Part shown: positions 1-64,000 of the stretch, piece by piece
Numbering within the stretch: the stretch's first letter is position 1
Layout of the letters: the number at the start of each line of letters is the position of its first letter
DNA from: Microglena sp. YARC
Lineage: Eukaryota > Chlorophyta > Chlorophyceae > Chlamydomonadales > Chlamydomonadaceae
NCBI GenBank assembly: GCA_022414725.1
Contig: CM039466.1
Span: 35,585,065-35,649,064 of the forward strand
Direction of reading: 5' to 3'
Length of the DNA stretch: 64,000 nucleotides
Notes under the pieces: generated by a model
Database searches by the model: none
The model's input: only the letters and a program-made list of their open reading frames with translations
Told to the model about the DNA's origin: nothing
Position numbers and translations under genes: made by a program

Positions 1-50
1 CCACCACCACCACCACCACCACAGCCACCACAACCACCAACACCATAACC
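1..50. repeat. CCA/CAA trinucleotide repeat
   Basis: A run of CCA with CAA interruptions begins the window, followed by CA-rich sequence to about position 85. It lies just upstream of the acceptor of the first exon and probably forms part of an intron. Confidence 0.8.
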
Positions 51-114
51 ACAACATCAGCCACAATCGCCACAACAACTCATCCCTACTCCTAACTTAC
101 CTGCTTTACCTCAG

Positions 115-226
115 CGCACAAATGTGCATGCAAGAATGTTAGAGGTTGAGTTCAATCACCTGAAGCAGCATCTGGCGCCGTCTATGTCACTGGAGCCAAG
201 CAGATCCAATACCTTCCTCACAGCAG
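115..226 (+). CDS. Gene A, internal exon, hypothetical protein
   Basis: I do not recognise the family. A pyrimidine-rich acceptor (ctttacctcag) precedes position 115 and a donor (CAG|GTAAAA) follows 226. The 112-nt frame is open and reads as ordinary protein: an amphipathic stretch (MLEVEFNHLKQHL) followed by a Ser/Pro-rich part ending FLTAG. It ends in phase 1, which fits the phase of the exon at 4192. Its 3' end and donor are copied downstream at about 320-376 and 436-494, and a shorter fragment sits at about 2467-2497. The gene starts upstream of the window. It could be a broken remnant. Confidence 0.5.
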
Positions 227-233
227 GTAAAAT

Positions 234-870
234 TTGTTTTGTGTGTGTGTTTGTATTTTTGTGTGTGTGTTTGTGTGTGTTTGTGTGTGTTCGTGTGTGT
301 GTGTGTGTGTTTTTGTATGTTGGCGCCGTCTATGTCACTGGAGCCAAGCAGATCCAATACCTTCCTCACAGCAGGTAGCACTAGTGTTGTGTGTTTGTTT
401 GTGTGCGTGTTTGTGTGTGTGTTTGTGTTTTTGTATGTTTGCGCCGTCAATGCGGTTAAAGCCAAGCAGATCCAATACCTTTCTCACAGCAGGTAGCACT
501 TGTTTTGTGTGTTTGTGTGTGTGTGTTTTGTGTGTGTGTTTGTGTGTTTTGTGTGTGTGTTTTGTGTGTGTGTTTGTGTGTGTGTGTGTTTTGTGTGTGT
601 ATTTGTGTGTGTGTGTTTTGTGTGTGTGTGTTTTGTGTGTGTGTGTGTGTGTGTGTGTTTTGTGTGTGTGTGTGCGTGTGCGTGCTTGTGTGGGTGAGTG
701 TGTGTGGGTGTGGGGATGTGGTGTGTGTGGGGGGGGGGGGGGGGGGGGGGGAGAGGGGGGGTGTGTGTGTTTTGTGTGTGTGTGTTTTGTGTTGTGTGTA
801 TGTGTGCGTGTGTGCGTGTGTATGTGTGTGTACGTGTGTGTACGTGTGTTTTGTATGTGTTTACCAGTCC
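234..870. repeat. GT microsatellite with embedded exon 3'-end copies
   Basis: Long TG/TTTG runs are interrupted by two copies (about 320-376 and 436-494) of the 3' end and donor of the 115-226 exon. There is also a G homopolymer tract around 729-767. The long Cys/Val-rich and His/Thr-rich open frames here are translated TG/CA repeats, not genes. Confidence 0.85.
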
Positions 871-887
871 AGGCAGTGAAGGCGTAG

Positions 888-1275
888 CCAAATAGGCTAA
901 AAATACTTGCTCAACCTTTATATTGGGGAGGGCTGTATACAAAACAAGCACATGTGAACTGAACCCCAAAAAATCGTAAACGGCAGGAGACCGGAGTTCG
1001 TGCTGTGCAAAGCCATCCAGAGCCAATACCAGTGTTTCATTTTTCGATGACCCGTCGCCATTCCGTAGCCATTCCGTAGAATGCTACACCCCCCGGACCC
1101 CCCGATATCGGGACGCGCTGCCCCCCGACCCCCCCAGGCTCCGCGCTTCAAGCTCCGCCATCTGGGCTCCTGCCGTTTTTACAGCACAAGCACTGGTGTA
1201 CTGAAAAAATCACAAGCACTGGTGTACTGAACCCCAAAAAATCGTAAACGGCAGGAGCCCAAAGTTTGAGCTGAA
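888..1275 (+). repeat. Dispersed element R1, degenerate copies
   Basis: Two degenerate copies of a dispersed family called R1 here. The landmarks are GCCAAATAGGCTAAA, a tract near AAGGGCT, GAACTGAACCCC and a following ATCGT. One copy runs about 888-1020, and a partial copy carrying the ACTGAACCCC block lies about 1190-1275. Between them is CCCCCGACCCC-type low-complexity sequence. No coding content was seen. Confidence 0.6.
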
Positions 1276-1469
1276 AAAAAGAAAGAAAGATTACAATGGC
1301 CACTTATCCTGGCAGTGGAAACACCACCGCCCCCAAGGGAATGGACTCCGAACACCCACTGTCTTCCGGCAGTGGGGTTCGAACTTCTCCCGATTGGCGT
1401 AAGCTCTACCAACGGAGTCTGGACCATACCCCCCTCTAGACTGGCTGTACAAAGCCATCCTGAGCCAAG

Positions 1470-2471
1470 TGTGAGCGATAACGATCCTCACTTCCCCCTA
1501 TCGGTCACCACAGTTTTCGGGTTTGGGTTTGGGGTTTAGGGTTAAAAGTTTCCACCGTGGACCCTCAACCCTAACCCCTCCCTTCTCCTTTTCGCCTCCC
1601 TTTCTCGCTGGCTGTGCTTAGATTGTTGGTTTCGTTTCTCTAGTAATAGCTCTAGTTTGTGGCTTCTGGTGTACGGGCAGGGCAGGTCTACCAAGTGTGG
1701 TGGATTCTCTTGCCCCTGACATGTGTGCTTGCCTTCTGAGTCTTGCTAGGTTGGTTTCTGGCCTCTCTGTTTTCGGCTGGCCTCCCCCTTTCCTTCATGG
1801 GGTGTCTATGGTTATCATCCTTGACACTCCGGTCCTTTTCTGCAAGTTGGTTGTGTCGGGTTGTCTTGTGCTTTCTTCCTTCGAGGGCATTATCGCTGCA
1901 TATTAAGGTGCTCATAGCGCATGCCCTTGGGTGGTATTTAGTTCTTTTAGTTTGGCCTTCCTCTCTTGTGGTTGGTGGGCTTGGTGTTCTGGATTGCTTA
2001 CTTTTACATCCCTCCCCATTCCGCTCTCCTTTACGCCTCTAGTTTGTTTCCTTTTTGGGGACTTGACCTAGTTTGTTTTCAAGTTTGTGGGGGTGCCTTC
2101 AAAACCCTCGTGCTTCCGTGTTATAAAATTGGATGGTCGGCAGGCTGTGCTGCTGTCCAGTCTCGGCAGTGATTTGCTGAGTTTATGTAACGAACCCTCT
2201 CTCCACCACGTTTTCCTCATTGGTTACAATTGGTGGAGTCGTCGAGGGCCTGCCTTGAGCGAAGCGTCGCCAGGCATCCCGAGTTCGGTCCCCGGAAGGA
2301 CCAAAGTGCAGGTCGCCTGCCTGAGGAAATCTCCTTCGACGGAAGGGGACCTGGCAGGTCCGGACGTGCACACCGATAGCGGGCGTCGGTCTTTCTAAAG
2401 GGGGGTGAAGTGTGAGCGATAACGATCCTCACTTCCCCCTATCGGTCACCACATTTTCCTCATTGGTTACA
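1470..2471 (+). mobile_element. Non-autonomous TRIM-like LTR retrotransposon
   Basis: A 5' LTR runs 1470-2228 (about 759 bp, TGTGAGCG...GGTTACA, TG...CA ends). Next comes a possible primer-binding site (TGGTGGAGTCGTC) and only about 180 bp of internal sequence without a coding domain. A purine tract (AAAGGGGGGTGAAG) then leads into a second TGTGAGCG start at 2411. The 3' LTR is deleted to 61 bp (2411-2471) but keeps both ends, including TCATTGGTTACA. The flanks share CCAA, so a short target duplication is possible. This layout matches TRIM elements; the lineage of the autonomous partner is not visible. Confidence 0.7.
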
Positions 2472-4191
2472 CCAATACCTCCCTTGCAGCAGGTAGCACT
2501 TTTTGGTGTTTTAATAATTTAAAAATAATTTAATTAATAATTTAAAAATAATTTAGTAACTAATTTAAAAATAATTTAATTAATAATCTGATTTCCGACA
2601 TTTCTCCAAGATACCACCGAGATATTATGCTAAGGGGTTTAGGAGTGCATTCTTTGTCTACTGACTCACTGAGCAAAATGCCTAGGCACCATGACCTGAA
2701 CATGTTGTTCTTTGCCTATACACACACATACACGTTGCCAATTGAGCGACTTGGTGCTACCCCAGTGCGGCATGCTGCCCCTTGAACCCGCAGAGTGTGA
2801 TGCACAGAGCCTGGGGGGTTGGGGCCATTTTCTGACTAATGTAGCCAGACCCATGTGTAGCCATGTTGCTACGGAATTGCGTCAAAATGGCGATGCGTCA
2901 TCGGAAAAAATAGGGGAAGGTAGTACTTCAATTATTTCATGCTTTCATCCTTCCATCCTTTCATCTTTTCACTTTCTCATTCTATCGATTCCATCCTTTC
3001 CTTATTTCCTTCTGACCTTCTTTCATCATTTCATTCGATCACTAATTAGAACAAGACATGTAATCAACATGCATCGTACTATCAGCATGCATCTTACTGT
3101 CCACATGCAAAGTACCACTACCAGAACTGAGTAGTACTTTCGCTTTAGCCCCCTCTGGACCCCCCAGGCTGAATCCCTAAGTCCCCCCCATGTCTCTCTC
3201 CGCCGTCTCTCCTTAATGTACCATAACGCACCAAAACGCACCACAACACACCACAACACATCACTAACAGAACTGATTGTTTTCCCTTAGCCCCCTCTGG
3301 ACCCCCCAGGCTGAAGCCCTAAGTGGCCTACCCCTGGACTGTAACATACACTTGCACCATTCATTCCTCACTGGGGAACATAAGAGAATTTCAGGGGAAG
3401 TTCTCAGCTCTCTTAGTACACTGATCGCATAGTTATCATGTTGCTCATAGTGCTCATAGTTCATTTCATAGTTATTATGTTGCTCATAGTGCTCATAGTT
3501 CATTTCATAGTTATCATATTGCTCATAGTGCTCATAGTTCATTTCATAGTTATCATATTGCTCATAGTTCATTTCATAGTTATCAAATTGCTCATAGTGC
3601 TCATAGTTCATTTCATACTTATCATAGTTATGATTTCATAGTTATCATATTGCTCATAGTGCTCATAGTTCATTTCAAAGTTATCATATTGCTCATAGTT
3701 CATTTCATAGTTATCAAATTGCTCATAGTGCTCATAGTTCATTTCATAGTTATCATAGTTATGATTTCATAGTTATCATATTGCTCATAGTGCTCATAGT
3801 TCATTTCATAGTTATTATATTGCTCATAGTTCATTTCATAGTTATCAAATTGCTCATAGTGCTCATAGTTCATTTCATAGTTATCATAGTTATGATTTCA
3901 TAGTTATCGTAGTTATCATTTTGTTTTCTCATATTTTTCATTATCACAGTTATCAAAGTTATCATTTCATGATTATCATATTTATCCTTTCATTTTTCTC
4001 ATATTTTTTATTGTCATAGTTATCATAGTGCCCATAGTTCATAATTGTCACAGTTATAATTTCATGGTTATTTTATTTATCATTTCATGGTTATCATAGT
4101 TATCATTCCATAGTTATCATAGTTATCATTCCATAGTTCTCGTAGTATTCTATTCTCATGGTATAATGACACCAGTATGACCCCCTCCCAG
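2472..4191 (+). other. Gene A intron sequence: AT-rich tract and small repeats
   Basis: After the 3' LTR, the short copy of the 115-226 exon donor is resumed. An AT-rich tract (about 2507-2590, TTAATTAATAATTTAAAAATAA type) and about 500 bp of unassigned sequence follow. A 36-bp segment (TAGCCCCCTCTGGACC...) occurs at about 3147 and again at 3289. An R1 end fragment lies at about 3322-3350. The 42-bp array listed separately follows. No convincing exon was found, though one within 2690-2910 cannot be excluded. Confidence 0.5.
3428..3930. repeat. 42-bp tandem repeat
   Basis: About a dozen copies of a unit around TCATAGTTATCATATTGC plus GCTCATAGTTCATT, some shortened by one internal module. Degenerate CATAGTTATCAT copies continue to about 4140. 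The period is a multiple of three, so both strands stay open (Tyr/Glu/Asn-rich or Leu/Ile/Val-rich). These frames are not genes. Confidence 0.9.
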
Positions 4192-4322
4192 GTCCTGTAC
4201 CCCACGTGAACACCTCAGGATCACTGGCCTCCCAAATTTTGGTGCTTGAGGCCAGTGACATCATGGAAGAGACAAAGAAGGTGGCTCACCAGCAGGTGCT
4301 CTACTTGGGCCATCCTATTCAG
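4192..4322 (+). CDS. Gene A, penultimate exon, hypothetical protein
   Basis: The acceptor is CCCCCTCCCAG|G and the donor CAG|GTGATG. The 131-nt frame enters at the phase left by the 115-226 exon and leaves in phase 0, matching the last exon. The peptide includes LASQILVLEASDIMEE and VAHQQVLYLGHPIQ, a helix-like stretch followed by a hydrophobic strand. I cannot assign a family. The 3' half of this exon and its donor are repeated about ten more times downstream, so which copy is spliced cannot be told from the sequence. Confidence 0.55.
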
Positions 4323-5430
4323 GTGATGATTTTTTTTTGTTTCCGCTGCCGACATTCTGGTGAGGTAAAGAAGGTGGCTCACCAGCAGGTGCTCTGCTTT
4401 GGCCATCCTATTCAGGTGATGATTTCGTCATTTGTTTATGCTGCCGACATCCTGGAAGAGATAAAGAAGGTGTTTTGCCAGCTTGTGCTGTACCTGGGCC
4501 ATCCTATTCAGGTGATGATTATTTTTGTTTTTGCTGCTGATATCATCATGGAAGAAATAAAAAAGGAGGCTCTCTAGCTGGTTCTCTACAAAACGCGCAG
4601 TGGGGCTCAAAAAGGCAGCGCGCACTTGGAAGTACCCTGCTGCCGACATCGGTAAATAAGGAGGCTCACTAGCAGGTCCTGCACTTGGGCCATAGCATTC
4701 AGGTGGTGATTTTTTATTTGTTTTTGCTACCGACATCATGGATGAGATAAAGATGGTGGCTCACTAGCAGGTCCTGTTCATGGGCCATCCCATTCAGGTG
4801 ATGATTTTCGTTTTGTTTTTTGCTGCCTACATCATCATGGAAGAGATGAAGATGGTGGCTCACCAGCAGGTCCACTACTTGGGCCATCCTATTCAGGTGA
4901 GCTGTAACAAACATAACCATACAGACAGCACAAGAAGGCCTACCGATACAAACAATGAAGATGGATCACCAGCAGGTGTTGTACTTGGGCCATCATATTC
5001 AGGTGATGATTTTCGCTTTGTTTTTTGCTGCCGACATCATCATGGAAGAGATAAAGACGGTGGCTCACCAGCAGGTCCTCTGCTTGGGCCACCCTATTCA
5101 GGTGAGCTGTAACATATTACATGCATAAACATACAGGCAGCACAAGAAGGCCTTACCGATACAAACAAAGAAGGTGGCACACCAGCAGGTGCTGTTCATG
5201 GGCCATCCTATTCAGGTGAGCTGTAATATTCAGACACATACAGACAGTCCAAGCAGGCCTTATCGATACAAGCAAAGGTAGCTTACCAGCAGGTGCTGTA
5301 CTGGGGCCATTATATTCAGGTGAGCTGTAACATACATACACATACAGACAGCACAACCAGGCCTTACCAATACTAACACAGGTGGCTCACCAGCAGGTCC
5401 TCTACTTGGGCCATCCTATGCAGGTGGGCT
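4323..5430 (+). repeat. Array of gene A exon 3'-end + donor copies
   Basis: About ten further units resemble GTGGCTCACCAGCAGGTGCT ... CATCCTATTCAGGTGATGAT, at roughly 4370, 4465, 4660, 4753, 4853, 4962, 5062, 5172, 5279 and 5383. Each carries the codons for HQQVLYLGHPIQ and a GT donor. Early units are separated by a T-rich spacer plus GCCGACATC...GAAGAGATAAAG. Later units use an alternative spacer with GAGCTGTAACATACA...CAGACAGCAC. In some units CAGGTG becomes CAGGTGAGCTG, so donor context varies. Confidence 0.85.
4590..4639 (+). mobile_element. hAT-type MITE, 3' fragment
   Basis: The sequence CGCGCAGTGGGGCTCAAAAA ... AGTACCCTG matches the 3' half of the MITE at 13063-13257, including its terminal AGTACCCTG. 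The 5' half is missing. It interrupts the gene A exon array, so it arrived after the array began to form. Confidence 0.65.
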
Positions 5431-5599
5431 GTAACGAAGTGCAGGACAGTTAGGCATGTATATATTTGAATATCAATTGTTACATGCTCTTTCAGCCTAC
5501 TCTGGCCTGCTCACCTTAAAATTCCAAGTCCCCCCAGGCGATACCCACGGAAACCAGGGAGCATACTAAACAGATTAGACAGTTAAAGATTCGTCCAGG

Positions 5600-5848
5600 G
5601 CATATATGTATGTCTGCAAGAACCCCTCCCCCACCCCCCCCCACCCCCACACACACACACACACAAATAAACAATTTTTCGAAAGTCCTTGACAAGGTTG
5701 CATCTCACACCTGTCACTCTTTGGGGTTTAGGGGGTTACGCTTTCCACACGTCAACAAGTGTATCCCATAACCCTAAATGCAAACCCGGCACGTCAACAA
5801 GAGTATCCCATACCCCTGCATGCAAACCCGGTATACATACATGCACAG
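5600..5848 (+). other. Gene A last intron: CA tract and 45-bp duplication
   Basis: Contains a C-rich and CA microsatellite tract (about 5624-5667). A duplicated block (CGTCAACAAG...GTATCCCATA...GCAAACCCGG) begins at about 5748 and 5791, directly before the acceptor at 5848. Confidence 0.6.
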
Positions 5849-6070
5849 GTCCAAGCTGTGGGCTCCTGGCTTCCCCACTGCTATGAGGAACCTTGCGGCT
5901 GCCCCGCCTTAGAGCGCTCCGACCTTCCTAGAGCTCTTGACGACTGGAAGCAGGCCTCCAACGCGTCCATTGTGCGCTGGCTGGGGGGCATAGCACTAGA
6001 TGGGCGGCTGTACAGCTCAAATACAAGTATGGAACCGATGGACACTGACTTCGTGCCTAAGTTTGGATAA
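5849..6070 (+). CDS. Gene A, terminal exon with stop codon, hypothetical protein
   Basis: The acceptor ATGCACAG|G is followed by 73 codons and TAA at 6068-6070, in the phase left by the exon at 4192-4322. The peptide has a Cys cluster (HCYEEPCGCP), an acidic/basic helix (LERSDLPRALDDWKQ) and a Ser/Thr/Met-rich tail ending DFVPKFG. I do not recognise the family; the spaced cysteines could bind a metal, but this is speculative. The three gene A exons give about 155 C-terminal residues. Gene A converges on gene B, whose stop lies about 2.9 kb away on the opposite strand. Confidence 0.6.
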   Translation, partial: VQAVGSWLPHCYEEPCGCPALERSDLPRALDDWKQASNASIVRWLGGIALDGRLYSSNTSMEPMDTDFVPKFG

Positions 6071-6099
6071 AGAAGTAGGGAGGATCCACTTGTAGTGCT

Positions 6100-6324
6100 T
6101 TGGTGTTCGGATGGATCTTGAAGACTGCAAGCAGGCCTCCAACGCATCGATTGTACGCTGGCAATGAGCCAGCGGATATTTTGGCCCCAGAAAGCAATCC
6201 CAACAGGCTCTAACTTTGCACTGCCAAAACACAAAACCAAGGTAAAATCAAGATATTTTGGCCCCAGAAAGCAACCCCAACAGGCTCTAACTTAGCACTG
6301 CCAAAACACAAAACCAAGGTACAT
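6100..6324 (+). repeat. Partial copy of the gene A terminal exon and 74-bp duplication
   Basis: 6120-6162 resembles the middle of the terminal exon (GCAGGCCTCCAACGC), so a decayed exon copy lies 3' of the stop codon. Two copies of a 74-bp block follow (GATATTTTGGCCCCAGAAAG ... AAACCAAGGTA) at about 6174 and 6250. Confidence 0.75.
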
Positions 6325-6332
6325 AATGTAGC

Positions 6333-6526
6333 CAGGGTACTCCATGTTGTCAAATTGGACAGAGCTTAAAGCGCACCAACGTCAAATTGGTCAGCGCTTT
6401 GTAGTGCAAAAAGCGCAAAAACTGCTCGCTGCACCCACAGGGGGGTGAAAAACTGCGCGAAATGCGCAGTGGTGCTCAAAAAGCGTGGGCGAAATCGCGC
6501 TGCTGCGCGCGCTTTGTAGTACCCGG
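6333..6526 (+). mobile_element. hAT-type MITE with 8-bp target duplication
   Basis: A 194-bp element begins CAGGGTACTCCA and ends TGTAGTACCCGG, which are near-perfect terminal inverted repeats. The flanking 8 bp AATGTAGC (6325-6332 and 6527-6534) are identical. It matches the copy at 13063-13257 over its full length and has no coding capacity. An 8-bp duplication with CAGGG-type ends is the hAT signature. The interior is rich in GCGC palindromes. Confidence 0.85.
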
Positions 6527-6724
6527 AATGTAGCACTTGTGCTACATGTAACGCCTTCAAGAAAAACTTATGTACAACATCGAATAGTAAAATAATGAAG
6601 ACAGTTAACTTCTATGGAAATCCTTTATTCCTATTCACTAATTGATACACGATTTTTTAGCTCCACAATTTAGAAGGTCCTCAGATTTTGCCGCTGATCA
6701 AATCCGTGTGGATGTAGGTTACAG

Positions 6725-6880
6725 TCCAAAATTCCAAATGTGGGCGAAATAGGCTGAAGTGACTTGCCCAACCGTGACGGGAAGGGCTTGACATGAAAAA
6801 CATTGATGAACTGACCCCCAAACAATCGTTTTATCGACGGGGGCCATGATATCGTGCTACATTGTTAATTGAATTGTCCA
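6725..6880 (+). repeat. Dispersed element R1
   Basis: Carries the R1 landmarks in order: AAATAGGCTGAAG, ACTTGCCCAACCGTGAC, GGAAGGGCTTGAC, ATTGATGAACTGA, CAAACAATCGTTT, CGACGGGGGCC, GTGCTAC and an AT-rich end. It resembles the copies near 17419, 23770 and 59233. Confidence 0.8.
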
Positions 6881-8460
6881 ATTATAATTAAATCACCAAA
6901 ACCACGCAATAGTTGGTCGGGACAGACCTATGCGATACTTCCGCAAAATCGTCAAATGTCCACATCTTCAAATCGTCACATCTTCACCTTTCCCCAAGAA
7001 CGCCGGTCAAAATTGCCGGTTAATCTGACTAGCCTGAAATCTTACCTACTCGTGTTCGATTCCCGTCGGCGGCGGATTACCTCTGAGGGCACTTTTTCGC
7101 GTACGTATCTCAGGGTTGCGGATTGTGGGCGCGGCGTTTTCATTTGACGTTTCCCCCCTGTCCTGTGGACTCAATCTAGGGACCTGGAGCATGTCTACGA
7201 TTTCCCCTTGAAGAATTCACTTCTTCGTGACTCTCGTAGCTCATTGCATCAGCGCATTGTGCTTGACAAGGAAATCTGCTCTTTCGCACTAGTTCCTGCA
7301 GGTTGCGAAGTAGCAACTGTAGCCTCGGAAGTTGCTGCACCTGCCTCCATTGAACTTCGGGATGTCAGTGAGCTAATAAGTTCATTAGCCTAACAGGCCA
7401 CCAAGTTAAATAATAATGCCATGCCATGCTACATTGATTCTTGACCCCCCCAAATATTAAATTGTACGGATAAGTAAGCAACTGCTTGTGCATCTATCAC
7501 CAAGGAGGCTGCCACTGCTGCTTGACGTACATCGGGGCCGACCTCCAGGGGACCCGCCAGGGCACCATACTATTTTCAATACATACAGATAGTTTTCAAG
7601 ACAAGTCGGGACAAAGTAGGGTTCGTCGAAGCGTCATACTGAGTACTGGCCAGGTTTATTCTATACCGGTCAGGTTGGTTCTAGACCGGCCAGGTTGGTT
7701 CTAGATGCTGCGTCTTGGCCTTGGCATGTCCTTAAACTGTCTGCAGTGATTACAGTCAGTACTCTGGAATGGGGTGTAGTAGTGCTTATGGCACCCATGT
7801 TTACTTGAACTTGGTTACATAGCTTCAGCCTATGGCAGCCCATGTTTTGTCTGACAGCAGACGATTATAAGCCCAAAGGCTGATAGACCATGTAATCAAA
7901 ACAAGCTGGCGGTACAACTTGCTTCACAGACAAACGGGCTGCCCCCCTCAATCTCACGCCTCGTAGCAGGGCTTACGATTTATTTATTTATGCGTCACAG
8001 ATACAAACTTCTGAGGGTCCGCTGAGTCGCAGACGCAGATTTTAGAGTCCGCCGTGACAGAATCTATCATACTACTCTACCAATGTAGATATCGTTCATC
8101 TGTAACATATTTTTAAAAAAATTGCCGATAGGTGCATTGGTATAGAAGTTTAAGCAGATTCTGGAGTCCCCAAGAACAGCCCTGGCACCGAACCCGTTAA
8201 ACATCCCGCTTGCTTTGATTCTCCTTAATGGTAATCCGAATTAGCATTTCACGAATGAGATATTGAAATTGAACATCCGTGTAAAACAGTTACTCACAGG
8301 ACGTGAAGTTAAGGACTCCACAGCGTAAGCCGGAGCTAGCTAAAGTCACCGGAATGAGATATTATACTATTACCACATCTTATGATCATTTACAGTTTTT
8401 AGCATCGTTTACATCATACCGGTATGTTTAAATTAATAACTTATACGTCATATGACTGGC
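6881..8460. other. Intergenic sequence without a recognised gene
   Basis: Unique-looking sequence. Two short plus-strand open frames (6869-7147 and 7208-7393) have fairly normal composition but no motif, splice context or family I can name. The second contains LVPAGCEVATVASEVAAPAS. A small repeat of GGTCAGGTTGGTTCTAGA lies at about 7645-7704. A SINE-like R3 end (CTCACGCCTCGTAGC...TTTATTTATTTA) lies at about 7940-7990. Confidence 0.5.
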
Positions 8461-8506
8461 TATTTTAAAATGCTGAACCGAGATATTCATACATCCATAC
8501 GTCATA

Positions 8507-8970
8507 TATATTATTGTATATATACCGTATACACACACATACGTCATATATACTAATATATATGTACCGTATACACACATACGTCATATATACTAATGTA
8601 TATGTACCGTATACACACACATACGTCATATATACTAATATGTATGTACCGTATACACACACATACGTCATATATACTAATATATATGTACCGTATACAC
8701 ACACATACGTCATATATACTAATATATATGTACCGTATACACACACATACGTCATATATACTAATATATATGTACCGTATACACACACATACGTCATATA
8801 TACTAATATATATGTACCGTATACACACACATACGTCATATATACTAATATATATGTACCGTATACACACACATACGTCATATATACTAATATATATGTA
8901 CCGTATACACACACATACGTCATATATACTAATGTATATATACCGTATACACACACACATACGTCATATC
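8507..8970. repeat. 42-bp AT-rich minisatellite
   Basis: About eleven copies of a 42-bp unit built on ACGTCATATATACTAATATA ... GTACCGTATACACACACAT. Most copies are identical, with a few substitutions at the edges. The period is divisible by three, so long open frames (a Tyr/Thr/Ile repeat on plus, a Cys/Val/Tyr repeat on minus) appear on both strands. They are not credible genes. Confidence 0.95.
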
Positions 8971-9009
8971 GACTCATATACAATCATATATGTAGGTATA
9001 TTGTTATGG

Positions 9010-9143
9010 TTATATTGTGAGCTCCTCCACTGAGAAGGTGCCCAGCTGTTGCCGCAGCAGCTGTTGCCTCTGTTCAAACTCATCATCCGATACACATGCC
9101 ACAGCCCCCTCCAGTGCCACCTGCTCGCCCACTTGCAAATCCA
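9010..9143 (-). CDS. Gene B exon 6 (C-terminus of the DUF1802 protein)
   Basis: The acceptor is ATCCACAG|TGG and the stop TAA is at 9010-9012. The exon starts with two bases completing a Leu codon, then reads DLQVGEQVALEGAVACVSDD and continues EFEQRQQLLRQQL to the end ...VEELTI. Family members have the same late SD.EF helix after the GC.SW motif. Its 5' half and acceptor are copied four more times upstream (9280-9950). Confidence 0.85.
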
Positions 9144-12100
9144 CTGTGGATGGAAGGAGGAGAAAAGGAAAGGGGGGGGGGGGGGGGTAGGGGGGGGATC
9201 AGTCAAGTTATTTGTACTGGTGGGGGACAGCCTGTTTGGGTGATTATCTTGGTGTGAGACTAATGTGTAGGTGGGTGAGGTGGGGCCACAGCCCCCTCCA
9301 GTGACACCTGCTCGTCCACTTGCAAATCCACTGTGGATGGAAGGAGGAGAAAGGGAAAGGGGGGGGGTAGGGGGGGGGATCAGTCATGTTATGTGTACTG
9401 GTGGGGGACAGCCTGTTTGAGTGTTTATCTTGGTGTGAGACTAATGTGTAGGTGAGTGGGGTGGGGCCACAGCCCCCTCTAGTGGCACCTGCTCGTTCAC
9501 TTGCAAGTCCACTGTGCAAGGAAGGAGGAGAGAGGAAAAGGGGGGTTGGGTGGAGTAATGTGGGGTGTGGTGGTGTGGGTGTGTGTGGGGGGGTGGGGTG
9601 GGTGGGGGATCAGTCAAGCTATGTGTACTGGGGGGGAGGACAGCCTGTTCGAGTGATTATCTTAGAGTGAGACCGATGTTTAGGTGAGTGGGGTGGGGCC
9701 ACAGCCCCCTCCAGTGCCACCTGCTCGCCCACTTGCAAGTCCACTGTGGATGGGAGGAGGGGAAAGGGAAAGGGGGTGAGGGGGGGTGGGAGGGATCAGT
9801 CAAGTTATGTGTACTGGTGGAGGACAGCCTGTTTGGTTGCTTATCTTGGAGTGAGACCGATGTGTAGGTGAGTGGGGTGGGGCCACAGCCCCCTCCAGTG
9901 CCACCTGCTCGTTCAGTTGCAAGCCCACTGTGGATGGAAGGAGTAGAAAGGGTAATAGGGGTGGGGTGGGTATCTGTCAAGTTATGTGTACTGGTAGGCC
10001 TGTTTGGTTGCTCATCTGTGTGTGAGACCGATGTGTAGGTGTGGGGGTGGGGGGTAGGGGTCAAGTGTATGTGTGTGTGTGGTAGTGTACGTATGTGGGG
10101 GGGAAGCTGTGGGGGCCAACTTGCAATTCCTCAGTGGAAGGACGAGGAGGAAGGGACAATGAAAAGCAAACAAATAACTCCCCCCCCCCCCCCCCCCCCT
10201 GCTCCCCCACCAACAAATGCAACATGATCCCCTCTGCCCCCCCCACCCCTCCACCTACACAGCATCACACACAATGGACTCACACCAAGAGGAGCATCCA
10301 AACAGGCTGTCCTCCACCAACACGCACATAACATGACTGCCCCCTGGCCCACCCCACCCAACCAGTGAACTTACACCAAGAGGAGCATCCAAACAGGCTG
10401 TCCTCCACCAACACGCACATAACATTACTGCCCCCTGCCCCAGCCCACCCAACCAGTGAACTTACACCAAGAGGAGCATCCAAACAGGCTGTCCCCCACT
10501 AACGCACATAACATGACTGCCCCCTGCCCCACCACCCAACCAGTACGATTAACATGACTGCCCCCTGCCCCACCCCACCCAACCAGTGAACTTACACCAA
10601 GAGAAACATCCAAACAGGCTGTCTTCAACCGGTACAGACACCGGCGCCTTCAACCTAAACGTTCTTAGCTCAAGAATTGTCAATGGCTGCACCCCACGCC
10701 ACTTCAGCTTTGCTTCCATGAACTTGTCGGTGCCAATGTGGAGTGGAGACAGGGCAATGATGGCGGCCGGGTCCTTAGTGGTCCAGGCACCCGTTACCTG
10801 CGAACGGTTTGAGTTGTGTTGTGTTGTGTCGTGCTGTATTGTGGTGCATAGTGTGTGTGGGTGGTGAGGTGACATTTGTTCGGGGCATGGCACTGATGGC
10901 GGCCAGGTCCTTAGTGGTCCATGCACCCATTACCTGCAAACAGGGTGTGGTGTGGTGTGGTGTGTGTGTGTGTGTGTGGTGCGTTGACATTTGTTTGGGA
11001 CATGGCACTGATGGCGGCTTGGTCTTTTGTGGTCTGCGCACCCGTTACCTGCAAAGTGCGTGTGTTGTGTTGTGTGTGTGTGTGTGTGGTGTGGTGTTTG
11101 TGTGTAGTGTGTGTGTGTGGTGTGTGTGTGTAGTGTGTGCGTGTGTGGTGTGTGTGTGTGTGGTGTGTGTGTGTGTGTGTTGTGTGTGTGTGTGTGTGGT
11201 GTGTGGTGGTTGTGCGTAGTGTGGGTGTATGTGTTGTGTGTTTGTGTGTGTGTGTGGTGTGTTTGTGTGTGGTGTGGTGACATTTGTTCAGGACATGGCA
11301 CTGATAATGTCGGGGTCCTTAGTGCTCCATGCACACCTGGTAACTGCACACAGGGTGTGCCGTGGTGTGGTGTGATGTGTGTGTGCATGGTGTGTGTGGG
11401 GCGACGTGACGTAGGTCTGGGGCATGGTACTGATGTTGTCTGGGTCCTTAGTGCTCCATGCACACAGGGTGTATGGGGTTCTGCTTTGGTTTGGTTTTTG
11501 TTCTAGTTTCAATGCTTTTTGTCTTTTTTTTTTTTTTATATCTCCCATACTCATAACTGTCAACTGTCATTCATTAGCAGCACCCTTGACCAACTGTATA
11601 TCCTGTTGATACTGGTCATGAGAGTGAGAGTGAGAGTAAGAGTGAGAGTTAGAGTGAGAGTTAGAGTGAGAGAGTGAGAGTGAGAGAGTGAGAGAATGAG
11701 TGAGAGTGAGAGTGTGAGAAAGTGAGAGAATGAGAGAATGAGTGAGAGAATGAGTGAGAGTGAGAAAGTGAGAGAGTGAGAGAGTAAACAATACATTCCC
11801 TTAACTCGGAGGTTGGCCCCAGTGCTGGCAAATGGGCAGGCCCCCTCAATTGGTGGTCGGCCCCAGTGCTAGCAAATGGGCAGGCCCCCTCAATTGGTGG
11901 TTGGCCCCAGTGCTAGCAAATGGGCAGGCCCCCTCAATTGGTGGTTGGCCCCAGTGCTAGCAAATGGGCAGGCCCCCTCAATTGGTGGTTGGCCCCAGTG
12001 CTAGCAAATGGGCAGGCCCCCCTCAACCTCACGCCTTGTAATAAGGCGAACAATTTTTGTTTTTTATAATTCATTTATATATTTATTCTCTTACCTTTGC

Positions 12101-15100
12101 ATAGAGGTGCATTCGAACACTTGTCTCCTCTTTGGGGTTGAACTCCATTTCCTGTTGCAGTATGTGTATGTGTGAATGTTACAGTCCAGGGGTAGGCCAA
12201 ATATGCTAAAGAGACTTGCCCAACAGTGACAGGAAGGGCTAAAAATAATGGGGGTTTGGGGTGGTGGTGTTGGGGGGTTGGTGTTGGGGTTTGGGGTGTT
12301 CCCGTTGGAGTGAGTTGGTGCTGGTGTTGGAGTTGGTGTTGGGGGGGGGGGGGGGGGTTGGGTTTGGGGTTGAGGTTGACGTTGAGGTTGAGGAAGCAGT
12401 TGGGGGTATGGGGGTTGGGGGAGGGGATCAACTTTTGCTCTTGGGCAAGGCAAAATATATTAGAATCTAAGAGTTAACAATAACACACTAGTAAGCAGTG
12501 TGTGTGTGTGTGTGTAGAATGGGGGGGGGGGGGGGGGGGGGGGGGGGTATGTGTGTGTGTGTATGTATGTGTGTGTGTGTGTATGTGTGTGTGTGTATGT
12601 AAGTGTGTGTGTGTATGTAAGTGTGTGTGTGTGTGTGTGTAAGTGTGTGTAAGTGTGTGTGTGCAAGTGTATGTGTGTGTGTGTGTGTAAGTGTGTGTGT
12701 GCGTGTGCGTGGTGGTGGAGGTGGGGTGATGGCTCACCTTCACATATCGATCTGCAACCCCCTCTTTTAGCACATCCTTGGCTACATGAAAAGCTGTCGG
12801 GAAAAGCAGAAACTCTGCCGCCTCTGCATGCATACATGTTAAGTACCATCCGGTCAAGTTGCCTCTGCATGCATTGTTGATGGATGGTTGACCCTGCATG
12901 CATCAGACCATGCATGCACCAGATGGATGGTTGACCATGCATGCACCAGATCATCCATCAACCTCTGCATGCATACATGTGAAGTACCATCCGGTCAAGT
13001 TGGCTGTTATTAGTATCTGTGTTTAAATGACGGGCTTGGACACAGAGCAAACATGTGTAAAGCAGGGTACTACATTTTGTCAAATTGGTCAGCGCTTAAA
13101 GGGCACAAACGTCAAATTGGTCAGCGCTATGTAGTGCAAAAAGCGCAAAAACTGTGCGCTGCGCCCACAGGGGGTTGAAAGAACTACGCGTATCGCGCAG
13201 TGGGGCTCAAAAAGTGTGCGCAAAATTGCGCTGTCGCGCACGCTTTGTAGTACCCTGGTGTAAAGTAGCATCAGGTCAAGCTGGCAGATATCAGTATCTG
13301 TGTTGATGTAACAGGCTTGAATGCAGACATTGCCATCACAATGCTGCCAGTAAAAGCATACATTCTGACACCTCTGCATGCATGTATGTAAAGTACCATC
13401 CGGTGAAGCTGGCTTGTATCATTATCTGTGTTTGTTGATATAACAGGCTTGTATAAAGAGCAAGCACGTTCAAAGTAGCATCAGGTGAAGCTGGCCGAGA
13501 GAAGTATCTGTGTTGATTTAACGAGCATGGATAAAGAGCAAGCACGTGTTCAGTAGCATCAGGTGAAGCTGGCCGAGAGAAGTATCTGTGTTGATTTAAT
13601 GAGCATGGATAAACAGCAAGCACGTTTAAAGTAGCATCAGATCAAGCTGGCCGAGAGAAGTATCTGTGTTGATTTAATGAGCATGGATAAACAGCAAGCA
13701 CGTTTAAAGTAGCATCAGGTCAAGCTGGCCGAGAGAAGTATCTGTGTTGATTTAATGAGCATGGATAAAGAGCAAGCACGTGTTCAGTAGCATCAGGTCA
13801 AGCTGGCCGAGAGAAGTATCTGTGTTGATTTAACGAGCATGGATAAACAGCAAGCATGTGTTAAGTAGTGTCTGGTCAAGCTGGCTGAGAGAGGTATCTG
13901 TTTTGATATAACAGGCTTGAATGCAGACATTGTCATCACAATGCTGCCAGGAAAAGCATACATTCTGACACCTTTGCATGCATGTATGTGAAGGACCATC
14001 TGTTCTAGCTGGCTTATATCAGTATATGTTTTTGTTGATATAACAGGCTTGGATAAAGAGAAATCATGTGTTAAGTAGCATCAGGTCAAGCTGGCTGACC
14101 ACAGAACCGGTGTTTGAGATTAAGTGTGAAATTGGCGAAGGGTAACAGGACAGGCCCGAAACCAGGTTTTAGTGTTTTATTTCAGTGTGTTATTTTAGTA
14201 CCTTTGCATGCATGTGTCAAGTACCGTCAGGTCAAGCTGGCTGACAGCAGTACCGGTATTTGAGATTTATTGGTAAATTGGCAAAAGGTAACGGGAGAGG
14301 CCCGAAGCCAGGTTTTAGTGTGTAATTTTAGTACCTTTGCATGCATGTGTCAAGGACCGTCAGGTCAAGCTGGCTGACAGCAGTACCGGTATTTGAGATT
14401 TGTTGGTAAATTGGCAAAAGGTAACGGGAGAGGCCCGAAGCCAGGTTTTAGTGTGTAATTTTAGTACCTTTGCATGCATGTGTCAAGGACCGTCAGGTCA
14501 AGCTGGCTGACAGCATTGCCTGCTTTGCAATGTACAGAGCAATTCACCACTCCGGTGCAATGCTTTTCAGTGTGTAATTTTAGTGTGTAATTTTAGTACC
14601 TTGGCAAGTGTGTGCAAAGTAGCATCAGGTCAAGCTAGCTGACAACAGTACCGGTGTTTGAGATGTATCAGTAAATTGGCAACAGGTAATGGGAGAAGCC
14701 GAAGCCATTTCTAGTGTGTAATTTTAGTGTGTAATTTTTGTACCTTTGCATGCATGTGTTAAGTACCGTCAGGTCAAGCTGGCTGACAACAGTACCAATA
14801 CTTGACAAGTCATACGCAGCGTCGCAAGCGACGCGGAAAATTGGCGGAGTGAGTTGGCAACGGAACGAAAGGTGGCAACGATGGAGCTGACCGAAGCGAT
14901 TTAGTAACAGTGGCTGACGTGTCGGGCTTCAATTTTTGTTTTTTTTTCGGTCGGACAAAAGGACAAATGGGTAAACATGGGGGCTCCCGCCCCCTTGAAG
15001 AGGGGGCTCCGCCAAAAATGTTGAGATTAAGCTACTCGATAAGGGCCAGCGTGAAGGAAAATATAAGTACAATCCACTGCTTTTGATTTTGGCTATGCAT

Positions 15101-18100
15101 GGTAGCTTCTACGCAGCTCCCTTTCCCTATCATTGGGCCAAACCTGGGGCTAGCTAGAGCATCTGAAAGCTGACATGACAAGCGTTATAATGCAGCTGAA
15201 AGCTTTGGGCTTGGTGCAGTGGCTGTCCAATGGAGCTGGCTGGAAGCTGCCATGCGGTTATTTACCAGTATTTAAGATTAAGCTACTCGATAAGGGCCAG
15301 TGTGAAGGAATGTATAAATACAATCCATTGCTTCTGTTTTTGGCTATGCATGGTAGCTTCTACGCAGCTCTCTTTTCCTATCATTGGGCCAAGCCTGGGG
15401 CTAGCTAGAGCATCTGAAAGCTGACATGACAAGCGTTATAATGCAGCTGAAAGCTTTGGGCTTGGTGCAGTGGCTGTCCAATGGAGCTGGCTGGAAGCTG
15501 CATGCGGTTATTTACAGTATTTAAGATTAAGCTACTCGATAAGGGCCAGTGTGAAGGAATGTATAAATACAATCCATTGCTTCTGTTTTTGGCTATGCAT
15601 GGTAGCTTCTACGCAGCTCTCTTTTCCTATCATTGGGCCAAGCCTGGGGCTAGCTAGAGCATCTGAAAGCTGACATGACAAGCGTTTATAATGCAGCTGA
15701 AAGCTTTGGGCTTGGTGCAGTGGCTGTCCAATGGAGCTGGCTGGAAGCTGCCATGCGGTTATTTACCAGTATTTAAGATTAAGCTACTCGATAAGGGCCA
15801 GTGTGAAGGAATGTATAAATACAATCCATTGCTTCTGTTTTTGGCTATGCATGGTAGCTTCTACGCAGCTCTCTTTTCCTATCATTGGGCCAAGCTGGGG
15901 CTAGCTAGAGCATCTGAAAGCTGACATGACAAGCGTTATAATGCAGCTGAAAGCTTTGGGCTTGGTGCAGTGGCTGTCCAATGGAGCTGGCTGGAAGCTG
16001 CCATGCGGTTATTTACCAGTATTTAAGATTAAGCTACTCGATAAGGGCCAGTGTGAAGGAATGTATAAATACAATCCATTGCTTCTGTTTTTGGCTATGC
16101 ATGGTAGCTTCTACGCAGCTCTCTTTTCCTATCATTGGGCCAAGCCTGGGGCTAGCTAGAGCATCTGAAAGCTGACATGACAAGCGTTATAATGCAGCTG
16201 AAAGCTTTGGGCTTGGTGCAGTGGCTGTCCAATGGAGCTGGCTGGAAGCTGCCATGCGGTTATTTACCAGTATTTAAGATTAAGCTACTCGATAAGGGCC
16301 AGTGTGAAGGAATGTATAAATACAATCCATTGCTTCTGTTTTTGGCTATGCATGGTAGCTTCTACGCAGCTCTCTTTTTCCTATCATTGGGCCAAGCCTG
16401 GGGCTAGCTAGAGCATCTGAAAGCTGACATGACAAGCGTTATAATGCAGCTGAAAGCTTTGGGCTTGGTGCAGTGGCTGTCCAATGGAGCTGGCTGGAAG
16501 CTGCCATGCGGTTATTTACCAGTATTTAAGATTAAGCTACTCGATAAGGGCCAGTGTGAAGGAATGTATAAATACAATCCATTGCTTCTGTTTTTGGCTA
16601 TGCATGGTAGCTTCTACGCAGCTCTCTTTTCCTATCATTGGGCCAAGCCTGGGGCTAGCTAGAGCATCTGAAAGCTGACATGACAAGCGTTATAATGCAG
16701 CTGAAAGCTTTGGGCTTGGTGCAGTGGCTGTCCAATGGAGCTGGCTGGAAGCTGCCATGCGGTTATTTACCAGTATTTAAGATTAAGCTACTCGATAAGG
16801 GCCAGTGTGAAGGAATGTATAAATACAATCCATTGCTTCTGTTTTTGGCTATGCATGGTAGCTTCTACGCAGCTCTCTTTTCCTATCATTGGGCCAAGCC
16901 TGGGGATTGCTGGAGCATCTGAAAGCTGACATGACAAGCGTTATAATGCAGCTGAAAGCTTTGGGCTTGGTGCAGTGGCTGTCCAATGGAGCTGGCTGGA
17001 AGCTGCCATGCGGTTATTTATTAGTATTTAAGATTAAGCTACTAGATAAGGGCCAGTATGAAGGAATGTATAAATACAATCCGTTGCTTCTGTTTTTGGC
17101 TATGCATGTTAGCTTCTACGCAGCTCCCTTTCCCTGTCATTGGGCAAAACCTGGGGCTAGCTAGAGCATCTGAAAGCTGACATAACAAGCGTTATAATGC
17201 AGCTGAAAGCTTTGGGCTTGTATGGCGCAGTGGCTGGCCAATGGAACTGGCAGGAAGCTGCCGTGTGTACAACCCGACAGAAAAATTGATACGATCTCCA
17301 CACTCACATATAGCTTATATTGTAGAATTAGTGCACTAGCAATTGCAGGGGAAATTTGCAGGGACAGGTGCATGAGGTTGCAAACTAGTGCAGGTAGTGG
17401 TGGTGGTGGCAGGTAGTGGTTATATTGTAGGATTAAATGATCACTGTAGCACAAACTCAGGGCCCCCGTCGGTAAAAACGATTGTTTGGGGTTCAGTTCA
17501 TCAATCCTTTTTCTTTTTAGGCCTTCCTATCACGGTTGGGCAAGTCCCTTCAGCCTGATTGGCCTACCCCTGGACTGTAACATACATACTGTAACGGATT
17601 TGAGGTGTTATTTTTTAATGAAACAAATTGTCACGCCTTGCCACGGGGCGTGAGGTTGAAAGGACCTTCCCGTTTGCTTGCACTGGGGAATGGTTACTGT
17701 GGAGTTTGCTTTCACAGACCTCTACTGTGCCTGAGCTTGGACTACTACACGGCAGCTCGGAGGAAAGGTCTCTCAGCCTCTTTCAAGGCGGCAGGTCGGA
17801 AATCGTGCACCTAGCAATGGGACCTAACCCCCGACCTGTCAGTACAAGCTGGCACTACTGAACCAACCAAGCCTGAGCTCGGACTACGGAATGGTAGCGC
17901 AGAGGAAAGTTCTCAGCCACTTTCAAGGCAGCAGGTCGGAAATCGTGAACCTAGCAACTGGTTTAAACTCCTTATCTGTCCGACTACTGTACCAAATAAG
18001 CCTGAGATCGGCTTAACATCATTTCAAATGATTCATTTGAGGTGCTACATGTGTAGTGCAAGTGCAAAGGATAATGCACATCAGCGTTCTGGGGATGCTC

Positions 18101-21100
18101 TAAATAAATAAATGAATAAATAAATAAATAGTACGCCTTATTACGTGTGAGGTCGAGGGGGCCAGCCCAATTTCTTTCACTAGGGCCAGCCACCAACCTG
18201 GAGGTGCTACATGTGTAGTGCAAGTGCAAAGGATAATACAAATCAGCGTTCTGGGGATGCTCTAAATAAATAAACAAATAAATAAAATGTACGCCTTATT
18301 TCGTGTGAGGTTGAGGGGGCCAGCCCAATTTCTTTCACTAGGGCCAGCCACCAACCTGGAGGTGCTGCATAAGAGCATTTGAAGGTTACTTTGGGGAGCC
18401 CGTAAAGATGCTAGTAGCACCCCCCAGGCTACTGGGAGCACCACGGTGCTACGTAAAGACCCTGCTTCCTTTCCTTTAATAAACCCTGCGCACTAGGGCG
18501 CAAGGTTTGGGAGCCTAACTGCGAGATCGATGCAATTTTTAACTACCTCTGGGCGCAGCACGCAGATTTCTGTTTTCACTTGAGTCAAAAGCGCAACCCA
18601 AAAGGAGGCAGTTGCGTCAAATGCGCAACCAAAATGACAAAAAAGGCACCCTGCTGCGCACCAGGTTTGAACGTAGGCTCCTTAATGCCACCTTTGCGGA
18701 GCAACACCTGCAAAACCATAGGATGGAATTCAGCATGTGTTTCAAACATTGATTCTTTGAATTTCATTTTAAAGTAGGCTCCTCGACGTTCCACTTATTT
18801 ACAGTCCATTTTAATATTCCCTTACAAAGTCCATTTTAATGTCCATTTTAATCGTTCCTTTTAAAGTCCATTAAATCTGATTTTAATGTCAATTTTTATT
18901 GTTCCTTTGCAAGTCCATTTAATCTGATTTTAATGTCCATTTTTATTGTTCCTTTGCAAGTCCATTTAATCTGATTTTAATGTCCATTTTTATTGTTCCT
19001 TTGAATGTCCCCTTTAATATTCATTTTTGAAGTCCATTTGAATGTTTATTTACAGCTTTGGTACAATCTTGGTACACTCCACTAATGACAAGAGTCTTAG
19101 ATTATGTTTACAGCCTTCAAGCTGTGTTTGTGGGGGGGGGGGGAGAGGGGGGGGGGGTAAGGGTGTGGTGATCTGACTCTAGGCAGGCACATGTATCATG
19201 CGCACTGTCTGCTCTCCCTCCCCTAATGTGCCGATCACCACTTACCTGCGAGTGCGACCTTCTCTACCCAAATCTGACTCTACACAAACACATGTCTCAT
19301 GCTCACCGTCTGCTCTCCCTCCCCAAATGCGCCAATCGCGTCTGCCCTACATAAGCATCAGGGAGCTGCCTGAAAGCTGCTAGGAAAAAACAAAAATAAA
19401 AGCCCTGCCGCAAGCACATGTATCATGCCCACCATCTGCTCTCCCTCCCCTAATGCGCCGATTGAGACAAACTTGCATGGGCATCAGGGAGCTTCCTGGA
19501 AGCTGCTAGGAAAGAAAAAAAAAACTGCCACAGCACGAGTCTCATTCTCACCGTCTACTCTCCCTCCCCTTATGCGCCGATCGCAACTGACTTGCATGGG
19601 CATCAGGGAGCTTCCTGGTAGCTGCTAGGAAAAAACAAAAATAAAAGCTCTGCCACAAGCACAAGTCTCATCCTCACCCTCTGCCCTCCCTCCCCTAATG
19701 CGCCGATCACAACTGACTTGCATGGGCATCAGGGAGCTGCCTGGAAGCTGCTAGGAAAAACCAAAAATAAAAGCCCTGCCACAGCACGAGTGTCATTCTC
19801 GCCGTCTGCTCTCCCTCCCCTAATGCGCCGATCGCAACTGACCTGCCGGTGCACTCTTCTCTACCCAAATCTGTTTCTACACAAACACATGTCTCATGCT
19901 CACCCTCTGCTCTCCCTCCCCTTATGCGCTGATTGCGACTGACTTGCATGGGCGTGAGGGAGCTGCCTGGAAGCTGCTCGGAAAAAACAAAAATAAAAGC
20001 CCTGCCGCAAGCGTGAGTCTCATGCTCACCGTCTGCTCTCCCTCCCCAAATGCGCCAATTGCGACTGCCCTACATAAGCATCAGGGAGCTGCCTGAAAGC
20101 TGCTAAGAAAAAAACAAAAATAAAAGCTCTGCTGCAAGCACGAGCCTCATGCTCACCATCCGCTCCCCCTCCCCTAATGATCGCGGCTGCCCTACATAAG
20201 CATCAGAGTGCTGCCAGGAAGCTGCTGGGAAAAAACAAAAATAAAAGCCCTGCCACGAGCACGAGTCTCATTCTCACCGTCTGCTCTCCCTCCCCTAATG
20301 CGCCGATCGCAACTGACCTACTAGTGCATGAGGGAGCTGCCCGGAAGCTGCTAGGAAGCTGCTAGGAAAAAACAAAAATAAAAGCCCTTCCGCAAGCACA
20401 TGTATCATTCTCACCGTCTGCTCCCCCTCCCCTAATGCGCCGATTACGACTGACCTGCATGGGCAGAAGGGACATTGCCAGGGTTGGGTTGTTGGACCCA
20501 GTGCAAGCAAACAGGCTGGCCCCCCCCGAAATAAGGCGCTATATTTATTTATTTACTTTGTTAGGGTTGGGAATTTGAATGACCTGCATGGTTATGAATA
20601 ATATTGTGGGGGTTGTGAATTTGAATTTGAATTTGAATGACCTGCATGGGTTTAAATGACATGGTGGGGGGTGGGAATACGGCATGCGCCTAGCTTGTTG
20701 AAAGGTAGGGCCAGGAGATGTGGGTGTGTATGTGTGTGTGTGGGGGGGGGGGGGGGGGGGAGGGCGAGAAGAGGGGAGTGGTCCAGAGACAACATGGAAC
20801 CAGGCCATGTTCTACAATTACCACACACTCCGCATAACACCACACAACACATCACAGCACAGCACAGTGCAAGACAACACAGCACAGCACAGCACCAACA
20901 CCAACACAACACAACACAACGCAACGCAACGCAACGCAACGCAGCGCGACACAACGCGACGCGACGCGACGCAGCACAATACAACACAACACAACACAAC
21001 ACAACACAAAACAAAACAACACAACACAACACAACACAACACAACACAACACAACACAACACAACACAACACAACACAACACAACTCAGCACAACACAAC

Positions 21101-21415
21101 ACAGCACAACACAGCACAACACAACACAGCAACACGCTCAGCATCATTGAGATTCCCCTAAACATAAAAAAAGCTCCACCACCTACCATGCACCACCACC
21201 ACCACCCATTGTTGGAAATCCCCTTGGAAACAAAACTCTACCACCCACCACTCCTTCAACGTTTTCACACTAGATACTGCTTTCTCCTCTCCCGCTGCAC
21301 ATGTGACAGCGTGTCGACTGGACTTCCACGCTCGCAGAAGGGGTGCTCGACTTTGATGCTGAAAACTGCTTGAGTGCTCTAATCGATTGTGCATGGCGTG
21401 GGAACGCATGTGCAT
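9010..21415 (-). CDS. Gene B: plastid-targeted DUF1802 family protein, six-exon model
   Basis: Six minus-strand exons (21415-21249, 20454-20415, 18707-18650, 12823-12738, 10797-10596, 9143-9010) join in consistent phases into about 228 residues. Family landmarks occur in order: LKEW, GALGEGEQT, LLRKGGIKEPTF, FLLFPTAFH, SPLHIGTDKF, KWRGVQPLTILELRTFRL, GCFSW and SDDEFEQR. This order matches DUF1802 proteins (LKEW...EALGEG.QT.LLRKGGI...FLLFPT..H...HIWT..F...L.W....PL..L.LR...L..P...GC.SWV), known as I recall from cyanobacteria, archaea and plastid-bearing eukaryotes. The molecular function is unknown. The first 45 or so residues look like a chloroplast transit peptide. HIGT replaces the usual HIWT. 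Junction-copy arrays surround exons 2, 4, 5 and 6. Confidence 0.85.
9144..9960 (-). repeat. Tandem copies of gene B exon 6 acceptor end, with inverted exon 5 ends
   Basis: Units of about 180-220 bp contain, on the minus strand, CCACAGTGGATTTGCAAGTG through GAGGGGGCTGTGGC, which is the acceptor and first codons of exon 6. Copies end near 9327, 9515, 9750 and 9935. Each unit also has a G-rich tract and, on the plus strand, a copy of the exon 5 3' end (GACAGCCTGTTTGG ... CTTGG.GTGAGAC). That block is inverted relative to the gene. Confidence 0.85.
9961..10254. other. Gene B intron 5 centre: G/T-rich and C homopolymer tracts
   Basis: Contains one more inverted exon 5 end (about 9990-10040) and GT-rich sequence. 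It also has a short AACTTGCAATTCC...GTGGAAGGA segment resembling a degraded exon 6 acceptor copy, and a C homopolymer at about 10178-10199. Confidence 0.6.
10255..10595 (-). repeat. Tandem copies of gene B exon 5 3' end + donor
   Basis: Four downstream copies on the minus strand read GGAGGACAGCCTGTTTGGAT ... CTTGGTGTAAGTTCACTGG. They encode EDSLFGCSSW and a GTAAGT donor, and lie at about 10275-10320, 10365-10410, 10455-10500 and a shorter fragment before the true exon. They keep both the coding sense and a good donor, so alternative donor use is possible on paper. Confidence 0.85.
10596..10797 (-). CDS. Gene B exon 5 (DUF1802 core)
   Basis: 202 nt between the acceptor CGTTCGCAG|G and the donor CTTGGT|GTAAGT. 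It encodes 67 residues from VTGAWTTKDPAA through SPLHIGTDKFMEAKL, KWRGVQPLTILELRTFRL and the GCFSW motif. This is the most characteristic part of the DUF1802 fold. It enters in phase 0 and leaves in phase 1, matching exons 4 and 6. Confidence 0.9.
10800..11480 (-). repeat. Tandem copies of gene B exon 5 acceptor end
   Basis: Four copies upstream of exon 5 carry (minus strand) a CAG acceptor then codons for VTGAWTTKDLAAI or similar (AWSTKDPDIISAM). They lie at about 10870-10935, 10990-11055, 11282-11355 and 11405-11470. GT microsatellite spacers (up to 180 bp at 11060-11280) separate them. The copies stay recognisably coding but differ at several codons. Confidence 0.85.
11520..11790. repeat. 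T tract and GAGAGT microsatellite
   Basis: A T homopolymer (about 11521-11538) is followed by unique sequence, then about 170 bp of GAGTGAGAGT-type repeat (11618-11785). On the minus strand it reads as a Ser/Leu-rich open frame without meaning. Confidence 0.9.
11800..12080 (-). mobile_element. SINE-like element R3 with a five-fold amplified 44-bp head
   Basis: Five tandem copies of a 44-bp unit (TGGTTGGCCCCAGTGCTAGC ... CCCCCTCAATTGG) run into CTCACGCCTTGTAATAAGGCG and an AT-rich end with TTTATATATTTATT. Single-copy heads of the same family occur near 18036, 18208, 20478 and 7940, so here the 5' module was amplified. Confidence 0.7.
12155..12480. repeat. R1 fragment and GTTGGGG-type G-rich repeat
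   Basis: 12166-12240 is the start of an R1 copy (CCAGGGGTAGGCCAAATATG ... AGGAAGGGCTAAA). It is followed by about 200 bp of GGTGTTGGGG and GTTGAGGTTGACG repeats with a G homopolymer at about 12340-12358. Confidence 0.75.
12490..12720. repeat. TG/TA microsatellite
   Basis: TGTGTGTAAG-type repeats with a long G homopolymer (about 12519-12547), directly downstream of gene B exon 4 on the minus strand. It takes up the donor side of intron 4. Confidence 0.9.
12738..12823 (-). CDS. Gene B exon 4 (FLLFPT motif)
   Basis: 86 nt between the acceptor GCATGCAG|AGG and the donor GTGAAG|GTGAGC. It encodes AAEFLLFPTAFHVAKDVLKE then GVADRYVK. FLLFPT..H is the family hallmark. Two bases complete a Glu codon with the last G of exon 3, and it ends in phase 0. 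Confidence 0.88.
12830..14800 (-). repeat. Minisatellites around gene B exon 4 acceptor
   Basis: Several nested arrays. Acceptor-like CATGCAGAGGTGTCAGAATG copies lie at about 13370 and 13965, with shorter TGCATGCAT-bearing copies between 12880 and 14760. A 76-bp array (about 13440-13870; AGTAGCATCAGGTCAAGCTG ... GATTTAATGAGCATGGAT) has about six copies. A roughly 130-bp array (about 14060-14800; GTACCGTCAGGTCAAGCTGG ... GTAAATTGGCAAAAGGTAAC) has about five. All share the module CAGGTCAAGCTGGC. Confidence 0.8.
13063..13257 (+). mobile_element. hAT-type MITE with perfect 8-bp target duplication
   Basis: A 195-bp element with inverted ends CAGGGTACTACA / TGTAGTACCCTG, flanked by identical GTGTAAAG (13055-13062 and 13258-13265). 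It is full-length homologous to 6333-6526 and matches the fragment at 4590-4639. Intact ends suggest fairly recent insertion into gene B intron 3. Confidence 0.9.
14800..15012 (+). repeat. Dispersed element R4
   Basis: About 210 bp beginning CAAGTCATACGCAGCGTCGC and ending GAAGAGGGGGCTCCGCC. It includes GCGGAAAATTGGCGGAGTG, GGCTGACGTGTCGGGCTTCA, TTTCGGTCGG and GGTAAACATGGG. A second copy with the same order lies at 61368-61588. No coding capacity or clear terminal repeats; the class is unknown. Confidence 0.75.
15015..17225 (+). repeat. 251-bp satellite, about nine copies
   Basis: Nearly identical 251-bp units start around AAGCTGACATGACAAGCG and include ATTAAGCTACTCGATAAGGG and CTATGCATGGTAGCTTCTAC. 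The first and last copies are truncated and more diverged (for example ATTGCTGG for CTAGCTAG near 16907). A 77-codon open frame recurs in each copy. The period is not divisible by three and single-base indels break it (15490, 15893), so it is unlikely to be a gene. Related short segments (TAGCTTCTACGC, CCAGCTTCATTGG) occur at 24475-24640. Confidence 0.95.
17415..17590 (-). repeat. Dispersed element R1, near-complete
   Basis: Starts TATATTGTAGGATTAAATGA and ends GGCCTACCCCTGGACTGTAAC; the sense used here is minus. It matches 23770-23953 and, in the other orientation, 59233-59411 over most of its length of about 175 bp. Confidence 0.85.
17625..17975. repeat. R3-like fragment and about 140-bp tandem duplication
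   Basis: 17630-17700 has TCACGCCTTGCCACGGGGCG ... TTTGCTTGCACTGGGG, related to the R3 head. GAGCTTGGACTACTACACGG ... GCGGCAGGTCGGAAATCGTG then occurs at about 17732 and again at about 17874 with substitutions. Short open frames here are not convincing. Confidence 0.65.
18030..18375 (-). mobile_element. SINE-like element R3, two tandem copies with TAAA tails
   Basis: Two about 170-bp copies (18035-18205 and 18208-18362) contain GGAGGTGCTACATGTGTAGTG, GCGTTCTGGGGATGCTCTAAA, an (AAAT)n run, then GTACGCCTTATT.CGTGTGAGG and GGGGGCCAGCCCAATTTC. The simple tetranucleotide run resembles a SINE tail. No A/B box was confirmed. Confidence 0.6.
18376..18649 (-). other. Gene B intron 3, exon-proximal part
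   Basis: Unique-looking sequence with the exon 3 donor at its upper end (CAGCAGG|GTGCCT). Apart from CGCAACC repeats (18590-18630) no feature was recognised, and no junction-copy array is visible beside exon 3. Confidence 0.45.
18650..18707 (-). CDS. Gene B exon 3 (LLRKGGI motif)
   Basis: 58 nt between the acceptor GGTTTTGCAG|G and the donor CAGCAGG|GTGCC. It encodes VLLRKGGIKEPTFKPGAQQ, the diagnostic DUF1802 LLRKGGI segment. It begins in phase 0, continuing GEGEQT from exon 2, and leaves one base for exon 4. It is the only internal gene B exon with no visible tandem copies. Confidence 0.9.
18790..19025. repeat. 57-bp tandem repeat
   Basis: Three to four copies of AAGTCCATTTAATCTGATTT ... 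TTTTTATTGTTCCTTTGC, with degenerate copies at both ends. Confidence 0.85.
19125..20470 (-). repeat. Array of about 11 copies of gene B micro-exon 2 with both splice sites
   Basis: Each unit of about 100-135 bp has, on the minus strand, a GCAG or GCAAG acceptor, codons close to SVAIGALGEGEQT and a GTGAG donor. It is separated by GGGAGCTGCCTGGAAGCTGC and AAAACAAAAATAAAAGC. Core copies lie near 19206, 19310, 19433, 19552, 19680, 19803, 19905, 20030, 20158, 20279 and 20415. A G homopolymer (19131-19155) starts the array. Some copies have lost a consensus donor (19206) or part of the exon (20158). Confidence 0.85.
20415..20454 (-). CDS. Gene B exon 2 (micro-exon, most upstream copy)
   Basis: A 40-nt exon between CATGCAG|G and ACG|GTGAGA. 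One G completes Trp of LKEW, then SVVIGALGEGEQT. The joined LKEW-SVVIGALGEGEQT-VLLRKGGI has the exact spacing of the family. I chose this copy because it lies closest to exon 1, has a canonical CAG acceptor and a donor in the right phase. Other copies could be used instead. With the alternative AAG acceptor seen in several copies the exon is 39 nt in phase 0. Confidence 0.65.
20478..20660 (-). repeat. R3 fragment and GAATTT repeat
   Basis: 20478-20562 is an R3 head and tail (GTTGGACCCAGTGCAAGCAA ... GGCCCCCCCCGAAATAAGGCG, then TATTTATTTATTTAC). A GAATTTGAATTTGAATTTG tract (20570-20640) and GACCTGCATGG copies follow. Confidence 0.65.
20720..21150. repeat. TG/G tract and CACAA pentanucleotide array
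   Basis: A TGTGTG plus G homopolymer stretch (20727-20762) precedes about 290 bp of CACAA pentanucleotides with CGCAA and CAGCA variants (20820-21130). Five is not a multiple of three, so all frames read Cys/Val/Leu or Thr/Gln/His/Asn. No gene is implied. It lies in gene B intron 1. Confidence 0.92.
21249..21415 (-). CDS. Gene B exon 1 (transit peptide and LKEW start)
   Basis: Begins ATG in the context AAAGCCATGC and runs 55 codons plus two bases to a GTGGGT donor. Residues 1-45 are rich in Ser, Arg, His and Ala with few acids, including SSSFQHQSRAPLL and SSRHAVTCAAGEE. The VTC-A site resembles a stromal processing site. SSVKTLKEW then opens the DUF1802 domain. An alternative donor three or six bases later would give LKEWW; the family spacing favours the chosen one. 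A later Met at residue 3 or 8 is possible. Confidence 0.75.
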
Positions 21416-21429
21416 GGCTTTATCGAGGT

Positions 21430-22780
21430 ATGACGATTGCCGGAATGTAACGATGCGAATGCCAGACTTCAGAAGAAGGAGCGATTGCGATGCGCTGGGA
21501 TTGCTGAACGCAATTTCGCGTTCCGGTTGTTAGTCCCCTTCAATGAGTCAAAGGTGAAAGGTAGGCAGATTATCCCTGTAGTCCTGGATTCACAGGCGAG
21601 GGCAAGCCCCTGCACCTTTTGATAGTAAGGAAGGCCCGTCAGCCCTGAAGTACAACTTATAGTTTCAAAAGCACCCTTCGTCCCTTCCTCTGATATTATT
21701 TTTCATTGAGATCTGTTGGATTTTGTTGCTGGATATTATTATGTAATTGTTACTGCAGCTATAGTTCTTTATCCAGCCCTTCCAATTTTCAGTCCTTTCT
21801 ATTTCCAGGACAAATTTCAGTCATTTCTTTTGATTGGATTGCTTGCACTTTATGGGAATAGCCTCGTCAGTGAATGGAGGTCTATCGCCCTTGGGCAGTT
21901 GCAGAAGGCGACAAGGGGCTCGACATGGTCTTCTTTCTGTCTGCCAGATCCGTGGGTCAAGAGGGAGCTGCGAATGCTTTCGCATCCCGGCTGACTTTCG
22001 CATCCGTTCTTCTTGAGAACGGATCCGTTCTTCTTCAGAACGGATCCGTTCCGATCCCTGGTTCCGATGACGCATCCGATGATGTGGGCGAGCATTTAAG
22101 AATCTTTCTTTGACGAAAGGTTTATGCAGCGGAAATGGGGGCTGTTTGCCGCGTGAGGAAGGCGACAAGGAAAAGAAAAGAAAAGCAGTACGCCTAGTCG
22201 GCGTGAATTAAGGAAGCAGACCAAAGGAGAAGGCGACAAGGGGCTGGAAGGGGATCATGATGTGAAAGGATTAGCAGCCTCCCTCTCGACCCACGGATCT
22301 GACAGACAGAAAGAACCACGTTCCGAGCCCTAGTTCCGATCTGGTTCCGATGACACATCCGATGGAGAAGGTGGCGAAATTGGACGGCAAAGTCACAGAG
22401 GGGTGTTGAACGGATGTGTCCTAGTATGCTTCACTTCCTTGCTCTCTTGCTTCTTTGCATCGTTGCTTTGTTGCTTGTTCCCTGTGATTTTCTATTTGGG
22501 TATGGTTGGAAGACCCCCCCCTGATGCTGTGAAGCTAGATTGTATCGGGTCAACTGTGGCCTGTCTTGTACTGAAACGACCAACGCCGATAGACCTTGTC
22601 CGACTGCGAAATTCCTGCGAAAGAGCAGTAGCAGTATCGGGTGCATGAGTAGCAGGTAGAGTAGAGCCGTGTCTATAATATAACTAAGCCATGTTCGCCA
22701 TCGGGGTGATGAGAACGGTGGCGCATTGGGGCGAATTAGACATGTGCGGGAAAAGGTTAAATGTCGGCTGAGAAAACGCC
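21430..22780. other. Intergenic: inverted copies and a GGATCCGTTCTTCTT repeat
   Basis: No gene recognised. 22003-22058 has about three copies of GAACGGATCCGTTC-type palindromic sequence. A segment at about 21943-21975 (CAGATCCGTGGGTCAAGAGG) recurs inverted at about 22268-22305. The motif GGTTCCGATGACGCATCCGA also occurs twice (22058, 22340). The plus frame 22403-22648 has a hydrophobic start but no family I know. This region would hold the gene B promoter, but no element stands out. Confidence 0.5.
22773..22776 (-). terminator. RNA polymerase III T-run for tRNA-Gln
   Basis: TTTT on the minus strand ten bases past the 3' end of the tRNA gene (GGCGTTTTCTC), the normal pol III stop signal. Confidence 0.7.
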
Positions 22781-22786
22781 GAAACC

Positions 22787-22857
22787 CTTCCCACTGAGAT
22801 TCGAACTCAGGATGCCAGATTCAAAGTCTGGAGTGCTAACCACTACACCATGGGAAG
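22787..22857 (-). tRNA. tRNA-Gln(UUG)
   Basis: Minus strand, 71 nt, no intron. The acceptor stem pairs CTTCCCA with TGGGAAG. The D arm is GTGTAGTGGTTAGCAC. The anticodon stem CCAGA/TCTGG encloses CTTTGAA with anticodon TTG. The T arm CTGAG-TTCGAAT-CTCAG carries the B box. The CCA end is not encoded, as expected for a nuclear gene. The closest class is eukaryotic tRNA-Gln. Confidence 0.93.
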
Positions 22858-22965
22858 TTATCATAATTGATGGCAAGACAAACGATTGTATGTTAATTAT
22901 ACCGGATTGTGCCGAAATAACGATTTGACCGAGCCGATTACTAAGCCGATTTCCCCGCTCTCCTC

Positions 22966-23270
<305 letters not shown>

Positions 23271-23282
23271 GTTAGAACCGGT

Positions 23283-23395
23283 CAATAACAAAGGCCAACT
23301 AGGCTAAAGGGACTTTCTCAACCATGACAGGAAGGGCTAAAAAGAAAAGGCATTGATGAACCGAACCCCAAACACTCGTTATCATAGTTATATAA
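23283..23395 (+). repeat. Dispersed element R1, partial
   Basis: GGCCAACTAGGCTAAAGGGA, CAACCATGACAGGAAGGGC, ATTGATGAACCGAACCCC and a final CACTCGTTATC match the 5' two thirds of R1. Confidence 0.75.
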
Positions 23396-23494
23396 GTTAT
23401 ATTTATCCAAGTCATATGATTATTATTCTACACTATCGCATTTTGCACGGCCGTAGGCGCGGGAACCCAGATCTAATATTCATTAGTCATAGAA

Positions 23495-23720
23495 GTATAT
23501 TTGGGCTCATGAAACGTAGATTCTGAAGCACACTTGAACAGCCCTGCTCTGAATATCTGAATTCAAATTCAAATTCAAATTCAAATTCAAATTCAAGACG
23601 TAGATTCTGAAGCACCCTTGAAGGGCCCTGCTATGAATGTCTGAATTCAAATTCAAATCCAAACGTAGATTATGAAGCACTCTTGAATTACCCTGCCAGA
23701 AGCCCCTACTCAGCATTCCT
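23495..23720. repeat. AATTCA microsatellite with a duplicated GTAGATTCTGAAGCAC block
   Basis: Three copies of ACGTAGATTCTGAAGCACNC and CTTGAA..GCCCTGC blocks are separated by AAATTC repeats. An R1 copy follows. Confidence 0.75.
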
Positions 23721-23764
23721 CTCATCTTCTGACAATTAAATGATCATCCCAGATGAGATGATCA

Positions 23765-23953
23765 TTTAATTATATTGTAGAATTAAATGATCACTGCAGC
23801 ACGAACTCAGCCCCCCGTCGGTAAAACGATTGTTTGGGGTTCAGTTCATCAGTGATTTTTCTTTTTAAGCCCTTCCTACTACGGTTGGGTAAGTCTCTTT
23901 AGCCTATTTGGCCTACCCCTGGACAACATGACACTAAAATACATACATACATA
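23765..23953 (-). repeat. Dispersed element R1, near-complete
   Basis: TATATTGTAGAATTAAATGA through GGCCTACCCCTGGAC. It is about 90 percent like the 17415-17590 copy by eye. The flanks contain ATGATCATTTAAT, which may be part of a target site. Confidence 0.85.
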
Positions 23954-24655
23954 CCCTTGAACCACCCTGCCGTTAGCCTCTACTCAGTATTTATCTAATC
24001 TTCTATTCTTCTAACGGCCAAGAACAATCTGGACCACGTTTCAAGCCTATTTATAAGTACCGGTATTCAATTCCTGCATTGGTAAAAAACATCTGGGCCA
24101 CGTGTCAAGCCTATTCAGGACTAAACAATTCCTGCATTGTTTAATAAAAAAATCTGAGCCACGTGTCAAGCCTATTCAGGACTAAACAATTCCTGCATTG
24201 CTTGATCAACATCACGAAGACTTCTTGCGCCTGAGGTAGTGAGGTATTGGAGCGACAGTGTATCCAGGCAGTCCATCATAATCCGCTTAGTATGATCCCT
24301 GGTTCCCGTGGGTCTTGGGACTTGGAATTGGAAGACGGTGATGAGCAGCCCAGAGTGTATGAAGAACCATGTAAAAATTCAAATTCAAGTTACAGGATCA
24401 GCTTCAAAATCGCCCCGAGAGCCATAGCAACATGAACTATGAACGCCCACCATTGTTTCTTTTGGGGGCTACTCATGGTAGCTTCCAGCCAGCTTCATTG
24501 GCCAGCCAAAGCGTCAATCCCATAGCTTTCAGCTCTATTAGATAGAATGCATGTAATGTCAGCTTCATGACGCACTACCTAGCTCCAGGTTCAGCCCAAG
24601 GACGCAGGGAGCTAGAAACCTAGAAGCTTCTACGCGTAGCCCCCCAAATAAATAG
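23954..24655. other. Intergenic: short duplications and satellite-like fragment
   Basis: Three copies of a block with GCCACGTGTCAAGCCTATT and ACAATTCCTGCATTG lie at about 24020-24205. 24290-24400 (GGTTCCCGTGGGTCTTGGGA ... GAACCATGTAA) resembles 60848-60932, so it is another dispersed repeat. 24470-24640 contains pieces related to the 251-bp satellite (TGGTAGCTTCCAGCCAGC). No gene was recognised. Confidence 0.5.
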
Positions 24656-24656
24656 T

Positions 24657-24856
24657 GACGCACACGCATCACCCCCTGAGACCTGCCACCTTGCACGGTG
24701 CACGCCGATCCTTCATAACAACAGTATCATGTGGCCAGTGCTGTCAGCGCATGAAGAGCCACGCCAGGCAGCCCACTCTGAACACCATCATCACCCCCTG
24801 AGCCCTACCACTTGCCCTACGCATGCACATCCCTCACAGAAGCAGTATGATGTGGG
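24657..24856 (-). repeat. Decayed copies of gene C terminal exon (distal part of array)
   Basis: Two partial copies of the last exon of gene C, covering its transmembrane and tail region on the minus strand. They are the part of the 26243-26690 array that the LINE insertion separated. The end at 24847-24856 (ATGATGTGGG) is one side of the LINE target duplication. Confidence 0.7.
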
Positions 24857-26232
24857 AAATACTCAAATACATCAAGACCTCACTGTCTACTCCGACAGCT
24901 TATGCTCTTGCAGCTTACTAACCTGCACATTTACAAACCCAGCAGAACCTAGGAGAAGAAAGCACCGCGACCTTCTGCAGGACATAGCTACTCACATCAT
25001 CCGCAGACACAACGCTGCTGTTACCACATGCCTGCGTAGGGTCCGATCTCACTCAGGTATCGCAGGGAATGATGCGGTAGACATGCTCTCGAAAGAAGCG
25101 ACGATTAGTTACAATATTATCGGACCTGCTAAAACGGGGGAACGGGCCCATTTAAAAATGTATTGGCCGTCAGACCAGCCCCCCCAACACCCGGCCAACA
25201 ATGTCACCCAGGGAATCAAGGCTAACCTGCCCACCCACCTGCACACCGGGCAGGCCAATACCACAGGCACATACTCCTCTATGTGGGAGCAAGCTTACCC
25301 CTTCCTCCTCCCTCAAGCTAGTAATCGCTTCTGGCAATCCACCGACATCAAATAGTGTCAAAAAATCAAATCCTCAAGGCTAGGCGGGGAAGCCTATGGA
25401 GTAGAAAACTGGCGTACAGATACATACGCCCTTATGGTACCAAAACCATCCCCCCCTCTAATGATAACTGCCCTCTTTGCCACAAAGCACAGGATGGAGC
25501 TGGCCATATTCTTGCTAGGTGCAGCCACCCTGTTTTCAAAGGGATGTATATGAACAGACATAATAAGGCAGTCCAAATCATCCAAAAGGGAGTGCCCAAG
25601 GGAGCTCTGGGGCCCTTCCTTGTACATGGAAGCAGGCACATGTGAGGCGACATCCGACATCCCCACGAGACCCCCAACCAACCTCAAACTCCCTGATCTT
25701 CCCCACACCGCATGGGATAAATACAGGCCTAACCTCCTCCTCATTGACGACGAATCCAAACCAAGAATAGCCTACCTATTTGAAATGGGCTACTGCTCAG
25801 ACACTAACCACCACATAAAATTCCAGGAAAAGAGCGTTCAGCATAAGGAGCTCCAACGTATCCGTCAACAACAAGGATTCCTTGTTCACTACCTAGTCTT
25901 CACCGTAGGTACCACAGGTACCATACCCATCACAACTATTACCAATCTCTCCACCTTAGGGATTAGTCACGAACCATACCCATCACAACTATTACCAATC
26001 TCTCCACCTTAGGAACCCGTCACAAACACGTAGACAAGCTCATCTCTAAGCTGCAAAGAGAATCGTTTGCCTCCTGTACCAGCATTCTTGGCACACGTCG
26101 CATGAAGGAGTCCCTAACGCCTGGAGGGTGACACTTACTATGTCTGCCATGGTGACTTTCCCCAGCTGCGGCGTACGGTAGGGTCCCCTTAACACCACGC
26201 CCCTCCAGGCGTTATCTTTTTCTTTCTTTTTA
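24857..26232 (+). pseudogene. 5'-truncated LINE: RNase H and zinc-knuckle remnant
   Basis: A plus-strand non-LTR retrotransposon 3' fragment, flanked by the 10-bp duplication ATGATGTGGG (24847-24856 and 26233-26242). The first frame has the RNase H motif VYSDS, then VRSHSGIAGNDAVDMLSKEA, which matches the typical (S)HSGI.GNE.AD.LAK end. It stops at 25355. After a frameshift CPLCHKAQDGAGHILARC gives a CCHC-type knuckle. After another shift (about 25620) LLLIDD...AYLFEMGYCSDTNHH and EKSVQHKEL follow, typical of the C-terminus of algal/plant RNase H LINEs. A 43-bp direct duplication lies at about 25930/25973. No reverse transcriptase is left. A T-rich 3' end (TTTTTCTTTCTTTTTAATG) abuts the duplication. 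Confidence 0.85.
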
Positions 26233-26242
26233 ATGATGTGGG

Positions 26243-26690
26243 CGAGGCTATGAGGAGCGAAGAGCCACACCAGGCAGCCCACTATGAGCAACCCAACACA
26301 TAGCGCCCTAGCCGCTTGCACTAAGCACGCCTATCCTTCATAGAAAAAGCAACAGTATGACGTCAAGGGGGCGGCGAGCGCAGGAACGGCCCCGCCAGGC
26401 AGTCCGTAATAGGACCACGACCACACACAGCGCCCTTGCCACTTGCACTAAGCACGCCCATCCTTCATAGCAACTGTATGACGTGGAGGGGACGCCAAGT
26501 GCAGGAACGGCCCCGCCAGGCAGCCCACTCTGAACACCATCATCACCCCCTGAGCCCTGCCACCTTGCACGGTGCACGCCCATCCTTCATAGCAACAGTG
26601 TGACGTGGAGGGGGCGGCGAGCACAGGATCTGCCCCGCCAGGCAGTCTGTAATAGGACCACCACCACACACAGCGCCCTAGCCACTTGCA
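26243..26690 (-). repeat. Tandem copies of gene C terminal exon 3' of its stop codon
   Basis: Four further partial copies of the exon end lie at about 26243-26345, 26350-26470, 26475-26595 and 26600-26690. On the minus strand they retain codons for the membrane segment (VARALCVGLLIVGCLVWLF, GVMMVFRVGCLAG) and parts of the basic tail and KDGRA end, in shifting frames. All lie downstream of the true stop, so they cannot be translated as part of the protein unless alternative acceptors are used. Confidence 0.85.
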
Positions 26691-27065
26691 CTAAGCACGC
26701 CCATCCTTCATGATGACTGTGTGATGTGATCGCCGGCGCGAGCGTGTGAACAGCCATGCCAGGCAGCCCATGATCATCACCATCATCACCCCCAGAGCCC
26801 TGGTGATCTGAACCAGCGTGTCGAAGTGGGGACCATTGAGCGCACTAATGTGCTGTGACATCAGTTGGGTCAGGTTGGTTCGCATCTGGTCAAGGATCTT
26901 ATATTGGACTTGCGCGACCATATGCTTAGTCACCTCCTGTATTTGGGTTTCGTTCCAGTGGTCTTCCTCCAGGTGTACTGCCTTCTGGTACTGCCCATCG
27001 TCGAACATGGACAGCAAGGTCCAGCAGGAGCCTTGGAGGTCGCCTAGGTGTCGGATGAGGCAGGC
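26691..27065 (-). CDS. Gene C terminal exon Z (membrane anchor)
   Basis: The acceptor CACACACAG|GCC opens phase 0 and TAG at 26691-26693 closes it. It encodes 124 residues. ACLIRHLGDLQGSCW completes the last Cys-rich repeat (GSVQ from the previous exon). A helical stretch follows with two N-glycosylation sequons (NET, NLT). Next are a hydrophobic segment (ALGVMMVMIMGCLAWLF), a basic stop-transfer FTRSRRRSHH and the tail TVIMKDGRA. Topology by analogy with GLG1: lumenal repeats, short cytosolic tail. Confidence 0.85.
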   Translation of the reverse strand, partial: ACLIRHLGDLQGSCWTLLSMFDDGQYQKAVHLEEDHWNETQIQEVTKHMVAQVQYKILDQMRTNLTQLMSQHISALNGPHFDTLVQITRALGVMMVMIMGCLAWLFTRSRRRSHHTVIMKDGRA

Positions 27066-30000
27066 CTGTGTGTGGGGGGGGGCAGGGTAGGGGTGAGTGA
27101 TGGGTGGTGGCCTAGGTGGCTGAGGAGGCAGGCCTGTGTGTGTAGGGGGGATCAGGATAGGGGGAGTGGTGGGGTGGTGGCCTAGGTGGCGGAGGAGGCA
27201 GGCCTGTGGGTGGGGTAGGGGTGGTGGGTGGTGGGTTGGGACTTAGGTGGCAGAGGAGGCAGGCCTGTGTGTGAAGGTGGGTTGGGGTGGGGGGTGGGGG
27301 GTGGGGGACGAGGTTGGTGGTCTGTGAGTATGTGATGGAGGAGGCAAGCTGGGATGTTGGGGAGCAGGGTAGGGGTGGGTGGTGGGTGGTGACCTAGGTG
27401 TCGGATGAGGCAGGCCTGTGGGTGGGTGGGTGGGGGAGAGTAGGATGGGGTAGGATGGGGTGGCTAGGGGTGGGGGGAGGTCGGTTGTCGGTGAGTATGT
27501 GGTGGAGGAGGCAGGCCTGTGGGGGGGAGGGGGAGGTTGGTGGTCGCTTGTGTGGCGGATGAGGCAGGCCTGTGGGGTGTGTGTGTGTGGGGGGGTGAGG
27601 TGAGATGGCTAGGATGGGGTGGTTAGGGGTGGGGGGAGGTTGGTGGTCAGTGAGTATGTGGTGGAGGAGGCAGGCATGTGGGGGGGAGGGGGGAGGTTGG
27701 TGGTCGCTTATGTGGCGGATGAGGCAGGCCTGTGGGGGGGGGTGAGGTGAGATGGGGTAGGATGGGGTGGTTAGGGGTGGGGGGGAGGTTGGTGGTCAGA
27801 GAGTATGTGGTGGAGGAGGCAGGCATGTGGGAGGAGGGGGGAGGTTGGTGGTCGCTTATGTGGCGGATGAGGCAGGCCTGTGGGGTGTGTGTGTGGGGGG
27901 GTGAGGTGAGATGGGCTAGGATGGGGTGGTTAGGGGTGGGGGAGGTTGGTGGTCAGTGAGTATGTGGTGGAGGAGGCAGGCATGTGGGGGGAGGGGGAGG
28001 TTGGTGGTCGCTGATGTGCGGATAAGGCAGGCCTGTGGGGGGGGTGAGGTGAGACGGGGTAGGATGGGGTGGTTAGGGGTGGGGGGAGGTTGGTGGGTCA
28101 GAGAGTATATGGTGGAGGAGGCAGGCATGTGGGGGGGAGGGGGAGGTTGTGGTCGCTTATGTGGCGGATGAGGCAGGCCTGTGGGGGGGGTGAGGTGAGA
28201 TGGGCTAGGATGGGTGTTAGGGGTTAGGGGAGGTTGGTGGTCGGTGATTGTGTGGTGGAATAGGCAGGCATGTGAGGTTGGGCGGGGTGGGTGGTGGGGG
28301 TGGGGGGAGGTTGTTGGTCGGAGAGTAGTTGGTGGAGGAGGCAGGCATGCGGGGTGTTGGGGGGAGGTTGGTGAGCGGTGAGTATGTGGTGGAGGAGGCA
28401 GGCCTGTGTGCGTGTGTGTGTAAGTGTGTGCGTGTGTATGTGGGAGCTTGATAGTCCGTACGTGGTGCAGGAGGCAGGCCTGTGTGTGCGGGGGTGGGGG
28501 TGGTGGGGTGTGTGTGTGGGGGGGGTGGGCGGTGAGTATGTGGCCGAGGAGGCAGGCCTGTGGGGTGGGGCGGGGTAGGGGTAGGTGGTGGTGTGGTGGG
28601 TGGGATGGGGTGGGTAGGGGTGTGGTGGGGTGGGAGGGTGGAGTGAATGCGAATCTGTGCACCACTACCTACCTGGAAAAAGCCAGCCACTAAATGTGGC
28701 GCCATGGTGTGGTGGGTGGGATGGGGTGGGTAGGGGTGGGTAGGGTGGTAGGGGTGGGTGGGGGTAGGGTGGTGGGGTGGGATGTGGTGGGTAGGGTGGG
28801 GTGGGTGGGTATGGAATGTGAGGTAGGGTGCGATGGGATGGGATGTGGTGGAGTGAGTGGGTGGGCATGGAATGTGGGGTGGGCTGGGGTGAATGCGAAT
28901 CTGTGCACCACCACCTACCTGGACAGAGCCAGCCTCTAAATGTGGTGCCATGGTGTGGTGGGTGGGTAGGGGTGGGTAGGGGTGAGTGGGGTAGTGGGGT
29001 GGGGTGGGATGGGATGTGGTGGGTAGGGGTGGAGTGGAGTGGGGTGGGCATGGAATGTGAGGTAGGTGGGATGGATTGTGGGGTGGGCTGGGGTGAATGC
29101 GAATCTGTGCACCCACCACTACCTGGACAGAGCCAGCCTCTAAATGTGGTGCCATGGTGTGGTGGGTGGTAGGGGTGGGTAGGGGTGAGTGGGGTAGTGG
29201 GGTGGGGTGGGATGGGATGTGGTGGTAGGGGTGAGTGGAGTGGGTGGGCATGGAATGTGAGGTAGGGTGGGATGGAATATGGGGTGGGCTGGGGTGAAAG
29301 CGAATCTGTGCACCACCACCTACCTGGACAGAGCCAGCCTCTAAATGTGGTGCCATGGTGTGGTGGGTGGGTAGGGGTGGGTAGGGGTGAGTGGGGTAGT
29401 GGGGTGGGTGGGATGGGATGTGGTGGGTAGGGTGGAGTGGAGTGGGTGGCATGGAATGTGAGGTAGGTGGATGGATTGTGGGGTGGGCTGGGGTGAATGC
29501 GAATCTGTGCACCACCACCTACCTGGACAGAGCCAGCCTCTAAATGTGGTGCCGTGGTGTGATCCACCTTGCACCACTGTCTGACGTCATCGTCACAGGG
29601 GGAGGTGAGGGGCAGGCCAACGCCGTACTTATACAGGTGGACCCGAAGTACAGCCGCCACCTCAGCGCGACACATGTCGCTGAGAGCAGACGCATGGTCA
29701 GACAGGCAGTACAGCTTTGTCTTGGACTGTAATTCATCAGCATCCACAGCCTCGGGGCACAGCGCAAGTATGTCGGAGTCACATGCGTCCTTTAGCCTAG
29801 GGTTTAGGCTGTACTTGAGCCTAGAGTGCTCGATGTGTTTGAGGAGCACGGCCTTGCAAGGGGGCGGGAAGTGGGGCTGGTTCATTGCCTCTCGCAGACA
29901 CATGAGCACGCCTGTGCCGCCGTGTTGGACCTGAAGAGTGGGTGGGTGAGAGGGTGGGTGGGAGTGTGAGTGGGTGGGTGGATGAGAGGGAGGGTGAGAG

Positions 30001-33000
30001 TGGGTGTGGGAGGGTGGGTGGGTTAGTGGGTGGGAGGGTAAGAGGGTGCATGGGAGGATGAGTGCGTGGGTGGATGAGAGGGAGGGTGAGAGTGGGAGTG
30101 GGAGGGTGGGTGGGTTTATGGGTAAGTGGGTGGGGCTGGTTCATTGCCTCGTGCATGCACATGAGCACGCCTGTGCCGCCGTGTTGGACCTGGTGGGTTG
30201 GTGGGTGGGTGAGAGGAAGGGTGGGTGAGAGTGTGAGTGGGTGGGTAGGTCTATGTGTTAGTGGGTGAGTGGGTGGGGCTTGTTCATTGCCTCCTGCAGA
30301 CACATGAGCACGCCTGTGCTGCCGTGTTGGTCCTGGTAACACACCAACTCACTCACCTACCCCCCCCCCACACACACACACACCTACACACACACACACC
30401 ACCGTAACCTACATCTGAGCAGAAAGTGCTGATGGCGAGGGGGCACACCCGCATGATGTTCTGGTTCAACCTCAAGATGCTACCACCTCTAGCACACTCA
30501 CACACCAACTCACTCACCTACCCCACCCCCCCCCCACACACACACCTACACACACACACCACCGTAACCTACATCTGGGCAGAAAGTGCTGATGGCGAGT
30601 GGGCACTCCCTCATGATCTTCTCGTTCAACCTCAAGATGCCACCACCTGTAGCACACACACATACCAATTCACTCACCCACCTACACACACTCACACACC
30701 AACTCACTCGCCCATGTACCCCCCCCCCCCCCCCCCACACACACACACCCACACCACCCACACACACAAACCCACCCACCTACACACCCACACCCACAGT
30801 AAAAACCTACATCTGAGCCGAACGTGCTGATGGCGAGGGGGCACACCCGCATGATGTTCAACCTCACGATGCCACCACCTCTAGCACACACACCAACTCA
30901 CTCGCCCACCTATCCCCCCCCCCTCACACACACACACCCTCACCCACCCTCACCCACCTACCCACACACACCAACGTAACCTACATCTGAGCAGAACGTG
31001 CTGATGGCGAGTGGGCACTCCCTCATGATCTTGGGGTTCAACCGAACGTCCTCATGCTCCAGTAGCTCCACCTGATCTTCAGCCTCGCGACAAGCCGGGG
31101 ACAAGTGATCCCGGCTTTTGCGTAGGCAGGCGTGCATCGCACCACCACCAGTGTCCGCACCATGGCAAAACCTGCAGGGTGTGCAGGTGAAGGCGCATGT
31201 GTGTGAAAAGCAAAATAAATGAAATAGAAAAGACAGAAATGAAATAAAACAAAATAAGGTGAAGTAAATATAGCTAGCACGCCGGGGAGGGGTGATCTCG
31301 GTCGTTAACACGCGTGCATCGCACCACCACCAGTGTCTGCACCATGGCAACATTTGCAGTGATTACGTGGATAAGTGCATGTGAGCGAAAAACAAAAGAA
31401 GAAGGAATCAAAATAGATAGCAAGCCGGGACAAGTGATCTTGTTGTGGTGTAGGCAAGCGTGCATCGCACCACCACCAGTGTCTGCACCATGGCAAAACC
31501 TGCAGTGATTACGTGGATAAGTGCATGTGAGCGAAAAACAAAAGAAGAAGGAATCAAAATAGATAGCAAGCCGGGGACAAGTGATCTTGGTTGTGGTGTA
31601 GGCAAGCGTGCATCGCACCACCACCAGTGTCTGCACCATGGCAAAACCTGCAGTGATTACGTGGATAAGTGCATGTGAGCGAAAAACAAAAGAAGAAGGA
31701 ATCAAAATAGATAGCAAGCCGGGGACAAGTGATCTTGGTTGTGGTGTAGGCAAGCGTGCATCGCACCACCACCAGTGTCTGCACCATGGCAAAACCTGCA
31801 GTGATTACGTGGATAAGTGCATGTGAGCGAAAAACAAAAGAAGAAGGAATCAAAATAGATAGCAAGCCGGGGACAAGTGATCTTGGTTGTGGTGTAGGCA
31901 AGCGTGCATCGCACCACCACCAGTGTCTGCACCATGGCAAAACCTGCAGTGATTACGTGGATAAGTGCATGTGAGAGAAAAACAAAAGAAGAAGGAATCA
32001 AAATAGATAGCAAGCCGGGGACAAGTGATCTTGGTTGTGGTGTAGGCAAGCGTGCATCGCACCACCACCAGTGTCTGCACCATGGCAAAACCTGCAGTGA
32101 TTACATGTTTAGGTGCCTGTGAGCGAAAAACAAAAGAAGAAGGAATCAAAATAGATAGCGAGCCAGGGACAAGTGATCTTGGTTGTGGTGTAGGCAAGCG
32201 TGCATCGCACCACCACCAGTGTCTGCACCATGGCAACACCTGCAGGGTTCACGGGTGAAGGCGCAAGCGCGTGAGAAATAAAATCAATGAAATAGAAGAT
32301 GCAATAAATAGCAAGCTGGGGACAACTAATGCCGGCTATTGCGGAGGCACGCGTGCATCGCACCACCATCAGTAAAACCTGTAGGGTTTGCATGTGCGAA
32401 AATAAATGAAATACAATAGAAAAAAATAAGGTAATATAGATAGGTAGGCCAGCATGCATCGCACCACCACCAGTGCCCGCACCATGGGAAAACCTGCAGG
32501 GTTTGCGGGTTAAGGCACATGTGTGTGAAGAAAAAAAAAATGAAATAGAAAGTACAATAAATAGCAAGCTGGGGACAAGTGAGGGGTTAATGCGCAGACA
32601 GGCGTGCATTGCACCACCACCAGTGTCCGCACCATGATAACACCTGCATGGTTTACGGGTTAAGGTGCATGTGCGTTGATGGAATAACCTGATGCTTGCA
32701 AGTTGACGAAACGCACAGATTTTAAACCTACAGCTATTTTGAATGACAGAGCATGCAAAAAATTCATAAAAATTCAAGCAATTAAATGCATTCAAATCAC
32801 GTTGATTAAATTAAATTGAATGGGATAAAATCGAATTAAATATCACAACATTAGATAAATAAAATAAAAATTAATATCAATTACAATCCATTAAAATCAG
32901 AATTAATTAAATCCATTGAATTAAGAATTAATTAAATCCATTGAATTCAGAATTAATTAAAAAATAATATCAATTACAATCCATTGAATTCAGAATTAAT

Positions 33001-36000
33001 TAAATCCATTGAATTCAGAATTAATTAAAAAATAATATCAATTCCAATCCATTGAATTCAGAATTAATTTCATTTCATTCGGGACGCCCCTCCAGACGCC
33101 CTTCATTTTGAAGTACAGAGCATGCAAAAAAAAGTGTGGATCATTATGTCATTTATTTTATATACAAGTATGTATAAATACGCCTTTTATTTGTTTCATA
33201 GATCAGGCTGGGTTAGGTGTGGCTAAGTATGTCATTTATATATTATATATCAGGTGTGGATCATTATGTCATTTATAATATATAAAAATGTATGTATACA
33301 TATGTCATTTTTATTTTATAGATCAGGCTGGGTCAGGTGTGGCTAAGTATGTCATTTATATTATATAAAAATATATGTATACATATGTCATTTATGTTTT
33401 ATAGATCAGGCTGGGTCAGGTGTGGCTAAGTATGTCCTGTATATATTATAGATCAGGTGTGGATCATTATGTCATTTACATTATATACAAGTGTGTATGT
33501 ACATGTCATTTATGTTTTATAGATCAGGCTGGGTCAGGTGTGGCTAAGTATGTCATTTATATTATATAAAAATGTATGTATACACATGTCATTTAGGTTA
33601 TATAGATCAGGCTGGGTCAGGTGTGGCTGAGTATGTCATTTATATATTATAGATCAGGTGTGGATCATTATGTCATTTATATATAATAAATATGGTGATG
33701 ATGATTATGTCGTTTATATAAAATATGCCATGTAGTATATGCTATAATGTTATTACGATATATGATATGTTTATATATCATACATCATTTACTATAATGT
33801 ACATGTTATATGCTATATTAGTATATATTACATTGATTAATTATATGTTATATTTTATATATATTTTGTATATTATATATTATATGCATATATTACATTT
33901 ATGTTTATATATATTATATATACTACCCCTGATTACCCTATATATATTAATATATAATTATAACAACCGTGCGAGGGGCTTACTTCTGTGCATCCCCCTT
34001 GCACGACTGCATGAGATCAAAGTCAAGTCGCAATATATAATCACAAAATGTCATCAGAAACCAACCGCACACAGTGGTCATTATCCATTGCGACTATGTA
34101 CTGTGACTACCGGTTATAATGTATGCTATATTACCCTATATATATTATAACAACTGGGCTAGGGGCTTACTTCTGTGCATCTGCCGTGCATGACTGCATG
34201 AGGTCGAAGTCAAGTCACAATATATAATCACAATATGTAATCACAATATATTATCACAACATTTATTCACAATCTATTATCACATCCTATCATCACAATA
34301 TATAATCACAATGTGTGATCAGAAACCTAGCGCACATAGTGGTACTTATACGTTGCGACTATGTACTGTGACTACCAGTTTATATTGTATGCTATATTAC
34401 CCTATATAAATTAATAATATATATATATAACAACCGGCGTGGGGCTTACTTCTGAGTATCTGCCTTGCACGACTGCATGAGGTCGAAGTCAATTCGATAG
34501 TCCTCCACCACAAAGCCCAGCAACCGAATGATCTGCCTCCGACACTCCGGACTGCTTATGTGTCCCCGTTTCTTTTGCAGACAGGCCAGCAGGCGACCCT
34601 TGCCGGGTTCAATGGCATCGCATAGTGAGTGGATGTCGTCGGAGCAATCGTTGCGGAGGGAGGAGAGGAGGCGGATGTCGGAAACAGCGTTGGCCATGCG
34701 CTCGGTGAGGCCTTGCCGGCAGTCGGCTCCGAAGTCAGGGTGTCGACCTGTCGGGCAGAGGGGGTTGGGTAAGGTTGGGCTGGGTTGGGTTGGTTGGGTT
34801 TTGGGTTGGATGGTGTGTGGGTATGTGGTGTGTTGGAGTGGATGGTTTGGATGGGTTGGGGCCGGGTTGAATGCCATCGCATAGTGAGTGGATGTGGTCG
34901 GAGCAATCGTTGCGGAGGGAGGAGAGGAGGCGAATGTCAGAAACGGCGTCGGCCATGCGCTCGGTGAGGCCTTGCCGACAGTCAACTCCGAAGTCAGGTG
35001 TTGTCTGGGTGGGGGGGGGGGGGCAGAGTTGGGTTGGGTTGGTTGGGTTGGTTGGTTGGGGTTGGGTTGGGTTGGTGTTGGGATGGGTTGGTGTTGGGTT
35101 GGGTTGGGTTGGGTTGGTGTTAGGTGAGTTGGTTGGGTTGGGTTGGGTTGGGTTGGTTGGGTTGGGTTGGGTTGGTTGGGTTGGTTAGGTAGGATAGGAT
35201 AGGGTAGGGTAGGGTAGGGTAGGTAGGGTAGGTAGGGTAGGTAGGGTTGGTGTTGGTAGGTAGGGTAGGGTAGGGTTGGTGTTGGGTTGGGTTAAGGTAG
35301 GGTAGGCAGAGCAGAGGTAGGGTTTGTTGTGCCGGTTGGGTGGGTGGAGTCAGAGTGTAGCCTGTGGGTGGGGAGGTGGGGGTGGGTGGAGAGGGATTGG
35401 CGTGGTTTATTTTGGCGTGGCTTTCTATTGGGTGTCAGGTTTGGGGTGGCCCCCTGGGTATTGGGTGGGTGGTGTGGGGTGGTTTAGTGTGTGTGTGTGC
35501 CTTAACCTTGCATTGGCTAGACAGTCTACAACCGCAGCCCCCTAATATTTTGGGTGGTGGGGTGTGTGAGTGGTGTACATACCTTGCATTGCTAGAGACA
35601 ATCTACGACTGCATCCCCCTGATAATATGTTGGTGTGGGAGTGGTAGGGGGTGTTTGTGTGTGGGCGTGGTTTGTGTGTGGGCAATTGTAGTGTGTGTGC
35701 CTTACCTTGCATCAGCTTTTAAAAAAAAAATAGCCCCCACAGTCTACGACCGCAGCCCCCCTGGATTCGTTATGTATGTGTGTGTTTGAGTGTGCCTTAC
35801 CTTGCACCTGCTGGACACTACAATCGCAGCCTCCTGGATATTAGGTGATAGTTTGATTGGTGGTTTGGGGTCAAAAAGCGTCTGGGTGTGTGGGTGGTGT
35901 GAAAGTGGCCTTACCTTGCAACCTGCTAGACAGTTCTAACGACCGTAGCCCTCTGGATATTTGGGTGGATGGTTTGATTGGTGTGTGGGTTTGGGTGTTG

Positions 36001-39000
36001 GGTGTGTGTGTTGTATGGTGGTGTGTGAGTGTGCCTACCTGCACCTGCTAGACAGTCTACGACCGTTATAGCCCTCGGGATATTTGGTGATGTTTATTTT
36101 GGTGTGTGGGGTGTTGGGGTGTGGGTGGTGTTGTCTGTGGGTTGAAGTGTGCCTTACCTTGCACCTGCTAGACAGTCTACGACCGTAGCCCTCTGGATAT
36201 TTGGGGTGGGATGGTTGATTTGGGTGGGTGGGGTGTTTGGGGAAATATGTGTGGTGTTGTATGGTGTGTGTGGAGTGGCCTTACCTTGCACCTGCTAGAC
36301 AGTCTACGAACCGTAGCCCTCGATATTTGGTGGGATGGTTTGAAATTTGGTGTGGTGGTAGGTTTGGGGTGGTTTGGGGTGTGTGGTGTTGTGTGGTGTG
36401 GTGTGGAGTGTGCCTTACCTTGCACTTGCTAGACAGTCTACGACCGTAGCCCTCTGGATATTTGGGGTGGGATGGTTTGATTTTGAGTGGTGTGGTTGGG
36501 GTGTGTGGTGTGTGGTGTGTGGAGTGCCTTCCTTGCACCTGCTAGACAGTCTACTTAACCGTAGCCCTCCTGGATATTTGGGGGGATGGTTTGATTTGAT
36601 GTGGGTGGGTGTTTGGGGTGTAGAAGCGGTGTGTGTTGGTGTGTGGAGTGTGCCTTACCTTGCACCTGCTAGACAGTCTACGGCCGTTGCCTCTTGGATA
36701 TTTGGGGTGGATGGTTTGATTTAAGTGGTGTGAATGGTTTTGGGTGTGTGGTGGCAGTTGTGTTCAGTACGACAGTACGCACCTAAATCCATACCTACTC
36801 GTTTCCCTGAAAATTGAGACGCGTGCAGTCCTGCTCACGACACATACTTGCATAGTCACTTCCATTGGATACAAAGTGGCATAAATTTTGCTGCCTGCTC
36901 GAATTTATATGATCAGCCATACCACTGAAAATCCCGGGATGCCCTCTACATAGTTTCTAATTGAAACCGACGTCAAATAAGGGAAAAAAAGTTTCAGTCA
37001 GGGAATGTTATGATACAAAATATGTACCGACTCAAACCGTTCTCACTCTAAAACCCCGTACCGTACCGTATCTGTACCGTATCCGTACCCGTATCTGTAC
37101 TACACAACCCTGTTGTGGTGTGGTGTCCTTACCTGCATCAGCTAACAGTCTACACGACCTGCAGCCCCCTGATATTGGTGGTGTGGTGTTGTTGGTGTGG
37201 ATTTTTTTTAAAAGGCTGAGTACTTTGGTTTGGGTGGGTGTGTGGTGTGGTGTGTTCCTTTCCTGCAATCGGCTAGACAGTCTACACCGCAGCCCCTGAA
37301 TATTTGGTTTGTGGTGGTGGTGTGGGGTGTGGATGGGGTAGTTTGTTTGGGTGGGAGGTGGTGTGTTGTGTTGTGTAGAAAATGGGTGAGTGTGGGTGTG
37401 GGTGTGATGGGGTAGTTGGTTGGTGGGTGGTGGGTGTGGTGGGTTGTGGGTGCTTTACCTTGCATCGGCTAGAGTACAGTCTACGACCGCAGCCCCCTGA
37501 TATGGACCGAGCCGCAGAAGTCCGCTCGCTCAGAAGCACAGCGCTTGTTGCCAAAATAGGATCGAAGTCGAGGTGGAGGCCCTCCTACGCCTCATTCGCA
37601 ATTACGTCGTAGCACTTGGGGCTCAGGACTGATACTCGTTAAAGAGGGGAAAGAGATGAAGGTTCGGGGTGGGGGTAGTGGGGTGGAGTGGGGTAGAGTG
37701 AGTGGTGGGTAAGGTGAGAGATGAGGGAGGAGGTAAGGTGAGCCGAGGTGGAGGGCTTGCTCCTTGCCCTCTTCACAATTACGTCATAGCACTTGGGCTC
37801 AGGACTTTGTACTGGCGTATAAAGGAGGGGAAAAGAGTATGAAAGTGGGGGGTGAGGGGTAAGGTGAGGTAAGGGTAAGGGTGAGAGGTGAGGGAGAGGT
37901 AAGGGTGAGCCGAGTGGAGGGCTTGCTCCTGTCGCCTCTTCACAATTACGTCATAGCACTGGGCTCAGACTTGTACTGGTTAAAGGAGGGAAAGAGATGA
38001 AGGTGGGTCGAGGTGAGGGTAAGGGTAAGGTGAGAGTGAGGAGGAGGTAAGGTTGAGCCAGGTGCGAGGCTTTCTCCTGTCGCCTCTCTCACAATACCAT
38101 AGGCACTTGGGGCTCAGACTTGTACTCGGGGTTAAAGGGAGCGGGAAAGAGATGAAGGTGAAAGGTGGTAGGGGTAAAGGTGAGGGTAAGGTAAGGGGGT
38201 AAGGTGAGAAGGGAGGAGGAGCGTAAGGGTGATAGTGAGGGGAGGACTGCCCCTCTCGCCTCTTCGAAAGTAAGTTGTAGCACTTTGCTCAAGACTTGTA
38301 CTACCGGCTAGGAGAGGGTAGGGGGTGAGAGAGAATCAAGGATGGGACATAGGTGTGCGATATTGTGTGTGTGTGCGTGTTGAAGGATGAGGGGGGGGGG
38401 GGGGGGGGAGGGGGGTCACACACGGTGTCTTTCCTAACACTCGCCCAATCCCCTCCCACCAACCCACACCCACCCCAACACCCACCCACCCCACCCACCC
38501 AACCTTTCATCCATCCACCCTCCACCAAACCCACACCCACCAACCCACAACCCACCCCAACCTTTGGCCCACTCCACCACATTAGAGATGCACTCTTTAG
38601 GCAGTAAGAGGAAGCAGGATGGGAGCACCTCCTTACAAAACATGCCAACACCTAATCACATCCACTCACACACCACACCCTAAAACTCCCCCACTCCCCC
38701 ACCAAAATTCATCCCTCCCCCACATTTCGCCCAACCCCTCCCACCCACCACCTTAGCGCATGCGCCTTTGAGCAAGTAAGGAGGAGCATGGTCATGCTGC
38801 ATCCTCTACAAACAGCAACACCTAATCACCCCCACCCTAAATCTCACTCACTCACCCACTTTAATGTCCATCCCCCCCACTCGCCAATCCCCTCCCATCC
38901 ACCCACACACCTGGCAATGCGCTCTTTAGCAAGCAAACAAAGGAAAGGGAAGCCCGCAGGATGGAGCACCTCAGGCTAGCTGCATCCCTTACAAGCACGA

Positions 39001-42000
39001 CTCAGCGACACATCCACACCCACGCCCTCCCACTATCCAATCCCCCACTTATATTGCAATACTGCCACCTACACACCTTGGCAATGGCGCTCTTGAGGCA
39101 AGTGAAGAGGGAAGCAGGTGGGAGCACCTCAGTTAGCTGCATCTCCTCCTGGATGCGCAACACTCAGCACATATTCCACACTCACACACATACCCACCCT
39201 CCCACATACCCACACCCACATATACATTTGCAATACTGCCCACCTACAAACCTTGGCAATGCGCCTTTGAAGACTTGAAGAGGGAAGCAGATGGAGCACC
39301 TCAGGTTGGCCTGCATCCTCCTTACACACATGCATGACTGAGCAACACATCCACACTCACACACCACCTACCATCCCACCTACCCACACCCACATATATA
39401 TTTGCATACACTCCCACCCACCCACCTTTGCAATGCCTCTCTTGAGGCAAGTAAAAGAGATATAAGCGAGATGGAGCACCTCAGGTTAGCTGCATCCTAC
39501 TTACAAGCCACGTCTCAGCACACAATCCACACTTACACACCACCTACCCTCACCACAATATATTTTTCCACCCACCCACCCACCCACCCACCCACCTTAC
39601 GAGCGCTCATTTGAGGCAAATGAAAGGAAGACAGGGGTGGAGCACCTCAGTTGCTACATCCTCCTTGCAAGCATGACCTCACATGCATCCATACGGCTAT
39701 CCTCAATATGCACATTTTTTCATCAGCCTACAACAAAATGAACTTAATTTGAATTTGAAAATCCTCCTTACATGCATGACTAGCCGAATGCCCATGGCTG
39801 CTCAAATGATATGCCACCACCTGAAACACACGATTTAAAATTTGAATTTAAATTTGAAAATCCTCCTTCCATGCACGACTCAGCGATGCGTCCATGCGGC
39901 TGTCCTCAAATGATGACGTCAGCAGCCTGAACACGACGGATTTGGATTTGAATTTAAATTTGAAATCCTCCTTCCATGCACGACTCAACGATGCGTCCAT
40001 GCTGTGCTGTCCCTCAAATGATGACGTCATAAACAGCTGAACACGACGGGATTGATTTGGATTGGATTTGGATTTGGATTTAAAATCCTCCTTACAACAT
40101 GACTCAGCGAACGTCCATTACAGTATCCTCAAATGATGACTCATCAGCCTGCACATGATGGATTGAATTTGAATTTTTAAATTTGAAAATCATCCTTACA
40201 CTGCATGACTCAGCAATGCTCCATACAGCTAATCCTCAAAATGATGACGCTCCATCAGCTCACATGATATCTGAATTTGAAATTTAAATTTGAGAATGTC
40301 CTTACATGCATGAAGCTCAGCATGCTCCAATCACGGCTTATCCTCAAATATGACGTCATCAGCCTGCTCAGGATGGATTCGAATTTGAATTTAAATTTGA
40401 AAATCATCTTTACATGCATGACGCAGCACACATCCATAAGCTGTCCTAAAATTGATGACATTCACCTCGTAGGAATGTATTTATCTGTGAGCTTGAATAT
40501 TAATATATGTGAAAATCCTCCTTACATGCATGATCAGACACAATCCATACAGCTGTCTTCAAAAAAAACGATGACGTCATATTCAACTGCATAGATGATT
40601 TGGATTTGAATCTGAATTGAAAAAATCCTCCTTACATGTGACTCAACGACCAAATCCATACAGCTATCCCACAAATATATATTCGTCAGCCGCTTAGAAA
40701 TTCATCAGTTGAGCTTGAATTTCGAATCTTGAAAATCTCCTCACACGCATAATGTCTCAAGGACCCAACACCCTTGTATTTACGCAGCCATGCCCCCTCC
40801 CCCCCCCCCCCATCCCCCCCCCCTCTATCACCCCCCCCCTTCTATTTTACACAAGAGGAACCAGAAAAGGTGGCAGTCTGATAAACCTACCCTGACCCTG
40901 TCACCCCCCCACCCCACCCTTTTGTCTTTTAAAGGAGAACAGTGAAAGGGCGCATCTGATCAGACAAACCCCTGAACCCTCAACCCCCCCTCATTCCCCC
41001 TCCCACGCCCCCCCCCCACCCTCATACCCCCATCACCACACCACACCAGACACACATACACACAACCTCTCAACACACTTACCCCCCCCCCCCCCACACC
41101 CCCCCCCCCCCCCCCCCCACACAACAACACACAACACCGGCCCACCCACCCACCCACATACACACACGCACTCTACACACGCCCCCCTCACTCACTCACC
41201 TCCAACCAACGCTCTTTGCCAACCTTGCCCAAACTCCTCAATTTTGAGCGCATGCAATCAAAATGCCGCCGACCATCCTCATAACCGGTATGTTGCCAGA
41301 GATGTGCACCTTCCACCCTTCCCCCCCTCTCCACACACACAGCTCACTCACTCAAATACACACGCTGCTTGCAAGCCTTGTCTCCAAACTCCTCCAAGTC
41401 AAGTCAGCAATCTGAAAAAAAACGTCGACCATCTGCAAGAAAATCGAGTAACTTCAGATGTGCCGGCCCTTCCTTCCGACCCCTCACACCACACACACTA
41501 AAACTCCCTCCCCCTCCCCCCCCCCCCCCCACCACACCCCCCCCCCCCCGCCCTCGCCACCCCCACGCCCACCCCCCCCCCCCTCCTCCCCCTCACACTC
41601 AACACGCTTTGCTTGCAATCGTTGTCGTCCTCAACCCCTCCAAGGTTCAGAGCGCAGCAATCAAAGATCTGTCGACCAATCTGCAAAAAATCAGTAACTT
41701 GCCAATTGTGGCCCTTCCTTCCTGACCTCACACACAAACCAACACTCCCTCCCCCTCCCTCCCACCCCCCCCCCCCCCCTGCCCCCCCCCCCCCCCCCCC
41801 ACCCCCCCCCCCCCCGCTCCCCTCGCACTCAAACACCGCTGCTTGCCATGACTCGTTGGCTCTGTCAGACTCTCCAAGTTCAGCGCGGCATGCAAATGAA
41901 ATCTTCAACCTCTCTTCAATCTCCCGAGTAATGTGCCCAGAGATGTGAGCACTCCCCCTCCACACTTCCGCGCCCCTCAGCCCCACCCCCACTCCCCCCC

Positions 42001-45000
42001 CACCCCCCACCACACACACCTCACACACTCAATACACCTCACTCACTGCAAAACACACGTCTCTCAAGCCTTCACCCTACATATCTTCTCTCTAGTTCCA
42101 TTCGCATGGCAACGTAAAGCGCCGACTCAGCGTTTCATCGAATCTGGTTATGTTTGCCCATGGATGATGTGGCTTCCATCTGTCTAAAGCATAACCTAAT
42201 GTGCCCAACACCATGCTGTCTCTACACTAAGGATGTTTCAAGAGCCAACTCTCTCTTTTGCCGCCCTCCATTCATTTTCAGCCCCCTCGTCGTGCGCCCG
42301 CCCAATGGCAGTACCATCTCAACATCACCCGGCAAGAAGAGCGGAAGGGAGAGTCCAGCCGCTCATCACCGCTCTAGCTGCGCCACCCAGTCTTAGCGCG
42401 ACACACACTGCCTGAATGTTGGGTGGTGGTTTGTGTGGTAGGTGTGGGTGATGTGCGGTTGCTGGGTGCTGGTGTTAAGTGTGGTTTGTGTGTAAGAGGG
42501 AAGGGTAGGTGTGGTGTGGTGTTGGCTGTTGTTGTTGTTGTGGGATGTTGCGGATAGGTGTTACCCCAACATCATCCCGCATGCAAGGCGGAAGATAGGT
42601 TCCAGCCACACATCAGCGGTTCGTAGCTGAGCCCACCAGTCTAGAGCTGACACACCACGACCTGAATCGTTTGGTGTGTGGGGTGTGTGTGTTGGTGTGT
42701 TGTTTGTTGTGTGTGTGTGTTTGAGATGTTTGTGAGTTGATAGGGGGATAGGAAGGTGGAGGTGGGGGGATAGTGGTGGTGTGTGTGGTGTGGGGATATG
42801 GTGGGTGGTTCCCAACATATCCCGCATGCAAGGCCCGGAGATAGTCCACCACACATCACGTTCGTAGCTCAGCCCACCAGTCATAGGCTGACACACACAG
42901 ACCTGGAATTGTGGTGTTGTGATGTGTGTGTGTGTCTGGTGTGGTGGTGTGTGAGACAGTGGTGTGGTGTGTTAGAGTGGTGTGTGGATAGGGGGTGTGG
43001 GGGGGCGGGGAGATAGGTGTGTGTGTGTGTTGGTGGGGGGGGGGATATGGTGGCGTGGTCCCAAAACATCATCCCGAGCAAGGCGAAAGGACTATTTCCA
43101 GCCACACATCAGCGTTTTAGCTGAGCCCCCAGATCTAGAGCTGACACACACGACCTGAATGGTTGGTGTGGTGTGTGTGTGTGGTTGGTGTTGTGTTGGT
43201 GTGTGTGTGTGGTGGTGTCGAGAGGTGTTGATGTGATAGGGTGGGAAGTGGTGGGGGATACTGTGTGTGTTGTTGGGGGGGATATGGTGGGGTCGTCCCA
43301 ACATCAATCCCGGCAGCAAGCGAGGATAAGTCCATCCACAACATTCACGGTCGTAGCTCACCCACCAGTCCAGCGCTGACAACACACGACCGGAATTGTG
43401 GTGTTTGTGGTGTGTGTTGGTGTGTATTGGTGTGTGGTGGTGTGAGAGTGTATGTGGTGTGTGTTGAGAGTGGGGTAGGATAGGGGGTTGGGGTGGGTGC
43501 GTGGGCGGGGAGATAGTGGTGTGTGTGTTATGTGGGGGGGGATATGTTGGCTATGTTCCCAACATCCCATCCGCAGCAATGCGGAAGGATAGTCAGCCAC
43601 ACATCAGCTCGTATCTGACCCACCAGTCTAGAGCACACATCACGAAAACCTGGAATGGTGTGGTGGTGTGGGTGTTGTGTGTGTGTGTGTGTGTGTGTGG
43701 AAGAGTGTGTGAGTTGAAGGGGAAGGGGGGGGGGGGATAGGTGGGACTGTGGTTGTGGTGGGGGGGGATAGTGTGTTGTCCCAACATCATCCCGGCATGC
43801 AAGCGGAAGAGAGTCCACCAACACATCAGCGGTCGTACTCAGCCCATCAGTCTAGGGGCAGGACACACACGGCAACCTAATGTGTGTCGGTGTGCGTTGT
43901 GGGGTGGTGTTGGTTGTTGTGTGTGTGTGGTGTCGTGTAGATGGTGTGAGTGTATAGGGGGTGGGTAAGGTGGGGTGGGGAGGGGAGTATGGGCATGTTG
44001 TCCCAACATCAATCCCGGCATGCAAGCGCAAAGGATAGGCCAGCCACACATCAGCCGTCGTAGCTCAGCTCACCAGTCTAGGGCTGGGACACACACGGAC
44101 CTGGAATGGTGTGGTCGGTGGTGTGTTGTGGTGTGTGATCGGTGTGGTTGTGTGTTAGAGTGTGTGGTGTGGTGTAGAGGTGTGTGGGATAGGGGGTGTG
44201 GGGGGTGGTGTGGTGGGGGGGGGAATAGGGTGGGTGTGTGGGTGTGTGGGTGGGTGGGGAAGGTGGCGTGTTGTCCCAAACATCATCCCGGCATGCAGCG
44301 GAAGAATGTCCAGCCAACATCACGTTCGTTAGCTGAAGCCCACCAGTCTAGAGCTGACACACACGACCTGGAATGTAGTGTGTTGTGTGTGTGTGGTGCT
44401 TGTGTGTTGTGGGGTGTGAGAAGGTTGTGTATGTGGATAGGGCGTGTGGGAAGGGTGGGGGGAGATAGGTTATGGTCGATGTGGGGGTGTGGGGGATATG
44501 CGTGGGGTTGTCCCAACAGCATCCCGCATGCAAGCGGAGATTAGGTCCAGCCCACAACATCAGCGGATTCGTACTGAACCCCACCAGTCTAGAGCTACAC
44601 ACACGACCTGGAATGTGGTGGTGTGGTGTGGTTTGTGTTGTGTGTTGGTGTTGTGGTGTGTGTGTGTGGTGAAGAATGTGTGTGAGTGTGAATAGGGGTG
44701 AAGTGGTGTGGGGGCTGGAAATATGTGGGTGTGTTGTGTGGGTGGGGGATATGTGGCATTGTCCAACATTCATCCCGGCAGCAAGCGGAAAAGAGAGTCC
44801 AGCCACCAATCAGCGGTTCGTAGCTGAGCCACCAGTCAGGCCGACACACACACCTGAATGTGGTGGGGTGTGTTGTTGTGTGGTTGTTGGTGGGTGCGTT
44901 GTAGTGTGGTGTGTGTGATGGTGTGTGTGTGGTGTGGTGTGGTGTGTTGTGTGTTGGTTGTGGTGGTGTGTGGTGTGGAGTGTGTGGTGTGGATAGGTGG

Positions 45001-45976
45001 AGTGGGGGTGTGTAGGTGGTGGTGTGGTGTGGGGGCGAATAGTGGGGTTGTGTGTGTGGGGGATATCGTGGTGTGGTGTCCCAACATCATCCGCATGCAA
45101 GCGAAGAAGATTCCAGCCAAACATCAGCGTTCGTAGCTCAGCCCACCAGCAGGCGCTGACACACACGGACCTTGGAATGTGTGGGTGTGTGTGATGTGTG
45201 TGTGGTTAGAGCGTTGTGTGTGGATGTGCTTGAAGTGTGTGTGAAAGAGTGGGGGGTGGGGGAATAGAGGTGGTGTGTGTGGTGGGAGTGGGGTGCGACT
45301 ATGTGCGTGGTCCAACATCATCCCGATGCAAGGCGAAAAGAGTCCAGCCACACATCAGCATTCTTAAGCTGAGCCCACCAGTTCTAAGCGACACACACGA
45401 CCCTGAAATGGTGTGTTTGTGCTTTTCGTGCGTGTGTGTGTAGGTGGTGTGTGTTGGTTTGGGTTGCGTGTCATTGCTGGTGTTGGTGTGTGGTTGTTGC
45501 TGGTTGGTGTGTTGGTGTCGTGTGGGAGTTGGTTTTTGATAGGTGGGGTTCGGTGGTGGTATGTGGGGCGTAGGCAAGATAGGTGGGGTGGGTCGTGAGG
45601 CTTGGGGTCGAATATGGTGGGTGTCCCAACATCATCCTCGCATGCAACGCGGAAGGAGAGGTCCATCCACCACATCACTTCGTAGCTCAGCCCACCAGTC
45701 TAGCGAACCACACACGACCTGAATGTGGTGCGTGGGTACTGTTGTGTGTGTGTGTGTGAGAAATGTGTGTGTGGTGGTGTGTGAGAGTGTGTGTGTGGAT
45801 AGGGTGTATGGGATGTGTGGGGAGATAGGTTTGTGTGTGTGTGTGTGGGCGGGAATGGGTGTGTCCAACCATTCATCCCTCATGCAAGCGGAAGGAGAGG
45901 TCCAGCCACCAACACAGCGTGTTAGCTGAGCCACCAGTCAGCGGCTGACACACACGACCTGGAATTTATCTCTCTT
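26691..45976 (-). CDS. Gene C: GLG1/MG160-like cysteine-rich Golgi membrane protein (partial)
   Basis: Minus-strand multi-exon gene whose C-terminal four exons (34747-34450, 31171-30985, 29930-29523, 27065-26691) join in phase into about 420 residues. The sequence shows several cysteine-rich GLG1 repeats. In these, a Cys...D.....C motif (CKADTQKFC, ACDSDILALC, CDDDVRQWC) is followed by a GGG.(A/V)..CL loop and then LSP.C. One C-terminal membrane segment and a short basic tail end it. In animals GLG1 (MG160, ESL-1, CFR) is a type I Golgi protein binding growth factors and selectin ligands; the role here is unknown. More 5' exons (V, U, T, S) are recognisable between 37.4 and 46 kb but carry single-base indels. 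The N-terminus is lost in or beyond the N gap. Exons are separated by junction-copy arrays. Confidence 0.8.
27070..28570 (-). repeat. About 20 copies of exon Z acceptor end
   Basis: Minus-strand units of about 50-105 bp each contain CACAGGCCTGCCTCATCCGC and often CACATAAGCGACC, the acceptor and first codons of exon Z (ACLIRHLGD). They are joined by C-rich tracts. Two alternating subtypes (CTCATCCGCCACATAAGC and CTCCTCCACCACATACTC) form a higher-order pattern between about 27480 and 28200. The large Pro/His/Thr-rich minus frames here are artefacts of these repeats. Confidence 0.9.
28571..29522 (-). repeat. Four copies of exon Y 3' end + donor
   Basis: Units of about 200-215 bp contain (minus strand) CACACCATGGCACCACATTT ... 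GGCTCTGTCCAG|GTAGGTGGTGG. This is the last dozen codons of exon Y (APHLEAGSVQ) with its donor and the intron start up to GCACAGATTCGCATTCACCCC. Copies end at about 29320, 29110, 28915 and 28670. The last has a damaged donor (CTTTTTCCAGGTAGGTAGTGG). Confidence 0.9.
29523..29930 (-). CDS. Gene C exon Y (GLG1 repeats)
   Basis: 408 nt, phase 0 at both ends, between the acceptor CACTCTTCAG|GTC and the donor GTCCAG|GTAGGT. It encodes 136 residues. VQHGGTGVLMCLREAMNQ follows FCSD of exon X to give the GLG1 loop. PPCKAVLLKHIEHSRL, LKDACDSDILALC, KLYCLSD, DMCRAEVAAVLRVHLYKY and SPCDDDVRQWCKV then supply two further Cys...C motifs. The spacing of about 60 residues between equivalent cysteines fits the family. 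Confidence 0.88.
29934..30345 (-). repeat. Two upstream copies of exon Y acceptor end
   Basis: At about 30145-30190 and 30290-30336 the minus strand repeats CCAACACGGCGGCACAGGCG ... GAGGCAATGAACCAG with a preceding acceptor-like CAG. They are separated by CCCACCCACTCACTCTCACC-type repeats. Confidence 0.85.
30346..30984 (-). repeat. Three copies of exon X 3' end + donor
   Basis: Copies at about 30410-30480, 30567-30645 and 30800-30875 carry (minus strand) AACATCATGCGGGTGTGCCC ... AGCACTTTCTGCTCAGATGTAGGTTACGG. This is the IMRECPLAISTFCSD end of exon X and its GTAGGT donor. Spacers are CACACAC and C homopolymers. Confidence 0.88.
30985..31171 (-). CDS. Gene C exon X (GLG1 repeat)
   Basis: 187 nt between the acceptor CCCTGCAG|G and the donor GCTCAGAT|GTAGGT. 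One base completes Lys from exon W to give TQKFCHGADTGGGAMHACL. RDHLSPACREAEDQVELLEH and KIMRECPLAISTFCSD follow. This is one nearly complete Cys-rich repeat: GGG...CL loop, LSPAC, then C...FC. Phases fit both neighbours. Confidence 0.88.
31305..32670 (-). repeat. 148-bp array of exon X acceptor copies
   Basis: Copies of the exon X acceptor and first 14 codons (TTTGCCATGGTGCAGACACT ... GCACGCTTGCCTAC) start at about 31313, 31459, 31607, 31755, 31903, 32051 and 32199 with a 148-bp period. Diverged copies lie near 32345, 32455 and 32604. The central five are almost identical along their whole length, including the non-coding spacer (CTATTTTGATTCCTTCTTC). This indicates recent amplification or ongoing homogenisation. 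Confidence 0.92.
32760..33080. repeat. AATTAATTAAATCCATTGAATTCAG tandem repeat
   Basis: An AT-rich short tandem repeat with units of about 27 and 55 bp built on AATTAATTAAATCCATTG. No coding content. Confidence 0.85.
33110..33960. repeat. AT-rich 90-105 bp tandem repeat
   Basis: About six units of TATGTCATTTATATTATATA ... TTATAGATCAGGCTGGGTCA plus GGTGTGGCTAAG, then AT dinucleotide-rich sequence to 33960. Low GC sets it apart from the G/C-rich neighbouring arrays. It lies in the intron between exons X and W. Confidence 0.85.
33965..34449 (-). repeat. Two copies of exon W 3' end + donor
   Basis: At about 33968-34035 and 34150-34215 the minus strand carries GACTTTGATCTCATGCAGTC ... CACAGAAGTAAGCCCC, copies of the last 15 codons of exon W (DFDLMQSCKADTQK) and its donor. 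TATAATCACAAT repeats lie between them. Confidence 0.85.
34450..34747 (-). CDS. Gene C exon W (GLG1 repeats)
   Basis: 298 nt between the acceptor GCCCGACAG|GT and the donor CTCAGAA|GTAAGC. The frame reads HPDFGADCRQGLTERMANAV, then LRNDCSDDIHSLCDAIEPG, KGRLLACLQKKRGHISSPECR and DYRIDFDLMQSCKADTQ. It has the textbook GLG1 order C.DDI..LC ... G.GR.L.CL ... SPEC ... D.R.D..L...C..D. Its end phase fits exon X. Its start phase does not fit the exon V donor as sequenced, probably because of an indel error in V. Confidence 0.88.
34862..35005 (-). repeat. Large copy of exon W 5' part
   Basis: About 135 bp on the minus strand repeats exon W from DFGVDCRQGLTERM to HSLCDGIQPG with about ten differences, then diverges into TTGGG repeats. 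It is a second potential exon start, but the codons stay open only to GIQPG and no donor is visible directly after. Confidence 0.85.
35005..35330. repeat. GGGTT / GGGTA degenerate repeat
   Basis: About 320 bp of GGTTGGGTTGGTTGGG changing to GGTAGGGTAGGTAGG. It resembles telomeric sequence in composition but the unit is mixed 4-5 bp, so it is an interstitial simple repeat. Confidence 0.9.
35490..37458 (-). repeat. About 13 copies of exon V 3' end + donor
   Basis: Minus-strand copies of GGGGCTGCGGTTGTAGACTG ... CTAGC..ATGCAAG|GTAAGG, encoding AAVVDCLA.AR with a strong donor, recur every 90-150 bp from 35505 to 37290. Spacers are GGTGTGTGG-rich. Many copies differ by single-base gains or losses. 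36790-37090 is a unique insert with a CCGTACCGTATCTG repeat (37060-37098). Confidence 0.85.
37459..37628 (-). CDS. Gene C exon V (GLG1 repeat, frame broken by indels)
   Basis: The acceptor ATCAG|TCC and donor GCAAG|GTAAAG bound about 170 nt. Successive frames read LSPKCYDVI, HLDFDPILA, RCASERADFCGSVH and AAVVDCLADAR, together one GLG1 repeat. The frame is broken at least twice. The tandem copies nearby show the unbroken form of the same segments, so sequencing indels are more likely than true mutation. Confidence 0.65.
37735..38320 (-). repeat. Four copies of exon V acceptor end
   Basis: Copies at about 37742-37810, 37915-37985, 38055-38125 and 38240-38305 carry (minus) CAAGTCCTGAGCCCCAAGTG ... 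GACGTAATTGTGAAGAGGCG, the LSPKCYDVIVKRR start of exon V. GGGTAAGGTGAGG repeats lie between them. Confidence 0.85.
38385..38590. repeat. G homopolymer and CCCACCAACC tracts
   Basis: A G run (about 38389-38416) is followed by CCCACCCACCC-type sequence. No gene. Confidence 0.85.
38590..39680 (-). repeat. About seven copies of exon U 3' end + donor
   Basis: Minus-strand units of about 165 bp contain GTAAGGAGGATGCAGCTAAC and CTCCATCCTGCTTCCCTCTTC ... GCCAAG|GTGTG. The correct-frame pieces read CKEDAANLRC and LFTCLKSAIAK. Copies lie near 38600, 38765, 38925, 39090, 39265, 39430 and 39615. CLKSAIAK joins naturally to LSPKC of exon V. Confidence 0.8.
39600..39745 (-). CDS. Gene C exon U (GLG1 repeat, noisy)
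   Basis: Only here are the two halves of exon U seen together: EDSRMDA...CK on the acceptor side and the LRCS segment on the donor side. Using the cleaner partial copies around it, the exon covers FEDSRMDASLSRACKEDAAN and a CLKSAIAK end, a GLG1 D.R.D..L..AC.ED motif. Indels break the frame, so the limits are approximate. Confidence 0.5.
39720..40740 (-). repeat. About nine copies of exon U acceptor end
   Basis: Units of about 105-115 bp contain (minus) CTGACGTCATCATTTGAGGA ... GCATGGACGCATCG and CATGTAAGGAGGATTTTC. They encode LLTSSFEDSRMDASLSRA, followed by AAATTTAAATTC spacers. The copies at 39845-40010 are cleanest; those beyond 40100 carry many indels. Confidence 0.85.
40780..41225. other. 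C-rich low-complexity tracts
   Basis: C homopolymers, CCCCACCC and CACACA runs, with a repeated AGAAAAGGTGGCAGTCTGAT-type segment at about 40860 and a variant at about 40935. No exon was recognised. Confidence 0.6.
41225..41970 (-). repeat. Copies of a further gene C exon (T) between C-rich tracts
   Basis: Four related segments lie at about 41225-41290, 41380-41460, 41610-41700 and 41835-41940. On the minus strand they read HFDCMRSKLRSLGKVGK, QIFDCCALNLGG and SFACRAELGESD in corrected frames. This corresponds to the GLG1 (G)R.FDCLR..L motif. C homopolymers up to about 30 bases separate them. None is clean enough to call as the true exon. Confidence 0.55.
42050..42420 (-). CDS. Gene C exon S region (probable, noisy)
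   Basis: The only segment where the repeat seen at 42.5-46 kb continues into longer unique sequence. Minus-strand pieces include DERLDSPFRSSC, then (in another frame) DDVEMVLPLGGR and KRELALETS. By comparison with the upstream copies (TADVWLDLSFRLACRDDV) this is a GLG1 D.RLD..FR..C.DDVE motif. Frame changes prevent a firm model. Confidence 0.4.
42430..45976 (-). repeat. About 16 copies of exon S acceptor end, running into the gap
   Basis: Units of about 190-260 bp each contain (minus) CCAGGTC or similar, then GTGTGTCAGCTCTAGACTGG ... ACGAACCGCTGATGTGTGGC and CTCTCTTCCGCTTGCATGCC. They encode ALDWW..LRTADVWLDLSFRLACRDDVG, and are separated by GT-rich tracts. Copies recur from 42545 to 45960 and the last is cut by the N run. 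Single-base indels are frequent. Confidence 0.85.
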
Positions 45977-46976
45977 NNNNNNNNNNNNNNNNNNNNNNNN
46001 NNNNNNNNNNNNNNNNNNNNNNNNNNNNNNNNNNNNNNNNNNNNNNNNNNNNNNNNNNNNNNNNNNNNNNNNNNNNNNNNNNNNNNNNNNNNNNNNNNNN
46101 NNNNNNNNNNNNNNNNNNNNNNNNNNNNNNNNNNNNNNNNNNNNNNNNNNNNNNNNNNNNNNNNNNNNNNNNNNNNNNNNNNNNNNNNNNNNNNNNNNNN
46201 NNNNNNNNNNNNNNNNNNNNNNNNNNNNNNNNNNNNNNNNNNNNNNNNNNNNNNNNNNNNNNNNNNNNNNNNNNNNNNNNNNNNNNNNNNNNNNNNNNNN
46301 NNNNNNNNNNNNNNNNNNNNNNNNNNNNNNNNNNNNNNNNNNNNNNNNNNNNNNNNNNNNNNNNNNNNNNNNNNNNNNNNNNNNNNNNNNNNNNNNNNNN
46401 NNNNNNNNNNNNNNNNNNNNNNNNNNNNNNNNNNNNNNNNNNNNNNNNNNNNNNNNNNNNNNNNNNNNNNNNNNNNNNNNNNNNNNNNNNNNNNNNNNNN
46501 NNNNNNNNNNNNNNNNNNNNNNNNNNNNNNNNNNNNNNNNNNNNNNNNNNNNNNNNNNNNNNNNNNNNNNNNNNNNNNNNNNNNNNNNNNNNNNNNNNNN
46601 NNNNNNNNNNNNNNNNNNNNNNNNNNNNNNNNNNNNNNNNNNNNNNNNNNNNNNNNNNNNNNNNNNNNNNNNNNNNNNNNNNNNNNNNNNNNNNNNNNNN
46701 NNNNNNNNNNNNNNNNNNNNNNNNNNNNNNNNNNNNNNNNNNNNNNNNNNNNNNNNNNNNNNNNNNNNNNNNNNNNNNNNNNNNNNNNNNNNNNNNNNNN
46801 NNNNNNNNNNNNNNNNNNNNNNNNNNNNNNNNNNNNNNNNNNNNNNNNNNNNNNNNNNNNNNNNNNNNNNNNNNNNNNNNNNNNNNNNNNNNNNNNNNNN
46901 NNNNNNNNNNNNNNNNNNNNNNNNNNNNNNNNNNNNNNNNNNNNNNNNNNNNNNNNNNNNNNNNNNNNNNNNNNNN
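45977..46976. other. Assembly gap, exactly 1000 N
   Basis: A run of N of exactly 1000 bases, so a gap of arbitrary or rounded size. Left is the exon S junction array, right is an unrelated 31-bp satellite. Their true distance and relative orientation are unknown. Confidence 1.
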
Positions 46977-49900
46977 TCAAAGATATACCTACATAGATTG
47001 TGCACTTTGCTCAGAATATTACTACATAATGTGCCACTTTTGCTCAGAACATTACCTTACATAGATGCTGCCAACTTTAGGCTCAGATATACCTACATAG
47101 ATGTGCACTTTTGCGCTCAGATTATTTACCTAACATAGATGTGCCACTTTGCTCAGACTGATACCTACATAGATGTGCACTTTGCTCAGAAATACTACAT
47201 AGATGTGCACTATTGTCAGATATACCTACATAGATGTGACTTTGCTCCAGAACGTATACCCTACATAGATGTGCACTTTGGCTCAGATATACCTACATAG
47301 AGATGTGCACTTTTTGCTCAGATATACCTACATGATGTGCACTTTGCTCAGATTATACCTACATAGATGTGCACTATTTTGCTCAAGACTATACCTTACA
47401 TAGATGTGCCACTTTGCTCAGATATACCACATAATTATGTGCCACTTTTGCTCAGAGTTATACCTTACATAGATGTTGCACTTTGCTCAGACTATTTACC
47501 TACATAGATGTGCACTTTGCTTTCAGATATCCATACATAGATGTGCACTTTGCTCAGATTTTATATACCTACATAGGTGCACTTGCTCAGATATACCTAC
47601 ATAAGATGTGCACTTTGCTCAGACTATTACCTACATAGATGTGCCACTTTGGCTCCAGATATACTTACATAGATGTGCCTTTGCTCAGATATACCTACAA
47701 GATGGTGCACTTGCTCAGAATAACCTACATTAGATGTGCACTTGCTCAAGATATACTACATAGATGTTGCACTTTGCTCAGATATTACTAACAGTAGATG
47801 TGCACTTTTGCTCAGATTATACCTACATAGATGTGCACTTTGCTCAGATATTTACCTTACATAGATGTGCACTTTGCTCAATATACCCTTACATAGATGT
47901 GCACTTTGCTCAGATATACTACCATAATGTGCACTTTTGCTCATATATACCTTACATAGATGTGCACTTGTCTCAGGATATAACCTTACATAGATGGTGC
48001 ACTTTGCTCAGAATACCTACATTAGATGTGCACTTTGCTTCAGATATACCTACATAGAGTTGCACTTTGCTCAGATATACCTACATAGATGTGCACTTTG
48101 CCTCAGATATACCTACATAGATGTGCACCTTTGCTCAGATTATACCTCACATAGATGGTGCATTTGCTCCAAGATTTACCCTACATAGAGTGCACTTTGC
48201 TCAGATATCCTACCATAGATGTTGCACTTTTGCTCAGAGTATTACCTACATAGATGTGCACTTTGCTCAGATTATACCTACATAGAAATGGCACCTTTGC
48301 TCAATATACCTACATAGATGTGCACTTTGCTCAGATCTACCTACAAGCATTGTTGCACTTTGCTCAGATCTAGCCTTACATAGATTGTCACTTTGCTCAG
48401 CATCTACCTACATAGATGTGCACTTTCTCGATACCTACATATATGTTGCAACTTTGCTCAGATAATACCTAATAGAATGTGCCACCTTTGCTCAGATTCT
48501 ACCTACATAAGATGTTGCACTTCGTTGCTCAGACTCTAGCTACATAGATGTGCACTTTGCTCAGATTATACCTACATAGATGTGCACTTTTTGCTCAGAT
48601 ATTACCTACATAGATGTGCACTTTGCTTCAGATATACCTACATAGATGTGCCACTTTGCTCAAGATTATACCGACATAGATGTTCCACTTGCTTCAGATA
48701 TACCTACATAGATGGCACTTTTGCTCAGTCAGATATACCTTACAATAGATGTTGCACTTTGCTCAATCTACCACATAGATGTGCACCTTTGCTCAGATTA
48801 TACCTACATAGAAGATGTGCATTTTGCTCAGATTACCTTACATTAGATGTGCACTTTGCTTCAGATATACCTCATTAAGATGTGCACTTTGCTTCAGATC
48901 TTACTACATAGATGTGCACTTTGCTCAATATACCTACCATAGATGGCACTTTGCTCAGTATACTCTTACATAGATGTGCCTTTGCTCAGATATACCTGAC
49001 ATTAGATGTTGCACTTTGCTTCAGAGTATATACATAGATGTGCACTTTGCTCAGATATACCTAACATAGATGTGCACTTTGCTCAGATATACCTACATAG
49101 ATGTGCACTTTGCCTCAGAGTACTGTATACCTACATAGATGTGCACTTTTGCTCCAGAGATATTACCCTACATAGATGTGACTTTGCTCAAGATATACCT
49201 ACATAGATGGTGCACCTTTGCTCAGATTACCTACATAGATGTTGCACTTTTTCTCAGATTTCTACCTACATAGATGTGGCACTTTGCTCAATATACCTAC
49301 ATAGATGTGCACTTTTGCTCAGATATACCTACATAGATGTGCACTTGCGCAGATATACCTACATAGCATGTGCACTTTGCTCAGATATACCTACATAGAT
49401 GTGCACTTTGCTCAGATATACCTACATAGATGTCACTTTCTCAGATATACCTACATAGATTGTGGCACTTTGCTAGATATACCTACATAGATGTGCACTT
49501 TGCTCAAGATCATTATTATAACATTGATACGGTTAACATAGATGTGCATTTTGTCAGATGCTTATACCCTACATAGATGTTAGCACTTTGCAAGATATTT
49601 CATGACAGGATTCGGTGCACTTTGGCTCTAATACCTACATGAGATGTGCACTTTGCTCAGATATACCTTACATAGATGTGCACTCTTGGCTTCAGATATA
49701 CCTACATAGATGTCGCACTTTGCTCAGATTTACCTACATGGGGCACTTTTTGCTTCAAGATGATACCTACATAGCCTGTGCATCTGTTGGCTCAGTTATA
49801 CCTACATAGGTATGTGCACTTTGCTCAGATATTATACCTACTAGTATGTGCACCACTTTGCTGCAGATTATACCGACATAGATGTGCACCTTTTGATTAT

Positions 49901-52900
49901 ACCTCAATAGAACAGATTATACCTACTAGATGCTACACTTTGCTCAGATAACCTACAGTAGATGTGCACTTTGCCTCAGTAATACCACATACGATTGACT
50001 TTGCTCAGATATTACCTACATAGATGGTGGCACTTGCTTCGGACTATACCTACATTTAGATTGTGCACTTTGGCCAGATATACCTTACATTAGAATTGTT
50101 GCACTCTTAGCTCAGATATACCTACATAGATGTTAGAACACTATTTGCTCCAGATGATACCTACAGGATATGTGCACTTTGCTCAGATATAAAAAGTACA
50201 TAGATGTGCACTTTGCTCAGATATACCTACATAGATGTGCACTTTGCTCCAGATATACCTAACATAGATGTGCATGGGCTACAGATATACGACTAGATAG
50301 GAGGGCCTCAAGATTACCTACATAGATTGTGCACTTTGCTTCAGATATACCTACATAGATGCTGCACTTTGCTCGATAGAATATACCTTACCTACATAGA
50401 TGTGCACTTGCTCAGATATAACCACTGAATGTGCCTTTGCTCAATATACTAATTGATTGGCACTGTCTTGCTCAGAAAATACCTACATAGATGTGCAACT
50501 TTTGCTTCAGATATACCTACATAGATGTGCACTTTGCTCCAGATTATCTACCTACATAAGATGTGCAACTTTGCTCGATACCTACATAGATGTGCACTTT
50601 GCTCAGAGCCATATATCCTACATAGTTGAGTGCACTTTAGACTCCCACGACCTACATAGAATGTGCTCACACTAGACTGCAATTTGCTACTGGCACTCTG
50701 ATATACCTACATAGATGTGCACTTTGCTCCAGTTATACTAATGATTGCACTTTGAGAGTAACTACATAGATGGGGCCCCAATCGATATAACCTGGCACTT
50801 ATAGATAACATACATTGTGCCTTTGCTTACAAGATGTGCTACTGATTGCTCAGATTATACTACATAGATGTGCACTTTGCTCAGATATACCTACATAGAT
50901 GTGCAATACTAAATAGATGTGCAATTGCTCAGATACTAACCTACATAGATGTGCACTTGCTCATATATACCATAACTGAATGCCTTTGCTCAGATAGTAC
51001 CTATAGATGTGCCACTTTTGCTCACGCGTACATAGATTGTGCACATTGACTCAGATATACCTACATAGATGTCACGCCTTGCTCGATATACCTACACTAG
51101 AGTGACTTATGCAGATATAACTCCATAGATTGCTCTCAAGATTATACCTACATAGATGTGCACTTTTGCTCAGATATACCTACATAGAGTGTGCACTTTG
51201 CTCAGACTTATACTACATAGATGTGCACTTTGCTCAGATATACCTACATAGATGTGCACTTTGCTCAGATATACCTACATAGATGTGCACTTTGCTCAGA
51301 TATACCTACATAGATGTGCACTTTGCTCAGATATACCTACATAGATGTGCACTTTGCAGATAATCACGATATACCTACATAGATGTGCACTTTTGCTCAG
51401 ATATACCTACATAGATGTGCACTTGCTGCTCAGATATACCTACATAGATGTGCACTTTGCTCAGATATACCTTACATAGATGTGCACTTTGCTCAGATAT
51501 ACCTACATAGATGTGCACTTTTGCTCAGAATATAACCTACATAGATGTGCCACTTTGCTCAGATATACCTACATAGATGTGCACTTTGCTTCAGATATTA
51601 CCTACATAGAATGTGCACTTTGCTCAGATATAGCTACATAGATGTGCACTTTTGCTCAGATATACCTACATAGATGTGCACTTTGCTCAAGAATAATACC
51701 CTTAACAATGAGGATGGTGCCACCTACATAGATGTGCACTTTGCCTCAGAATATAAGAAACCTACATAGATGTGCACTTTGCTCAGATATACCTACATAG
51801 ATGTGCACTTTGCTCAGATATACCTACAATTAGACTTTTGTGGTGCACTTTGCTCAGATATACCTACCTACATAGATGTGCATTTTGGCTCAGATATAAC
51901 CTACATAGATGTGCACTTCTGCTCAGATATACCTACATAGATGTGCACTTTGCTCAGATATACCTACATAGATGTGCACTTTGCTCAGATATACCTACAT
52001 AGATGTGGCAACTTTTGCTCAGAAATTTATACCTACATAGATTGTGCACTTTGACCTCAGATACCTACATAGATGTGCACTTTGCTCAGATATAACCTAC
52101 ATAGATGTGCACTTTGCTCAGATATACCTACAATAGATGTGCACTTTTGCTCAGATATACTAAAGATGTGCACTTTTCAGATAACCTACATAGATGTGCA
52201 CTTTGCTCAGATATACCATACATAGATGTGCACTTTGCTCAGATATACCTTACATAGATGTGCACTTTGCTCAGATAATACCTAACATAGATGTGCACTT
52301 TTGCTCAGATATACCTACATAGATTGTGCACTTTGCTCAGATATATACATAGGAATGTGCATTGCTCAGTATATATCCTACATAGATGTGCACTTTGCTC
52401 AGATATACCTACATAGATGTGCACTTTGCTCAGATATACCTACATAGATGTGCACTTTTGCTCAGATATACCATACATAGATGTGCACTTTGCTCAGATA
52501 TACCTACATAGATGTGCACTTTGCTCAGATTATACCTATATACATAGATGCTGCACTTTGCTCAGACTTTCGTCTCACATATATATACCTACATAGATGT
52601 GCACTATTGCTCTAGATGTGAGATATACCTACATAGAATGATGCACTTTGCTCAGATATACTACATAGGATGTGCACTTTGCAATCAGATATACCTACAT
52701 AGATGTGCACTTTGCTCAGATATGACCTACATAGAGAAGTGGCACTTTGCTCAGCATATAACCTACATGCACTGATGTGGCACTTTGCTCAGAATATACT
52801 ACATGAGCACTTTGCTCAGATATACCTGACCAGGGTGCTTTAGCTCAATTGATACCCTACATAGATGTGCACTTTGCTTCAGATATTTACATAGATGTGC

Positions 52901-55900
52901 ACTTTGCTCAGATATACCTACATAATGTGACTTTTGCATCAGATATACTAGCCTTTGCTAGATAATATGTGCACTTTGCTCAGATATACCCAATAGATGT
53001 GCACTTTCAGATTAAATACCTACATAGATGTGCACTTGCTGCAGATTATACCTACCATACATAGATGTGACTTTGCTACAGCTACAGATGTGCACTTTGC
53101 TCAGATATACCTACATAGATTGTGCACTTTTAAGCTGCAGATATACCTACATAGATGTGCACTTTGCTCAGATTACCTACATAGATGTGCACTTTTAGCT
53201 CAGATATACCTACAGATGCACTTTGCTCAGATATACTACATAGATGTGCACTTTGCTCAGATATACCTACATAGATGTGCACTTTTGCTCAGATATACCT
53301 ACATAGATGTGTATACCACTTTGCTCAGTAGATGTGCACTTTGCTCAGATATACCTACATAGATTGTGCCTTTGCTCAGATATACATAGATGTGCACTTT
53401 GCTCAGATATACCTCATAGATGTGCACTTTGCTCCAGATATACCTACATAGATGTGCACTTTGCTCAGATTTAATACCTCATAGATGCACTTTGCACTCA
53501 GATAATACTACATAGATGTGCATTTCAGATATGCTACATATGTTTTGCTCAGCGCAAGCATAGAACTACATAGATGTGCACTTTTGTAACACTATATAGA
53601 TGTGACAACTTTGCTCAGATATACCTACATAGATGTGCACTTTGCAAGATATTATCATTGTGCATTTGCTCAGATATACCTACATAGATGTGCATTTGCT
53701 TTCAGATATACCTACATAGATGTGCACTTGCTCATACTAATAGATGTGCACTTTTTGCTGATATACCTACATGTGCATGCTTATACCTACATAGACGCAC
53801 TTTGCTCAGATATGCCTACATAGATGTGCACTTTGCTCTATACCTTAGATTGCACTTTGCTCAGATATACCTACATAGATGTGCACTTTGCTCAGATATA
53901 GCCTACATAGATGTGCACTTTGCTCAGATATGCCTACATAGATGTGCACTTTGCTCAGATATACCTACATAGATGTGCACTTTGCTCAGATATACCTACA
54001 TAGATGTGCACTTTTGCTCAGATATACCTCATTGTGCACTTTGCTCAGACTTATACCTACATGATGGCTAATATACATACATAGATTGCACTTTGCTCAG
54101 ATATACCTACATAGATGTGCACTACATTTGCTCAGATATACCTACATAGATGTGCACTTTTCAGATACTCATAGAGCACCTACTACATAGATTGCACTTT
54201 GCTCAGAATATAATCTACTTTGCTTCAGATATACCTACATAGATGTGCACTTTGCTCAGATATACCTACATAGATTGTGCACTTTTGCTCAGATATACCT
54301 ACATAGAGCATTGTGCACTTTGCCTCAGATATACCTACATAGCATGTGCACTTTGCTCAGATATTACCTACCATAGATGTGCAAACTTTGCTCAAGATAT
54401 ACTACTACATAGAATGTGCACTTTGGCTCAGATATACCTACATAGATGTGCACTTTGCTACAGATATACCTACATAGATGTGCACTTTGCTCAGATATAC
54501 CTACATAGATGTGCACTTTGCTCAGATATACCTACATAGATGTGCCAACTTTTGCTCAGATATACCCTACATAGATTGTGCACTTTGCTCAGATAATACC
54601 TACATAGATGTGAGCACTTTGCTCAGATATACCTACATAGATGTGCACTTTGCTCAGAATATACTACACTAGATGTGCACTTTTGCTCAGATATACCTAC
54701 ATAGAGATGTGCACTTTGCTCAGATCCTACCATAGATACCTACGATAGATGTGCACTTTGCTCAGATATACCTACATAGATGTGCACTTTGCTCAGATAA
54801 TAGATCACCTACATAGATGTGCACTTCTGCTTTCAGATATACCCTACATAGGATGATTGCACTTTGCTCAGATATACCTACATAGATGTGCACTTTGCTA
54901 CGACATAAGTATTACCTACATAGATGTGCACTTTGCTCAGATAATACCTACATAGATGTGCACTTTGCTCAGATATAGAAACTGATGCAATGCCAACTTT
55001 GTCAGATATAACTACATAGATGTGCACTTTGCTCAGATATACCTACGACATAGATGTGCACTTTCCTCATAGATGAATACCTACATAGATGATGCACTTT
55101 GCTCAGTATCAGATACCTTACAAGATGTGCACTTTGCTCAGTCAGATATACCTACATAGATGTGCACTTTTGCTCAGATATACCTACATAGATGTGTGCA
55201 CTTGCTCAGATATACTACATAGACTTTGGCTCACCTTTGCTCAGATATACCTACATAGATGTGCACTTTGCTCAGATATACCTACATAGATGTGCACTTT
55301 GCTCAGATCATTTGCATACCTACATAGATGATGCACTTTGCTCAGATAATTATCTACATAGATGTGCAAGATATTGCACTTTGCTCAGAAATATATACCT
55401 ACATAGATGTGCACTTTGCTCAGATATACCTACATAGATGTGCACTTTGCTCAGATATACCTACATAGATGTGGCACTTTGCTCAGATATACCTACATAG
55501 ATGTGCACTTTGCTCAGATATACCTACATAGATGTGCACTTTGCTCAGATATACCTACATAGATGTGCACTTTGCTCAGATATACCTAATAGATGTGCAC
55601 TGCTCAGATATACCTACATAGATGTGCACTTTGCTCAGATATTACCTACATAGATGTGCACTTTTGCTCAGATATACCTACATTAGATGTGCACTTTGCT
55701 CAGATATACCTACATAGATGTGCACTTTGCTCAGATATACCTACATAGATGTGCACTTTGCTCAGACTTATACCTACATAGATGTGCACTTTGCTGGTCA
55801 GATATACCTACATAGATGTGCACTTTGCTCAGATATACCTACATAGATGTGCACTTTGCTCAGATAATACCTACATAGATGTGCACTTTTGCTCAGATAT

Positions 55901-56310
55901 ACCTACATAGATGCTACTTTGCACTTTTGCTCAGATTATACCTACATAGATGTGCACTTTGCTCAGACCTACATAGAACTTTGCAGATATACCTACCATT
56001 AGATGTGCACTTTTGCTCTCAGATATACCTACATAGATGTGCACTTTTGCTCAGATATACTAACATAACCTAGATTGCACTTTGCTCCTCACTACTTAGC
56101 ACTTTGCTCTATACTACATAGATGTGCACTTGCTCAGATAGACCTACATAGATGTGCACTTGCTCGATACTACATAGATGTGCATCAGATATATCTGCAA
56201 GTATACCTACATAGATGTGCACTTGCTCAGATATACTAAAATAGATGTGCACTCAGACAACTAGATGTGCACATAGATGTGGCGCAGCTACTTTGTCAAA
56301 TATACCTACA
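46977..56310. repeat. 31-bp satellite, about 300 copies
   Basis: The unit is CAGATATACCTACATAGATG plus TGCACTTTGCT, 31 bp, with no spacer. Copies from 46977 to about 51100 and again 52.5-55.4 kb contain many single-base insertions and deletions. Runs such as 51190-51350 and 55400-55600 are almost perfect. The period is 1 mod 3, so the three frames alternate and short open frames of the same peptides recur. No CRISPR, gene or higher-order unit was seen. Confidence 0.97.
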
Positions 56311-56850
56311 TAGACCCTTTGCCTTATTTCGTGTTTGGGCCATCTACGTACACATTCCCTTTATCTGCATTGTTGCGTGTATCCTCGCATTGCTGATTTG
56401 TTCCTTTTGTGTGCCTGTTACTCACTACAATTAAATGTATTGAGTAGTGTGAAGTGATTGTTGCAGTAGGGATCGACCCTTTTGTTATACTCTCCCAATG
56501 CTGTTTTTGTTTAGCCCTTCCTGACTCGGTTGGGCAAGTCCCTTTAGCCTATTTGGCCCACCCCTGGATTGTAACAACATTCGCATACAAACATGTGTGC
56601 ATGCTGCTGAGCCTTCAGGCTGCTCGCCATCTTCTGCATTAAATATAAAATTTCCAGGAAAATGTGAACGTGAACACTTATTTTATTTGTCTTTCTATAC
56701 AATCAAAAATCAATCACAAAAACTAAGAAATATACTTATTACTTGAGTCAATTGTGGGTGTCTGCTTATCATCCTGCTGCTTCGTTTCAAAATGAGATGG
56801 ATTTTCAGCTATACCCCTTCCAAGAGTGAACATCCAACGTCACCCCTCTG
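56311..56850. other. Unique sequence with an R1 fragment
   Basis: After the satellite ends (CATAGACCCTTTGCC) there is unassigned sequence. 56500-56590 is the end of an R1 element (TAGCCCTTCCTGACTCGGTT ... CCCACCCCTGGATTGTAAC), minus sense. Confidence 0.6.
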
Positions 56851-56854
56851 AAGT

Positions 56855-57334
56855 GTGATGGGTTTCGGTTCATGTGCTGGATGTGTTGAAGGACTGTATG
56901 TGTTGAAGTACCTTGTATGTACTGTATATGTTGAAGTGTTGTATGAAATGTATGTGTTGAAGTACCCTAGTGGCGGTCTTTGCTTGTGTTCCTATGATTT
57001 CTGTTGCGACAGCTTAATTGATACGTGTGGGGTTCATGTACTGGCCCCGTCATCAAGGTTACACGTGCATCACGTGGTTGTCCCTTGCACTGTGTACCTC
57101 AATGGTAGAGCACTACATGCTCACTCTAGGCTGCTATATATTGGCCTATTGACCTTCTCATCCCTCATATATTTGAAGCAGCAAGTCGTATCGGTTGTTC
57201 CAACATTTTTGTCTGACAGCCAGCTTCATTGCACCTTAGATCCCGTTATTGTTTTTGAACACCACTTCTCTTTGAACACTTCCAGCTTTTATGTGTTTAG
57301 TATGGCATGCCATCCCTTATACTCCCTGGCTTGA
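56855..57334 (+). other. 159-codon open frame, unlikely gene
   Basis: The longest open frame in non-repetitive sequence. Its first third is made of a TATGTGTTGAAGTACCTTG-type repeat; the rest is Leu/Val/Cys/His-rich without a recognisable motif. No splice or family support was found. I list it only because the region otherwise holds nothing. Confidence 0.15.
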
Positions 57335-59230
57335 CGGTTGACAAGCACCCAGTTTTTTCCTCGCATGCTTTGCATGCACCCATGAGCAGAGCCGTATGCT
57401 TTTTTACATGCACTGGGATTTGCATTTTTGGGAATGTATCCTGACGCATGGCACAATTTTGGTATTGAAAGTTGTTGAAAGGATTTTCAACCCAGGAGGA
57501 GGGTCTCCCGACGCAAACCAGTGACACCAAGGATTCTGTTTGAATGGCGTTGCCACTCCTACAAAAGAGTAGGCGCACAGATATGCTTGTGTTGCTATGA
57601 TTTCTCCGCCTTACAGACAGCTTCTGAGGACCTTGGATCCCTGCTATTGGTTTAGCTCACCACGTGTCGTTATACTTTCAGCCTGTAATGATAACGTCTG
57701 GTAGTGTTATGTTGCGCCTTATTGGTTGTACCATACAAATCTCGGTTACGCGTAGGCCCGGCCAGGTACTCTACCCTGGGCCGCTGGCCAGCTACTGGCG
57801 GATACCATACCGCTAGGTAGGTCCGTTATAGTGTAGCTAAGGCAGGCCCCTTGTGCCGCCATCTCTGGTAGCTACTAATGCCGGCAGGTTCCGCTGGCTG
57901 CTATCTCATCATTGTAAATATACAGTGACATTACCTACCGGTCCTTTGTCCCATCGTCCCTACGAGAAGCAAGGTAAACTAAAGGTAGGGAGTGGTTTAG
58001 AGGGAGCCCTGTCGTACAACGGTAGGGAACGAGCTGCTACTTAACCTGGAAAATCTCTGGCATGCGTGGGTAAGACTCCCTGATTGGTATTGACCTATGA
58101 GATTTCTGTTTCTGCTTCTGTTCTGACCCTCTCTCTCTCTGCCTTGAATGCTCGCATAGCACGTTATGTCTCATGAGATGAATCACGAATCATCTTACGC
58201 AGCCTAACATAACGTTGTGTTGTTGAGCCGTGTTTTCCCCACACAGCCATGATCAATGGCTTTGCGGTAAAAACGCAGCTTAACAACAATATGCATTGGT
58301 TTCTTTGATCGAGTGTGCTATCTCTGTGATTTTGGTACCGTTCAAGGTTAACATCATGCGTTTTTGAGTGTATTGACGAAGCCTCGCTGCATTTTTAAAA
58401 AGAGAAGAAAAAAAGGGAAACACGTTTTGTTCACGTTTACATTTCCCCTGGTTAATACCGGTATTGTTTTACTGCCGAAGACGGCGAGCAGCCAAGCTGC
58501 TTCCTGGAGCCATGCACGGTAACCAAGTTGAAGTTCAAGTTAGGGTCAACTCGCGGTACCCAAGAGATGCTGGTAGTAGCGTTTATACCACCCATGTTCC
58601 TCAGTATACAGACTGTGAGCAGCCTGGACGCTGATAGACTATGTAATCAATCCAAATTCGACCTGGGAATTTTGAGTTGGACTCCCAACTTCATCAATTT
58701 AATTACACGGATCTCTCTGGCCATTAAGGCTACTTACCATCTTTGGCAGGATGTATAACATTCAAAACAAATACCGTATGCGCATGAATTAATAACGGAA
58801 ATAGAGATGGCGGAGGGCACCCCAAAATGTTTAAAAGGCCAATATGGTACTCATTTCTGCTACTCATTGGACTCCCAACTTCTTCAACTTGGGTACACGG
58901 ATCTCTCTGGCCATTAAGGCTGACCACCAATCCACCATCTTTGGCAGGAGCTATAACATTGATACAATACCGTATCCCTGCGCATGCGCATGAATTAATG
59001 ACAGAAATGGAGATGGTGAAAGGCAACCAAAAAGGCCAAAATTCATTTCCGCACACGAAGGTTGGTGGATGTTCCAGATTGTGTGCACTCCATAAATTGG
59101 CTCGTGCTGCATGTGGAGGAGTTCTTGTAAATTTAATCACCCCCCTTTCAAACCAGATTCGAATGCGATCCATTTGGAGTTATTCTGGGCTTATCCCTCC
59201 ACTCCCCTCACAACTTCAAAGTTTTTGATC
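57335..59230. other. Unassigned region with a 140-190 bp tandem duplication
   Basis: No gene recognised. A segment starting GGACTCCCAACTTCATCAAT, including ACACGGATCTCTCTGGCCAT and CGCATGAATTAATAACGGAA, occurs at about 58678-58812 and again at 58869-59015 with insertions. Other short open frames show no motif. Confidence 0.5.
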
Positions 59231-59232
59231 TA

Positions 59233-59411
59233 CTATCAGTATGTGTATGTTACAATCCAGGGGTAGGCCAGATAGGCTAAAGGGACTTGCCCAGACGTGA
59301 TAGGAAGGGCTTAACAAGAAAAAGCATTGATGAACTGAACCCCCAACAATCGTTTTAGTGACCGGCGCCCCGAGTTTGTGCTACAGTGATAATTTAATCT
59401 TAAATATACAA
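59233..59411 (+). repeat. Dispersed element R1, near-complete
   Basis: Runs from GTATGTTACAATCCAGGGGT to GTGCTACAGTGATAATTTAAT; this is the longest R1 copy in plus sense. No terminal repeats or tRNA-like boxes could be confirmed, so its class is open. Confidence 0.85.
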
Positions 59412-59464
59412 TCAGTGCGTGTGAAGGGTCAGATTTGAAGATCATATACAGTCTGGATTCTGCG

Positions 59465-60075
59465 TCATTTATACAGATGATCAGACAAGGTAGGTGCCTG
59501 CAACTTAGAGGGCGCATCATGCATACGGATGGGTGACAGATGATCAGACAAGGCAGGTGCCTGCAACTTAGAGGACGCATCATGCATACGGATGGGTGAC
59601 AGATGATCAGACAAGGCAGGTGACTGCAACTTAGAGGACGCATCATGCATACGGATGGGTGACAGATGATCAGACAAGGCAGGTGACTGCAACTTAGAGG
59701 ACGCATCATGCATACGGATGGGTGACAGATGATCAGACAAGGCTAGTGACTGCATCTTAGAGGACGCATCATGCATACGGATGGGTGACAGATGATCAGA
59801 CAAGGCAGGTGACTGCAACTTAGAGGACGCATCATGCATACGGATGGGTGACAGATGATCAGACAAGGCAGGTGCCTGCAACTTAAAGGACGCAGCATGC
59901 ATACGGATGGGTGACAGATGATCAGACAAGGCAGGTGCCTGCAACTTAGAGGACGCATCATGCATACGGATGGGTGACAGATGATCAGACAAGGCAGGTG
60001 ACTGCAACTTAGAGGACGCATCATGCATACGGATGGGTGACAGATGATCAGACAAGGCTAGTGACTGCAATCAGC
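59465..60075. repeat. 63-bp tandem repeat
   Basis: About 9.5 copies of GATGATCAGACAAGGCAGGT plus GCCTGCAACTTAGAGGACGCATCATGCATACGGATGGGTGACA, nearly identical. The period of 63 bp keeps two minus-strand frames open for 90-200 codons (for example a 21-residue repeat with HLSPIRMHDASSK). Both being open argues for a non-coding repeat. Confidence 0.92.
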
Positions 60076-60149
60076 TCTGAAGATCAAATGCAGTCTGAAT
60101 AATGTGCCAATTATATAGAGCAGCCTCTTGCTTCGTTGGATCTATAACA

Positions 60150-60240
60150 TTGGCTTCCTTGACAGCTCTCCTAACACGGTTGGGTAAGTCCCTTTAGCCT
60201 ATTTGGCCTACCCCTGGACTGTAACATACATACACACAAA
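60150..60240 (-). repeat. Dispersed element R1, 3' end
   Basis: CTCTCCTAACACGGTTGGGTAA through GGCCTACCCCTGGACTGTAACATAC. Confidence 0.8.
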
Positions 60241-61367
60241 TAGTGGCATCCAGAGCAAACGCTGCAGCCTTGCCAGCTTTCTTCTGAGCAATTGCAGTCG
60301 TGTCCAGCCGAGGAAAATAAGACGAGATAAAAGGTTGTCCAGGGCGCTGTTGCAGCATAGAGGGGGCGAAGAAGGGAGGGGGCAACAGTAGGTAGAGATG
60401 GAGAGGTATGAGCAAAGCCAGGGTCTGGCAGCGCCTGAGCGCCTAAAGCTGTTTCAGGATTCATCAAATTGAGGGCTGGAACGAAATAAATGGCTACCGG
60501 TACCCTTGGTCTCGCAGTGCGCCGCTTTTGATGGGGGTAACTTTGAAACCTTAAACGTGTACTGCAATGTATTGCAGTGTCCCTGGTCATATTGTTGGCG
60601 GACGGCCCTATCTGCCAGCGCTCCTGTTTTGGGCATATACAATCCGAATTGGTGCAACCTCTTCCGCAAAACAATGCCACCATAAGTTCATTCATGCGCA
60701 AACCGTAGTTCATTGCCAAAAGCCCCCCTCTCCCCCCCCCCTCCTCCTGCAATCCCTCCCTCCCTATACTCATCTCCCCCCAACCCCCGTTTATTTCTCT
60801 CTTCTCCCTCCTCCTCCCAGTCCCCGTCCTTAGTGCGCCCCCTGTTTCCCGTGGGTATCGGGTCGGGGGGGACTTGAAATTGAAAAACGGCGACTCAGTG
60901 AGCTGACAAGAGTTGGCTGAAAACCATGTAACAATCCAAGCCAAGCCAAGCCAATCCTCCTCCCACACATCTCCTTCCCTCTCTTTAGCAAGTAGGGTAT
61001 GATGAATGTTAAGCCATAACTAGGACCAGGTATCTAGTTCATCTCCCCTAGGGTTTTACCTTGCTGCCCTCTAGTCAAACCAATGTCATACATTAGATTT
61101 TCAGGAACCCCCTCAACCATACTGCTGTTTTTTGTAAACTGCCTTTAAAGGTTTATTTAAAGGTTGGACAAGTCCCTTAAGCCTATTTGGCTACCCCTGA
61201 ACTTCAAAAATATAAAAAAATGCACCGTTTTAAGCCAAATGAGAGGGTGCCAAAGCCCCCTCAAATAAGCAGTGGGCACCCTAGAAGCTGAGATGCCTAA
61301 GGGCAGCACAAGCAGTATGGATAGGGACCGGCATATCACATGATGTTGAACAAAGGCGAGTATGATA
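60241..61367. other. Unassigned sequence, polypyrimidine tract and repeat fragments
   Basis: A minus open frame over 60171-60968 is long (265 codons) but is built across an R1 end and a CTCCCTCC tract (60725-60830) and lacks motifs. 60848-60932 repeats the GTTTCCCGTGGGTATCGGGT ... ACCATGTAA element of 24290-24400. 61146-61205 is a short R1 fragment. Confidence 0.45.
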
Positions 61368-61588
61368 TCATACAAGTCCTATGCAGCGTCCCATGCGATG
61401 CGGAAAATAGGCGGAGTGTGTTGGCAACGGAAAGACAGGTGGCAACGGACTGGAGATCACCGAAGCCAGTTAGTTATGAGACAGTTGGCTGACGTGTCAG
61501 GCTTCAGTTTTTCGGTCGGTCGGAAGGTCAAACGGACAAATAGGTAACCATGGGAGCTTCCGTCCCCCAGAAGGGGGGGGCTCCGCCA
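61368..61588 (+). repeat. Dispersed element R4
   Basis: Second copy of the element at 14800-15012. It shares CAAGTC.TA.GCAGCGTC, GCGGAGTG, GGCTGACGTGTC, TTTTTCGGTCGGTCGG, GGTAACCATGGG and GGGGGGCTCCGCCA in the same order, with about 80 percent identity by eye. Confidence 0.75.
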
Positions 61589-61774
61589 GCAAACTGCATC
61601 ACATGTTATTGTATATACAGCGTAACTAGAGCTTAGTCAGACTGCCGGAATCATATGATACCTTATTGTCATTCCTTCAGTACGGAGCCACTTGGACAAA
61701 CCACAGCGCCCTCCAGGTAATCTGTTGGTCAGATGGATCAATGGTTGAAACCATCCCTTACCACAGGTGGTGGC

Positions 61775-61960
61775 AATTGGCGCCATCCAGGTCAGGGCAG
61801 GGCAGGGCATCCACGTCAGGGCAGAACGGGAAGGATTGAGCATTCTGAAGTAAGGGCAGCACGAGCATCCCACGTCAAGGCAGAACGGGAAGGATTGAGC
61901 ATTCTGAAGTAAGGGCAGCACGAGCATCCCAGGTCAGGGCAGAACAGGCAGGATAGAGCC
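61775..61960. repeat. About 60-bp tandem repeat
   Basis: Two and a half copies of GGCAGAACGGGAAGGATTGA plus GCATTCTGAAGTAAGGGCAGCACGAGCATCCCA, followed by a repeat of GAGCCACTTGGACAAACCAC seen earlier at 61685. Confidence 0.85.
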
Positions 61961-62099
61961 ACTTGGACAAACCACAGCGCCTTCCACATATTGGCAACTG
62001 GAGCCTGCCTTCAGCCGTTTGGTGGGGATGGGTGTCTCCGCCGCATCAATCACCAAGTGCACACGAGTGTTGGGACTCAAGTTACGCACCCTGCGTTTG

Positions 62100-62940
62100 G
62101 GTTTGAGTTGATTTACCTTAGTTTATTTTTGTTTCGTCTAGTTTGGTTTGGCTTGGTCTAGATGAGTTTGATTTGGTTTGGTTTGGTTTGGTCTAGTTTG
62201 GTTTGGTCTAGTTTGGTTTGATTTTTGTTTTTGGTTGGCCTGTTTTGTTTTTGCTTGAGACACACTTAGGCTTATTTCTGATTGTAGTGGAATTGCATGG
62301 TTCATTTGTTTAGGGGGCTGTTTCTTTTTGTTATTCTGGGGATTTTATTTGGCTTGTTCATATTGTTTTTTTTGCTTGAGTTGGGTTTGCTTCTGCTTGG
62401 TCTGGTTGGGCTTGGGTTGATGTGTATGTATGGAACAGACCAGGGCCTTTTCTGTTTTAAAGGTTGGGCAAGCCAAACTAAACAACAACCAGACTCATCA
62501 ACACAGACCTGAGATGGTTTGCAACAACCTACACAACAAATGTATGTGTGCACATGTGTGTCTTTGTATCTTGCTTATTGGGCAAGCCCCTATTTGGCTA
62601 CCTCTGGACTATACACAATGTGCATACAGAAAACGTAAGATCTTTTGAAAGTCGGCTTATCCAGCAAGCAAGATACAAAGGCACACATGTGCACACATAC
62701 ATTTGTTGTGTAGGTTGTTGCCTACCATCTCAGGTCTGTTGTTGATGAGTCTGTAGTTGTTGCTTAGTTTGGCTTCCCCCTTGGCCTAAAACTTAGCTAG
62801 TGATCAAACTTAACTACGGTAGTGATACAATTGGCTTCCCCAGATTGGCTTCCCAGGCTGAGCCTAAACTTAACTAGTAATAAAGTGCTCCCCTCCCCTT
62901 TCTCGCGCCTCTTCCACTCCCTTTCCTCCCCTCCCTCTCT
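62100..62940. other. TTTGGTTTGG tract, inverted duplication and pyrimidine tract
   Basis: 62130-62240 is a GGTTTGGTTTGGTCTAG repeat. 62465-62580 (GCCAAACTAAACAACAACCA ... TGTGTCTTTGTATCTTGC) reappears inverted at about 62665-62775, giving a possible hairpin of about 100-bp arms around a loop. An R1 end (GGGCAAGCCCCTATTTGGCT) lies at the centre. No gene was seen. Confidence 0.6.
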
Positions 62941-62954
62941 TACTACTTTCCTTT

Positions 62955-63560
62955 CCATGGGCCAGGTGCTTCAAATTGAGAGGTGTGACACACTTGTGCA
63001 ATATGACGTTGCCCCCCCCACCATTTGCATTGTGGGGCAGCCTCTAGTCTCCAGACCTCCCCCCCCCCGTCTCCTTTACCCCCTCCCCTCCCTCTCGTCT
63101 CTGCCCCCCCCTTATCACCCTCCATTTACCTCCCCTCCTCCTCCTCCCTCTCGTCCCTGCCCCTTCCCTTTCCACCTCCATTTTCTTCCCTCCCTCCCCT
63201 CCTCTCGTCCTGCCCGCCTTCCTTCCCACCTCCTTTCTCTCTCCTCTCCTCCCTCTCGTCCTTCCCTCTCTCCCTCTCCTTCCCATGGGCCAGGTGCTGC
63301 AACTTGACAGGTATGACACACTTGTGAACGTTGTTGACCTTCGGAATCGCTCCCCCCCCCCCCCCCCCCTCTTCATTCCCATAGACCAGGTTTCTTGAAA
63401 CTTGAGTAGTTGAGAGGTGTGACACACTTATGAAAGATGACGTTGTTGACCTTGGACCCCCCCCCCCCCCTCCCATTCCCATGGGCCAGGTTCCTCAACT
63501 TGAGTAGTTGAGGCACATTTGTGCTGGATGATGTTGTTAACCTCAGACACCACGCCCTCC
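62955..63560 (-). repeat. Four copies of the 63.8-kb exon 3' end + donor
   Basis: Minus-strand copies of GGTCAACAACGTCATC...CACAAG with following TGTGTCACACCTCTCAA lie at about 62975-63030, 63300-63340, 63405-63460 and 63500-63565. The last retains MEEGVVSEVNNIIQHK. Spacers are CCTCCCTCTC-type tracts and C homopolymers. Confidence 0.85.
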
Positions 63561-63569
63561 TCCATGTTG

Positions 63570-63740
63570 ACTGTGTATGTGTGTGCATGTGTATGTGTGT
63601 GTTTGTTTGTATGTGTACGTATGTGTGTGTGTTTGCATGTGTATATGTTTGTATGTGTGTGTGTTTGTATGTGTGTGTGTTTGAATGTGTGTGTATGCGA
63701 GTGTATGTGTGTGTTTGTATGTGTGTGTGTACACATGTGT
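63570..63740. repeat. TG microsatellite
   Basis: TATGTGTGTGTTTG repeats directly 3' of the exon at 63755-63910 (minus sense), similar in placement to the TG tracts after other exons. Confidence 0.9.
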
Positions 63741-63752
63741 GACGCACCTTGT

Positions 63753-63905
63753 GTAGGATGACGTTGTTGACCTCAGACACCACGCCCTCCTCCATATTGA
63801 TGGCCGTGCAATTCTGGAAAGGTTTCCAAGGATCTGACGCATTGGCCTCCATGGCGCTTTTGGCTTTCCTTTGGCCCTTATTCTTTTCCTCTGTGCCACA
63901 GATCT
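63753..63905 (-). CDS. Exon of an unrecognised protein (possible gene C 5' exon)
   Basis: The donor CACAAG|GTGCGT is near 63753, and a CAG acceptor lies in CCTGTCCAG|ATC or GTGGCACAG|AGG near 63890-63903. The frame reads EEKNKGQRKAKSAMEANASD, PWKPFQNCTAINMEEGVVSE and VNNVILHK. A basic start is followed by one Cys in an N-glycosylation-like NCT. I do not recognise the family. It lies on the same strand as gene C and shows the same junction copying, so it could be an upstream exon of gene C, but a separate gene is equally possible. A copy of its 5' part (GCCAAGAGCGCCCC) begins at the very end of the window. Confidence 0.5.
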
Positions 63906-64000
63906 GGACAGGTTTAAAGGAGCAGCGGGTTGAGGTGTGTGGTGTATGGTGCATTGTGTATGTACTGTGTGGGGTGTATGGTGAGGGGCGCTCTTGGCTT

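Follow-up and report, generated by a model that had tools for sequence, protein, structure and literature searches.

In the 64,000-nucleotide stretch of Microglena sp. YARC DNA analyzed here (the window), tandem arrays whose units span exon-intron boundaries accompany the exons of a GLG1-like gene, a DUF1802 gene, and a tentative third gene (Table 1). We regard these arrays as boundary-spanning minisatellites ("mirages") that arose by frequent, largely structure-blind tandem duplication, tolerated mainly outside exon cores, and we place the probability of this reading at roughly 0.65. The arrays themselves, a near-constant breakpoint in most arrays with several copies, the sparing of exon cores, and an array at one stop codon were observed directly. 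Compared with the window at large, splice edges show at most a weak excess of copying.

The GLG1-like gene (GLG1) was rebuilt on the minus strand, where exons W, X, Y, and Z form one open frame ending at 26691. The product carries four cysteine-rich GLG1 repeats (PF00839, E 2.7e-48) and over W to Z is identical to the EukProt protein P0001 (gene3542); other protein matches came from Haematococcus lacustris, Gonium pectorale, Sanguina aurantia, and Chlamydomonas leiostraca, in line with a chlamydomonadalean green alga as host. In the relatives' proteins that cover the junctions W-X, X-Y, and Y-Z, there is one copy, aligned straight through (P0008 ends at Y-Z, P0009 is without Y-Z, P0002 begins within X, and P0007 was left out). 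This colinearity is compatible with regular splicing without proving it. The DUF1802 gene lies at 9.0 to 22.1 kb and has the database model P0004 (gene3541), while the third gene, at 4.2 to 6.1 kb, had only a weak match, HisKA_7TM, below the cutoff. A Pfam scan of 20 other reading frames returned the DUF1802 domain and three weak matches below the cutoff. Four exons are our own reading and have no match in the database models found, namely, DUF1802 exons A and B and the two of the third gene. Exons S, T, and U of GLG1 are tentative because the region from 35.4 to 46 kb has dense single-base indels between copies, with a 1000-base gap just beyond; the indels and the frameshifts in exon U suggest a poorly polished long-read consensus. 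Directly after the 1000-N gap is a satellite of ∼9.3 kb (46980 to 56314) made of 31- to 34-bp units (AGATATACCTACATAGATGTGCACTTTGCTC).

Copies were sought with edge probes of 40 bases across each edge and were counted at 75% identity within 5 kb. In GLG1, 10 of the 12 splice edges of exons S to Z had 2 to 12 copies, which confirms the original prediction that the introns of this gene harbor tandem repeats of the splice junctions that bound them. The two edges below the threshold had one weaker copy each, a single 146-nt copy with a damaged acceptor at W5' and a single copy at 70% identity at T5'. The DUF1802 gene and the tentative third gene had copies at 7/13 edges, counted on gene models that are partly tentative. 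At least one copy was found for 17/25 edges (13/19 in the first set and 4/6 in the added set); L3' and M5', which were added later, had none under the same thresholds, so that 17/27 of all edges in the three genes were copied. Copies of the acceptor and exon start precede the exon, and copies of the exon end and donor follow it; all 66 splice-edge copies from the first set are found on the intron side of the edge that they repeat, in keeping with the predicted layout. The tandem units span the exon-intron boundary, including the splice-site region, at 5' as well as 3' boundaries, and the exon core stays largely single copy, with the exception of exon N, which is copied whole. In the window, 43.6% of complex 30-mers had a local copy, and in one single-base shuffle 0.0% did.

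Table 1. Exons and arrays in the window (.., inclusive positions; unless stated otherwise, copies are counted at 75% identity; "usable" refers to copies suitable for breakpoint comparison)
Feature	Position	Strand	Details
Third gene (tentative), exon	4192..4322	+	10 copies of its end plus donor follow, to 5435
DUF1802, last exon E	9010..9143	-	In P0004
DUF1802, copies of acceptor plus E start	9144..9940	-	4 copies; exon part 46 nt (3 usable)
DUF1802, copies of exon D end plus donor	10276..10595	-	3 copies
DUF1802, exon D	10596..10797	-	Holds the Pfam match; in P0004
DUF1802, acceptor plus exon D start	10798..11490	-	3 copies at 75%, 4 with exon-only query
DUF1802, tentative exon B	12095..12151	-	Own reading, not in P0004; neither edge copied
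DUF1802, tentative exon A	12738..12821	-	Own reading, not in P0004; 2 acceptor-edge copies upstream, none of the donor
DUF1802, exon N and ∼10 copies	19196..20454	-	Exon at 20454..20415 (40 nt, in P0004); both edge regions copied
DUF1802, edges M3' (21249), M5' (21466), L3' (21889)	21249..21889	-	No copies
GLG1, array 3' of stop codon	26259..26690	-	3 of 4 copies of coding end plus stop; no splice site
GLG1, last exon Z	26691..27065	-	Stop at 26691
Intron Y-Z, acceptor plus first coding nt of Z	27066..28614	-	Acceptor-side array; 12 copies at 75%
Intron Y-Z, Y end plus donor	28632..29522	-	Donor-side array; 4 copies; exon part 39 nt (3 usable)
GLG1, exon Y	29523..29930	-	
Intron X-Y, acceptor plus Y start	29931..30337	-	2 copies; exon part 60 nt (one usable)
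Intron X-Y, X end plus donor	30339..30984	-	3 copies; exon part 59 nt (2 usable)
GLG1, exon X	30985..31171	-	
Intron W-X, acceptor plus X start	31172..32650	-	9 copies, unit 148 bp; exon part 81 nt in 7/8 usable
Intron W-X, interior AT-rich arrays	32858..33921		No exon sequence seen
Intron W-X, W end plus donor	33975..34449	-	2 copies; exon part 46 nt (one usable)
GLG1, exon W	34450..34747	-	
Copy of first 146 coding nt of W	34840..35020	-	One copy; acceptor damaged
Intron U-W, U end plus donor	35497..37458	-	9 copies at 75%, 13 with exon-only query; indel-noisy
GLG1, exon U	37459..37634	-	Frameshifts in assembly
Acceptor plus U start	37650..38300	-	3 copies at 75%, 4 with exon-only query
Copies of exon T end plus donor	38570..39595	-	2 at 75%, 4 at 70% identity
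GLG1, exon T (tentative)	39596..39727	-	Noisy
Acceptor plus exon T start	39800..40700	-	∼106-bp array; one copy at 70%, others by eye only
Array upstream of tentative exon S acceptor (42411)	42560..45950	-	8 copies at 75%, 12 at 70%

Copying was not limited to splice sites and also involved one of three stop codons, a whole small exon (∼10 times), and inverted copies in one array. The GLG1 stop codon, which is no splice site, had a 4-copy array, the fourth copy of the coding end and stop ending at 24685 (far copy, 24685 to 24806), and in the same probe test the other two stop codons, in the DUF1802 gene and the third gene, had no copies. Near the far copy, a frame at 24624 to 26009 with a weak RNase H match (24624 to 25352, E 0.00067, below the Pfam cutoff) is possibly a retroelement. 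The inverted copies are of the exon D donor edge and stand among the exon E copies, at 9219, 9400, 9632, and 9816 on the plus strand; the four matched at 34 to 37 of 50 positions, and the best of 200 single-base shuffles at 30. For exon N, 9 copies were found at the acceptor edge and 10 at the donor edge at 75% identity. The 7.6-kb intron N-A of the DUF1802 gene also holds an array of 251-bp units (15024 to 17262; 8.9 copies, 97% matches), which is more uniform than most border arrays and is therefore probably younger.

The part of the exon contained in the copies was nearly constant within most arrays, after removal of pairs that aligned on into the authentic exon. Its length was 44 to 45 nt at U3' (8 usable copies), 81 nt in 7/8 at X5', 59 nt at X3' (2 copies), 39 nt at Y3' (3), 46 nt at E5' (3), 69 nt at U5' (2), 37 nt at A5' (2), 64 to 66 nt in 7/8 in the third gene (51 to 66 nt over the 8 usable copies), and 111 to 112 nt in the GLG1 stop array (2). 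In the Z acceptor array, where an exon-only query retrieved 18 copies (6/18 without AG), it was 14 to 39 nt (9 usable). In most arrays for which several copies were usable, the near-constant breakpoint therefore points to one founding duplication with later growth. At Y3', CACACCAC is found at the breakpoint in the exon and recurs in the intron past the last copy, and the founding duplications may have originated by slippage or microhomology. The earlier proposal that segments containing exon edges underwent slippage or unequal exchange repeatedly is supported.

The same proposal had the process start at the exon edges, and copying at the border was compared with copying in the window in general. 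Outside the gap and the satellite, half of the complex 40-mers (4812/9624) had a local copy. In samples of 600 complex 40-mers, 75.7 to 78.3% were copied in the introns of the three genes and 32.7 to 34.8% in other stretches, which also take in exons M and N of the DUF1802 gene and its long intron N-A; this background was taken without the satellite and 37.6 to 46 kb, and low-complexity windows were removed from all k-mer counts and shift tests. Within 11 exons, 26/44, 19/40, 14/37, and 8/36 of the 40-mers were copied at 0 to 9, 10 to 19, 20 to 29, and 30 to 39 nt from the nearest end, respectively, and 38/216 in the exon cores, exons W and Z accounting for 27 of the 38. The sparing of exon cores is the firm part of the border pattern, and border targeting is at most weakly indicated. 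When all edges were moved together around the window (without 45.96 to 56.3 kb), on average 50% were copied. The 17 copied edges observed were reached in 9.3% of shifts for the 25 edges (P = 0.09) and in 14.5% for the 27 edges (P = 0.15). P0001 or P0004 supports 18 of the edges; of these, 14 were copied (P = 0.036), with 9/10 in GLG1 (P = 0.024) and 5/8 in the DUF1802 gene (P = 0.33). It is important to note that GLG1, which carries the excess at P = 0.036, had been picked for showing the pattern. The comparison by which the original prediction was to stand or fall, namely, whether copies are more frequent at exon borders than elsewhere, varied within the window with the choice of edges: for all edges together there was no clear excess, and the excess at model-backed edges came from GLG1. 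A process starting at exon edges is not clearly supported against the 50% background.

Seeding linked to splice junctions, for example, if breaks or R-loops formed at the borders of transcribed exons and were repaired by border copying, is in our estimation unlikely. The model-backed edges argue for it, as does the finding that 14 of the 23 hand-listed intronic arrays touch an edge, compared with 8 to 13% expected at present intron lengths (the count is without the S5', T5', T3', and U5' arrays, and the unit list is without the exon A array, which had no clear period). Against it stand the results for all edges and for the DUF1802 model edges, the array at the GLG1 stop codon, the interior intronic arrays without visible exon sequence, and the stretches where no exon was recognized (1 to 4191 and 56300 to 64000), in which 22 to 24% of complex 40-mers are tandem-copied. 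Break repair linked to splice sites, as suggested earlier, is likewise not clearly supported; random intron positions within these genes are copied as often or more (76 to 78%).

We think it very unlikely that selection maintains the copies for a regulatory role in splicing, whether as decoys or as alternative half-exons. In its favor, GT or AG was present in 77/91 copies (15 edges, exon-only queries), somewhat above the neighboring dinucleotides, which were kept in 74% (exonic) and 66% (intronic) of cases, although copies are not independent; queries holding the site gave a biased 59/62, and exon-only queries were used instead. The predicted multiplication of decoy donors and acceptors, and the retention of splice sites in the copies, are borne out by this count. 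The accompanying claim that copies keep their coding sense, read as a strong constraint, is given less weight: the copies have diverged at every codon position, with only mild differences (9.9, 10.8, and 14.2%), and contain 99 gap positions. Copy numbers also vary, from 2 to 12. P0001 (EukProt gene3542-13611_t) contains the U3' segment GAAVVDCLAD twice, as though one copy had been spliced in, but P0001 is a database model only, and the Haematococcus protein P0005 has the segment once at the corresponding place (by eye); the automatic alignment set the two segments at different repeats. The doubled segment may be a gene-model error or an intron copy turned exon, and overall we see no good evidence in these sequences for selection on the copies. 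Least probable of all is an artefact in which repeats were inflated or scrambled when noisy long reads were assembled, as the indel-rich 35.4 to 46 kb (33 gap positions across nine U3' copies), the 1000-N gap, and the frameshifts in exon U might suggest, because exons W to Z are clean in 26.7 to 35.4 kb, yet many copies differ from them, and because three genes share the pattern with different units and copy numbers.

Under structure-blind tandem duplication, our preferred reading, short segments (about 70 to 270 bp) would be duplicated in tandem often and mostly regardless of gene structure. A duplication confined to an exon or covering it entirely would usually damage the protein and be lost. 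A duplication in an intron, or from an intron into an exon end, would leave one complete exon and be tolerated because the copy joined to the exon core would remain available for splicing, which presumably ignores the others. Ancestral introns were probably short (about 200 to 350 bp), and many tolerated duplications would therefore have crossed an exon border. Random duplications would be expected to touch an edge in a share of 0.64 at an intron length of 198 bp, 0.58 at 229 bp, and 0.44 at 343 bp, compared with 14/23 observed, and median intron lengths in six relatives range from 198 to 343 bp (PMC8226300). Founder arrays would later have been enlarged by unequal exchange or slippage, resulting in longer introns and decoy half-exons.

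The original prediction held that no named process gives such a pattern, which was incorrect, as arrays of this sort are described as mirages in lancelets (PMC3087553 and PMC3902484). According to these, lancelet mirages are tandem repeats spanning exon-intron boundaries, RT-PCR suggested normal splicing, and mirages were proposed as a source of new introns; the units measured 10 to 160 bp in Adh3 and globins (PMC3087553) and 60 and 108 bp in PGBD5 (PMC3902484). As in the lancelet arrays described there, the algal units span the acceptor and exon start or the exon end and donor, many with AG or GT. Unlike those, the arrays reported here are in a green alga and affect 10/12 edges in one gene and 7/13 in two others, have units up to about 265 bp (approximate), and include one stop codon, inverted copies, and a whole multiplied small exon. 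We would assign them to the mirage kind as unusually dense members, in a comparison of sequence traits in one assembly. What is new relative to lancelet mirages is the lineage and the density.

Intron gain by tandem genomic duplication (the Rogers-type model, described in PMC3087553; compare PMC4974935 and PMC3443670) likewise duplicates segments with splice-site motifs, whereas in the alga existing introns appear to grow, with no case of intron gain shown. Tandem exon duplication with mutually exclusive exons (compare PMC9013439 and PMC6071210) is similar only at DUF1802 exon N, with its ∼10 copies. In GLG1, in contrast, the copies amount to half exons, which cannot stand in for an exon; complete exons with both splice sites are not what the arrays of exons W to Z contain, their breakpoint lying inside the exon, and this layout was seen only at exon N. 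Introner elements are near-identical introns dispersed over many loci. Among the matches listed in the open-licence literature, no title dealt with such arrays in algae.

A broader reading, possible but doubtful, is that border-crossing tandem duplication acts genome-wide in this lineage as the main route of intron growth, possibly preferring transcribed exon borders, and that much intron DNA consists of fossil half-exons that could be recruited as introns or exons. If the pattern is genome-wide, it would provide a direct model for intron lengthening and for the build-up of decoy splice sites and spare exon pieces, in which founder breakpoints remain readable. In genomes of this sort, gene prediction and homology searches would face many half-exons with intact splice dinucleotides, as P0001 may illustrate. 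The occurrence of mirages in lancelets and probably in a green alga suggests that they are a general outcome of high tandem-duplication rates and not the product of a lineage-specific machine.
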